From Clostridia bacterium (GTDB lineage: Bacteria > Bacillota > Clostridia > Oscillospirales > CAG-272), in contig JAFTNJ010000013.1 in assembly GCA_017451915.1 (NCBI GenBank), positions 1 to 38,683 of the forward strand: 38,683 nt of DNA. Reading direction: 5' to 3'. The first letter of the stretch is position 1. Every line of letters begins with the position of its first letter. The position numbers and the translations under genes are program-made. The notes under the pieces are model-generated. The model did no database searches and was not told where the DNA came from. It worked only from the letters and a program-made list of their open reading frames with translations. Positions 1 to 38,683 of this stretch are shown piece after piece.

Positions 1-10
1 CGGTGGTCCC

Positions 11-94
11 CCTTCTCCCACAGGAGAAGGCTTATGTTACATCTGCTCCAAGAACAAGGGTAAAACCTTTGTCGCCCACCCGCATAGCGGGTGG
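11..94. repeat. Non-coding left edge with two small hairpins
   Basis: No gene is supported in bases 1-140. Two perfect inverted repeats are visible: CCTTCTCC/GGAGAAGG at 11-18/23-30 and CCACCCGC/GCGGGTGG at 76-83/87-94. They may be the end of a dispersed palindromic repeat similar in style to the element at 1425-1560, but the window starts too close to tell. Confidence 0.4.
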
Positions 95-140
95 TTGTCT
101 GTTTCGCGTCAAGCGCTCCACTGCCTAAAGGCATTAAAAC

Positions 141-188
141 AAGAAACCGCGCAGCCGTGAAGCAGAGTTCACGGCTGCGCGGTTTCTT
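141..188 (-). terminator. Rho-independent terminator of the cysteine desulfurase gene
   Basis: A perfect 21-bp stem (141-161 with 168-188) and a 6-base loop lies just downstream of the stop codon of the minus-strand desulfurase gene. The stem ends in AAGAAA on the plus strand, so the minus-strand transcript ends in TTTCTT followed by TGTTTTAAT, which suits a terminator reading leftward. Confidence 0.85.
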
Positions 189-217
189 TGCGATTGATCC
201 ATCGGGATCCGGCGTCA

Positions 218-1387
218 TCACCGGTGGATCTTGACCAGCTTGGGGATCTCCTGCTCCAGAGCGGTAACGAGGGTATCCACGTCCTCCCGGGTATTCTCCA
301 TGCCAAAGCTGACGCGCAGGGAGCACTCAACCTGGGTCTGGGGCAAGCCAAAGGCCAGCAGGGCCGCGCTCACCTTTTTGCCGTGGGTGGCACACGCCGA
401 GCCCTGGGATACACAGATCCCATACGCCGACAGGGCGTGAAGCATGGTCTCACTCTTAATATCGGGCAGAGTCAGATTGAGTATGTGGGGGGCTCTGGTC
501 CCGGTGGGACGGTTGATCTGCACCGGCAGGGCGGCAAGACGCGCCTCGGCGTAATCCCGCAGATCGCAGGTCTGCCGCGTCCGCTCCCGGAAATGGGTAT
601 AGCCATCCTCGGCCGCCGCACCAAAGGCCGCGATGCCCAGCAGGTTCTCGGTGCCCGAGCGGAAGCCGCCCTCCTGTCCTCCGCCCAAGAGCAAAGGAAC
701 GTAATCCCGCCGCTTGAGAGCCTCCGGGGACACGTACAACGCGCCAACCCCCTTGGGGGCGTAGATCTTGTGCCCGCTCAAAGTGACGAAGTCGGCCTTG
801 ATGGCCGCGGGGGTAAAGGGCACCTTAAGATAGCCCTGCACTGCGTCGGTGTGGGTCACGACGTCGGGATTCTTGGCCTTGGCCATGGCAAATGCGCGTT
901 TCAGATCGTACCACGCCCCGGTTTCGTTATTCACCATCATCATGGAAACCAGAAAAACCCGGTCGTTCAATGCCCCGCGATATTCCTCCCAGTTCAGCTC
1001 TCCTCCACGGGTGGAGATACGGATCACCTCAAAGCCGTCCTTTTCCAGAGCCTGCATGGCGTTCTCGACCCCGGGATGCTCGGAATCGGTGGTGATAACT
1101 CTGCCCCCCTTGCGGCGCGCCTTGGCGTAGGCCACGCCCAGAATGGCAAGATTATCGGCCTCACTGCCGCAGGAGGTGAATACCAGCTGTCCGGGGAGCA
1201 GAGGTCCGCGCACGCCAAGGCTGGCGGCAATCTTCTTTCTGGCCTCCTCCACCGCAGCCCTTGCCCTTTGCCCCACGGGATGGAGGGACGAGGGATTGCC
1301 GTAGCACTCCAGGGCGTTGGCAATACAATCCTTGACCGCGGGGGAGAGGGGGGTGGTAGCACTATTGTCCAAATAGATCTCTTTCAT
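218..1387 (-). CDS. Cysteine desulfurase (NifS/IscS family, PLP-dependent)
   Basis: This 389-residue fold-type I PLP enzyme is predicted to take sulfur from L-cysteine as a persulfide, giving alanine, and to supply it for Fe-S clusters or tRNA thiolation in the cytoplasm. The N-terminus shows DNSATTP. SEHPGV carries the active-site His, THTDAVQ the PLP-contact region, and SGHKIYAPKG the Schiff-base lysine (about Lys207). GFRSGTEN and the catalytic cysteine in SQGSACATHGK (about Cys332) follow. Length and motif order match the family. The start at 1387 is ATG; a TTG four codons upstream is possible, and neither has a strong ribosome binding site. No iscU, iscA or thiI neighbour is present, so the sulfur acceptor is unknown. 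Family assignment is firm; IscS versus NifS subtype is not. Confidence 0.95.
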   Translation of the reverse strand: MKEIYLDNSATTPLSPAVKDCIANALECYGNPSSLHPVGQRARAAVEEARKKIAASLGVRGPLLPGQLVFTSCGSEADNLAILGVAYAKARRKGGRVITTDSEHPGVENAMQALEKDGFEVIRISTRGGELNWEEYRGALNDRVFLVSMMMVNNETGAWYDLKRAFAMAKAKNPDVVTHTDAVQGYLKVPFTPAAIKADFVTLSGHKIYAPKGVGALYVSPEALKRRDYVPLLLGGGQEGGFRSGTENLLGIAAFGAAAEDGYTHFRERTRQTCDLRDYAEARLAALPVQINRPTGTRAPHILNLTLPDIKSETMLHALSAYGICVSQGSACATHGKKVSAALLAFGLPQTQVECSLRVSFGMENTREDVDTLVTALEQEIPKLVKIHR

Positions 1388-1424
1388 ATAGCAATACAAG
1401 GGGAAGCCGTTGCCGCAATCGCTC

Positions 1425-1560
1425 TCAGTTAAGCCTCCCCCATTGGGGGAGGTGGCATGCGTAGCATGACGGAGAGGGCTTCCTCATATCTTAACTCGCC
1501 CTCTCAGACGCCTACGGCGCCAGCTCTCCCGGAGGGAGAGCCTTCCCAAAATTTAACTGA
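1425..1560. repeat. Palindromic intergenic element with terminal inverted repeats (REP/MITE-like)
   Basis: A 136-bp stretch is bounded by TCAGTTAA (1425-1432) and its exact reverse complement TTAACTGA (1553-1560). Inside are nested hairpins: CCTCCCCC/GGGGGAGG (1434-1441/1445-1452), CATGC-GTA-GCATG, CGCC-TAC-GGCG and GCTCTCCC-GGA-GGGAGAGC. It has no coding potential. The pattern resembles small non-autonomous or REP-type elements known from intergenic gaps of gut Clostridia. Other copies cannot be checked inside this window. Confidence 0.65.
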
Positions 1561-1603
1561 ATCACATTGTCGTTGCCGGTTTCCCCTGGGTTCTCCTTTT
1601 GTT

Positions 1604-2701
1604 TTAACGGAATACAAAGGCGCCGATCATGGCGTCCACGTCGGCCATGTGGCTTTCAAAATTCTCGGGCGTTGCGGTATAGGTCAAGCTATACATCATG
1701 CTCTTATACGCCGCGATCACCTGGCGGTACTGATAAACGGTTTCCCCTACCCGATAGGTATAGACGTAGGACATGGCCGCGCGTCCGCCCAAGGTAACCT
1801 CCTCCTGTGAAAGCAGGGTGAAGCTTCCCTCGCCGCCAACCTTGACCATCTCGTTCTTACACAGCTCGAAGAAATCAATCACGCTCATGGCGCGGTCGGG
1901 CACGTAGGGGATCACGCTGACGTTGGAGCGGTCACTCGCAAGATAGGCCGAATAGATCTCCTGCTTGTACTCTACCTCCCAGGTAACGGGAACGTAGAAA
2001 TGGAAATCCACGTCGGCGTTGGAGACCACCGCCATGCCCGCAGGGATCGGCGTTCCCTCCTCGGCAGGCAACCGAGGATACTCGTCGGGCAGATAGGGGT
2101 CGGCAAAGATGAATTCCTCCAGCATCCGCTCTACCGAGGGAAGCAATGCCTCGTACAGATCGGGGTGAGCCGTATAGGTAAAGACGTAAAATGCGCTGTT
2201 CTTCTCACCGATCACCTGCAGGTAATGCAGATTCTGACCGTCCACGGTCACCAGGTAGTGGGCACGGTGCGCCACCAGCTGGTCCAAAAGCACCTCGGAC
2301 GCATCCTCGTCCTCCTCCACCTTCAGTCCACTGACCAAAGGCTGCTCGGAAATGGCGGGGCGGCAATACTGAAGGGAGAAGGCCTCCAGACGCTGGCGGA
2401 GTGCCGCGGCATCTCCCTTTGCGGGAAGAGCGGCGTTCATCTCCTCGGTAATGAGGTACTTCACCACGCTGACGGTGGACTGCACGTCCAGATTGTAATA
2501 GGCCCCGGCAATGCCGTAGGCGGTGTTCTCATTCCAGTCGGTGGGAACGTACAGGCGAAAATCGTCGCCCTCGCAGTTGGCGATCTTCATTCCCTCGGGG
2601 ATGACCTCCCCCGTTTCGGTATTGTTACAGGAGGTCAGCGCGAGGGGCAGGAGCATTGCCAGCACCAACGCCAAACATCCTTTTGCAAATCCTTTTCTCA
2701 T
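1604..2701 (-). CDS. Lipoprotein with two tandem copies of a PsbP/DcrB-like domain
   Basis: A 365-residue secreted lipoprotein of unknown function. The signal peptide starts MRKGFAKG and ends in lipobox LTSC, so it should be anchored outside the cytoplasmic membrane. The mature part is an internal duplication. Both halves begin with I-P-x-G-M and an F-x-x-Y-V-P segment (DDFRLYVPTDW and VDFHFYVPVTW) and close with Y-x-Q-V-I ... T-Y-T-A (YLQVIGEK and YRQVIAAY), then a phenylalanine-rich end (EEFIF, GAFVF). This is compatible with the PsbP/DcrB-like alpha-beta fold. The ATG at 2701 was chosen because AAGGAAGGA lies about 9 bases upstream; an in-frame upstream extension lacks a signal peptide. 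The C-terminal half of the membrane protein at 20311-21168 has a similar pattern. Confidence 0.8.
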   Translation of the reverse strand: MRKGFAKGCLALVLAMLLPLALTSCNNTETGEVIPEGMKIANCEGDDFRLYVPTDWNENTAYGIAGAYYNLDVQSTVSVVKYLITEEMNAALPAKGDAAALRQRLEAFSLQYCRPAISEQPLVSGLKVEEDEDASEVLLDQLVAHRAHYLVTVDGQNLHYLQVIGEKNSAFYVFTYTAHPDLYEALLPSVERMLEEFIFADPYLPDEYPRLPAEEGTPIPAGMAVVSNADVDFHFYVPVTWEVEYKQEIYSAYLASDRSNVSVIPYVPDRAMSVIDFFELCKNEMVKVGGEGSFTLLSQEEVTLGGRAAMSYVYTYRVGETVYQYRQVIAAYKSMMYSLTYTATPENFESHMADVDAMIGAFVFR

Positions 2702-2735
2702 ACAGAACAAATCCTTCCTTGATGAAATACACCTC

Positions 2736-2741
2736 ATTGTA
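2736..2741 (-). promoter_or_regulatory. Probable -10 box for the 1604-2701 lipoprotein gene
   Basis: Read on the minus strand the sequence is TGATACAAT, an extended -10 box, about 35 bases upstream of the lipoprotein start. No convincing -35 at 17 bases is visible. The lipoprotein gene is therefore probably transcribed separately from the PLP-enzyme gene upstream. Confidence 0.5.
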
Positions 2742-2790
2742 TCACATCGCTCTTTGAATATCTTCAATTTTTTGTGAATTTTTGTGTCCG

Positions 2791-4050
2791 TCAGAGCTTG
2801 GCGTCAAGAACGCACTGCGCCGCGGCCAGGATGCCGATCTTGCCACTCTCGTAGGTCAGGCCGCCCTGGAAATAGACGGTATAGGGGGGACGCAGGGGAC
2901 CGTCGGCCGAAAGCTCAATGGAGCTGCCCTGGGTAAAGGCACCTGCCGCCATGATCACGGGATCGCTGTAGCCCGGCATGGCCCAAGGCTCGGGGGTCAC
3001 GAAGGAATCCACGGGAGAGCCCGATTGGATGCCGCGACAGAAGGCGCAAAGTCCCTCGGGGCTTCCGGTGATCACGGTTTGAATAATGTCGTGACGCTCC
3101 ACGTCCCAGCGGGGCTCCACGGCGTATCCCATCTCCTCAAAGACGTAGGCCGCCAAATGGGCCGTTTTGAGCGCCTGGGCCGTGGTATGGGGCGCGTAGA
3201 ACAGCCCCTTATACATCAGCTTGTTCTGCCCCATAGTGGCACCCACCTCGGCACCAACGCCCACCGAGGTCAGTCGGTAGCTGGCCAGCTCCACCGCACG
3301 CTTGGTGCCCGCGAGGTAGCCGCCGGTCTCGGCCATGCCGCCTCCGGGATTTTTGATCAGCGAGCCAATGATCAGATCGGCCCCCACGGCGGTGGGCTCT
3401 CGGGTTTCTACAAATTCGCCGTAGCAGTTGTCCACCACCACGTAGGTCTCGGGACGGATCGCCTTGACACGGCGCACCAGCTCCCCGATCTCCTCCACGC
3501 TCAAGGTCTTACGGTTGAGATACCCCTTGGAGCGTTGCACAAAGACCATCTTCACCTTCTCGCCAAGAGTGCGAAGCTTGTCCTCAATGGCAGCAAAATC
3601 AAAGCTGCCGTCCTCCCGCAGGTCGGTCTGCTCATAGGTCACGCCAAAATCCCGCAGGGAGCCGTCCCCGGGATTGCCGGAGATCCCAATGACCTCCTCC
3701 AGAGTATCGTAGGGCTTGCCGGCCACCGAGTACATCACGTCCCCGGGACGCAGGATCCCGAACAGGCCAATGGAAAGAGCGTGGGTGCCGCTGACGATAT
3801 TGTGACGGACAATGGCGGCCTCGGCGTCCATAACGTCGGCCCAGACGGCGTCCAGGACGTCGCGTCCCCGATCATCGTAGCCGTAGCCGCTGGTGGTCTG
3901 GAACATTCCATCGCTGACACGGTGCTCCCGAAAGGCGTCCATCACCTTTTGGGTGTTTTCAAAGGCAATGCGGTCAATGCGGGCAAAATGGGGTGCCAGC
4001 GCCTCCTCGGCGCGGGCGGCAAGCTGAAGGATCGAATCTGAAAATTGCAT
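2791..4050 (-). CDS. Aluminium-resistance / methionine gamma-lyase family PLP enzyme
   Basis: This 419-residue protein belongs to the Alum_res family (YnbB-like), PLP enzymes related to Cys/Met-metabolism lyases and widespread in Bacillota. N-terminal residues include TSGYGYDDRGRD, a hallmark of the family. SGTHALSIGLFG and PYDTLEEVIG follow. VVDNCYGEF is the PLP-ring aspartate region, and SLIKNPGGG carries the presumed Schiff-base lysine. The ATG at 4050 has AAGGAAT 8-9 bases upstream. It lies 33 bases after the second DUF975 gene, so it probably belongs to the murD operon. The true substrate of this family is uncertain; the aluminium-resistance name is historical and should not be read as a function here. 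Confidence 0.9.
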   Translation of the reverse strand: MQFSDSILQLAARAEEALAPHFARIDRIAFENTQKVMDAFREHRVSDGMFQTTSGYGYDDRGRDVLDAVWADVMDAEAAIVRHNIVSGTHALSIGLFGILRPGDVMYSVAGKPYDTLEEVIGISGNPGDGSLRDFGVTYEQTDLREDGSFDFAAIEDKLRTLGEKVKMVFVQRSKGYLNRKTLSVEEIGELVRRVKAIRPETYVVVDNCYGEFVETREPTAVGADLIIGSLIKNPGGGMAETGGYLAGTKRAVELASYRLTSVGVGAEVGATMGQNKLMYKGLFYAPHTTAQALKTAHLAAYVFEEMGYAVEPRWDVERHDIIQTVITGSPEGLCAFCRGIQSGSPVDSFVTPEPWAMPGYSDPVIMAAGAFTQGSSIELSADGPLRPPYTVYFQGGLTYESGKIGILAAAQCVLDAKL

Positions 4051-4083
4051 GATGATATTCCTTATCGTTTTTCTGTTTTAAAA

Positions 4084-5061
4084 TTAAAATTCTTGCTGTC
4101 CGATGTAGTCGTCGGGGTTTACGCTGGGGAACTCGGTCTCCTTGGCGGCCTGACGGTTGGTAATGTCGTCGTAGAAGGCCGCGTCTGCCGCGTACATATA
4201 GGGGGTGAGTACGAAAACACCAATGCCGCAGGTGCAGAAGGTGGCCAGAAGGATCCAGCCGATAAAGCTGATGTCAAGGCAGAACAGTCTCCACTTGTTC
4301 CCCTTCATGATCTGCGCCGAATTCCGCAGAGCGTCCACCGCCCGCATTTCGGGATACTCGGCCAGGATCATAAAGCAGTAGTGATAACGGTACTCGATCA
4401 CCATAGCCAGCAAAGAGAAGGGGATGCAAGCCGCCATGGCCAGGGCAAACACGCCGTAAACCATGGTCACGTTCTCGGTCAGGAACATGGCAACCACCAC
4501 GCCGCCCATGAGCAACAGCAGAGGCAGGGAGGCCAGGGTAAGGATCAGCGAATGCAGGATGCGCAAGCCGATGGATTTCCAGTACGCCTTTTTGAAATAG
4601 GAGAACAGAACGCCCACGTTGACGTTCTCCCCGTCTATTACGTTGAGGAAGAAGCGCTGCAGACCCAGAGTAATGGGCGAGCCGACGAACAAGTTGATCA
4701 GGTAGGAAATGACCACCGAGAATCCAAGGACCGCAATCATGACGGTAAGAAGCGTTACGGCTCTGTCGGCACCGATCTGCTCCCCAAACAGCATCTGCGC
4801 AAAGGACTCAAAGGTCATATTCTGAAATGCTTCGGGATCGAATTCAAAATTCACTTCCCCACCCGAGCTTCCGGTGGAAAAGGACACGCCACCTCCGGGA
4901 ATTCCTCCCAAAAGGCTGGCCAAAAGCACCACGACGAGGGCAACGCCAAATACGCTTTTGAGCTTTTGTCTTGCCACGCGGCGGTAGTAGGCTGCGTTCT
5001 TTACGATGGGTTCAAAGTCCGGTACGGCGGGATCGTAGGGTTGATATGGATTGTTGTTCAT
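4084..5061 (-). CDS. DUF975 family integral membrane protein (second of a tandem pair)
   Basis: A 325-residue polytopic membrane protein of the DUF975 family, function unknown. After a Pro/Tyr-rich N-terminus (NNNPYQPYDP) come about six hydrophobic segments: VFGVALVVVLLASLLGG, then VTLLTVMIAVLGFSVVISYL, a long pair around IGLRILHSLILTL and LLLLMGGVVVAMF, and ILLATFCTCGIGVFVLTPY. Family landmarks include YFKKAYWKSIG, and the block ALRNSAQIMKGNKWRLFCLDISFIGW, which is nearly repeated in the neighbouring gene. The ATG at 5061 has AAAGGAG upstream. The 15-base gap to the preceding DUF975 gene indicates cotranscription. The two proteins may form a heteromer, which is inference. Confidence 0.88.
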   Translation of the reverse strand: MNNNPYQPYDPAVPDFEPIVKNAAYYRRVARQKLKSVFGVALVVVLLASLLGGIPGGGVSFSTGSSGGEVNFEFDPEAFQNMTFESFAQMLFGEQIGADRAVTLLTVMIAVLGFSVVISYLINLFVGSPITLGLQRFFLNVIDGENVNVGVLFSYFKKAYWKSIGLRILHSLILTLASLPLLLLMGGVVVAMFLTENVTMVYGVFALAMAACIPFSLLAMVIEYRYHYCFMILAEYPEMRAVDALRNSAQIMKGNKWRLFCLDISFIGWILLATFCTCGIGVFVLTPYMYAADAAFYDDITNRQAAKETEFPSVNPDDYIGQQEF

Positions 5062-5076
5062 GTTTTTTCTCCTTTG

Positions 5077-6042
5077 TTATTGGTTTTCTTCCATGGGAGG
5101 AAGATAATCGTTTTCGGTTTGCGTCAGGGGCTCGTCCCCCCGGGGGACACGATGGGTGACCTGGGCGTAAAAGACCGCCGTGGACGTGGTAAAATAAAGG
5201 GTGAGGGGATAGCTGCCGATCATGCTTCCCATGCCGCAGGTGATCACGTGAGCCAGCATCAGGAGCAGGAACCACCCGGCAAAGCTGATCTGCAAGCAAA
5301 AGAGACGCCACTTGTTCCCCTTCATGGCCATGCGGGAATTGCGGAAGGCATCCAGCACCCTCATGTCGGGCTCCTCGGCCAGGATGAAAAAGACCAGAGC
5401 GTAACGCAGACTGATCACCACGGCAAGGACCAAGGTAACGAGGTAGCCGCCAAGAGCAAGGAAGGCACCCACGTCCACCGCGGGAACCACGGTCGCCACC
5501 ACGTCCGAAGGATCGCCTCCCAGGGTCACTCCCAGGATCCCGCACACCATGGTGGGGAGCAGGGCCAGGAAGGACAACAGCAGATACATGGCATACGCCC
5601 CCACCGATTTTTTATAGCTCTTCTTGAAGGGCACGAACAGATCACTCACGGCAGGAGCCTTTCCGTCCAGGATCTCCAGATGTACCCGATGGCATCCCAC
5701 CGTCAGGGGAGCCGCGATCAGGAGCAACCCCAGAAAGCAAAGGAGGAAAGCGATAACAAACAGCAGCAGAATCATTCCCGGGCTGACCGCCGCCTCAAGC
5801 TCCTCGGGGGATATGACGATGAAAAAGCCAAAAACATACATCGGGATCATTCCCAGGATCACGGAAAAGCCCGTGATCAGCTGACAAACGAAGTTGACCA
5901 CCGAGCCCATGACCCAGTTGCCCTTCAGCAACCGTTGGGCCTCGGCGCGCATCTGCTTGGCAGAGCGTGGCATCCCTTCGTTGGGAGAAGGATCGGGAAT
6001 CGGTTGGGGTTGGAAGCTGTCAAAGGAATGGTTTTGGTTCAT
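5077..6042 (-). CDS. DUF975 family integral membrane protein (first of a tandem pair)
   Basis: This 321-residue protein is a paralogue of the next gene downstream. Order: short polar N-terminus, SAKQMRAEAQRLLKGNW, hydrophobic segments around LITGFSVILGMIPMYVFGFF, MILLLFVIAFLLCFLGLLLI, AYAMYLLLSFLALLPTM and YLVTLVLAVVISL, then LDAFRNSRMAMKGNKWRLFC and a last hydrophobic stretch. Its ATG overlaps the murD stop codon (ATGA at 6039-6042), so translation is probably coupled to MurD. A GGAG lies about 10 bases upstream, inside murD. Function is unknown. Placement beside a peptidoglycan gene hints at an envelope role but proves nothing. Confidence 0.88.
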   Translation of the reverse strand: MNQNHSFDSFQPQPIPDPSPNEGMPRSAKQMRAEAQRLLKGNWVMGSVVNFVCQLITGFSVILGMIPMYVFGFFIVISPEELEAAVSPGMILLLFVIAFLLCFLGLLLIAAPLTVGCHRVHLEILDGKAPAVSDLFVPFKKSYKKSVGAYAMYLLLSFLALLPTMVCGILGVTLGGDPSDVVATVVPAVDVGAFLALGGYLVTLVLAVVISLRYALVFFILAEEPDMRVLDAFRNSRMAMKGNKWRLFCLQISFAGWFLLLMLAHVITCGMGSMIGSYPLTLYFTTSTAVFYAQVTHRVPRGDEPLTQTENDYLPPMEENQ

Positions 6043-7499
6043 TCGGTTTCTTCTCCTTTCGTTTGTTCTTCTTCGGCGGCAAATTCCCGTACCATGCGGC
6101 AGAAGGTATCGCCCCGCTCCTCAAAGTTGCGGAAGGCGTCAAAGCTGGCGCAGGCGGGAGAAAGCAGCACCGCTTCCCCGGGCTTGGCCAGGTCTCTCGC
6201 CAGTCGCACGGCATCGGCAAACAACGGAGCATCCCACACGGGGAGATGACCCTGCCGCACGGGAGCGCAGGCCTCCAGAGCCGGGCGGATCAACGGAGCC
6301 GAAGCACCCGTCAGCACCACGGCCTTGGCATGGTTGCAAAGGGCCTTTGCCAGGGGCTCGTAGGGCGTTTTTTTATCGTATCCACCGCAGATCACCACGG
6401 GCTTTTGGGGGGCCAGCGCCGAGAGTGCCGCCGCCGTGCGGGTGGGGGAGGAATCAATCGAGCTGTTATAATAGGTCACGCCACCAATCACCGCAACCTG
6501 CTCCAGGCGATGACGCACGCCCCCAAAGGTACGCGCCACCTCGCGGATCGATTCGCGGGATACCAGCCCTTGGGTCAGGGCAATGGCGGTCATGTAGTTT
6601 TCCAGGTTGTGCACGCCGGGCAATCGGATTTGGGAGATCTCAAGCATGGGCATCTCCCCTTCCCCGTTGTGAAGATAGACCCAACCATCCCGCCGATACA
6701 CGGCAGTATCCCCGGGCTTACGCAGAAGGAGTGTCGGATCCTCCGCACGGGAGGAGAACAGTGTCAGGGGGCCGGGATGCGCCTTGGCAAGCGCGGCAGT
6801 CACCCCGTTCTCGGCGTTGGTGACCAGGAGCTTGTTTTGCCCGTGGCGGTAGATGTTGCACTTGGCATTGGTATATTGCGCCATGTCGGTATGCCAATTC
6901 AGGTGATTGGGCGTCACGTTTGTAATCGCCCCGCGCTCCACCGAGCGTGTGGCGGTTTGTAATTGAAAGCTGGAAAGCTCCAGCACGGCAAAATCCTCGG
7001 CCGTCATGCTCTCCACCAGGGGCAAAAGGGGTGTTCCAATGTTCCCCCCCACAAAAACGCGTCCCCTGCCCGTTCTGCGACATTCCGCCTCCAGCATCAA
7101 CCCCGTCAGGGTAGTGGTGGTGGTCTTTCCGTCACTGCCGGTGATCCCGATCACGCGGGCGGGCGTCAGCTCCAGAAAGAGCTCGATCTCCGAGGTCAGG
7201 ATAGCACCTCGCGCCACCGCCGCCTCGATCTCGGGGAGCCAAGGGGGCACGCCGGGGGCGCGGAAGAGGATCTCCTCATCCAAACCGTCCAGGTAGCCTT
7301 TGCCGCACCGAAGATCGATGCCAAGGCTCTCCATGCGATCTGCCGCTACTCCCAAGGAGGCGCGCTCCTTGGCGTCTCTGGCAACGATCCGGGCTCCGTG
7401 GGCATACAGGAACGCAATGACGGCATCGTTGCTTTTGCCAAGTCCGATCACCGAGCAACGCTTGCCGCGAAAGTGCTCAAAGAGTGTTTCTCTGGTCAT
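6039..7499 (-). CDS. murD: UDP-N-acetylmuramoylalanine--D-glutamate ligase (MurD)
   Basis: Cytoplasmic ATP-dependent ligase that adds D-glutamate to UDP-MurNAc-L-Ala in peptidoglycan synthesis; 486 residues. The N-terminal Rossmann domain starts with CSVIGLGKSN. The central ATPase domain has GITGSDGKTTTTT (P-loop), LELSSFQL (metal-binding Glu), NVTPNHLNWH, and YTNAKCNIYRHG with the lysine expected to be carbamylated. The C-terminal domain shows YYNSSIDSSPTRT, VVICGGYDKKTPYE and SPACASFDAFRNFEERG. The start at 7499 was chosen over an in-frame ATG at 7517 because the intervening sequence contains GGAGG at ideal spacing. It is probably the first gene of an operon with the two DUF975 genes and the PLP enzyme. 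Confidence 0.97.
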   Translation of the reverse strand: MTRETLFEHFRGKRCSVIGLGKSNDAVIAFLYAHGARIVARDAKERASLGVAADRMESLGIDLRCGKGYLDGLDEEILFRAPGVPPWLPEIEAAVARGAILTSEIELFLELTPARVIGITGSDGKTTTTTLTGLMLEAECRRTGRGRVFVGGNIGTPLLPLVESMTAEDFAVLELSSFQLQTATRSVERGAITNVTPNHLNWHTDMAQYTNAKCNIYRHGQNKLLVTNAENGVTAALAKAHPGPLTLFSSRAEDPTLLLRKPGDTAVYRRDGWVYLHNGEGEMPMLEISQIRLPGVHNLENYMTAIALTQGLVSRESIREVARTFGGVRHRLEQVAVIGGVTYYNSSIDSSPTRTAAALSALAPQKPVVICGGYDKKTPYEPLAKALCNHAKAVVLTGASAPLIRPALEACAPVRQGHLPVWDAPLFADAVRLARDLAKPGEAVLLSPACASFDAFRNFEERGDTFCRMVREFAAEEEQTKGEETE

Positions 7500-7541
7500 A
7501 TCCTGCCTCCCCTTCACAACACCGATAGTCTTTCAGTTTAT

Positions 7542-7570
7542 ATTATATTCTATTTTTCCTTCAATTGCAA
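7542..7570 (-). promoter_or_regulatory. Promoter for murD operon
   Basis: On the minus strand TTGCAA (7570-7565) and TATAAT (7547-7542) are separated by exactly 17 bases, about 43 bases upstream of the murD ATG. This is a near-consensus housekeeping-sigma promoter. Confidence 0.75.
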
Positions 7571-7591
7571 TAGAATCGGGTGAAAAAAACC

Positions 7592-7607
7592 TTTTTTTCG
7601 AAAAAAA
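7592..7607. repeat. Perfect 16-bp palindrome of T7-CG-A7 between divergent promoters
   Basis: Seven T, CG, seven A form a self-complementary sequence lying between the murD -35 box and the -35 of the topoisomerase gene. It could act as an A-tract UP element for both promoters, a bent-DNA site or an operator. Confidence 0.5.
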
Positions 7608-7620
7608 CCTTTTCCCCCCC

Positions 7621-7649
7621 TTTTCAAAATCCGATTTTTCTGTTATAAT
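7621..7649 (+). promoter_or_regulatory. Promoter for the type IIA topoisomerase B gene
   Basis: TTTTCA (7621-7626), 17-base spacer, TATAAT (7644-7649) preceded by TGT, giving an extended -10. It lies about 40 bases upstream of the start codon. Confidence 0.7.
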
Positions 7650-7688
7650 AGTAAAGATAAGTGAGAAAAAAACGAAAGGATGCACCCA

Positions 7689-9692
7689 ATGGCAAGCAAG
7701 AGCACCCAAAAGCAACAATACAACGATCAAAGCATCAAAGCCCTTAAGGGCGCCGACCGCGTACGAAAGCGCCCCGCGGTCATTTTTGGCTCCGACGGGC
7801 TGGAGGGCTGTGAGCACTCCTTTTTTGAGATCCTCTCCAACTCGGTAGACGAGGCCAAGGAGGGACACGGCGACGAGATCCGCATTACGGTCTACGCCGA
7901 CAAGAGCATTCTGGTAGACGACCACGGACGCGGCGTTCCCCTGGGCTGGAACGAGAGCGAGGGACGCTGGAACTGGGATCTGATCTACTGTGAGCTCTAC
8001 GCCGGCGGTAAATACGAAAACAACAGCGGCGACTCGGCCTACGAGTACTCCCTGGGTCTGAACGGTCTGGGCGCCTGCGCAACGCAGTACAGCTCGGAGT
8101 TTATGACCGTCCGATCCTACGACGGCACCACCGAGCGCACCATCTCCTTCCGTCAGGGCGAAGTGCAGGGCGAGCTCCGGGAGCGTCCCCTGGTGGGCAA
8201 GGAAAAGCGCACCGGTACCGTGGTGCATTGGCGTCCCGACCTGGAGGTCTTTACCGACATCAACATTCCCCACGATTTCTATCGCGACGTGCTTCACCGT
8301 CAGGCCGTGGTCAACCCCGGCATCTGCTTTACCCTTTGCATTGAGGACGACAACGGGGAGATGACCGGGCAAAAATTCGTGTACCAGGACGGCATCTCGG
8401 ACTATATCCGTGAGGTGGTGGGCGAAGCCTCCCTGACCGAGCCGGTGAACTGGCACCTGGAGACCCGCGGACGTGACCGCGAGGACAAGGACGAATACAA
8501 ATTCAAGGCCGACGTCTCCTTCTGCGTTTCCAATACCGTCACCATGCTGGAATACTACCACAACTCCAGCTATCTGGAATACGGCGGCTCCCCCGACAAG
8601 GCAGTGCGCTCCGCCTTTGTGTACGCCCTGGATAAATACTTGAAGAGCAACAATCGCTACACCAAAAACGAAAATAAGATCACCTTTAACGATATTTCCG
8701 ATTGCCTGGTGCTGGTAATCAACAGCCAATCCACCATGACCTCCTACGAGAACCAGACCAAAAAGGCCATCAATAACACCTTTATTGCCGAGGCCCTGAA
8801 CGAGTTCCTGCGGAAGCAGATGGAGATCTACTTTATTGAGAACCCCAAGGCCGCCGAGCTCTTTGCCAACCAGGTGTTGGTGAACAAGCGGAGCCGTGAG
8901 GATGCCGAAAAGGCCCGCATCAACATCAAAAAGAAGCTCTCGGGCACCATCGACGCCGCCAACAGCGTGGAAAAATTCGTCAACTGCCGCTCCAAGGATC
9001 CCAACGTGGCCGAGCTCTACATCGTAGAGGGCGACTCGGCGCTGACCTCCTGTAAGCTGGGACGCGCCGCCGAGTTCCAGGCCATCATTCCCGTCCGCGG
9101 AAAGACCCTGAACTGCCTTAAGAGCGACTACGACAAGATCTTTAAGAGCGAGATCATCACCGATCTGCTCAAGGTCATCGGTTGCGGCGTGGAGATCCAC
9201 GGCACCAAAAAGAAGGTGGAGAACAACACCTTTGATCTGAACAATCTCCGTTGGTCCAAGATCATCATCTGTACCGATGCCGACGAGGACGGCTTCCAGA
9301 TCCGCACCCTGCTCCTGACCCTGTTCTACCGTCTGCTCCCCACCCTCCTGGCCGAGCATCGGGTATTCATTGCCGAATCTCCCCTCTTTGAGATCACCAC
9401 CAAGGACGAGACCCTCTTTGCCTACGACGAGTTTGAAAAGGCAGAGATCCTGAAGAAGCTGGGCAACAAGAAATACACCCTCCAGCGCTCCAAGGGTCTT
9501 GGTGAGAACGAGCCCGAAATGATGTGGCAGACCACCATGAATCCCGAAACCCGACGTCTGATCTCGGTTTCCCCGGCCGACGCCGCCGCCACGGAGATCA
9601 TGTTTGATACCCTTCTTGGGGACAACCTCCCCGCCCGAAAGAAATTCATTACCGAAAACGGAAGTCGGTACATGAAGGACATTGACGTATAA
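7689..9692 (+). CDS. Type IIA DNA topoisomerase subunit B (divergent GyrB/ParE-like)
   Basis: This 667-residue ATPase/Toprim subunit is predicted to drive strand passage together with a GyrA/ParC-type subunit. The GHKL ATPase domain shows VRKRPAVIFG (canonical families have RPGMYIG), FEILSNSVDEA with the Mg-binding Asn, DDHGRGVPLG and GLNGLGA. The transducer carries ENQTKKAI with the ATP-contact lysine. The Toprim domain has VEGDSALTSCKLGR and CTDADEDGFQIRTLLLTLFYR in place of the usual EGDSAGGSAKQGR and DADVDGSHIR. The acidic residues are kept. The C-terminal end has the ERSKGLGE-like QRSKGLGENEPE. The ATG at 7689 is supported by GAAAGGA 8 bases upstream. No A-subunit gene follows; a terminator comes directly after. 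Confidence 0.9.
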   Translation: MASKSTQKQQYNDQSIKALKGADRVRKRPAVIFGSDGLEGCEHSFFEILSNSVDEAKEGHGDEIRITVYADKSILVDDHGRGVPLGWNESEGRWNWDLIYCELYAGGKYENNSGDSAYEYSLGLNGLGACATQYSSEFMTVRSYDGTTERTISFRQGEVQGELRERPLVGKEKRTGTVVHWRPDLEVFTDINIPHDFYRDVLHRQAVVNPGICFTLCIEDDNGEMTGQKFVYQDGISDYIREVVGEASLTEPVNWHLETRGRDREDKDEYKFKADVSFCVSNTVTMLEYYHNSSYLEYGGSPDKAVRSAFVYALDKYLKSNNRYTKNENKITFNDISDCLVLVINSQSTMTSYENQTKKAINNTFIAEALNEFLRKQMEIYFIENPKAAELFANQVLVNKRSREDAEKARINIKKKLSGTIDAANSVEKFVNCRSKDPNVAELYIVEGDSALTSCKLGRAAEFQAIIPVRGKTLNCLKSDYDKIFKSEIITDLLKVIGCGVEIHGTKKKVENNTFDLNNLRWSKIIICTDADEDGFQIRTLLLTLFYRLLPTLLAEHRVFIAESPLFEITTKDETLFAYDEFEKAEILKKLGNKKYTLQRSKGLGENEPEMMWQTTMNPETRRLISVSPADAAATEIMFDTLLGDNLPARKKFITENGSRYMKDIDV

Positions 9693-9699
9693 TTTCAAT

Positions 9700-9724
9700 C
9701 CCCCAACGGCAACGCCGTTGGGGG
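9700..9724 (+). terminator. Terminator after the topoisomerase gene
   Basis: CCCCCAACGGC (9700-9710) pairs perfectly with GCCGTTGGGGG (9714-9724) around an AAC loop, followed by ATTCTTGTTTGTT. It separates the topoisomerase gene from the PTS operon. The gap to 9838 holds nothing else recognisable; no clear PTS promoter was found there. Confidence 0.85.
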
Positions 9725-9838
9725 ATTCTTGTTTGTTCGCGGCTTTTTTTCGCTTGTTCTGCATAATCCTTCTCCAAAAAGGAAAAATAGCAACAAAGGC
9801 GTTTTTAACACCGTTTGCAGGAAAGGACGATCAAAAGC

Positions 9839-10114
9839 ATGAAAGAATTTACCTACACCGTGGAAGATCCCAATGGGATCCACGCCCGCCCCGCGGGAAA
9901 GCTGGCTACCTTTGCCAAGCAATTCGTTTCCCAGATCCGAGTGCTGGGGAACGGAACCGAAGCCGACGCCAAGCGTCTGCTCTCTCTGATGCGTCTGGGA
10001 GCCACCCGCGGAGCCCTCCTCACCTTCCGCATCGAGGGCGACGACGAGGACGCGGCGGCCTCTGCCCTGGAATCCTTTTGCACCACCCAATGGGGGGACG
10101 GATCCGGCCTATGA
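9839..10114 (+). CDS. ptsH: Phosphocarrier protein HPr, lacking the regulatory Ser46
   Basis: This 91-residue cytoplasmic phosphocarrier takes phosphate from Enzyme I and passes it to EIIA. The phosphorylated His15 is in DPNGIHARPAG, with Arg17 conserved. In Bacillota HPr the segment around residue 46 is usually K-S-I-M-G; here it reads AKRLLSLM, so position 46 is Arg. HPr kinase therefore could not phosphorylate the usual serine, and CcpA-type co-repression through this HPr is unlikely. The ATG at 9839 has AGGAAAGGA about 10 bases upstream. The stop overlaps the ptsI start (ATGA), so the two are translationally coupled. Confidence 0.93.
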   Translation: MKEFTYTVEDPNGIHARPAGKLATFAKQFVSQIRVLGNGTEADAKRLLSLMRLGATRGALLTFRIEGDDEDAAASALESFCTTQWGDGSGL

Positions 10115-11766
10115 CTTCCTCTTCCTCCAATCTCATGCTCTCGGGCATCGGCATCGGAACCCGCAAGATCGCCGGTCCTCTGCACTTCTACCGCCCGCGG
10201 GTTACCCCCCTCCCCACCGCCTCCCATACCGCCGATTCCCGCGCCCAGGAGCTTCGACTGCAAAACGCCCTGACCCAGGCCCGGGAGCAGATCGCGCTCC
10301 TTCACCGCCGCGCTCTGGCCGAGGTGGGACAGACCGAAGCCCAAATTTTTGAGATCCACGCCATGCTCCTGGAGGACGAGGATCTGACCGAAGCCATTGC
10401 CGCGGCCCTCGCCAACGGAGCCTCGGCGGAGCAGGCCGTGGAGTCCGCCGCCAAAGGGGTGGCCGCCGACCTGGAGGCCTTAGGGGATCCCTATCTTTCG
10501 GGCCGTGCCGCCGACGTGCGGGACGTAGCCGAGCGGATCCTGCTCAATCTCTCGGGCTCCCACGGAGAGTCTGCGACCAAAGCCCCGGATCGGCCCTATA
10601 TTCTGGTGGCGCGGGATCTGACGCCCTCCCAGACCATGTCTCTGGAGAAGGAAAAGCTCCTGGGCTTTGTCACCCTGGAGGGGACGCCCAATTCCCACAC
10701 CTCGATCCTGGCCCGTGCCATGGGAATCCCCGCTCTGGTGGGCGTGGGACAGCTGGACGAGCACTATGACGGCAGCTTTGCCCTGCTGGACGCCGCCCAC
10801 GGCACCCTGACCCTTTCCCCCGACGAGGGGCGGCGGGCCGAATTTCAACGCCTGGTGGAGCAGGAAAACGAGATCGCCCGGGAGCATGACCGCTACCTGC
10901 GCACCCTGCTCAACAAGCCCGCGGTGACCCGCAGCGGTCGCAGAATTCTGATCTACGCCAACGTAGGGGACGAAGCCGAGGCAGAAAGCGCGATGGTCAA
11001 CGGTGCCGACGGGATCGGTCTGTTGCGAAGCGAATTCCTTTATCTCTCCCTGGATCGCTACCCCACCGAGGAGGAGCTCACCGCGGCCTATGACGCCATG
11101 GTCTGCAAGATGCAGGGCAAGCGCATCGTGATCCGTACTCTGGACGTGGGAGCCGACAAGCGCATTGCCTATTTCGACCTCCCCGAGGAGCCCAATCCCG
11201 CCCTGGGCTTTCGTGCCGTACGTCTGTGTCTGGCACGGGAGGGGCTCTTTAAAACCCAGCTCCGCGCCATTCTGCGGGCCTCGGCCAAGGGCACCATCTC
11301 CATCATGCTCCCCATGATCGTTTCGGTGGAGGAGGTGCGCCGCTGTCGGGATCTGCTGGAGGAATGTAAGGAGGAGCTCTCCCGGGAGCAGATCCCCTTT
11401 GACTCCAAGATCGAATTCGGCATCATGGTGGAAACTCCCGCGGCGGCCATTATGAGCCGCGAGCTTGCCGAGGAGGTGGACTTCTTCTCGGTGGGCACCA
11501 ACGACCTGACCCAATATACCCTGGCCATTGACCGTCAAAATCCCAAGGTCGCCCCCTTGGGAGAGAAAAACGGGGAGGCGGTGCTCCGCCTGATCGAGCT
11601 GTCGGCCGCCGCCATTCACGCCCGCGGGGGCTGGATCGGCGTTTGCGGTGAAATGGCCGCCGATCTGCGTTTGACCCAGCGTCTGTTGGACATGGGGGTA
11701 GACGAGCTCTCGGTGTCCCCGCCCTATCTTTTGGGCGTGCGGGAAAAGGTCACCGAATGTAAATAA
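10111..11766 (+). CDS. ptsI: Phosphoenolpyruvate-protein phosphotransferase (PTS Enzyme I)
   Basis: This 551-residue enzyme moves phosphate from PEP to HPr. The N-terminal HPr-binding region is followed by the phosphohistidine loop TPNSHTSILARAMG (about His196; canonical families have SHSAIMAR). The C-terminal PEP-binding barrel shows DGIGLLRSEFLY, RTLDVGADK, LGFRAVRLCL, IMLPMIVSVEEV, GIMVETPAAA, FFSVGTNDLTQY and GVCGEMA. It is slightly shorter than typical (about 570). The ATG at 10111 overlaps the ptsH stop. It lies upstream of the EIIA and EIICB genes in the same direction, forming a complete sugar PTS operon. Confidence 0.96.
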   Translation: MTSSSSNLMLSGIGIGTRKIAGPLHFYRPRVTPLPTASHTADSRAQELRLQNALTQAREQIALLHRRALAEVGQTEAQIFEIHAMLLEDEDLTEAIAAALANGASAEQAVESAAKGVAADLEALGDPYLSGRAADVRDVAERILLNLSGSHGESATKAPDRPYILVARDLTPSQTMSLEKEKLLGFVTLEGTPNSHTSILARAMGIPALVGVGQLDEHYDGSFALLDAAHGTLTLSPDEGRRAEFQRLVEQENEIAREHDRYLRTLLNKPAVTRSGRRILIYANVGDEAEAESAMVNGADGIGLLRSEFLYLSLDRYPTEEELTAAYDAMVCKMQGKRIVIRTLDVGADKRIAYFDLPEEPNPALGFRAVRLCLAREGLFKTQLRAILRASAKGTISIMLPMIVSVEEVRRCRDLLEECKEELSREQIPFDSKIEFGIMVETPAAAIMSRELAEEVDFFSVGTNDLTQYTLAIDRQNPKVAPLGEKNGEAVLRLIELSAAAIHARGGWIGVCGEMAADLRLTQRLLDMGVDELSVSPPYLLGVREKVTECK

Positions 11767-11787
11767 CTCTATTGAAAGGATTCTTCC

Positions 11788-12270
11788 ATGCGTCTGTTTC
11801 AAAAAACCAAAGCGCTATTGGCGGTGTGCAGTGGGAACGCCCAGCCCCTCTCCGCCGTTCCCGACGAGGCCTTCGCCTCCGAAATGCTGGGCAAGGGCTT
11901 TGCCGTAGAGCCCTCCGAGCCCTTCTTTTATTCTCCCGTGGACGGCACCCTGGAAAGCATTTCCGACACCTGCCACGCCTACACCATCCTCACCGAGGAC
12001 GGGCTGGACGTTCTGGTACACATTGGAGTGGATACCGTGACCCTGGGCGGTCGCGGCTTCTCTCCTGCGGTGCAAGCGGGACGTCGGATCCGCGCCGGGG
12101 AGCTTTTGGCGCGGGTGGATCTGGAGCTCCTGAAGGAAAAAGGACTCCCCACCGTGACCTCGGTCCTGGTCACCAACCCCGAAATGCTGGAAAGCATTGA
12201 ATACCAATTTGGCAAGGTCATTGGCGGCAAGGACGCCGTGGTGGCCTACCGAACCAAAAAGAAAGGATAA
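11788..12270 (+). CDS. PTS EIIA component, glucose-type (EIIA-Glc/Crr-like)
   Basis: A 160-residue single-domain EIIA of the glucose superfamily that relays phosphate from HPr to EIIB. FYSPVDGTLESISD matches the opening of the domain. His63 (in DTCHAYTIL) and His78 (in DVLVHIGVDTV) are the expected pair, with His78 the phosphorylated residue. The C-terminus shows TSVLVTNPEML. It is a free-standing protein, whereas many Bacillota fuse EIIA to EIICB. GAAAGGA stands 7 bases upstream of the ATG. It starts 21 bases after ptsI and ends 2 bases before the EIICB gene. Confidence 0.93.
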   Translation: MRLFQKTKALLAVCSGNAQPLSAVPDEAFASEMLGKGFAVEPSEPFFYSPVDGTLESISDTCHAYTILTEDGLDVLVHIGVDTVTLGGRGFSPAVQAGRRIRAGELLARVDLELLKEKGLPTVTSVLVTNPEMLESIEYQFGKVIGGKDAVVAYRTKKKG

Positions 12271-12272
12271 TC

Positions 12273-13889
12273 ATGGCTGAAGCAATCAAACGAAACTCGG
12301 GTGCGGGAGCCTTCAGCGTTCTGCAACGGGTAGGACGCGCCTTTATGCTCCCCATTGCCCTGCTCCCTATTGCCGGACTTCTTTTGGGCGTGGGAGCTTC
12401 CTTTACCAACATCACCACCCTGGAGGCCTACAACCTGCTGGGAATCATGGGCCCCGGCACCTTCCTTTACTCGGCCTTCTCCCTTCTGGCCTCGGTGGGA
12501 ACCGTCATCTTTGACAACCTCCCCCTCCTGTTTGCCATGGGCGTTGCCCTTGGCATGGCCGAGAACGAAAAGGCCACCGCCACCCTCTCGGCGGCCATTG
12601 CCTTCTTTGTAATGCACAAGACCGTGAGTACCCTACTCTCCATCAGCGGCAGGCTGGCCGAGGGTGCCATGCCCGAGGGAACCGTGGCCAACGTGGTGGG
12701 GATCCAATCCCTGCAGATGGGCGTCTTTGGCGGCATCATCGTGGGTTTGGGCGTGGCCTGGCTCACCAACCGCTTTTATAAGATCCGCCTGCCCAACGTC
12801 ATCTCCTTCTTTGGCGGCTCCCGCTTTATTCCCATCATCTCCACCACCGTCTATCTTCTGGTGGGCGTGCTGATGTATTTCGTCTGGCCCTATATTCAAA
12901 GCGGCATCTACGCCCTGGGCGATCTGGTGCTTCGCTCGGGCTACGCGGGGACCCTGATCTACGGCTTTACCGAGCGTATTCTGATCCCCTTTGGTTTGCA
13001 CCACGTCTTCTATCTTCCCTTCTGGCAGACGGGTGTGGGCGGCTCGGCCCTCATCGACGGAGTTATGGTCTACGGCGCACAGAATATCTTCTTTGCCGAA
13101 TTGGCCTCTCCCAATACGGTAAAGTTCTCGGTGGATGCCTGCCGCTTTATGAGCGGAAAATTCCCCTTGATGATCTTCGGTCTTCCCGGTGCGGCCCTGG
13201 CCATGTATACCTGCGCTGATCCCAAAAAGCGAAAGGTGGCGGGCGGTCTGCTCCTCTCGGCGGCGCTGACCGCCATGCTCACGGGCATTACCGAGCCCCT
13301 GGAATTCACCTTCCTCTTTGTGGCTCCCGTGCTCTACGTGATCCACTCGGTTCTCGCCGGTCTTGCCTATATGCTGATGCACATTCTGAACGTGGGCGTG
13401 GGCATGACCTTTTCGGGAGGCATCATTGACCTGACCCTCTTTGGCATTCTGCAGGGGAACGCCAAGACCAACTGGATCATGATCCCTCTGGTGGGCGCGC
13501 TGTATTTTTTGGTGTATTTCCTGCTCTTCCGGTTCCTGATCCGCAAGCGGAATTACGCCACCCCGGGGCGCGAGGCCGAGGGGGACGAAACCAAGCTTTA
13601 CACCCGTGCCGACTACAACGAGAAAAAGAGCAAGAGCGGTGCCGATCCCCACGCGATCTCCAAAATGATTCTGGAGGGACTTGGAGGCAAGGAGAACATT
13701 GCCGGTCTGGATTGCTGTGCCACCCGACTGCGGGTGTCGGTGAAGGATCCCGCCAAGGTCTCGGACGCGCTCCTGAAGCAAAGCGGTGCCGGCGGAGTGA
13801 TCCGCAAGGGCGTGGGCGTGCAGGTGGTCTACGGCCCCCAGGTGTCGGTCATCAAGAGCGAATTGGAAGACTATATGAAAACGTTGTAA
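12273..13889 (+). CDS. PTS EIICB component, glucose/maltose/N-acetylglucosamine family
   Basis: A 538-residue membrane permease that imports and phosphorylates a sugar. The EIIC domain (about 1-420) has some ten hydrophobic segments, GLHHVFYLPFWQTG and the substrate-region signature GITEPLEFTFLF. The C-terminal EIIB domain (about 460-538) carries the phosphocysteine in GLDCCATRLRV (Cys482). The motifs place it in the glucose/maltose/GlcNAc permease family, but substrate choice cannot be read from sequence by eye. The ribosome binding site AAAGGA sits at the end of the EIIA gene. The strong hairpin at 13894-13929 ends the operon. Confidence 0.92.
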   Translation: MAEAIKRNSGAGAFSVLQRVGRAFMLPIALLPIAGLLLGVGASFTNITTLEAYNLLGIMGPGTFLYSAFSLLASVGTVIFDNLPLLFAMGVALGMAENEKATATLSAAIAFFVMHKTVSTLLSISGRLAEGAMPEGTVANVVGIQSLQMGVFGGIIVGLGVAWLTNRFYKIRLPNVISFFGGSRFIPIISTTVYLLVGVLMYFVWPYIQSGIYALGDLVLRSGYAGTLIYGFTERILIPFGLHHVFYLPFWQTGVGGSALIDGVMVYGAQNIFFAELASPNTVKFSVDACRFMSGKFPLMIFGLPGAALAMYTCADPKKRKVAGGLLLSAALTAMLTGITEPLEFTFLFVAPVLYVIHSVLAGLAYMLMHILNVGVGMTFSGGIIDLTLFGILQGNAKTNWIMIPLVGALYFLVYFLLFRFLIRKRNYATPGREAEGDETKLYTRADYNEKKSKSGADPHAISKMILEGLGGKENIAGLDCCATRLRVSVKDPAKVSDALLKQSGAGGVIRKGVGVQVVYGPQVSVIKSELEDYMKTL

Positions 13890-13893
13890 AATA

Positions 13894-13929
13894 AAAAACG
13901 GTAGATCTCTGCGGAGATCTACCGTTTTT
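13894..13929. terminator. Bidirectional terminator between the PTS operon and the AraC-type gene
   Basis: A 16-bp perfect stem (13894-13909 with 13914-13929) with loop TGCG. Its arms begin with A5 and end with T5, so it can stop transcripts from both convergent genes. Confidence 0.9.
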
Positions 13930-13945
13930 GCATTCCGGAAACGGG

Positions 13946-14815
13946 TCAACGATCGGAAGGCGCAACCGGGGCGCGGGGGCTTTGCTTATATTGATATGGT
14001 GTGACCCCCAGAATGCGGCGGAAGGTGCGAATGAAGGCCGAGCAATCCGAAAATCCCACCCGATAGCAGGCCTCGGTGACCGAGCATCCCGTGTTCAGGA
14101 GGGCCGCCGCCCGATGGACGCGGTACTCGGTCAGGTACTGGTACACCGAGCGTCCCATATAAGCCTTAAAGGTGCGGGACAGATAGGCCGCGCTGCAGCC
14201 CGCCGTATGGGCAAGCTGACTGACCGTCAGCCGCTCCTGATAGTTCCCGGTAATGTACTCCACCGTACGTTGAACGATCGGGGTGCCCAGGGGCAGAGGG
14301 GGCATTCCTTGGGATTGGGAGGACAGGGCCGTGAGCAGTAGCAACAGTTCCAAAAGCACGGAAAAGGCCCCCAGCGCATGGCAATCACCTTTCCCCTTGG
14401 CAAAGTCCGCCAGGGTCTCGGCAATCTCCAGGATCCGCGTCTTTTCCTCATAGCTTCCCCGGATGCAATTGGTTCGTCCCGGCTCCTCCGTGGAAAACAG
14501 CTTGGCAACCGGCGGGTATTCGCCCTCCACACGGCGCAAGAATTCCCGGGACGGAAAGATGTGCAAAAAGCGAAAGCGTCCCCCCGTGGAAAATCTTCCA
14601 AAATGCACCTCGTTTGGAGCGTACAAAGACACGTCCCCCCGCTCGCCTCCCACCAGTCGGTCACCGATCACCCCGTAGAGGCCGTCCGTAAGATGGATGC
14701 TGATCTTGGGCTCGTGGTAAAGAACGATCCGACTGTCGGTGGCGGCATACTCCCGCTCGGTATAGGTCACCGTCACCGGCCCCAATCCAAACACCTGAAA
14801 GCTTCTTTGCACCAT
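13946..14815 (-). CDS. AraC/XylS family transcriptional regulator
   Basis: A 289-residue DNA-binding regulator. The N-terminal half is a probable cupin-type sensor domain, with ISIHLTDGLYGVIGD and the segment around GRFRFLHIFPSREF. The C-terminal 100 residues form the double helix-turn-helix: LTVSQLAHTAGCSAAYLSRTF, then VTEACYRVGFSDCSAFIRTFR and the signature end GVTPYQYK. The ATG at 14815 was chosen for AAGGAG 7 bases upstream; the longer frame has no such site. It is convergent with the PTS operon and divergent from the YgjV-WbsX gene, so either could be its target; the divergent gene is the more usual arrangement. Confidence 0.93.
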   Translation of the reverse strand: MVQRSFQVFGLGPVTVTYTEREYAATDSRIVLYHEPKISIHLTDGLYGVIGDRLVGGERGDVSLYAPNEVHFGRFSTGGRFRFLHIFPSREFLRRVEGEYPPVAKLFSTEEPGRTNCIRGSYEEKTRILEIAETLADFAKGKGDCHALGAFSVLLELLLLLTALSSQSQGMPPLPLGTPIVQRTVEYITGNYQERLTVSQLAHTAGCSAAYLSRTFKAYMGRSVYQYLTEYRVHRAAALLNTGCSVTEACYRVGFSDCSAFIRTFRRILGVTPYQYKQSPRAPVAPSDR

Positions 14816-14884
14816 GGCTGTTCTCCTTGTTTTGAAATCGCCTATTTTTTGTATCAAATAGAGCTATTTTCCTCAAAAAATATG

Positions 14885-14893
14885 TGATATAAT
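14885..14893 (+). promoter_or_regulatory. Extended -10 promoter for the YgjV-WbsX fusion gene
   Basis: TGATATAAT (TATAAT at 14888-14893) lies about 40 bases before the ATG. The -35 position (TATTTT, 14865-14870) is weak, which would suit activation by the divergent AraC-type protein. Confidence 0.6.
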
Positions 14894-14933
14894 CATAGCA
14901 CAAAAAATTTTGAATGTCAAGGGAGAACGATTT

Positions 14934-16463
14934 ATGAATCTTGCGGCATGGGTGCTTGGCACCGTGGGAGTGATCCTAAATCTCATCATTTATCAGCAGA
15001 CCACATCCAAAAGGGTACTGCTTTTTAAGCTGCTTTCGGACATCGTCTGGGCGGTGCAGTATCTCCTGCTGGGAGCGTACACGGGCTGTTGCATTGCCTG
15101 CGTTGCCGTTTTGCGAGAAGCGGTGTTTTATAAGGTGGATCGCAAAAGCCGCACGGGCGTGGCTTGCCTGGGAATTTTTACGGCGGTATCTCTCCTCTCG
15201 GCAGCCCTGACTTGGAGCTCCGCCCTCTCCCTGTTGCCCGCCGTAGCATCGGTGATCTCGGTGTTTGCCTTTTATTTTGCCATTCCCCGCCTCTCCCGGA
15301 TCCTGGCCCTCCCCATCTCCCTTTGTATGGGGATCTATGCCCTGACGGTAGGCTCCTATCTCGGCGTCGTCAACGAGATGATCACGGTCGCCTCGGCTCT
15401 GGTGGGGATCCTGTTCATCGATCTTTGGAAGAAGAAAAAGAAGGGCGTCCGTGTCAGTGCCATCCACTGGGATTGCTCCCTGCCCTCGACCACCTATTTT
15501 GGTTATCACCAAACCAGAACGCTCTCTCCACAAAAATACCGCACCGTCACCCCCTTCTACGCCGACGTTTTGGATGTGAACAAGATCGATTATCACGTCA
15601 GAACCCAAGAGGAATACGACAAAGAGTTGGAATACGCCATCCAAGCAGGAATCGACTATTTTTCCTACGTATTCTACCCCGACGCGGGCTCCCGAGCGCA
15701 CGTCAGCACCTCGCCCTCGGACTGCTCTCACAGGGTCTATGAGCTGAACTATGCTCGCAGAATGCACCAGAGCAGTGCCCTGCGGAGCAAGATCGGCATG
15801 GCGGCGATCATGGGACCCCATCCCTTTGCCGAGGCCGACTACCTGGAGCTGGCAGAGCTGTTGAAGCAGCCCTATTACGAAAAGCTCAACGGTCGCCCCA
15901 TTGTTTTTTTCTTCCGACAGATCAATCCCAAAGATATTGCGGGGGTCCGCAATGCTGTCACCCGGCTTGGAGGCGTACAACCGCTGTTTTTTGTTATGTT
16001 CAACCGCCTGCCGCCCGAGGATGCCGACTACAGCCTTGTGGACGGCATCTCGGCGTACGCCTGTTCCCGCGGCGATGTAACGAGCTACTCCGAGCTTCTT
16101 GAAATTTCGCTCAAGGATAACGAGGCGCGCGCACAAAAATGTCGGCTTGCGATCCCCTTGTTCCCCACCGGCTGGAATCCCGCGCCGCGCATGGATATTC
16201 CCTCCCCCTGGGTGAACTACAAAAAAAGAAGCTACGCCAAGCACGCCACCCCCGCCGAGCTGGTAGCTGGCGCAAAAACGTTTTCCGCATGGATCAAGGC
16301 CTCCTTGGGAGACCGCTTTGCGGGGCATATCATGATCTTTGCCTGGAACGAATTTGAGGAGGGCGGATGGATCTGCCCCACCTACAACGAGGACCTCACG
16401 GTGAACACCGAAAGGGTCACCGCAGTTGCGCAGATCGTGAAAGAGTGGAAGAAGGAGCTATAA
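14934..16463 (+). CDS. Fusion of YgjV-like membrane domain and WbsX/GH99-like domain
   Basis: A 509-residue protein of two parts. Residues 1-170 are polytopic, resembling the YgjV inner-membrane family: LNLIIYQQTTSKRVLLFKLLSD, AVQYLLLGAYTGC and several further hydrophobic segments, closing with DLWKKKKKG. From about 171 the protein resembles WbsX/GH99-like proteins, (beta/alpha)8 domains linked to polysaccharide synthesis or glycan cleavage: SAIHWDCSLP, LEYAIQAGIDYFSYVFYP, KLNGRPIVFFF, and near the end HIMIFAWNEFEEGGWICPT, where NEFEEG matches the family acidic motif. The positive KKKKK after the last membrane segment suggests that the WbsX part is cytoplasmic. The ATG at 14934 has GGGAGA upstream; an in-frame TTG at 14910 was rejected. 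Confidence 0.78.
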   Translation: MNLAAWVLGTVGVILNLIIYQQTTSKRVLLFKLLSDIVWAVQYLLLGAYTGCCIACVAVLREAVFYKVDRKSRTGVACLGIFTAVSLLSAALTWSSALSLLPAVASVISVFAFYFAIPRLSRILALPISLCMGIYALTVGSYLGVVNEMITVASALVGILFIDLWKKKKKGVRVSAIHWDCSLPSTTYFGYHQTRTLSPQKYRTVTPFYADVLDVNKIDYHVRTQEEYDKELEYAIQAGIDYFSYVFYPDAGSRAHVSTSPSDCSHRVYELNYARRMHQSSALRSKIGMAAIMGPHPFAEADYLELAELLKQPYYEKLNGRPIVFFFRQINPKDIAGVRNAVTRLGGVQPLFFVMFNRLPPEDADYSLVDGISAYACSRGDVTSYSELLEISLKDNEARAQKCRLAIPLFPTGWNPAPRMDIPSPWVNYKKRSYAKHATPAELVAGAKTFSAWIKASLGDRFAGHIMIFAWNEFEEGGWICPTYNEDLTVNTERVTAVAQIVKEWKKEL

Positions 16464-16478
16464 GCGACTGAACTTTTT

Positions 16479-16517
16479 AAGGGTCTGTCTCAAAGCTGCA
16501 ATTTGAGACAGACCCTT
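16479..16517. terminator. Bidirectional hairpin terminator
   Basis: A 16-bp stem (16479-16494 with 16502-16517), 7-base loop, followed by ACTTTTTC on the plus strand. It lies between the convergent YgjV-WbsX gene and the dehydrogenase remnant. Confidence 0.8.
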
Positions 16518-16523
16518 ACTTTT

Positions 16524-16934
16524 TCAATGCGCCGACATATACTTTGCCCGCTCCCTGGTAATCTCGTGGGCGAGGGGCTTGCCCTCATGGAGAAACGCCG
16601 CGCTTTCCAAAAGCAATTCTCTTGCAATGTAAGCGCGCAGATCGGTGGTGGGGCCGCTCTGATGCGGCAGCATCATAACGTTGGGGAGATCAAACAAACG
16701 GGTCTCTGCCTTGGTTACCGGCTCCTTTTCGTACACGTCCAGCACCGCGCGGAAGCGTCCCGTGGCCAGCGCCTCCTCCAGAGCCGCCTGATCGATCACC
16801 GCCCCGCGAGCGGTGTTGATCAAAAGCGCGCCCTCCTTGATTCTGGAAAGCAATGCACCGTTGATCAAATGACGCGTTGCGTCAAACAGAGGGGTGTGAA
16901 TGCTGATGATATCACACGATCTTTGATGGCTGCC
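16524..16934 (-). pseudogene. 3' remnant of a D-2-hydroxyacid dehydrogenase gene
   Basis: About 130 codons that match the C-terminal third of NAD-dependent D-isomer 2-hydroxyacid dehydrogenases (SerA/lactate dehydrogenase type): SCDIISIHTPLFDATRHLI, INTARGAVIDQAALEEAL with the catalytic-site Arg, LDVYEKEP with the Glu, and MMLPHQSGPT with the catalytic His. The N-terminal substrate domain and the GxGxxG NAD-binding loop are missing. The similarity begins immediately after the terminator of the Pi-transporter gene, in the same direction, with no start codon or ribosome binding site of its own. It is either a deletion scar or an assembly join. Confidence 0.85.
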
Positions 16935-16937
16935 AAA

Positions 16938-16971
16938 AGCACGGGCGTCCCCGCTTGGGGACGCCCGTGCT
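16938..16971 (-). terminator. Terminator of the DUF47-PiT operon
   Basis: A 15-bp perfect stem (16938-16952 with 16957-16971), loop GCTT. On the minus strand it is followed by TTTT, about 16 bases after the PiT stop codon. Confidence 0.9.
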
Positions 16972-16986
16972 GTGCTTGCTATGTTG

Positions 16987-18051
16987 TTATGCAAAGTAGC
17001 TCTTGGTTGCCAGAGCAATCAGATATGTAAGCAGACCTGCCACGGTGGGAGAGCTGACCCAAGCAATGGCAATCCGTTTGAATACGCCAAAGTTGACGTT
17101 CTTCACGCCGTTGACAAGACCCGCGCCAATCACCGCGCCGACCACCGACTGGGAAGTGGAAACGGGAATTCCCATCCATTCGCCCATCAAAAGAACGGTA
17201 AGAGCCATGGCAACGATAACCACAAAGCCATCCACCTGACTGATTTCGGCAATGCTGCTGCCTACGGTCATCATAACACGCTTGGAGAAGGTCAGCACAC
17301 CAAGGCAAATGGCGGCACCGCCAATGATGGCCGTCAGCTGTGCGCTGGTCAGCAGATTGGCTCCCAGACCCGTAGCGTCGTAGTAAAACGCCGTTACGCT
17401 GGCCGAGCTGTTTTGACCGATACTGAACGCGGCAAAGGCACCGGCGATCAGATAGCCAAGCTTTACGATCAGGTCATAGCTTTTCATGGAGGTCAAGCGC
17501 TTCTCAATAAACTTCTTGACCAAAAAGACGAGCACAAAGGAAATCAGCGCCGCGCCCACGGGGTTAATGAGCCACGTGGAGGCAAACTCCAGCATTTCCT
17601 TGAGGTTGGTGGAAAGGATCTCGGGGTTGCTGTAATCGGCATACACCAAACCCCAGCCGATCACCGCACCGGTAATGGACTGGTTTGCCGACACCGGGAA
17701 CTTGAGAAAGCTCATGATAAACACGGTAAGACCCGCGGCGGCAAAAATGATGAAGGCTTTGAGGGCCGACTTGAGGCGAAGGTCCTCCAGAGTGCCGTTT
17801 GCAATGGCGTTGTTCACATCCTCGGTGGAGGCAACCACCTCGTTATTGGTAGCAATGCTGGAAAGCTTATCAATGTTGTTCTCTCCCAAAAGGATCGCGC
17901 CCAGCATAACCATGATAGAAATAATGATAATGGCGGTACGGAACTTGATCACACGGGTGGCAACGGCGGTGCCAAAAGCGTTTGCCGCGTCGTTGGTGCC
18001 CAGGGACCAGCCCATAAACAGGCCTGCCGCCAGCAGTAAATAGATCATCAT
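16987..18051 (-). CDS. pit: PiT family inorganic phosphate transporter
   Basis: A 354-residue integral membrane symporter for inorganic phosphate (metal-phosphate/cation coupled). The two PiT half-repeats are visible: WSLGTNDAANAFGTAVATR near the N-terminus, with FPVSANQSITGAVIGWG, and IPVSTSQSVVGAVIGAG in the C-terminal half. About ten hydrophobic segments are present. The start may be at 18051 or at the adjacent ATG at 18048; AGAAAGGCG lies upstream within the end of the preceding gene. Only 9 bases separate it from the DUF47 gene, the usual partner, so the pair is an operon. Confidence 0.95.
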   Translation of the reverse strand: MMIYLLLAAGLFMGWSLGTNDAANAFGTAVATRVIKFRTAIIIISIMVMLGAILLGENNIDKLSSIATNNEVVASTEDVNNAIANGTLEDLRLKSALKAFIIFAAAGLTVFIMSFLKFPVSANQSITGAVIGWGLVYADYSNPEILSTNLKEMLEFASTWLINPVGAALISFVLVFLVKKFIEKRLTSMKSYDLIVKLGYLIAGAFAAFSIGQNSSASVTAFYYDATGLGANLLTSAQLTAIIGGAAICLGVLTFSKRVMMTVGSSIAEISQVDGFVVIVAMALTVLLMGEWMGIPVSTSQSVVGAVIGAGLVNGVKNVNFGVFKRIAIAWVSSPTVAGLLTYLIALATKSYFA

Positions 18052-18060
18052 AATGTCGTT

Positions 18061-18714
18061 TTACGCCTTTCTGGTAATGAGCATGATCTGGATCTGGTCG
18101 GCGATATTCTCAATGATATCGGAAGAATCGCAGATCAACTCCAGCATTCCTGCCAACCGATCCTGGTTTGCAACGTCCAGATCCATGGCGTAGATCTTTT
18201 CGTAAAGCTTTTCCTCAATCACGTCCACACGGGACTCCAGGGCGCGGATCTCATCCAGGATGTGATGATCCTTGAGAAAACTGCCAAGCTGAGTAAAGAG
18301 CAGAGTGATCGACTGCTCCAGAATGGTAAACTGCTGCTTGGTCAGGGAAACGATTTCGATCAGATCGTCGCCAAAGCCCTCGGGAAAACGAACCCGACGG
18401 GTTACCATGGACTTTGCAATATGCTCACACTTGTTTGCCACACGGTCACAGCTGGTGGCCAGGGCAATCAGATCCTGACGGGTGGCGGGAAGATACTGAC
18501 CGCTCAGGGAGTCGATCATACGGCGAAGAGATACGTCGGCTGTATTCTCGGCCTTTGCCACGCCTGCGGCAAGCGAACGCAGGGTCTCGTCCGCGGATGC
18601 GGGAATGACGGCAGCACGCAAAAAGCCCTCAAAGGTGATCAAACATTCTTCTACATCCTTGATCTGCTCCGAAATCAGCACGTGCACTTGGGTCCCTTTC
18701 TTAAAAACGCTCAT
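18061..18714 (-). CDS. DUF47 family PhoU-like accessory protein of the PiT transporter
   Basis: A 217-residue all-helical cytoplasmic protein of the DUF47/PhoU-like group, which usually precedes PiT transporters and modulates phosphate uptake. Features are VHVLISEQIKDVEECL near the N-terminus, SLSGQYLPATRQDLIALATSCDRVANKCEHIAK (a PhoU-type helical bundle with D-R-V-A-N) and a C-terminal LICDSSDIIENIADQIQI. GGAGG stands 7 bases before the ATG. It is the first gene of the two-gene operon. Confidence 0.93.
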   Translation of the reverse strand: MSVFKKGTQVHVLISEQIKDVEECLITFEGFLRAAVIPASADETLRSLAAGVAKAENTADVSLRRMIDSLSGQYLPATRQDLIALATSCDRVANKCEHIAKSMVTRRVRFPEGFGDDLIEIVSLTKQQFTILEQSITLLFTQLGSFLKDHHILDEIRALESRVDVIEEKLYEKIYAMDLDVANQDRLAGMLELICDSSDIIENIADQIQIMLITRKA

Positions 18715-18766
18715 AAAACAACCTCCATTACGTTAGATTTTTCTTTTGGTATAAATATCCATTTCT

Positions 18767-18795
18767 ATTTTAGCATACAATCGCCGTATTTTCAA
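18767..18795 (-). promoter_or_regulatory. Promoter of the DUF47-PiT operon
   Basis: On the minus strand TTGAAA (18795-18790), 17-base spacer, TAAAAT (18772-18767) preceded by TGC. It is about 52 bases upstream of the DUF47 start. No PHO-box-like direct repeats were recognised. Confidence 0.7.
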
Positions 18796-18886
18796 CACTT
18801 TTTTTCAATTTTTGAGCAAAAAAGCCCCAAAAATGAGAATTTGGCGGCCTTTGTCCCCCTTCTCCGTCCTTACGGACACTTTTTTC

Positions 18887-18915
18887 TTGACATTTCCGGG
18901 GTTCTTGGCTATAAT
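18887..18915 (+). promoter_or_regulatory. Consensus promoter for the lone EEP gene
   Basis: TTGACA (18887-18892), 17-base spacer, TATAAT (18910-18915): a perfect match to the housekeeping consensus, 37 bases before the start codon. Confidence 0.85.
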
Positions 18916-18952
18916 AAAAGCGACCGCAAACACCCAAATGGAGGAACCCGTT

Positions 18953-20230
18953 ATGTGTCTGAATCATTTTTCCATCCTTTATTCCGCCCACTCCCCCAAC
19001 ACCGCGATCGAGCACGAGGCCGCCCATTGGCTGCGACAGGCTCTGGCAACCCGTTTTGGCTGGGAGCTGACGGTATCCACGGAGATACAAGCCCCGTCCC
19101 CCAAGATCCTTCTCGGTGCCGCCTCGGGGTTGACGCCTGCCCTGAACGAATACGCCATCCGCGTCGGAGAGGGCTCCGACCTCTCCCTCTGCGCCGGCTC
19201 GACTGCCGCCTACGACGATCTGATCACCGATCTGGTGGAAGCCCTTGAAAAAGGCGAGGAGATCACCTCCCTTTCCAAGGTCTGCCGCGACCCCAGCATG
19301 GGAAAACGCCACGGAGACCTGCGCATTCTCTTCCACAACATCTTCGGCTACGACCGCAAGCCCACCATCAACCCCCAACGGCGGTACGCATTTGAGTCGA
19401 TCCTCTACCGCGAGTACGACGCCGACATCCTCTGCCTGCAGGAATACGACGGCGGCCCCCGCAAGTACCTGGGGCCCCTCCTGACCGAACACGGCTTTAC
19501 CGAGGTTCCCGCCGACCAAATGGGATTCCCCAAAAACTGCTCCCCCATCTTCTATAACGATGCCCGGGTCAAGCTTCTGGATCACGGCTTTTATCCCTTC
19601 GTTTACAAGAGCGAGGTTTGTGAGATGGTCTGCAACAACCACGACACCAAGAATCTGACCTGGGCGGCCTTTGAGGATATCAGGACCCAAAAGAGATTCC
19701 TGGTCATCAGCGTGCATTTCTATTACAGCCCCGACGCCTCGAGCGACATGACCAACCGGGTAGAATCCAACAAGGCGCGCATGGAGAACGCCCGGGAGAT
19801 GTTCGCCTTCCTGCAAGACGTCATCTACAAAAAGAACGGCGGCGAGTTTGCGGGACTGCCCTTGTTGTGGGGCGGCGACCTGAACTGCGGATACAGCAAT
19901 AAGAAATTCCCCTCCCTCATCGAATCGGCCGGCGGAAAAATCGCCCTTGACGTGTTGGAGGAGGACTTTGGCATGAAGCACGTGCAAAAGCACGCCGCCC
20001 TCTTTGCCGACAGCATTGGTGCCTACTGCGGCTACCCCACCTATGACGAGGCGCTGGGCTACTATCCCACCTGCGGACGCCTTGACAACAAGACCTTTGA
20101 CTCCTCCATCGACCACGCCTACGTCTACGGTAAGGGTGTCACCCCCCTGACCTTTGACATCATTGACACCACCTTTGCCAAAAAGACCTCGGATCACGCC
20201 CCCATCGTGGTCGACTACCGCTTGGAATGA
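18953..20230 (+). CDS. Endonuclease/exonuclease/phosphatase family protein with N-terminal GH20b/GH67N-like domain
   Basis: A 425-residue protein with no signal peptide, so probably cytoplasmic. Residues about 1-110 (HEAAHWLRQALATRFGW, PKILLGAASGL, NEYAIRVGEG, DLVEAL) resemble the small alpha-beta domain found before GH20/GH67 catalytic domains. From about 125 an EEP fold has the metal-dependent phosphodiesterase motifs: RILFHNIFG (Asn), CLQEYDGG (Glu), VISVHFYYS (His), WGGDLNCGYS (Asp/Asn) and SDHAPIVVDY (Asp-His). The substrate may be a nucleic acid, nucleotide, phospholipid or inositol phosphate. The ATG at 18953 is chosen for GGAGG 7 bases upstream. It is divergent from the phosphate operon, and its catalytic domain family is the same as in the lipoprotein array. 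Confidence 0.85.
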   Translation: MCLNHFSILYSAHSPNTAIEHEAAHWLRQALATRFGWELTVSTEIQAPSPKILLGAASGLTPALNEYAIRVGEGSDLSLCAGSTAAYDDLITDLVEALEKGEEITSLSKVCRDPSMGKRHGDLRILFHNIFGYDRKPTINPQRRYAFESILYREYDADILCLQEYDGGPRKYLGPLLTEHGFTEVPADQMGFPKNCSPIFYNDARVKLLDHGFYPFVYKSEVCEMVCNNHDTKNLTWAAFEDIRTQKRFLVISVHFYYSPDASSDMTNRVESNKARMENAREMFAFLQDVIYKKNGGEFAGLPLLWGGDLNCGYSNKKFPSLIESAGGKIALDVLEEDFGMKHVQKHAALFADSIGAYCGYPTYDEALGYYPTCGRLDNKTFDSSIDHAYVYGKGVTPLTFDIIDTTFAKKTSDHAPIVVDYRLE

Positions 20231-20254
20231 GAACATAAAATTCACCTTTCGATC

Positions 20255-20296
20255 AAAGCCCCCGGGACAGTTCAAACGAACCGCCCCGGGGGCTTT
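20255..20296. terminator. Bidirectional terminator between convergent genes
   Basis: AAAGCCCCCGGG (20255-20266) pairs with CCCGGGGGCTTT (20285-20296). A small GTTC/GAAC helix sits inside the 18-base loop. Confidence 0.8.
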
Positions 20297-20310
20297 GGTA
20301 TTTTTACAGC

Positions 20311-21168
20311 TTATGAAAACCGAACCGAGCCTGCCCACTCGTAGATCTTGGGCAGATGTTCCTCGGCCCTGGTGCTCTCGGTGGCAAACTGGAAGGTCCA
20401 GAAAGCATCGTCGGATTTAAACAGGAAATTGCGGTAGGTATAGGTCTTTCCGTTGTCGGAATTGGTGAATTCGTACACGCAGGTGTACAAGCCGTTTTCC
20501 GTGGTGAACTCGGAGGCAATCCCGTTGACCTCCAGCCAAAGATCACCGTACTCCTCCAGGGTCAGGGTCTCCACTCCGGGATACTCCGCAAAGGATTCCT
20601 TGAGAACAAAAACCGCCACGTGCCTGGAATCGTAGCAGGCCGCATAGGGCTCCATCTCGGTCTTGGAAAAGGCGTCGGTCAGGGTAATCTCCATTCCGCT
20701 CGCCGAAAAGGTCTCGGGGCTCTCCGCAAAAAGGAACGCGCCGGAGGCAACCAAACCAATGACCACTCCCAAAAGCACGGCAAGCACCATGATCCCCCAA
20801 CCTGCCACGGCTCCCTTCTTTCGGTTTTGCAGGGTGGCCGCGTCGGTAACGCCGTCAAAATAAAAGGGATTGCCCTTGCCGGGATTGAAATGATTTTGGC
20901 CGCACAGAGAGATATCCTCGCTTCCCTCGGGCAGCTGCATGAACTCGTTGCAATAGCCCTTGCTGACCTTATCGGCGATCACAAACAGCTTGACCGCGTT
21001 CTCCTCGATGGAAAAGGTCTTTTCCTCTCCGTTTTTCAAATTTCCCAATTTACGGCAGGGAACGCCGTTGATGGTCAGCTCGCTGTTCTCTGCGTCCTCA
21101 ACGTAAAGCTTCATGGTTCCAAGGCAAGCCACAAAGGACTTCCTGCGGCAAACGGTCAGATTTCTCAT
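20311..21168 (-). CDS. Single-pass membrane protein, function unknown
   Basis: A 285-residue protein I do not recognise as a named family. The N-terminal 120 residues look soluble and beta-rich (RRKSFVACLGTMKLYVED, LTINGVPCRKL, EKTFSIEENAVKLFVI), probably cytoplasmic and Cys-containing. One strong membrane segment follows (AVAGWGIMVLAVLLGVVIGLVASG). The outer domain (about 155-285: MEITLTDAFSKTEMEPYAACYD, YRNFLFKSDDAFWTFQFAT) resembles the repeated PsbP/DcrB-like domain of the lipoprotein at 1604-2701. The ATG at 21168 is fixed by AAAGGAGG 7 bases upstream. It is convergent with the EEP gene and divergent from the first array lipoprotein. Confidence 0.75.
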   Translation of the reverse strand: MRNLTVCRRKSFVACLGTMKLYVEDAENSELTINGVPCRKLGNLKNGEEKTFSIEENAVKLFVIADKVSKGYCNEFMQLPEGSEDISLCGQNHFNPGKGNPFYFDGVTDAATLQNRKKGAVAGWGIMVLAVLLGVVIGLVASGAFLFAESPETFSASGMEITLTDAFSKTEMEPYAACYDSRHVAVFVLKESFAEYPGVETLTLEEYGDLWLEVNGIASEFTTENGLYTCVYEFTNSDNGKTYTYRNFLFKSDDAFWTFQFATESTRAEEHLPKIYEWAGSVRFS

Positions 21169-21204
21169 AAACGATCCTCCTTTGATCGGAACAATTGCAG
21201 TATC

Positions 21205-21233
21205 ATTATAACATATGACGCGTATGTTGTCAA
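21205..21233 (-). promoter_or_regulatory. Consensus promoter of the single-pass membrane protein gene
   Basis: On the minus strand TTGACA (21233-21228), 17 bases, TATAAT (21210-21205). It is back-to-back with the promoter of the first array gene. Confidence 0.85.
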
Positions 21234-21293
21234 CAATCCGAAAAAAATCACAGAATTTCATAAAAAAAGAGGTCGAAATCGCAGAAATGGGAC

Positions 21294-21322
21294 TTGCAAT
21301 CCTCTTTTTGGGATGCTATAAT
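21294..21322 (+). promoter_or_regulatory. Promoter of array lipoprotein 1
   Basis: TTGCAA (21294-21299), 17 bases, TATAAT (21317-21322) with TGC in front of the -10. It lies about 65 bases upstream of the start codon. Confidence 0.8.
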
Positions 21323-21386
21323 GAACGTGAAGACCGTTCCCGTGGCGCGGGCACGGTAAAATTTCTCCAAAGAAAGGAATACCTTG

Positions 21387-24359
21387 ATGAAAAAGAGACT
21401 TCTTTCCCTGTTGCTGCTCACGGCAATGCTGCTTTCGGTATTTGCCGCCTGCACGACAACGACGCCTCCGACCAACGACGGCACCGGAACCCAAGGCACC
21501 GCGGGAACCGGCGACCCCACCACCGAAGCCACCACCTACGATCCCAATCACAGCTGCACCACCGCTCCCCCCGAGCCCTCCGTAACCCCCGGGGAAGCCT
21601 CGGTTTACTCCGGCACCCCCGACACCTCCTGGTACACGGGAAAGGCTACCGAGTACACCCTGACCTCGGCAGATCAGCTGGTCGGCTTCCACTCCCTGCG
21701 CAGCGATACCTGCACCTTTGAGGGCGTGACCATTAAGCTGGACTGCGACGTGATCCTCAATGAAGGCACCGCCGAGGAGATCAAGGCCAGAGGCTCGGCC
21801 AACCACGCCTGGCGCCAGCTGAACTCCGCTCATCTCTTTAAGGGAACCTTTGACGGCCAGGGCCACGTGATCAGCGGCCTCTATATGCAGCTCACCGCCT
21901 CTGCCGTGCGCGGTATGTTCGGCGGCGTGGGCGGCAACGCGGTCATCAAAAACTTCACTCTGGCAAACTCCTACTTTGGAGGTCCCTCCAAGGACAACAA
22001 GACCACCCTGGGCTCCATCGCCGCCAAGATCTCTGGCGAGGGTGCCAACGTCACCATTGAAAACGTGATCTCCTACGCCGTTCTTGAAGAGGGCGAGGCC
22101 ACCTTTGCCCGTGTGGGCGGTCTGGTGGGCATGGTGACCGAGGGCGTGACCCTGACCATGAAGAACTGTGAATTCCACGGCAGTGTGACCATCTCCGGCA
22201 ACTACGCCGGGGGTATGATCGGTATGGCAAGCCATGTGGAGGCCACCGTGATTTTGAACAACTGTAAGAACACCGGTGCCATTACCGCCGCATCCAACGC
22301 CGGCGGCATGATGGGCATCTGCTCGGTCAAGTCCATGGATCTGACCGGCTGTACCAATACCGGCACCATCAAGGCGGACTCCGGTTCCGGAGATCTGGTG
22401 GGAGTTCAGGCAGTCCTTGCCGACCCCAACAACGGTGCCCGTCCCGCCACTCCCGCGGGAACCACCGCTCTGCGCGTGATGAGCTTTAACATTCAAACGG
22501 CTCTGACCGCCTCCAACGGCGTGCTCACCGACGCCGCGCGGAACCGCATAGAGGCGGTTCGCCAGGAAATCCTTTTCTACGATCCCGATATGTTCGGCCT
22601 GCAGGAGGATAGCCTGGTTTGGCACTCCAACCTCAACCTTACCGACTACAACCGCATTCTCGATACCACCATTGGCGGCACGGAAATGTGCGCCATCTAT
22701 TACAAGAAGGGTCTGCCGTTGCTGGATAGCGGCTCGCTCTGGATCACCAACACGGGAATTGGCAGTGGTGTGGGTCTGACCGTGGCCGACCTCACCACCC
22801 CCGGCAGCAAATACAAGCTCTCCGACGCCGACCTGGCCGAGCTTGGCATTACCGCCTCCTCCCCCAACTCGGTGCTCACCGAGACTCGCAAGTACGGCGA
22901 CACCAGCTACACGTTGTTGGGCAACCGCAAGATGACCTGGGGCGTGTTTGACATCAACGGCCAGACCGTGATCTACGTCAACACCCACCTGCAGCACCGC
23001 AGCCAGACCTCGGATTACAGCACCGCCGCCATTCAAAACATCCGCAGCATGGAGCGCATCAAGTCCTTTGACCTGCTCCAGGCTCAGCTGAAGAAGCTGC
23101 AGGAGCAGTTCCCCAATTCCGTCAACTACATCACGGGTGACTTTAACGACGTGGTTGGCACCGCCATCTACAACGCCGCCACCAAGGACTACGGCTACGC
23201 CAGCGCGCACGTTTCCGCCGCCGAAAAGTACGGTGTGGACGGCTCCTGGAACAACGCCTTTGACAAGGCCGTGATGGGTGACAACTATCCCAGCGCAGCC
23301 GAGGGCACCGGTGGCTCTTACCTGGACTACTGCTTCGTTTCCGCCGGTATTGACGTGCTGAAGTTCCGCGTAGGCGCGGGCAAGGCTACCATTACCGCCG
23401 TGGACGGCTCCACCAAGACCATCTACACCTCCGACCACCTTCCCATCATCACCGACCTCTGCTTCAAGACCGATAAGACCGGCTCCCCCATCGATCCCGA
23501 TTACAAGGAGGAGCCCGACGACATAACCAAGCCCTCGGTCTACTCCGGCGTCTATGATACCTCCTGGTACACGGGAGACAAGACCGAGTATGTTCTGACC
23601 ACCGCCGACCAGCTCATGGGCATGGTCTACCTGAGAAGCGAGACCTGCACCTTTGAGGGCGTAACCATCAAGCTGGGCAGAGATATGATCATCAACGAGG
23701 GCACCTTAGAGGAGATCATCGCCCGCGGCTCGGGGAACATCGCCTGGCGCCAGCTCAACTCCTCCTATCTCTTTAAGGGTACCTTTGACGGCCAGGGACA
23801 CAGCATCTCGGGCGTTTATCTCGCGCTGACCACCACCGGAAACCGCAGTATGTTTGGCGGTGTGGGCGGCAACGCGGTGATTAAGAACTTCACTCTGGAG
23901 AATTCCTACTTCACCGGCCCCTCCGTTACCGGCAAGAACAATCTGTCCTGCCTGGTGACCAAGATCGCGGGAAGCGGTGCCAACGTCACCCTTTCCGACC
24001 TGCACATCCAGTCCACCCTCATTGCAGAGACCACGGCCTCCATGGGCAACGTCGCCGCCTTTGTGGGAATCCACGAGGCCGGTACCCTGACCATGACCAA
24101 CTGCAGCTTCCAGGGCAAGATCGACTACGTGGACGCTGCCGACGTGGGTAGCTTTATTGGTGAGATGGTGACCGGAACCACCCTCAACCTCAACAACTGC
24201 ACCAGCTCCGCCGAGCTGATCGCCAAGCGGAACTGCGGCGGTCTGATCGGATTTGTTGCCAGCGGTGCCACCGTCAACAACAACGGCTCCACCTTCACCG
24301 GCTCCATCACCTGTGCCGGTTCCAAGAGTGAGACGATCGGGAACCAAGCAGAAGCATAA
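21387..24359 (+). CDS. Array lipoprotein 1: beta-helix / EEP phosphodiesterase / beta-helix
   Basis: A 990-residue secreted lipoprotein with lipobox VFAAC (Cys22) and a Thr-rich linker. Module A (about 72-350) opens with VYSGTPDTSWYTG and FKGTFDGQGHVISGLY, then GLUG-like beta-helix turns (VGGLVGMVTEGVTLTMKNC, YAGGMIGMA). The EEP domain (about 362-690) has VMSFNIQ, GLQED, NTHLQHR, TGDFND and SDHLPI, a full set of metal-dependent phosphoesterase motifs. Module B (about 718-990) repeats the beta-helix opening. The start is ATG 21387, with AAAGGAAT upstream; a TTG one codon earlier is unlikely. It should sit on the cell surface. Nucleic acid, nucleotide or phospholipid substrates are all possible. 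Confidence 0.85.
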   Translation: MKKRLLSLLLLTAMLLSVFAACTTTTPPTNDGTGTQGTAGTGDPTTEATTYDPNHSCTTAPPEPSVTPGEASVYSGTPDTSWYTGKATEYTLTSADQLVGFHSLRSDTCTFEGVTIKLDCDVILNEGTAEEIKARGSANHAWRQLNSAHLFKGTFDGQGHVISGLYMQLTASAVRGMFGGVGGNAVIKNFTLANSYFGGPSKDNKTTLGSIAAKISGEGANVTIENVISYAVLEEGEATFARVGGLVGMVTEGVTLTMKNCEFHGSVTISGNYAGGMIGMASHVEATVILNNCKNTGAITAASNAGGMMGICSVKSMDLTGCTNTGTIKADSGSGDLVGVQAVLADPNNGARPATPAGTTALRVMSFNIQTALTASNGVLTDAARNRIEAVRQEILFYDPDMFGLQEDSLVWHSNLNLTDYNRILDTTIGGTEMCAIYYKKGLPLLDSGSLWITNTGIGSGVGLTVADLTTPGSKYKLSDADLAELGITASSPNSVLTETRKYGDTSYTLLGNRKMTWGVFDINGQTVIYVNTHLQHRSQTSDYSTAAIQNIRSMERIKSFDLLQAQLKKLQEQFPNSVNYITGDFNDVVGTAIYNAATKDYGYASAHVSAAEKYGVDGSWNNAFDKAVMGDNYPSAAEGTGGSYLDYCFVSAGIDVLKFRVGAGKATITAVDGSTKTIYTSDHLPIITDLCFKTDKTGSPIDPDYKEEPDDITKPSVYSGVYDTSWYTGDKTEYVLTTADQLMGMVYLRSETCTFEGVTIKLGRDMIINEGTLEEIIARGSGNIAWRQLNSSYLFKGTFDGQGHSISGVYLALTTTGNRSMFGGVGGNAVIKNFTLENSYFTGPSVTGKNNLSCLVTKIAGSGANVTLSDLHIQSTLIAETTASMGNVAAFVGIHEAGTLTMTNCSFQGKIDYVDAADVGSFIGEMVTGTTLNLNNCTSSAELIAKRNCGGLIGFVASGATVNNNGSTFTGSITCAGSKSETIGNQAEA

Positions 24360-24368
24360 TTTTTTCTA

Positions 24369-24394
24369 GGGACGCGGCTTTTGGGCCGCGTCCC
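24369..24394 (+). terminator. Terminator of array lipoprotein 1
   Basis: A perfect 10-bp stem (24369-24378 with 24385-24394) around TTTTGG, followed by TTTT, starting 10 bases after the stop codon. Confidence 0.88.
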
Positions 24395-24464
24395 TTTTGG
24401 TTTAGAAAACCAATCAGAATCCGGAAAAAAAGTTTATATTTTTTGTGCTTTTTACACACTCTCC

Positions 24465-24493
24465 TTGACTTTTCGACGTCTCGTATGTATAAT
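24465..24493 (+). promoter_or_regulatory. Promoter of array lipoprotein 2
   Basis: TTGACT (24465-24470), 17 bases, TATAAT (24488-24493), about 68 bases before the start codon. Confidence 0.8.
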
Positions 24494-24560
24494 ATAGACA
24501 AATCTCCGCAGTGAAACGGCACAGAGAAACTTCTATGTGTTCAAGAAAGGAAAAATAACC

Positions 24561-27500
24561 ATGAAAAAAAGAATGCTTGCGTTGCTTCTGGCGGCCTTGA
24601 TGTTGCTTTCGCTCCTGGCAGCCTGCAAACCCAACCCCTCGGGTGGGGACGTCACCACCGATCCCGGAACCGGCACCACCGCATCCGTGATCATCACTAC
24701 CGAGGAGGGAGAAAAGCCCATCGATCCCCCCTCCTATGACATCGATCCCAACGCCTCGGTCTACTCCGGCACCCCCGATACCTCCTGGTACACGGGTGAC
24801 AAGACCGAATATATTCTCACCTCTGCCGATCAGCTGGTGGGCATGAACACCCTCCGCACCTCCTCCGCGGGCAGCATCACCTTTGAGGGCGTTACCATTA
24901 AGCTGGATTGCGACGTGCTGATCAATGAGGGCACTGCCGACGAGATCATGGCGCGCGGATACGCCAACAAGATCTGGCAGGTTCCCTCCCACTCCAAGTA
25001 TCTCTTCAAGGGCACTCTGGACGGCCAGGGACACACGGTCTCGGGCGTTTACATTCCCATGGAGAACTCGGGCATCTCGGGGATGTTCGGCAGTCTTGCG
25101 GGCAATGCCGAGATCAAAAACCTGAACGTCGTCAACAGTTGTCTCATCGCCGCGCCCGTGGCCGACAAGCAGATCCTTGGCTGTCTTTCGGGCAGAATCC
25201 TTGAGAGCGACTCCGACGTAAAAATCTCCAACGTGCTGATCAATTTTAACTTTGGCGAGGAAGGGTACGCCGTAAACCGTGTGGGCGGCTTCTTTGGCGA
25301 CGTTTGCTCCGGCGCAAAGCTGACCATGGAAAACTGCGAATACTACGGCAACCTCAACATCACCGGTGAATATGCCGGCGGTCTGATCGGCTACGTTTCC
25401 AACCGTAACATGAATCTTTCCTTTATCAACTGTAAGGTTGGCGGCAATATCACCGCCAACGAATACGCAGGCGGCTTCTTTGGTGCCTACACCGCAAATT
25501 CTCTCACTCTGACGGATTGCTCCTCCAACGCCAACGTAAAGGCAACCTCCCACGTTGGCGGCATTGCGGGCTGCTGTGTGACCGATACCTATTCCGAAAA
25601 GGGCCTTGCCTGTACCGCGAAGGTGGAGGGCAAGGAATTTGTGGGGGACATCATGGGCTTTAGCACCGTGATCACCGATCCCACGGGCGGCGCGCGTCCT
25701 GCCACCACTCCCGAGGGCACCACGCAGATCCGTGTTATGAGCTTCAACCTGCGTCTCAATCTTCCCGAAACCTCGGGCGGAATTGCCAACGTCAAGGCAC
25801 ACCGTCTTGCGGCCGCCAAGGCAGAGATCGAGTATTACGATCCCGATATCCTGGGCGTACAGGAGGATACCTACGCATGGAATACCGGTCTGATTCTAAA
25901 CGATTACAACATCATCATGGGATCCGACTACAAGAACGAAAACACCGAGCGCACCGCCATCTATTACAAGAAGGGCCTGACCCTTCTGGAGGGCGGCAAC
26001 GTATGGCTGACCGCTTCGGGCAAGGAAAGCGGCGCGGCACTGACGGTGGCCGACCTCTTTGAAAAGGGCGGAAAATACGAAATGTCCGAGGAGCTTCTTG
26101 CAAAGCTGGGCATCACCAAGGATTCCCCCGATTCGGTTCTCAAGGACAAACACTACACCTACGTTGACAAGAACGGCGTGACCCAAACCCATGAGGGCGG
26201 TTATGTGATCATGGATACCCGTAATGCGGTTTGGGGCGTGTTCGACATCAACGGACAGATCGTGATTCACGTCAACACCCACCTCCAGCACAGAGGCCAG
26301 GACAGCGTTTACAGCAACGATGCCCTGCAGGAGATCCGCAATCTGGAGCGTGTGAAGGAATTTTCCTATATTCAGGAGCTTCTTCAGGAGCTGAAAAAGA
26401 AGTATCCCGATGCCCAGATTGTTATGACGGGCGACTGGAACGATCACCCCATGTCCGATATTTACAACGCGGTGGTTGGCGCGGGCTACATCTGCTCCAA
26501 CTTCACGGCAGAAACCCGCGTAGGTCCTCACTGCTCCTGGAACCAAGCCTTTAACGGTGACAAGCACGGACACAACTATCCCAGCCAGTACGAGGGCACC
26601 GGCACCACTTATCTTGACTACATCTTTGTAACCGATGGCATCTCTACTCTCAAATTCGCGTCGGGCAGAGGGAAGGCGACCATCACCGACGAGAACGGAA
26701 AAGATCTCACCATCTACACCTCCGATCACCTCCCCATCATCGCCGACATCTGCTTTAAGACCGAAAAGACCGGTTCTCCCATCGATCCCGACTACAAGGA
26801 GGAAGAGGACGATCTTTCCAAGCCCTCCTATTTTACGGGACGTCAGGACATCTCCTGGTACACCGGCGACAAGACCGAGTATGTTCTCACCACCGCCGAC
26901 CAGCTGGCGGGACTCATGGCACTCAGAATCAACTCCAAGGGCACTACCACCTTTGAGGGCGTCACCATTAAGCTGGGCAGAGACATGATCTTCAACGAGG
27001 GCGACCTCTCCCAAGGTGCCACACACATCTGGCCCACCATCCACTCCTCCTATCTCTTCAAGGGCACCTTTGACGGACAGGGACACACCGTCAGCGGCAT
27101 CTATATGCCTTATGAGGATTCGGGTGTCAAGGGAATGTTCGGAGGCGTTGGCGGCAACGCGGTCTTCAAGGATCTCAAGCTTGAAAACTTCTATTACAGC
27201 GCGCCTCCCAAGGATAAGGGAATCACCGGCGCACTCATCGCCAAGGTTTCCGGCGGCGGCAACGTGACGATCTCCAACGTCACCGTTGACGGCTACGCCT
27301 GCGAGAACAGCAACTATTCCTACTACTGCGTTGGCGGTATCGTGGGGTGGATTGAAAGCAGCAGCACCCTGACCATGGAGAACTGCACCTTCAACGGTAA
27401 GATCAACTTCCCCACCCAAGGCACCGAGATCGGCGGCTTGGTTGGCACCGTCAAGAAAGGCTGTACGCTGAATTTGAAGGATTGCGTAAACAACGGCGAG

Positions 27501-27647
27501 CTGATCGGTAAGGATTACGTAGGCGGCCTGGTAGGCAGCGTACTGTCCGGCGGCCAGCTCAATGTGGAAAACAGCCAAAACAAGGGCACCATCACCGTCA
27601 CGGGAACCCATCAGGACGACGTGGTGGGCAAGGACCAGCGTTCCTGA
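24561..27647 (+). CDS. Array lipoprotein 2: beta-helix / EEP phosphodiesterase / beta-helix
   Basis: A 1028-residue paralogue, the longest of the four. Lipobox LLAAC (Cys22). Module A (about 67-375) has VYSGTPDTSWYTG; its FKGTLDGQGHTVSGVY differs by Leu from the others. The EEP domain (about 390-725) keeps VMSFNLRL, GVQED, NTHLQHR, TGDWNDH and SDHLPI, and contains an extra HEGGYVIMDTRNAVWG strand shared with lipoprotein 3. Module B (about 756-1028) begins YFTGRQDISWYTG and ends in ENSQNKGTITV. The ATG at 24561 has AAGAAAGGA upstream. The first coding part after the lipobox is identical over 68 bases to that of lipoprotein 3. Confidence 0.85.
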   Translation: MKKRMLALLLAALMLLSLLAACKPNPSGGDVTTDPGTGTTASVIITTEEGEKPIDPPSYDIDPNASVYSGTPDTSWYTGDKTEYILTSADQLVGMNTLRTSSAGSITFEGVTIKLDCDVLINEGTADEIMARGYANKIWQVPSHSKYLFKGTLDGQGHTVSGVYIPMENSGISGMFGSLAGNAEIKNLNVVNSCLIAAPVADKQILGCLSGRILESDSDVKISNVLINFNFGEEGYAVNRVGGFFGDVCSGAKLTMENCEYYGNLNITGEYAGGLIGYVSNRNMNLSFINCKVGGNITANEYAGGFFGAYTANSLTLTDCSSNANVKATSHVGGIAGCCVTDTYSEKGLACTAKVEGKEFVGDIMGFSTVITDPTGGARPATTPEGTTQIRVMSFNLRLNLPETSGGIANVKAHRLAAAKAEIEYYDPDILGVQEDTYAWNTGLILNDYNIIMGSDYKNENTERTAIYYKKGLTLLEGGNVWLTASGKESGAALTVADLFEKGGKYEMSEELLAKLGITKDSPDSVLKDKHYTYVDKNGVTQTHEGGYVIMDTRNAVWGVFDINGQIVIHVNTHLQHRGQDSVYSNDALQEIRNLERVKEFSYIQELLQELKKKYPDAQIVMTGDWNDHPMSDIYNAVVGAGYICSNFTAETRVGPHCSWNQAFNGDKHGHNYPSQYEGTGTTYLDYIFVTDGISTLKFASGRGKATITDENGKDLTIYTSDHLPIIADICFKTEKTGSPIDPDYKEEEDDLSKPSYFTGRQDISWYTGDKTEYVLTTADQLAGLMALRINSKGTTTFEGVTIKLGRDMIFNEGDLSQGATHIWPTIHSSYLFKGTFDGQGHTVSGIYMPYEDSGVKGMFGGVGGNAVFKDLKLENFYYSAPPKDKGITGALIAKVSGGGNVTISNVTVDGYACENSNYSYYCVGGIVGWIESSSTLTMENCTFNGKINFPTQGTEIGGLVGTVKKGCTLNLKDCVNNGELIGKDYVGGLVGSVLSGGQLNVENSQNKGTITVTGTHQDDVVGKDQRS
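24615..24682 (+). repeat. 68-bp exact direct repeat, copy 1
   Basis: Bases 24615-24682, covering the lipobox end and Pro/Thr linker of lipoprotein 2, are identical to 27905-27972 in lipoprotein 3, including third codon positions. Confidence 0.9.
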
Positions 27648-27661
27648 GCACTCAAAATCAT

Positions 27662-27702
27662 CCGGGGTGCCCCAAATGCATTTTTGCATTGGGGCACCCC
27701 GG
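27662..27702 (+). terminator. Terminator of array lipoprotein 2
   Basis: A long stem: CCGGGGTGCCCC (27662-27673) plus TGCA pairs with 27685-27702, with one bulged A, followed by TGTTTTTTG. It is 14 bases after the stop codon. Confidence 0.88.
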
Positions 27703-27775
27703 TGTTTTTTGTTTTGCACAAAAATTGCTTTCTTTTGCAATATTCTGTTCCTCAAAAAAAATTTACAAAATCCCA

Positions 27776-27804
27776 TTCCTTTCCCACCTTTCCTATGGTA
27801 TAAT
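27776..27804 (+). promoter_or_regulatory. Promoter of array lipoprotein 3
   Basis: Extended -10 TGGTATAAT (TATAAT 27799-27804) with a weak -35 TTCCTT (27776-27781) at 17 bases. Confidence 0.65.
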
Positions 27805-27850
27805 TGCACCAAGGGGGCCCTGCCCCACTACGAAGAAAGGAACCCAATTT

Positions 27851-30778
27851 ATGAAAACAAAGCTTCTTGCCTGCCTGCTGGCGACCCTGATGCTACTGCC
27901 CCTGCTGGCAGCCTGCAAACCCAACCCCTCGGGTGGGGACGTCACCACCGATCCCGGAACCGGCACCACCGCGCCCGTGATCATCACCACCGAGGAGGGG
28001 GCCAAGCCCATGGATCCTCCCTCCTACGACATCGACCCCAATGCCTCTGTCTACTCCGGCACCCCCGATACCTCCTGGTACACCGGGGACAAGACCGAAT
28101 ATATTCTCACCTCTGCCGACCAGCTCGTCGGCTTCCACTCCCTGCGCAGCGAGACCTTCAATTATGAGGGCATCACCGTGAAGCTGGATTGCGACGTGAT
28201 CATCAATCCCGGCACCGCCGAGGAGGTCAAGGCCAGGGCCTCCGGGAACCATTCCTGGAAGGAGCTCAACTCCAGTTACCTGTTCAAGGGCACCTTTGAC
28301 GGCCAGGGACACATCATCTCCGGCGTGTATATGCAGCTGGGCGGCTCCGGCGTCAAGGGAATGTTTGGCGGTGTGGGCGGCAACGCCGTGCTGAAGAACT
28401 TTACCCTGATCAACTCCTACTTTGGCGGCCCCAGTGCCACCGGCAAGCACTCCATGGGTGCCATTGCCGCAAAGGTTGCGGGCGAGGGAGCGAACGTCAC
28501 CTTCTCGGGCGTGAACGTCAACGCCATTCTGGAGGAGGGCTCTGCCCAGTTCAGCCGTGTGGGCGGTCTGATCGGTCAGGTTTCCGAGAACGTGACCCTG
28601 ACCCTGGAGAACTGTCAGTTTGACGGCTCGATCTCGATCACCGGAAGCTACGCCGGCGGTATGATCGGCTACGCCAGCGCGCTGGAGCTGACGGTTCATA
28701 TGACGGGCTGTGCCAACCGCGGAAACATCTCTGCCACCACCTATGCCGGCGGTATGACCGGCGTTCTGGTTCCCGCCTACGCAACCCAGACCAACTGTCA
28801 AAACCTCGGCGTAATCACCGCGGAGCATGACGCCGGTGACCTCAACGGCCGTATCTCCATGATGAAGGATCCCACCAACGGAGCCCGTCCCACCGCTCCC
28901 GAGGGCACCACGGCGCTGCGCGTAATGAGCTTTAACGTGCAAGCCTCCCTGCCCAAGGAAAACGGACAGCTGACGCAGGCGTCGCAAAACCGCATTGAAG
29001 CCGTAAAGCAGGAGATCCTGTTCTACAGCCCCGACCTGCTGGGTCTGCAGGAGGACAGCGAAACCTGGGTCACCCAGCTCCGTCTGGCCGACTATAACAT
29101 CCTCCACGACGGCACCGCCTCCTCCAGCGGCGAGCGCTGCGCCATCTTCTACAAAAAAGGCCTCAAGCTCCTCTCCAGCGGCACCGCTTGGTTGACCGCC
29201 ACCCGCACGGGTGAGGGCGCGGGCCTGACCTATGAGGATCTTTCCACCCCCGGAAGCAAGTACTACATGACGCCCGAGGAGTTGGCCATCATCGGCGTTT
29301 CCTCGACGGCAGACCTCAAGGCCAAAAAGACCACCTACGTGGATCAAACCACCGGCAAGACCGTGACCATGGAAAGCGGATCCTACGTTCTTTTGGACAC
29401 CCGCAAGGTTACCTATGGTGTCTTTGACATCAACGGCCAGACCGTGATCTACATGAACACCCACCTCCAGCACCGCAAGCCCAACGCCGAATACAGCAAC
29501 GACGCCTTCCAAAAGGTGCGCAGTATGGAGCGTTTGAAGGAATTCGACCTGATGCAGGAGACCCTGGCAGAGGTCAAAAAGACCTATCCCGACGCGCTGG
29601 TCTTTATGACGGGCGACTGGAACGACCTCCCCTACACCGCTATCTACGAGAGCATTGTTACCGACTACGGCTACGTTTGCACCAACTTTGACACGCTGCA
29701 AAAATACGGCGTCAACGGCTCCTGGAACAATGCCTTCAATCTGGAAAAGCAGGGCGACAACTACCCCAGCAAGAGCGAGGGCACCTCGGGCTCCTATCTG
29801 GACTACTGCTTCGTTTCTCCCGAGATCGACACCCTGAAGTTCCGCGTAGGTGCGGGCAAGGCCGAGATTACTCTGAACGACGGAAGCAAGAAGACCATCT
29901 ACACCTCCGACCACCTTCCCATCATCGCTGACATCTGCTTCAAGACCCCCAAGACCGGCTCTCCCATTGATCCCGACTACCAGGATCCCACCGTGGACCC
30001 CACCGTCTATTCGGGCATTGCCGACATGACCTGGTACACCGGGGACAAGACCGAGTATATTCTCACCTCGGCCGATCAGCTCATGGGCTTCCAGGCATTG
30101 CGCGCACAGCAGATCTCCTTTGAGGGTGTAACCATCAAGCTGGGCTGCGACGTAACCATCAACCAAGGCACCGCCGAGGAGATCCGGGCACGCGGCACCA
30201 ACAACTATGACTGGGCACAGCTCAACTCCTCCTACTTCTTTAAGGGCACCTTTGACGGCCAGGGACACACCATCTCCGGCCTCTATATGCAGCTGACCAC
30301 CGCCGCCGTGCGCGGAATGTTCGGTGGCGTCAGCGGTAACGCGGTCATCAAGAATTTCACCCTGGAGAATTCTTACTTCGGCGGCCCCTCCGCCAACAAG
30401 CAGGTTCTTGGAACCTTGGTAGCTAAGGTATCCTCCGGCGCAAACGTAACCATCTCCAACGTCACCGTCAACAGCCTGATGCAAGAGGGTGACGGAACCC
30501 TCTACTACATTGGCGGTCTGGTTGGCAACGTGGAAGCGGGATGTACCCTGACCCTGGAGAACTGCGAATACAAGGGCGCCATCCAATTCCCCGCCAAGGG
30601 AACCAAGATTGGCGGACTTGTGGGCGCGGTACAGGCAGGTGCTACCCTGAACCTGAACGGCTGTCGCTTCAGCGGCTCCATTCAAGCTCTTTCCGAGGCG
30701 GAAACCCTGGTGGGCTACGTCACCGCAGACTCGGTGGTAAACAATAACGGAAGTACCTCCACGGGAACCCTTTCTTAA
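27851..30778 (+). CDS. Array lipoprotein 3: beta-helix / EEP phosphodiesterase / beta-helix
   Basis: A 975-residue lipoprotein with lipobox LLAAC (Cys22). Module A (about 67-345): VYSGTPDTSWYTG, FKGTFDGQGHIISGVY, GGVGGNAVLKNFTL, and GLUG-like turns VGGLIGQVSENVTLTLENC and YAGGMIGYAS. EEP domain (about 356-690): VMSFNVQ, GLQED, NTHLQHR, TGDWNDLP and SDHLPI, all intact. Module B (about 718-975): VYSGIADMTWYTG, FKGTFDGQGHTISGLY, IGGLVGNVEAG. The ATG at 27851 has GAAAGGA about 12 bases upstream. It has its own promoter and terminator. The N-terminal linker shares exact sequence with lipoprotein 2; the rest has diverged. Confidence 0.85.
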   Translation: MKTKLLACLLATLMLLPLLAACKPNPSGGDVTTDPGTGTTAPVIITTEEGAKPMDPPSYDIDPNASVYSGTPDTSWYTGDKTEYILTSADQLVGFHSLRSETFNYEGITVKLDCDVIINPGTAEEVKARASGNHSWKELNSSYLFKGTFDGQGHIISGVYMQLGGSGVKGMFGGVGGNAVLKNFTLINSYFGGPSATGKHSMGAIAAKVAGEGANVTFSGVNVNAILEEGSAQFSRVGGLIGQVSENVTLTLENCQFDGSISITGSYAGGMIGYASALELTVHMTGCANRGNISATTYAGGMTGVLVPAYATQTNCQNLGVITAEHDAGDLNGRISMMKDPTNGARPTAPEGTTALRVMSFNVQASLPKENGQLTQASQNRIEAVKQEILFYSPDLLGLQEDSETWVTQLRLADYNILHDGTASSSGERCAIFYKKGLKLLSSGTAWLTATRTGEGAGLTYEDLSTPGSKYYMTPEELAIIGVSSTADLKAKKTTYVDQTTGKTVTMESGSYVLLDTRKVTYGVFDINGQTVIYMNTHLQHRKPNAEYSNDAFQKVRSMERLKEFDLMQETLAEVKKTYPDALVFMTGDWNDLPYTAIYESIVTDYGYVCTNFDTLQKYGVNGSWNNAFNLEKQGDNYPSKSEGTSGSYLDYCFVSPEIDTLKFRVGAGKAEITLNDGSKKTIYTSDHLPIIADICFKTPKTGSPIDPDYQDPTVDPTVYSGIADMTWYTGDKTEYILTSADQLMGFQALRAQQISFEGVTIKLGCDVTINQGTAEEIRARGTNNYDWAQLNSSYFFKGTFDGQGHTISGLYMQLTTAAVRGMFGGVSGNAVIKNFTLENSYFGGPSANKQVLGTLVAKVSSGANVTISNVTVNSLMQEGDGTLYYIGGLVGNVEAGCTLTLENCEYKGAIQFPAKGTKIGGLVGAVQAGATLNLNGCRFSGSIQALSEAETLVGYVTADSVVNNNGSTSTGTLS
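27905..27972 (+). repeat. 68-bp exact direct repeat, copy 2
   Basis: Identical to 24615-24682; see that entry. Confidence 0.9.
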
Positions 30779-30799
30779 CTCCGTCCAAATATTTTTTGA

Positions 30800-30824
30800 G
30801 GGCGTTGCAATCCTTGCAACGCCC
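30800..30824 (+). terminator. Terminator of array lipoprotein 3
   Basis: GGGCGTTGCAA (30800-30810) pairs perfectly with TTGCAACGCCC (30814-30824) around TCC, followed by TTTCCTTTTCC. Confidence 0.88.
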
Positions 30825-30829
30825 TTTCC

Positions 30830-30867
30830 TTTTCCAAGAATGTAAGAAATCGCTACGTTCTTGGAAA
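30830..30867. repeat. Second inverted repeat upstream of array lipoprotein 4
   Basis: TTTTCCAAGAA near 30830 and TTCTTGGAAAA ending at 30867 form an inverted repeat separated by about 16 bases. It lies between the terminator of lipoprotein 3 and the promoter of lipoprotein 4, and could be an operator or a second terminator arm. Confidence 0.55.
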
Positions 30868-30935
30868 ATCCGTTTAGATTTTCAATCAATTTTGAAGAAA
30901 TCCACGAAAAGGAGAAAAAAATCAACAAAAAAATC

Positions 30936-30964
30936 TTGCAATCCACCAAGATTTGTAGTAAAAT
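30936..30964 (+). promoter_or_regulatory. Promoter of array lipoprotein 4
   Basis: TTGCAA (30936-30941), 17 bases, TAAAAT (30959-30964), about 53 bases before the start codon. Confidence 0.75.
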
Positions 30965-31016
30965 GGTAATACCTTCGATCCCCTCAGGGGGAAATCTCTT
31001 GAAAGGAAGCGATCCT

Positions 31017-33944
31017 ATGAAACGAATTCTTGCCCTTCTTTTGGTATCCGTGATGCTCCTTGCCTCCCTGGCAGCCTGCAACGGAGATTCCTCCGGAAAC
31101 AACGGTACCACTTCGCCCCCCGAGGTTGAGGTTGATCCCAACTCCTCGGTTTACGGCGGAACCCCCGACACCTCTTGGTATACCGGTGACAAGTCCGAAT
31201 ATATTCTCACCACCGCCGCACAGCTGTACGGCTTCCAGGAGCTGCGCAGCAGCACCTGCACCTTTGAGGGTGTTACCATTAAGCTGGGAGCCGATATCGT
31301 TCTCAACCCCGGCTCCATTGAGGAGATCAAGGCCGCCGCAACCAAGCACGAGTGGCGGATCCTGACCCCCGATCAGCCCTTCCGCGGTACCTTTGACGGC
31401 CAGGGACATACCGTTTCGGGTCTTTACCTGCAGCTCAAGGATACCGGCGTGGCCTCCATGTTCGGTGTTGCCGCAGGCAATGCAACCATCACCAACTTCA
31501 AGTTAGTCAACAGCTACTTTGGCGGCCCCAACGCGGCCGACCAAACCACGCTGGCCGCCATCGTTTCCCAGATCACCGAGGACGATGCCAACGTTACCAT
31601 CTCCTTTGTATCGGTACACGCCGAGATTACCGAAACCTCCAAGCCCTTCAGCAAGGCCGCCGGCTTTGTAGGCTATATATCCGGAGCCGGTACCCTCTCT
31701 ATGACCAACTGTGAGTTCGACGGCCTGATCAAGGTTTCCGGCACCCACGTTGGCGGTCTGGTAGCACACATTGACAGTGCCAAGGCAGTAATAAACATTG
31801 GTAGCTGCTCTAACTTTGGCGATCTGACCGCCTCCCGCTACTGCGGCGGTATTATTGGACAGACCAAATCCCAGAGCCAAAAGGTCAACGACTGCATCAG
31901 CCGCGGCGAGCTGACCTGTGACCTGGACAGCGGACGTCTCTACGGCGAAAAGATCGACCTGTACGATCCCAACGAGGGCGCACGTCCCGAGACCCCCGAG
32001 GGCAAGACCGCTCTGCGCGTGATGTCCTTTAACGTTCAGGGCTCCCTTTCCACCAGCGGTGGCTCCCTGACCGATGCGGCACTCAACCGTGTGGAAGCGG
32101 TAAAGCAGGAGATTCTTGCCCACAACCCCGACCTTCTGGGTCTGCAGGAGGACCGCGAGGCCTGGCTCATTCATTTGAACCTGGAAGACTATAACATCAT
32201 TCAATACAGCTCGGGTCTTTCCGCCGGTGCCGAGCGTTGTGCCATCTACTACAAGAAGGGACTGACACTTCTGGAGAGCGGTATGAAGTATCTGACTCCC
32301 GAATCCCGCTACGGTGAGGGCTCGGCGCTGACCATGGAGGACATTACCACCCAGGGCAGCCGCTACTACCTGACCCCCGAGGAGCTGGAGATCCTGGACA
32401 TTCATCCTGCCGAGGGCGACGCCTCGATCTACGGCAAGAAATACCAGTACGTGGATAAGGACTCCGGCGAGGTGAAGCCCTACACCGCCGGCTACACCTA
32501 CACCACCCTGCGCAAAATGACCTACGGCGTGTTTGACATCAACGGCCAGACCGTGATCTACATCAACACCCACCTCAACCACAGAGCCCAGAACTCGGAA
32601 TACAGCAACCCCACCTACCTTAAGATCCGCAGCTTTGAGCGTGTAAAGGAATTCTACTACATGCAGCAGACCCTTGCCGAGCTCCTGAAGAAATACCCCA
32701 ACTCTCCCGTATTCATGACGGGTGACTGGAACGACGGCATTGACTCCGAGATCTACACGGTAGTAACCAAGGAGGCCGGCTTCCGCAGCTCCCACACCTG
32801 CACCGACGACGTGATCGGTTACTTTGGCACCTGGAACAACGCCTTTGATCTGGATGTTCAGGGCGACTGCTACCCCTCCTCCAAGGAAGGCCCCTCCGGT
32901 GGATATCTGGACTACTGCTTCATCTCTCCCGAGATCGACGTTCTCCGCTTTATCTACGGTGAGGGCAAGGCAAAGATCACGGCCGTAGACGGAACCCGAA
33001 AGTTCATTTACACCTCCGACCACCGCCCCATTATCGCAGATATCTGCTTTGACACTCCCAGAACCGGCTCCCCCATTGATCCCAACTACAAGGAACCCAC
33101 GGAGGATTTTTCCAAGCCCTCCACCTACTCGGGCATTCCCGACACCGCCTGGTACACGGGAGACAAGACCGAGTACACCCTGATCAATGCCGATCAGTTT
33201 GTGGGTATGCTGCTCCTGCGGCAAAACTCCTCGGGATCCCTCACCTTTGAGGGCGTGACCATTAAGCTGGCACGCGACCTGATCTTTAACGAGGGTACCG
33301 TTGCGGAATTCCTGAAGGTCGGCAACCCCACCGAGATCCAGGCCCTCAACTCCAATTATCAGTTCAAGGGCACCTTTGACGGCCAGGGACACACCATTCA
33401 CGGCATCTACATGCAGTGCACCTCCGCTGCCGTGAAGGGACTGTTCGGAGGACTGGGTGATAACGCCGTGATCAAGAACCTCACTCTGGAGGAATGCTAC
33501 GCCGGCGGCGCAAGCTCCAGCGGCAAGAACACGCTGGCTATCCTGGCGGCTCGCATTTCGGGCACCAACGTTCTCTTCTCCAACATCAAGATCGTAAACG
33601 CGCAGATCCAGGAAGGCACTGCCACCATGTACGCCTACGGCGCATTGGCAGGACGTTTGGACACCTCGGCGTCTTTGACCATTGAGAACTGCGAGGTTTC
33701 GGGCACCATCAACGCCCCCAACTGCTCCAAGATCGGTAGCTTGGTTGGTTACGCCTTTACCGGCTCCAGCCTGACCATTAAGAACAGCTCCAGTAGTATG
33801 AGCATTACCGCCAAGAACGAAGCAGGCGGCCTGGTAGGTTATATTTCCGATAACGTCACTCTGACGGTGACCAACGGAACCTTTACCGGCAGCATTACCT
33901 GCCCCGGCTCCAAGGGCGATATTTGCAGCAACTGGAACCCTTAA
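31017..33944 (+). CDS. Array lipoprotein 4: beta-helix / EEP phosphodiesterase / beta-helix
   Basis: A 975-residue lipoprotein with lipobox SLAAC (Cys21) and a short linker. Module A (about 45-320): VYGGTPDTSWYTG, FRGTFDGQGHTVSGLY, GLUG-like AAGFVGYISGAGTLSMTNC and VGGLVAHID. EEP domain (about 333-680): VMSFNVQ, GLQED, INTHLNHR, TGDWNDG and SDHRPI. The Gln-to-Asn and Leu-to-Arg changes next to catalytic positions make it the most divergent EEP of the four. Module B (about 702-975): TYSGIPDTAWYTG, FKGTFDGQGHTIHGIY, IGSLVGYAFTGSSLTI. The ATG at 31017 has GAAAGGA about 9 bases upstream. It is the last EEP-bearing gene of the array. Confidence 0.85.
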   Translation: MKRILALLLVSVMLLASLAACNGDSSGNNGTTSPPEVEVDPNSSVYGGTPDTSWYTGDKSEYILTTAAQLYGFQELRSSTCTFEGVTIKLGADIVLNPGSIEEIKAAATKHEWRILTPDQPFRGTFDGQGHTVSGLYLQLKDTGVASMFGVAAGNATITNFKLVNSYFGGPNAADQTTLAAIVSQITEDDANVTISFVSVHAEITETSKPFSKAAGFVGYISGAGTLSMTNCEFDGLIKVSGTHVGGLVAHIDSAKAVINIGSCSNFGDLTASRYCGGIIGQTKSQSQKVNDCISRGELTCDLDSGRLYGEKIDLYDPNEGARPETPEGKTALRVMSFNVQGSLSTSGGSLTDAALNRVEAVKQEILAHNPDLLGLQEDREAWLIHLNLEDYNIIQYSSGLSAGAERCAIYYKKGLTLLESGMKYLTPESRYGEGSALTMEDITTQGSRYYLTPEELEILDIHPAEGDASIYGKKYQYVDKDSGEVKPYTAGYTYTTLRKMTYGVFDINGQTVIYINTHLNHRAQNSEYSNPTYLKIRSFERVKEFYYMQQTLAELLKKYPNSPVFMTGDWNDGIDSEIYTVVTKEAGFRSSHTCTDDVIGYFGTWNNAFDLDVQGDCYPSSKEGPSGGYLDYCFISPEIDVLRFIYGEGKAKITAVDGTRKFIYTSDHRPIIADICFDTPRTGSPIDPNYKEPTEDFSKPSTYSGIPDTAWYTGDKTEYTLINADQFVGMLLLRQNSSGSLTFEGVTIKLARDLIFNEGTVAEFLKVGNPTEIQALNSNYQFKGTFDGQGHTIHGIYMQCTSAAVKGLFGGLGDNAVIKNLTLEECYAGGASSSGKNTLAILAARISGTNVLFSNIKIVNAQIQEGTATMYAYGALAGRLDTSASLTIENCEVSGTINAPNCSKIGSLVGYAFTGSSLTIKNSSSSMSITAKNEAGGLVGYISDNVTLTVTNGTFTGSITCPGSKGDICSNWNP

Positions 33945-33960
33945 TAGCAACATCACAATT

Positions 33961-33994
33961 TACGCCCCCAAACGGCACGCCGTTTGGGGGCGTA
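33961..33994 (+). terminator. Terminator of array lipoprotein 4
   Basis: TACGCCCCCAAACGGC (33961-33976) pairs with GCCGTTTGGGGGCGTA (33979-33994), followed by TCCTTT. The stem core CCCAAACGGC recurs in the next terminator. Confidence 0.85.
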
Positions 33995-34033
33995 TCCTTT
34001 GGATCGCTCCACAAAGCCTCCCCTGTCCCCCTC

Positions 34034-34062
34034 TTGACAATTTGGAAAAATCATGCTATACT
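34034..34062 (+). promoter_or_regulatory. Promoter of lipoprotein 5
   Basis: TTGACA (34034-34039), 17 bases, TATACT (34057-34062) with TGC before the -10, about 63 bases before the start. Confidence 0.82.
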
Positions 34063-34124
34063 GAAATCGGGGGAATGCCCCTCCTTCCCCACGCTACGAA
34101 TAAAAAACAGAAAGGAGCATCCTT

Positions 34125-35408
34125 ATGAGAGCACACAAACACCTGCCGCGCCTGCTCTGCCTGGCGCTTACCCTTCTCCTCTTATTTGCCGCCGCGGCCT
34201 GCCAAAGTCAAGGCGTCGCCCCCGTAGGGACGTCCCATAGCACGCAGACCGCCGTGGGAGGCACTCCCGAGCCCACCACCCACCGCACCACCGGTTACGA
34301 GGATTGTATTCCTACCACCACCCCCACCGAGGAGGTCACCGAGGCGCCCTATCAACAGCTGAACATTACCGCCACCGCCGGCACCAACTATACCCTTTCC
34401 AATCAGTTGCCCGCGTACTTTTTGAGATTAAGCCAATTCCTGCAAATCGAACCTATGGATTTTCGAGAGAGTGACATTGGCGTTAATTGGCTGGAGAATG
34501 CAAACAACATTATGCAATGTTTTTTGCTCAGCAAGGATTTCACCCGTGATAACCCTACCCCCGATGAAAAGAAGATCCTGAGCTATGAATTTGAGATCCC
34601 ACAGGACAGTCACTATGATTTCTGCTTTGAGATCAAGGCGCTGCCCTCGGGCTCGGTGGTGTTCCAAATTGATGATGGAGAAAAGCAACAGATCGACTAT
34701 GCCATCTCCGAGAGCGAGCTGGAGCAGGTTCGGGATTCCTCCAACAGCACCTATCTGTCCGGAGTTCGTGTCCACCTCACCAAGGGAAAACACGTGATCA
34801 AATTCACCCTGGCCCCCAACAGCAATCAAACCTTCTGGTTCCGTCATATTTTCCTCGTATCCAATCCTGAAGTTTACATCGGTCCGGGAGAGACTCACTT
34901 TGATTGGAACCACACCCCCTCCCTTCCCACAGCCTTTGCACGGGATGACGTCCTTCTTTTGAAGGGAAACGAGCACCTGGAAAGCGATCTTGGCGTCCTC
35001 CCCGGGGAGGCCTTTGGCATTCCTCACTACACCCTGGACCTGCAGGAGGTCAAAGATAGCAACGGCAATGTGATCCCGAATATCGAAAAGCATCTGACTT
35101 GGAACGTCACAATTCCCGCGGACGGGATCTACCATGTCCTCTTTGAGCTCTATTTGGAGAGCGGCGACTTGACCGGTTGCGTGATCCAGATCGACGACGG
35201 CGAGAAGACCTCTATGGACTATCACTTTGATGAGAACGCCTTGGCCGCCGTGCGCAACGAAAGTCACGGCACCTACATGAGCGGCTACGAAGCCTATCTC
35301 ACCGCCGGTGAGCATCGCATCCAATTTACCTACGCCCAGGAATGCTCCACGACCTTCCGTTTCCGCAATCTCTATCTGGTGCCAAGCACCGAGACGGACA
35401 ATCCCTAA
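34125..35408 (+). CDS. Array lipoprotein 5: two carbohydrate-binding-like beta-sandwich modules
   Basis: A 427-residue secreted lipoprotein with lipobox AAAAC (Cys26) and a Thr/Pro linker. Two copies of a roughly 160-residue module follow (about 82-245 and 265-427). Both show a strand like F-E-I-P-x-D-x-x-Y-D-F / T-I-P-A-D-G-I-Y-H-V, then FQIDDGEKQQIDY / VIQIDDGEKTSMDY, a T-Y-L/M-S-G step, YLTAGEHRIQFTY and F-W/R-F-R-x-x-x-L-V. The pattern is that of CBM6/35-like jelly rolls; ligand unknown. Module 2 is much closer to the first module of lipoprotein 6 than to module 1. No EEP or beta-helix part is present. GAAAGGAG lies about 8 bases before the ATG. Confidence 0.78.
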   Translation: MRAHKHLPRLLCLALTLLLLFAAAACQSQGVAPVGTSHSTQTAVGGTPEPTTHRTTGYEDCIPTTTPTEEVTEAPYQQLNITATAGTNYTLSNQLPAYFLRLSQFLQIEPMDFRESDIGVNWLENANNIMQCFLLSKDFTRDNPTPDEKKILSYEFEIPQDSHYDFCFEIKALPSGSVVFQIDDGEKQQIDYAISESELEQVRDSSNSTYLSGVRVHLTKGKHVIKFTLAPNSNQTFWFRHIFLVSNPEVYIGPGETHFDWNHTPSLPTAFARDDVLLLKGNEHLESDLGVLPGEAFGIPHYTLDLQEVKDSNGNVIPNIEKHLTWNVTIPADGIYHVLFELYLESGDLTGCVIQIDDGEKTSMDYHFDENALAAVRNESHGTYMSGYEAYLTAGEHRIQFTYAQECSTTFRFRNLYLVPSTETDNP

Positions 35409-35444
35409 AAACCTTATTCCAATCGCGTGATTTTATATCTCAGA

Positions 35445-35471
35445 CCCAAACGGCTCCATCGGCTGTTTGGG
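35445..35471 (+). terminator. Terminator of lipoprotein 5
   Basis: CCCAAACGGC (35445-35454) pairs with GCTGTTTGGG (35462-35471) with one G-U pair, followed by GGCTGTTTTTGTTG. Confidence 0.75.
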
Positions 35472-35555
35472 GCTGTTTTTGTTGTGAAAACTCCACAAAT
35501 TTTCCAATTAAATCTGTGTAATATCGAAAAATTTGTGTTTTTTTAACAAAAAGGA

Positions 35556-35584
35556 TTCCATTTATTCCTATTTTATGATATAAT
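35556..35584 (+). promoter_or_regulatory. Promoter of lipoprotein 6
   Basis: Extended -10 TGATATAAT (TATAAT 35579-35584); the -35 position TTCCAT (35556-35561) is weak. Transcription should start near 35591. Confidence 0.7.
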
Positions 35585-35596
35585 ATTAGCACCGGA

Positions 35597-35611
35597 TTTT
35601 CGTTCCGAAAA
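35597..35611 (+). promoter_or_regulatory. 5'-leader hairpin shared by lipoproteins 6 and 7 (copy 1)
   Basis: TTTTCG-TTC-CGAAAA, a 6-bp stem just downstream of the predicted transcription start. The same core (TTTTCGTTCCGAAAAAAA) recurs at 38538-38555 before gene 7, while the promoter sequences around the two copies differ. Confidence 0.6.
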
Positions 35612-35637
35612 AAAGAAATGAAGAAAGGAAGTTCCCC

Positions 35638-38412
35638 ATGAAAAACACTCGCAATCTTTGGCGCGTTGTTACCCTTGCTCTGGCAATGATCATGCTGTTT
35701 TCCGTAGTAGCATGCCAGAACGGCGGCGACACCACCCAGACCACCGCCGGCAACGGCACCACCCTGGCTCCCGGAACCAATGCCCCCACCACCGAGAAGC
35801 CTACCACCGAAAAGCCCACCACCGAAAAGCCCGCCACCACTCCTGCTCCTACCACCACCCCCGAGCCCACCGAGGCTCCCAAGGTTGAGGTACCCATGGA
35901 GTCCACCTTTGGCGGCACCTACACCTTCTCCAACTACCTGCCCGCCATCTTCACCACCGATGCAGCCATTCTCCTGGCCGGTGCTGATCACCTGGAGAGC
36001 GACCTGGGCGTAAGCTCCCTGGCCGTTGCGGACATCTACCACTACTACATCGACCTCAACGAGAAGAAGAGAGAAGACGGCTCCGTGATTGAGCACGCCG
36101 ACAAGTCCCTGACCTGGAAGTTTACCGTTCCGGAAGACGGCACCTACAACTTCTGCTTCCAGATGAGAATGAAGGACGGCGCACAGCGCGGTAACGTTGT
36201 TCAGATCGACGACGGCGAAAAGACCTCCATGGACTTCCAGTTCAAGGATGGCGCTGAGGCTGCCGTTCGTGACGACGTTCTCAACTCCTACATGACCGGT
36301 TACAGCGCATACCTGACCGCAGGTGAGCACACCATTAAGATGACCTATGCTCAGGAATGCCCCAAGACCTTCCACTTCCGTAACATCTACGTTGTAAACG
36401 CCAACACTCCCGAGCCTCCCAAGCCCGCATCCGTATGGGATGGCGTAGCTGACACCTCCTGGTACGATCCTGCCAACCCCCAGACCGAGTACACCATTAC
36501 TACTGCTGCTCAGTTCGCAGGCATCATGACGCTCCGCCAGAGTGGTAAGGGCGAGCTCACCTTTGCCGGCGTTACCTTCAAGCTGGACTGTGACATCGTT
36601 CTCAATCCCGGCACCGCTACCGAGATCCAGAACAACAGAGCCTCCTGCTTCCAGGTAGAACCTCTGAACTTCAACTACTCCTTCTGCGGCACCTTTGACG
36701 GTCAGGGCCACTATATCTCCGGTGTTTACCTGGATTGCGGCAGCTCCGGCGTAAAGGGTCTGTTCGGCGGCCTTGGCGACAATGCCGTAATTAAGAACCT
36801 GACCATTAAGAACGGTTACTATGACGGTCCCGAGAAGTCCAAGAACGTTGGCGCGTTCCTGGCTGCAAGAGCAAACGGTACCAACATCGTTCTCTCCAAT
36901 ATCACCATTGAAGATTGTCTGATGCAGGAAAGCGACAGTGCATTTGAGCGCATCGCCCTCCTGATCGGTAAAACCGACGAAGGCAAGTCCCTCACCATTG
37001 AGAACTGCCACATTAAGAATTGTACCATCAACTTCCCCACCGTTGGTTTGAGAGCCGCATCCCTGATCGGCTACGTTTCTGCATCCTCCACTTTGAACAT
37101 CGTTGATTGCACCGCGGATACCACCATCAACGTTACCGAGGCTGCCGGCGGTTTGATCGGTTACATCACGGTTCCCGAGGATCCCGCAACCGCTCCCGTA
37201 GTTACCATTACCAACTCCACCTTTACCGGTACCTTGAACGTTGCCGAAGGCGCAACCAAGGGCACCTTGGTTGGTAATATCCCCGACTTCGGCAATGAAG
37301 AGCCCGCTCCCGAGGTTGATCCCGACGCTCCCGTGGCTGATACCGCTTACAAGTTCGCTCTGGTTCAGGGCAACCTGGAAGGCAAGACCCTGTACTTCAC
37401 CGGTAAGATGGACGGCTACTACCTGGCTACCAGCGAGAACGTTGCAGACGCTGTTGACGTATTCGTTGAGATTACCGACGGTCAGTACAGACTGTTCTTC
37501 ATGGACGGCGAGACCAAGACCTACATTGAGGTTTACGAGCGTCAGGCAGGCGAGGCCGGCAAGGGCAAGGCAGGCGTACAGCTGGTAACCGAAACTCCCG
37601 CAAACTACTACACCTTTGATTCTACCCTCAAGCTGCTCATCCACACCTCTGCGGACGGCTTGAACACCTACTACCTGGGTACCTACAATACCTACAACAC
37701 CATGAGCGCATCCAACACCTACTACATCACCGGTGAAAAGGCCGCGGATCTGGACGTTACCCAGTTCCCCTCCAGACTGGTAGTTGTTGAGGTTGTGGAT
37801 CCCAACGCTCCCGAGATCATCCCCGATTTCGGTGCAGACGCACTCTCCAAGGAGCTCCCCGAGGCTTACAAGAACGCTACCATCGTTATTGAAGCTTCCA
37901 GCTGCGAGGCAAACACCGCGAACATCTTTACCCAGAAGGAGAATTCGACCTACCACCTCTACACTCCCGAGGGCAATGCCGGTGCTTCCGCAAACGGCGT
38001 AATTAAGCTGATTCAAAGCGGCGTATTCCACTATTACATCGATCCCAACGCTGCAAAGATTAAGGAAGCCAACGGCGGCAATGGTCTTGCTACCGAGGAT
38101 TGCTACATTCGTTGGACCTTTACCGTAACCGAGCCCGGCACCTACACCATCTGCTCCTATATGCGTATTAAGAATAGCGCAGAGCGTTTCTGCCAGGTTC
38201 AGTTCGATGATCAGCGTCCCATGATCATGAAGTACACCGTTACCGATGCAGACGTAAATGCTGTAAACGACGGCACCCAGGGTGCATACCTGACCTGGAC
38301 CGGCGTTGAAGTGGAACTGGAAGCCGGTGAGCATACCATCACCTACACCATTCCCGAAGGCGCTAAGGTATCCTCCTGGCACTGGAGAACCATCTACTTA
38401 ATGAAGAAATAA
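35638..38412 (+). CDS. Array lipoprotein 6: CBM-like / beta-helix / beta-rich / CBM-like
   Basis: A 924-residue secreted lipoprotein with lipobox VVAC (Cys26) and a Thr/Pro linker containing three TTEKP repeats. Module order: CBM-like 1 (about 85-258: YTFSNYLPAIF, VVQIDDGEKTSMDF, YLTAGEHTIKMTY); beta-helix (about 262-560: DTSWYDPANPQTEYTITTA, CGTFDGQGHYISGVY, GGLGDNAVIKNLTI), the same module as in the EEP proteins; a beta-rich region (about 570-720: LVQGNLEGKTLYFTGKMDGYYLA, QYRLFFMDGETKTY), possibly trefoil-like; CBM-like 2 (about 735-924, ending HWRTIYLMKK). There is no EEP domain. Codon use shifts toward GTT, GCA and GGT compared with its neighbours, as in highly expressed genes. GAAAGGAA precedes the ATG. 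Confidence 0.82.
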   Translation: MKNTRNLWRVVTLALAMIMLFSVVACQNGGDTTQTTAGNGTTLAPGTNAPTTEKPTTEKPTTEKPATTPAPTTTPEPTEAPKVEVPMESTFGGTYTFSNYLPAIFTTDAAILLAGADHLESDLGVSSLAVADIYHYYIDLNEKKREDGSVIEHADKSLTWKFTVPEDGTYNFCFQMRMKDGAQRGNVVQIDDGEKTSMDFQFKDGAEAAVRDDVLNSYMTGYSAYLTAGEHTIKMTYAQECPKTFHFRNIYVVNANTPEPPKPASVWDGVADTSWYDPANPQTEYTITTAAQFAGIMTLRQSGKGELTFAGVTFKLDCDIVLNPGTATEIQNNRASCFQVEPLNFNYSFCGTFDGQGHYISGVYLDCGSSGVKGLFGGLGDNAVIKNLTIKNGYYDGPEKSKNVGAFLAARANGTNIVLSNITIEDCLMQESDSAFERIALLIGKTDEGKSLTIENCHIKNCTINFPTVGLRAASLIGYVSASSTLNIVDCTADTTINVTEAAGGLIGYITVPEDPATAPVVTITNSTFTGTLNVAEGATKGTLVGNIPDFGNEEPAPEVDPDAPVADTAYKFALVQGNLEGKTLYFTGKMDGYYLATSENVADAVDVFVEITDGQYRLFFMDGETKTYIEVYERQAGEAGKGKAGVQLVTETPANYYTFDSTLKLLIHTSADGLNTYYLGTYNTYNTMSASNTYYITGEKAADLDVTQFPSRLVVVEVVDPNAPEIIPDFGADALSKELPEAYKNATIVIEASSCEANTANIFTQKENSTYHLYTPEGNAGASANGVIKLIQSGVFHYYIDPNAAKIKEANGGNGLATEDCYIRWTFTVTEPGTYTICSYMRIKNSAERFCQVQFDDQRPMIMKYTVTDADVNAVNDGTQGAYLTWTGVEVELEAGEHTITYTIPEGAKVSSWHWRTIYLMKK

Positions 38413-38421
38413 TCCCTTTCT

Positions 38422-38445
38422 CCCCCGCAACCTCGGTTGCGGGGG
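38422..38445 (+). terminator. Terminator of lipoprotein 6
   Basis: CCCCCGCAAC (38422-38431) pairs with GTTGCGGGGG (38436-38445) around CTCG, followed by ATTCTTTT. Confidence 0.88.
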
Positions 38446-38496
38446 ATTCTTTTGGAAGTTTTTATGAAATAACATCGAAAAGATTTAAAAAAAGTC

Positions 38497-38525
38497 TTGC
38501 TTTTTCCGTTAAGATATGGTACAAT
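38497..38525 (+). promoter_or_regulatory. Promoter of lipoprotein 7
   Basis: TTGCTT (38497-38502), 17 bases, TACAAT (38520-38525) preceded by TGG, an extended -10. Confidence 0.7.
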
Positions 38526-38536
38526 GAAACCAGGAA

Positions 38537-38555
38537 TTTTTCGTTCCGAAAAAAA
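38537..38555 (+). promoter_or_regulatory. 5'-leader hairpin shared by lipoproteins 6 and 7 (copy 2)
   Basis: TTTTTCG-TTC-CGAAAAA, a 7-bp stem in the same place relative to the -10 box as the copy at 35597-35611. Confidence 0.6.
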
Positions 38556-38575
38556 TTAAGAAGGAGATTTTCATT

Positions 38576-38683
38576 ATGAAAAACACTCGCAACCTTTGGC
38601 GTGTTGTAACCCTTGCTCTGGCAATGATCATGCTGTTCTCTGTAGTAGCATGCCAGAACGGCGGCGACACCACCCAGACCACC
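38576..38683 (+). CDS. Array lipoprotein 7 (5' end only), close paralogue of lipoprotein 6
   Basis: Only the first 36 codons are inside the window. The protein starts MKNTRNLWRVV and has the same lipobox (VVAC, Cys26) and QNGGDTTQTT linker as lipoprotein 6, identical in all 36 residues. At DNA level there are five differences, all silent. AAGGAG lies about 9 bases before the ATG. What follows the linker cannot be seen; a further CBM-like or beta-helix protein is the natural guess. Confidence 0.85.
   Translation, partial: MKNTRNLWRVVTLALAMIMLFSVVACQNGGDTTQTT

Follow-up and report, generated by a model that had tools for sequence, protein, structure and literature searches.

Four tandem genes of a Clostridia bacterium encode predicted lipoproteins in which an EEP phosphoesterase domain is held between two glycine-rich repeat modules. 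We tentatively favor a role for these proteins as surface EEP phosphoesterases that act on phosphorylated glycans and whose modules bind glycan or wall, a reading to which we give somewhat less than an even chance and whose substrate we infer.

Organization of the four-gene cluster

The cluster occupies positions 21387..33944 of the window, the whole stretch of 38,683 nt that was analyzed. As the initial annotation had described, four tandem paralogues of 975-1028 aa are present there. Four plus-strand ORFs of 990, 1028, 975 and 975 aa (copies 1-4, from ATGs chosen in the analysis) each encode a lipoprotein-type signal, module A, the EEP domain and module B, in that order (4/4). Copies were defined by ORF, Pfam and module profile, copy 1 also by a structural model, and modules by the module profile.

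16990..18051, minus strand: Pit-type phosphate transporter (PF01384, 177 bits)
18064..18714, minus strand: PhoU_div (DUF47) protein (PF01865, 91.2 bits)
18812..20230, plus strand: further EEP-like protein (PF03372, 22.3 against 24.5, just below cut-off; start codon approximate)
21387..24359, plus strand: copy 1, A-EEP-B lipoprotein, 990 aa (AAGAAAGGAA upstream of the ATG)
21621..22466, plus strand: module A of copy 1 (mostly beta in the model)
22467..23465, plus strand: EEP domain of copy 1 (PF03372, 35.3 bits; fold matches 3mpr and 4c1r)
23556..24356, plus strand: module B of copy 1 (mostly beta in the model)
24368..24395, plus strand: terminator-like hairpin 3' of copy 1
24561..27647, plus strand: copy 2, A-EEP-B lipoprotein, 1028 aa
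24777..25724, plus strand: module A of copy 2
25725..26756, plus strand: EEP domain of copy 2 (PF03372, 41.9 bits; groups with the C2, G001 and G017 copies)
26847..27644, plus strand: module B of copy 2
27686..27705, plus strand: terminator-like hairpin 3' of copy 2
27851..30778, plus strand: copy 3, A-EEP-B lipoprotein, 975 aa
28067..28912, plus strand: module A of copy 3
28913..29941, plus strand: EEP domain of copy 3 (PF03372, 33.9 bits)
30023..30775, plus strand: module B of copy 3
30798..30826, plus strand: terminator-like hairpin 3' of copy 3
31017..33944, plus strand: copy 4, A-EEP-B lipoprotein, 975 aa
31167..32009, plus strand: module A of copy 4
32010..33050, plus strand: EEP domain of copy 4 (PF03372, 41.5 bits)
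33141..33941, plus strand: module B of copy 4
34125..35408, plus strand: lipoprotein-like protein, 427 aa (50% over 187 residues to the N-terminal part of the next protein)
35638..38412, plus strand: lipoprotein-like protein, 924 aa, with one related module at 36451-37281 (module profile)

Motif inspection identified the lipobox as LAAC in copies 2-4 and FAAC in copy 1, which refines the lipobox previously assigned to each protein. This cysteine (Cys22) was invariant in an alignment of 10 rows, and the four proteins are probably lipoproteins exposed at the cell surface, as predicted from their signals. Promoter-like sites precede copies 1, 2 and 4, and hairpins follow copies 1-3. The copies look like separate transcription units, which argues against an operon linking them to Pit. 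The upstream regions had no common exact motif (6-8-mers) besides A-tracts and promoter-like hexamers, leaving control by phosphate unsupported.

The motifs WYTG and DGQGH each occur twice per protein, once on the N-terminal and once on the C-terminal side of the enzyme (4/4). The proposal that the module openings are repeated around the enzyme therefore stands for these motifs, but the longer openings quoted for it vary slightly among copies. Within a single protein, modules A and B were 52, 42, 53 and 34% identical (copies 1-4) over about 250 residues, values that are far beyond chance for sequences of this length. A profile of the eight window modules returned two matches per protein (i-E 3e-112 or better), as expected by construction. 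In a full-length AlphaFold2 model of copy 1 (mean pLDDT 82.7), an alpha/beta EEP core lies between two mostly-beta modules, each with two short helices near its start and with ten-residue blocks at pLDDT 70-98; at the level of secondary structure, the predicted flanking of the EEP core by two mostly-beta repeat modules was borne out for this copy.

The modules carry GGxxG and NC repeats at a spacing of about 30 residues, a glycine-rich pattern shared with GLUG-motif proteins. PF07581 (GLUG) remained below its cut-off of 20.5 in copy 2 (14.5 bits, E 0.049) and copy 4 (11.4 bits, E 0.49) and gave no match at E 1 in copies 1 and 3. Membership of the modules in the Pfam Glug family was dropped because the cut-off was reached in 0/4 proteins. 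A single PDB chain reached E <= 0.001 with a profile of 14 modules: 3n6z (E 4.8e-5, with 0.0011 for its best single stretch), titled "putative immunoglobulin A1 protease".

By analogy, the modules may bind glycan or the cell wall. The surface enzyme ChiW of Paenibacillus, a Gram-positive multi-domain protein with CBM54, is a precedent: its right-handed beta-helix binds polysaccharides of the wall (PMC5132251). ChiW differs in being a chitinase with two GH18 domains, S-layer-type domains and one beta-helix on one side (PMC5132251); the window proteins hold an EEP domain between two modules.

On sequence grounds, the module-bearing set extends beyond the four copies to the 35638-38412 protein, whose module was the sister of copy 4 module B in the tree. 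PF01105 (GOLD) scored above cut-off before this module and GH115_C below cut-off after it. Also encoded in the same genome are an SNase homologue with lipoprotein-like features (L025) and three module proteins (L024) whose metallo-beta-lactamase-like domain, which we take to be ComEC-like, scored below the Pfam cut-off.

The EEP domain and its nearest relatives

PF03372 exceeded its cut-off of 24.5 bits in all four copies, and the motifs MSFN, QED, NTHL, GD[FW]ND, LDY and TSDH each occurred once per protein (4/4), in agreement with the intact EEP motifs reported earlier. Among a wider set, 17/17 EEP rows matched PF03372 at E <= 0.01, and N8, E47, H174, D225, N227, D287, D323 and H324, presumably the catalytic residues, were invariant in all 17. 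Placement of the central domain in the EEP superfamily was agreed by Pfam, PDB profile and fold search.

The best PDB profile matches were 3g6s, 4c1r and 3mpr, each at about 1e-11, and the same three chains led the fold matches of the copy 1 model (3mpr 5e-16, 4c1r 1e-13, 3g6s 1e-12; target TM 0.77). The group that includes BT3783, the mannosyl-6-phosphatase of Bacteroides thetaiotaomicron (4c1r), is therefore the best match by both profile and fold, and its members share the EEP fold and motif set with the window proteins. Their solved chains, however, comprise 261-298 residues without flanking modules, whereas the window proteins have two. A second tier of profile and fold matches with the common EEP fold, below these Bacteroides proteins, contained PDE12, nocturnin, CCR4/CNOT6L and TDP2 (TDP2, CNOT6L and nocturnin at about 1e-9 by fold). 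These are eukaryotic enzymes that work inside the cell, with RNA, NADP(H) or protein-DNA adducts as substrates. Among the best 50 of 433 fold matches, all of which concern the EEP part of the model, 49 were EEP enzymes by title or by the identity of the named enzyme, and 3l1w bore no functional title.

DNase I was not named among the 18 profile matches or these best 50 fold matches, and a DNase I-like nuclease was dropped as first choice. Sphingomyelinases, which belong to the EEP superfamily, were likewise absent from the best 50 of 433 fold matches and gave weak profile matches (1zwx, E 0.025; 7cne, E 0.19) compared with about 1e-11 for the Bacteroides group. Identity to solved EEP proteins was about 20% in the fold search, which is too low for transfer of a substrate. 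Relative to seven other EEP domains of the genus, those of the window carry an insert ahead of the RxMTYGVF strand, roughly 35-60 residues long by visual count, and the stretch leading up to LDY is also longer.

Distribution and gene neighborhoods

The A-EEP-B order was found in 8 proteins. In the tree, A modules formed one group and B modules another with moderate support, which suggests that the A-EEP-B order is ancestral. The EEP subfamily was rare, occurring in 3/35 genomes of the genus, the source genome among them, and in one Lachnospiraceae genome. Relatives of the source bacterium live in animal guts. In a contig scan, 472 stretches matched, 273 encoded relatives and 79 loci were kept; by profile search 5/79 contained the EEP domain and 3/79 the A-EEP-B order, two of these three being, as judged from length and gene coordinates, contigs already known in G001 and G017. 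Modules only were encoded by 90 of the 100 ORFs with a profile match in these loci. In line with the earlier remark that no characterized protein with this order is known, a literature search, including passages of PMC7825182, PMC9213526 and PMC5132251, yielded no description of the architecture. The word GLUG was absent from the literature found.

At related loci, gene order was examined around the EEP subfamily. On G017:C29, a glycyl radical enzyme activase is followed by EEP lipoprotein(s), a type I phosphodiesterase and a GH38 alpha-mannosidase; G001:C92 has this order plus an interposed opposite-strand AraC-type gene, and the short contig G000:C2 has EEP and phosphodiesterase. GH38 genes lie near two relatives of the window proteins, a possible parallel to BT3783. 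On G040:C119, GH3 adjoins EEP. A glycosidase gene was found beside the EEP subfamily at 3/11 loci outside the window, two called by Pfam and G001:C92 by 68% identity to the G017 GH38, a count that rests on annotation of all loci but G001:C50, G001:C68 and G040:C182 and, at five of those annotated, on Pfam scans of a minority of the neighbors. Glycoside hydrolases were detected in 0/16 window proteins scanned by Pfam. GH38 occurred at 2/11 loci outside the window and in 0/16 window proteins, in a search that left GH76, GH92, GH99 and GH125 outside its scope.

Other neighbors were more varied. The EEP gene of G040:C21 lies among ABC importer parts, a GDSL hydrolase, DUF6259 and an AraC-type regulator, neighbors on G000:C34 resemble lysine biosynthesis genes by eye, and one EEP cluster (L027) adjoins a glycosyltransferase. 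The glycyl radical enzyme of related loci has a GCWE motif, which we take to mark an eliminase, and an iron alcohol dehydrogenase-like gene was also annotated. Type I phosphodiesterase was present at E <= 1e-20 in 12/60 genomes and stood without the EEP subfamily in six other stretches, and was set aside as a non-specific marker of EEP loci. The 2-aminoethylphosphonate genes PhnW and PhnX adjoin one related locus; being on the opposite strand and convergent to the EEP gene, they were dropped as partners.

Candidate substrates and proposed biological role

Glycans of fungi, protozoa and bacteria can be shielded from glycosidases by phosphate caps. Under the favored reading, the EEP core, a predicted divalent-metal phosphoesterase, would act outside the cell and remove or split phosphate groups of a phosphorylated glycan, which might be phosphomannan or a different phosphate-capped oligosaccharide, while the two beta modules would keep the enzyme attached to the polymer or the wall. 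Once dephosphorylated, the glycan would become accessible both to glycosidases, GH38 among them, and to sugar transporters; freed phosphate could be taken up by Pit. This scheme predicts surface exposure, metal use, a glycan substrate, ligands for the modules and uptake of phosphate.

The initial annotation had proposed a surface nuclease or phosphodiesterase. An EEP phosphoesterase with a lipoprotein-type signal was retained, but the nuclease was less supported, the nearest profiles and folds being Bacteroides EEP proteins including BT3783. We consider it unlikely that the core is an extracellular nuclease that breaks down DNA or RNA to obtain nucleotides and phosphate: the nearest fold group contains a sugar phosphatase, DNase I is missing from the matches examined, and glycosidases are neighbors at three loci, although the EEP nucleases TDP2 and CNOT6L, with PDE12, occupy the next tier, the SNase homologue and the three L024 proteins are encoded in the same genome, and the Pit neighbor fits phosphate scavenging. 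Such scavenging by a broad surface phosphomonoesterase/diesterase feeding Pit, with no particular glycan, has a low probability. Pit, PhoU_div and the further EEP-like gene are all found in the 5 kb that precede the cluster, and the presence of several divergent copies could point to more than one substrate; however, copies 1, 2 and 4 have promoter-like sites of their own, no exact upstream motif other than A-tracts and promoter-like hexamers is common to the copies, and Pit and PhoU_div had no tblastn match in the other loci searched (G040 stretches L128-L131 were outside this search).

Lower still we place a phospholipase C/sphingomyelinase-like enzyme that releases head groups, the product being processed by the type I phosphodiesterase and glycyl radical enzyme. 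A product that is a small polyol or amine would fit the GCWE enzyme and the iron alcohol dehydrogenase-like gene, and both the sphingomyelinase profile matches and the PhnW/PhnX locus could be read this way, but those matches score far below the Bacteroides group, the Phn genes are convergent to EEP, and GH38 would have no obvious place. It is very unlikely that the proteins act on polymers of the cell's own wall or capsule, such as teichoic-acid-like phosphodiesters, rather than on food, since their patchy presence within the genus speaks against a housekeeping function in the wall; the points in favor of this reading are lipoprotein-type anchoring, which would place the enzymes beside the wall, and the glycosyltransferase adjoining the L027 cluster.

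Because the EEP domain most resembles an enzyme that removes phosphate from sugar chains, the four proteins may contribute to the bacterium's nutrition from glycans that carry phosphate. A more specific proposal, which we regard as doubtful, is that they represent a distinct modular EEP branch in gut Clostridia, comprising surface phosphoglycan esterases between two paralogous beta-helices, with tandem copies each for a different phosphorylated glycan and the active-site insert as specificity element. If so, the Bacteroides mannosyl-6-phosphatase would have a Gram-positive counterpart in this branch, with a possible link to a glycyl radical eliminase fermenting the released polyol. If the proteins do remove phosphate caps outside a Gram-positive cell, they would fill in a first step that has been missing from the route by which gut Clostridia break down phosphoglycans, the glycine-rich beta modules would serve as a holder on both sides of the enzyme, and the four paralogues would provide a ready set for comparison of substrate specificity.

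Four tandem lipoproteins and their surroundings

The source genome comprises 2.2 Mb in 79 contigs with an estimated completeness of 87%, and the window is one entire contig of these, 38,683 bases long. From 21387 to 33944 its plus strand carries four consecutive genes, each encoding a protein that begins with a lipoprotein-type signal with a terminal Cys.

21387-24359, plus strand: copy 1, 990 aa, signal box FAAC; the reference protein
24561-27647, plus strand: copy 2, 1028 aa, LAAC, 49% identical to copy 1
27851-30778, plus strand: copy 3, 975 aa, LAAC, 58% identical to copy 1
31017-33944, plus strand: copy 4, 975 aa, LAAC, 50% identical to copy 1

In every copy the signal is followed by a repeat module (module A), an EEP phosphoesterase domain and a second repeat module (module B). 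PF03372 was matched above its Pfam cut-off in all four; per protein, each enzyme motif occurs once and the module marks WYTG and DGQGH occur twice. All component parts are of known kinds, and no description of the two-sided module order or of the tandem set was found among the open-licence papers searched, most subscription papers lying outside this search.

Sigma-70-like sites were present 5' of copies 1, 2 and 4, TATAAT was also found 5' of copy 3, and terminator-like hairpins lie 3' of copies 1, 2 and 3. Because the scan gave 14 promoter-like sites versus 8.7 (sd 2.6) in shuffles and terminators were not enriched (15 versus 20.6, sd 5.4), these signals only suggest that the copies may be transcribed as single-gene units. 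No common control motif stood out upstream of the copies.

Upstream in the window are the phosphate transporter Pit, the PhoU-like protein PhoU_div and another EEP-like protein; downstream are two further lipoprotein-like genes, one with a related module.

18812-20230: EEP-like protein transcribed divergently from PhoU_div and Pit; its N-terminal part does not resemble the modules
35638-38412: lipoprotein-like protein in which a single related module is flanked by GOLD-like and GH115_C-like (below cut-off) beta domains

The EEP domain and its flanking modules

Alignment of 17 EEP rows, 4 from the window and 13 from other loci, demonstrated that the catalytic residues are invariant; all 17 rows matched PF03372. 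When a profile of these rows was compared with the PDB, 18 distinct sequences were recovered at E <= 1. The best matches were 3g6s, 4c1r (a mannosyl-6-phosphatase) and 3mpr, each at about 1e-11, followed by PDE12 (3e-10), 3l1w and nocturnin (about 2e-7), CCR4 (9e-6) and TDP2 (3e-4). An AlphaFold2 model of full-length copy 1, built from a 10-row alignment, had a mean pLDDT of 82.7, and yielded 204 Foldseek matches in the PDB at E <= 0.001. The top six were four chains of 3mpr together with 4c1r and 3g6s (target TM 0.76-0.77). Next in rank come 3l1w, TDP2, CNOT6L and nocturnin; DNase I is absent from the best 50 matches listed. When set beside seven other EEP proteins of the genus, including one from the window, members of this EEP branch show roughly 35-60 additional residues (by-eye count) inserted N-terminal to the RxMTYGVF strand, and the segment preceding LDY is also longer. 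Both are candidates for shaping the pocket.

In the copy 1 model, strands follow one another regularly at residues ~154-343 and ~799-987. Each module also has two short helices close to its start. With a pTM of 0.63, the mutual placing of the domains is not fixed in the model. Pfam Glug remained below its cut-off in the window copies, and a 14-row module profile matched a single PDB chain at E <= 0.001, 3n6z (E 4.8e-5), which we take to be a beta-helix.

Distribution, history and gene neighbourhoods

Eight proteins were found with the A-EEP-B order. Five belong to the source genome (G000), four of them encoded in the window and the fifth on a different contig; the others come singly from three relatives (G017, G001 and the Lachnospiraceae genome G040). 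At E <= 1e-25 the EEP subfamily was detected in 3 of 35 genus genomes, own genome counted, and in none of the nine with completeness of at least 90%. Among genomes sampled from larger groups, it was detected only in the own genome (391 from the class; 196 from the family, at 1e-40) and only in G040 (299 from the family of G040). Modules without EEP accounted for 90 of the 100 open frames with a match across 79 kept loci; the module is thus much commoner than its pairing with EEP. This rare, patchy pattern fits gene transfer.

In a maximum-likelihood tree of 22 modules, the nine A modules clustered together with support 87/82, as did eleven B or B-like modules with 88/86; both values lie under the tool's mark for firm support. 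Modules of G000:C34 and G001:C50 fell outside both groups, the latter on a long branch. Since A modules group together and B modules group together, the A-EEP-B order most likely has a single origin that predates the divergence of the copies; proteins with EEP-B or A-EEP alone appear to have lost a module afterwards. Copy 2 joined the G000:C2, G001 and G017 copies in the EEP tree (98/97); those of G040 formed a separate group (100/98). The module of the window protein at 35638-38412 was sister to copy 4 module B.

Gene orders at loci outside the window were as follows.

G017:C29: glycyl radical enzyme, activase, two EEP lipoproteins, type I phosphodiesterase (PF01663), GH38
G001:C92: glycyl radical enzyme end, activase, EEP lipoprotein, phosphodiesterase, AraC-type gene (other strand), GH38 (sharing 68% identity with the G017 one), iron alcohol dehydrogenase-like gene
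G000:C2 (short contig): EEP and phosphodiesterase
G040:C21: ABC importer parts, GDSL hydrolase, DUF6259, AraC-type regulator
G040:C119: GH3

By contrast, at 8 of the 11 loci outside the window no glycosidase was confirmed, which indicates neither presence nor absence (three are unannotated, and at the others Pfam covered only a minority of the neighbours). Further features were observed at these and related loci.

G000:C34, 2098-14480, minus strand: a tandem trio of module proteins, each of ~1350 aa and with a C-terminal metallo-beta-lactamase-like domain (under the Pfam cut-off), presumably ComEC-like
G017:C157, 1438-9425: four EEP genes in tandem, all from this subfamily, with no module detected
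G000:C46, 2408-5492: lipoprotein-like SNase homologue (PF00565); an adjoining protein shares 65% identity over 118 residues with a portion of the 35638 window protein, and ABC-like genes (by eye) lie upstream of both
Locus L026, 1104-4125: upstream of the EEP genes, an activase and a glycyl radical enzyme that bears a GCWE motif and scores under every NCBIfam cut-off among those listed
G040:C21, 3954-10566, minus strand: genes for degrading 2-aminoethylphosphonate (PhnW and PhnX, both passing their cut-offs, and a phosphonate-binding protein); an EEP-B gene is transcribed towards them
G000:C21, 3797-11171: two proteins, each longer than 1000 aa and rich in module-like repeats, whose C-terminal stretches resemble the window proteins at 34125 and 35638

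Candidate substrates

Several activities were weighed for the copies. A nuclease appears unlikely. General phosphate scavenging is less probable again; Pit stands upstream of copy 1 and had no match in the other loci searched. A phospholipase-like enzyme, with sphingomyelinase matched by the profile at 0.025, is slightly more doubtful still, and action on the bacterium's own wall is the most improbable of these readings. Given the nearest fold relatives, the presence of alpha-mannosidase genes at two loci and the neighbouring phosphate transporter, we tentatively favor the possibility that the copies are surface phosphoesterases that may act on phosphorylated glycans as their putative substrate.
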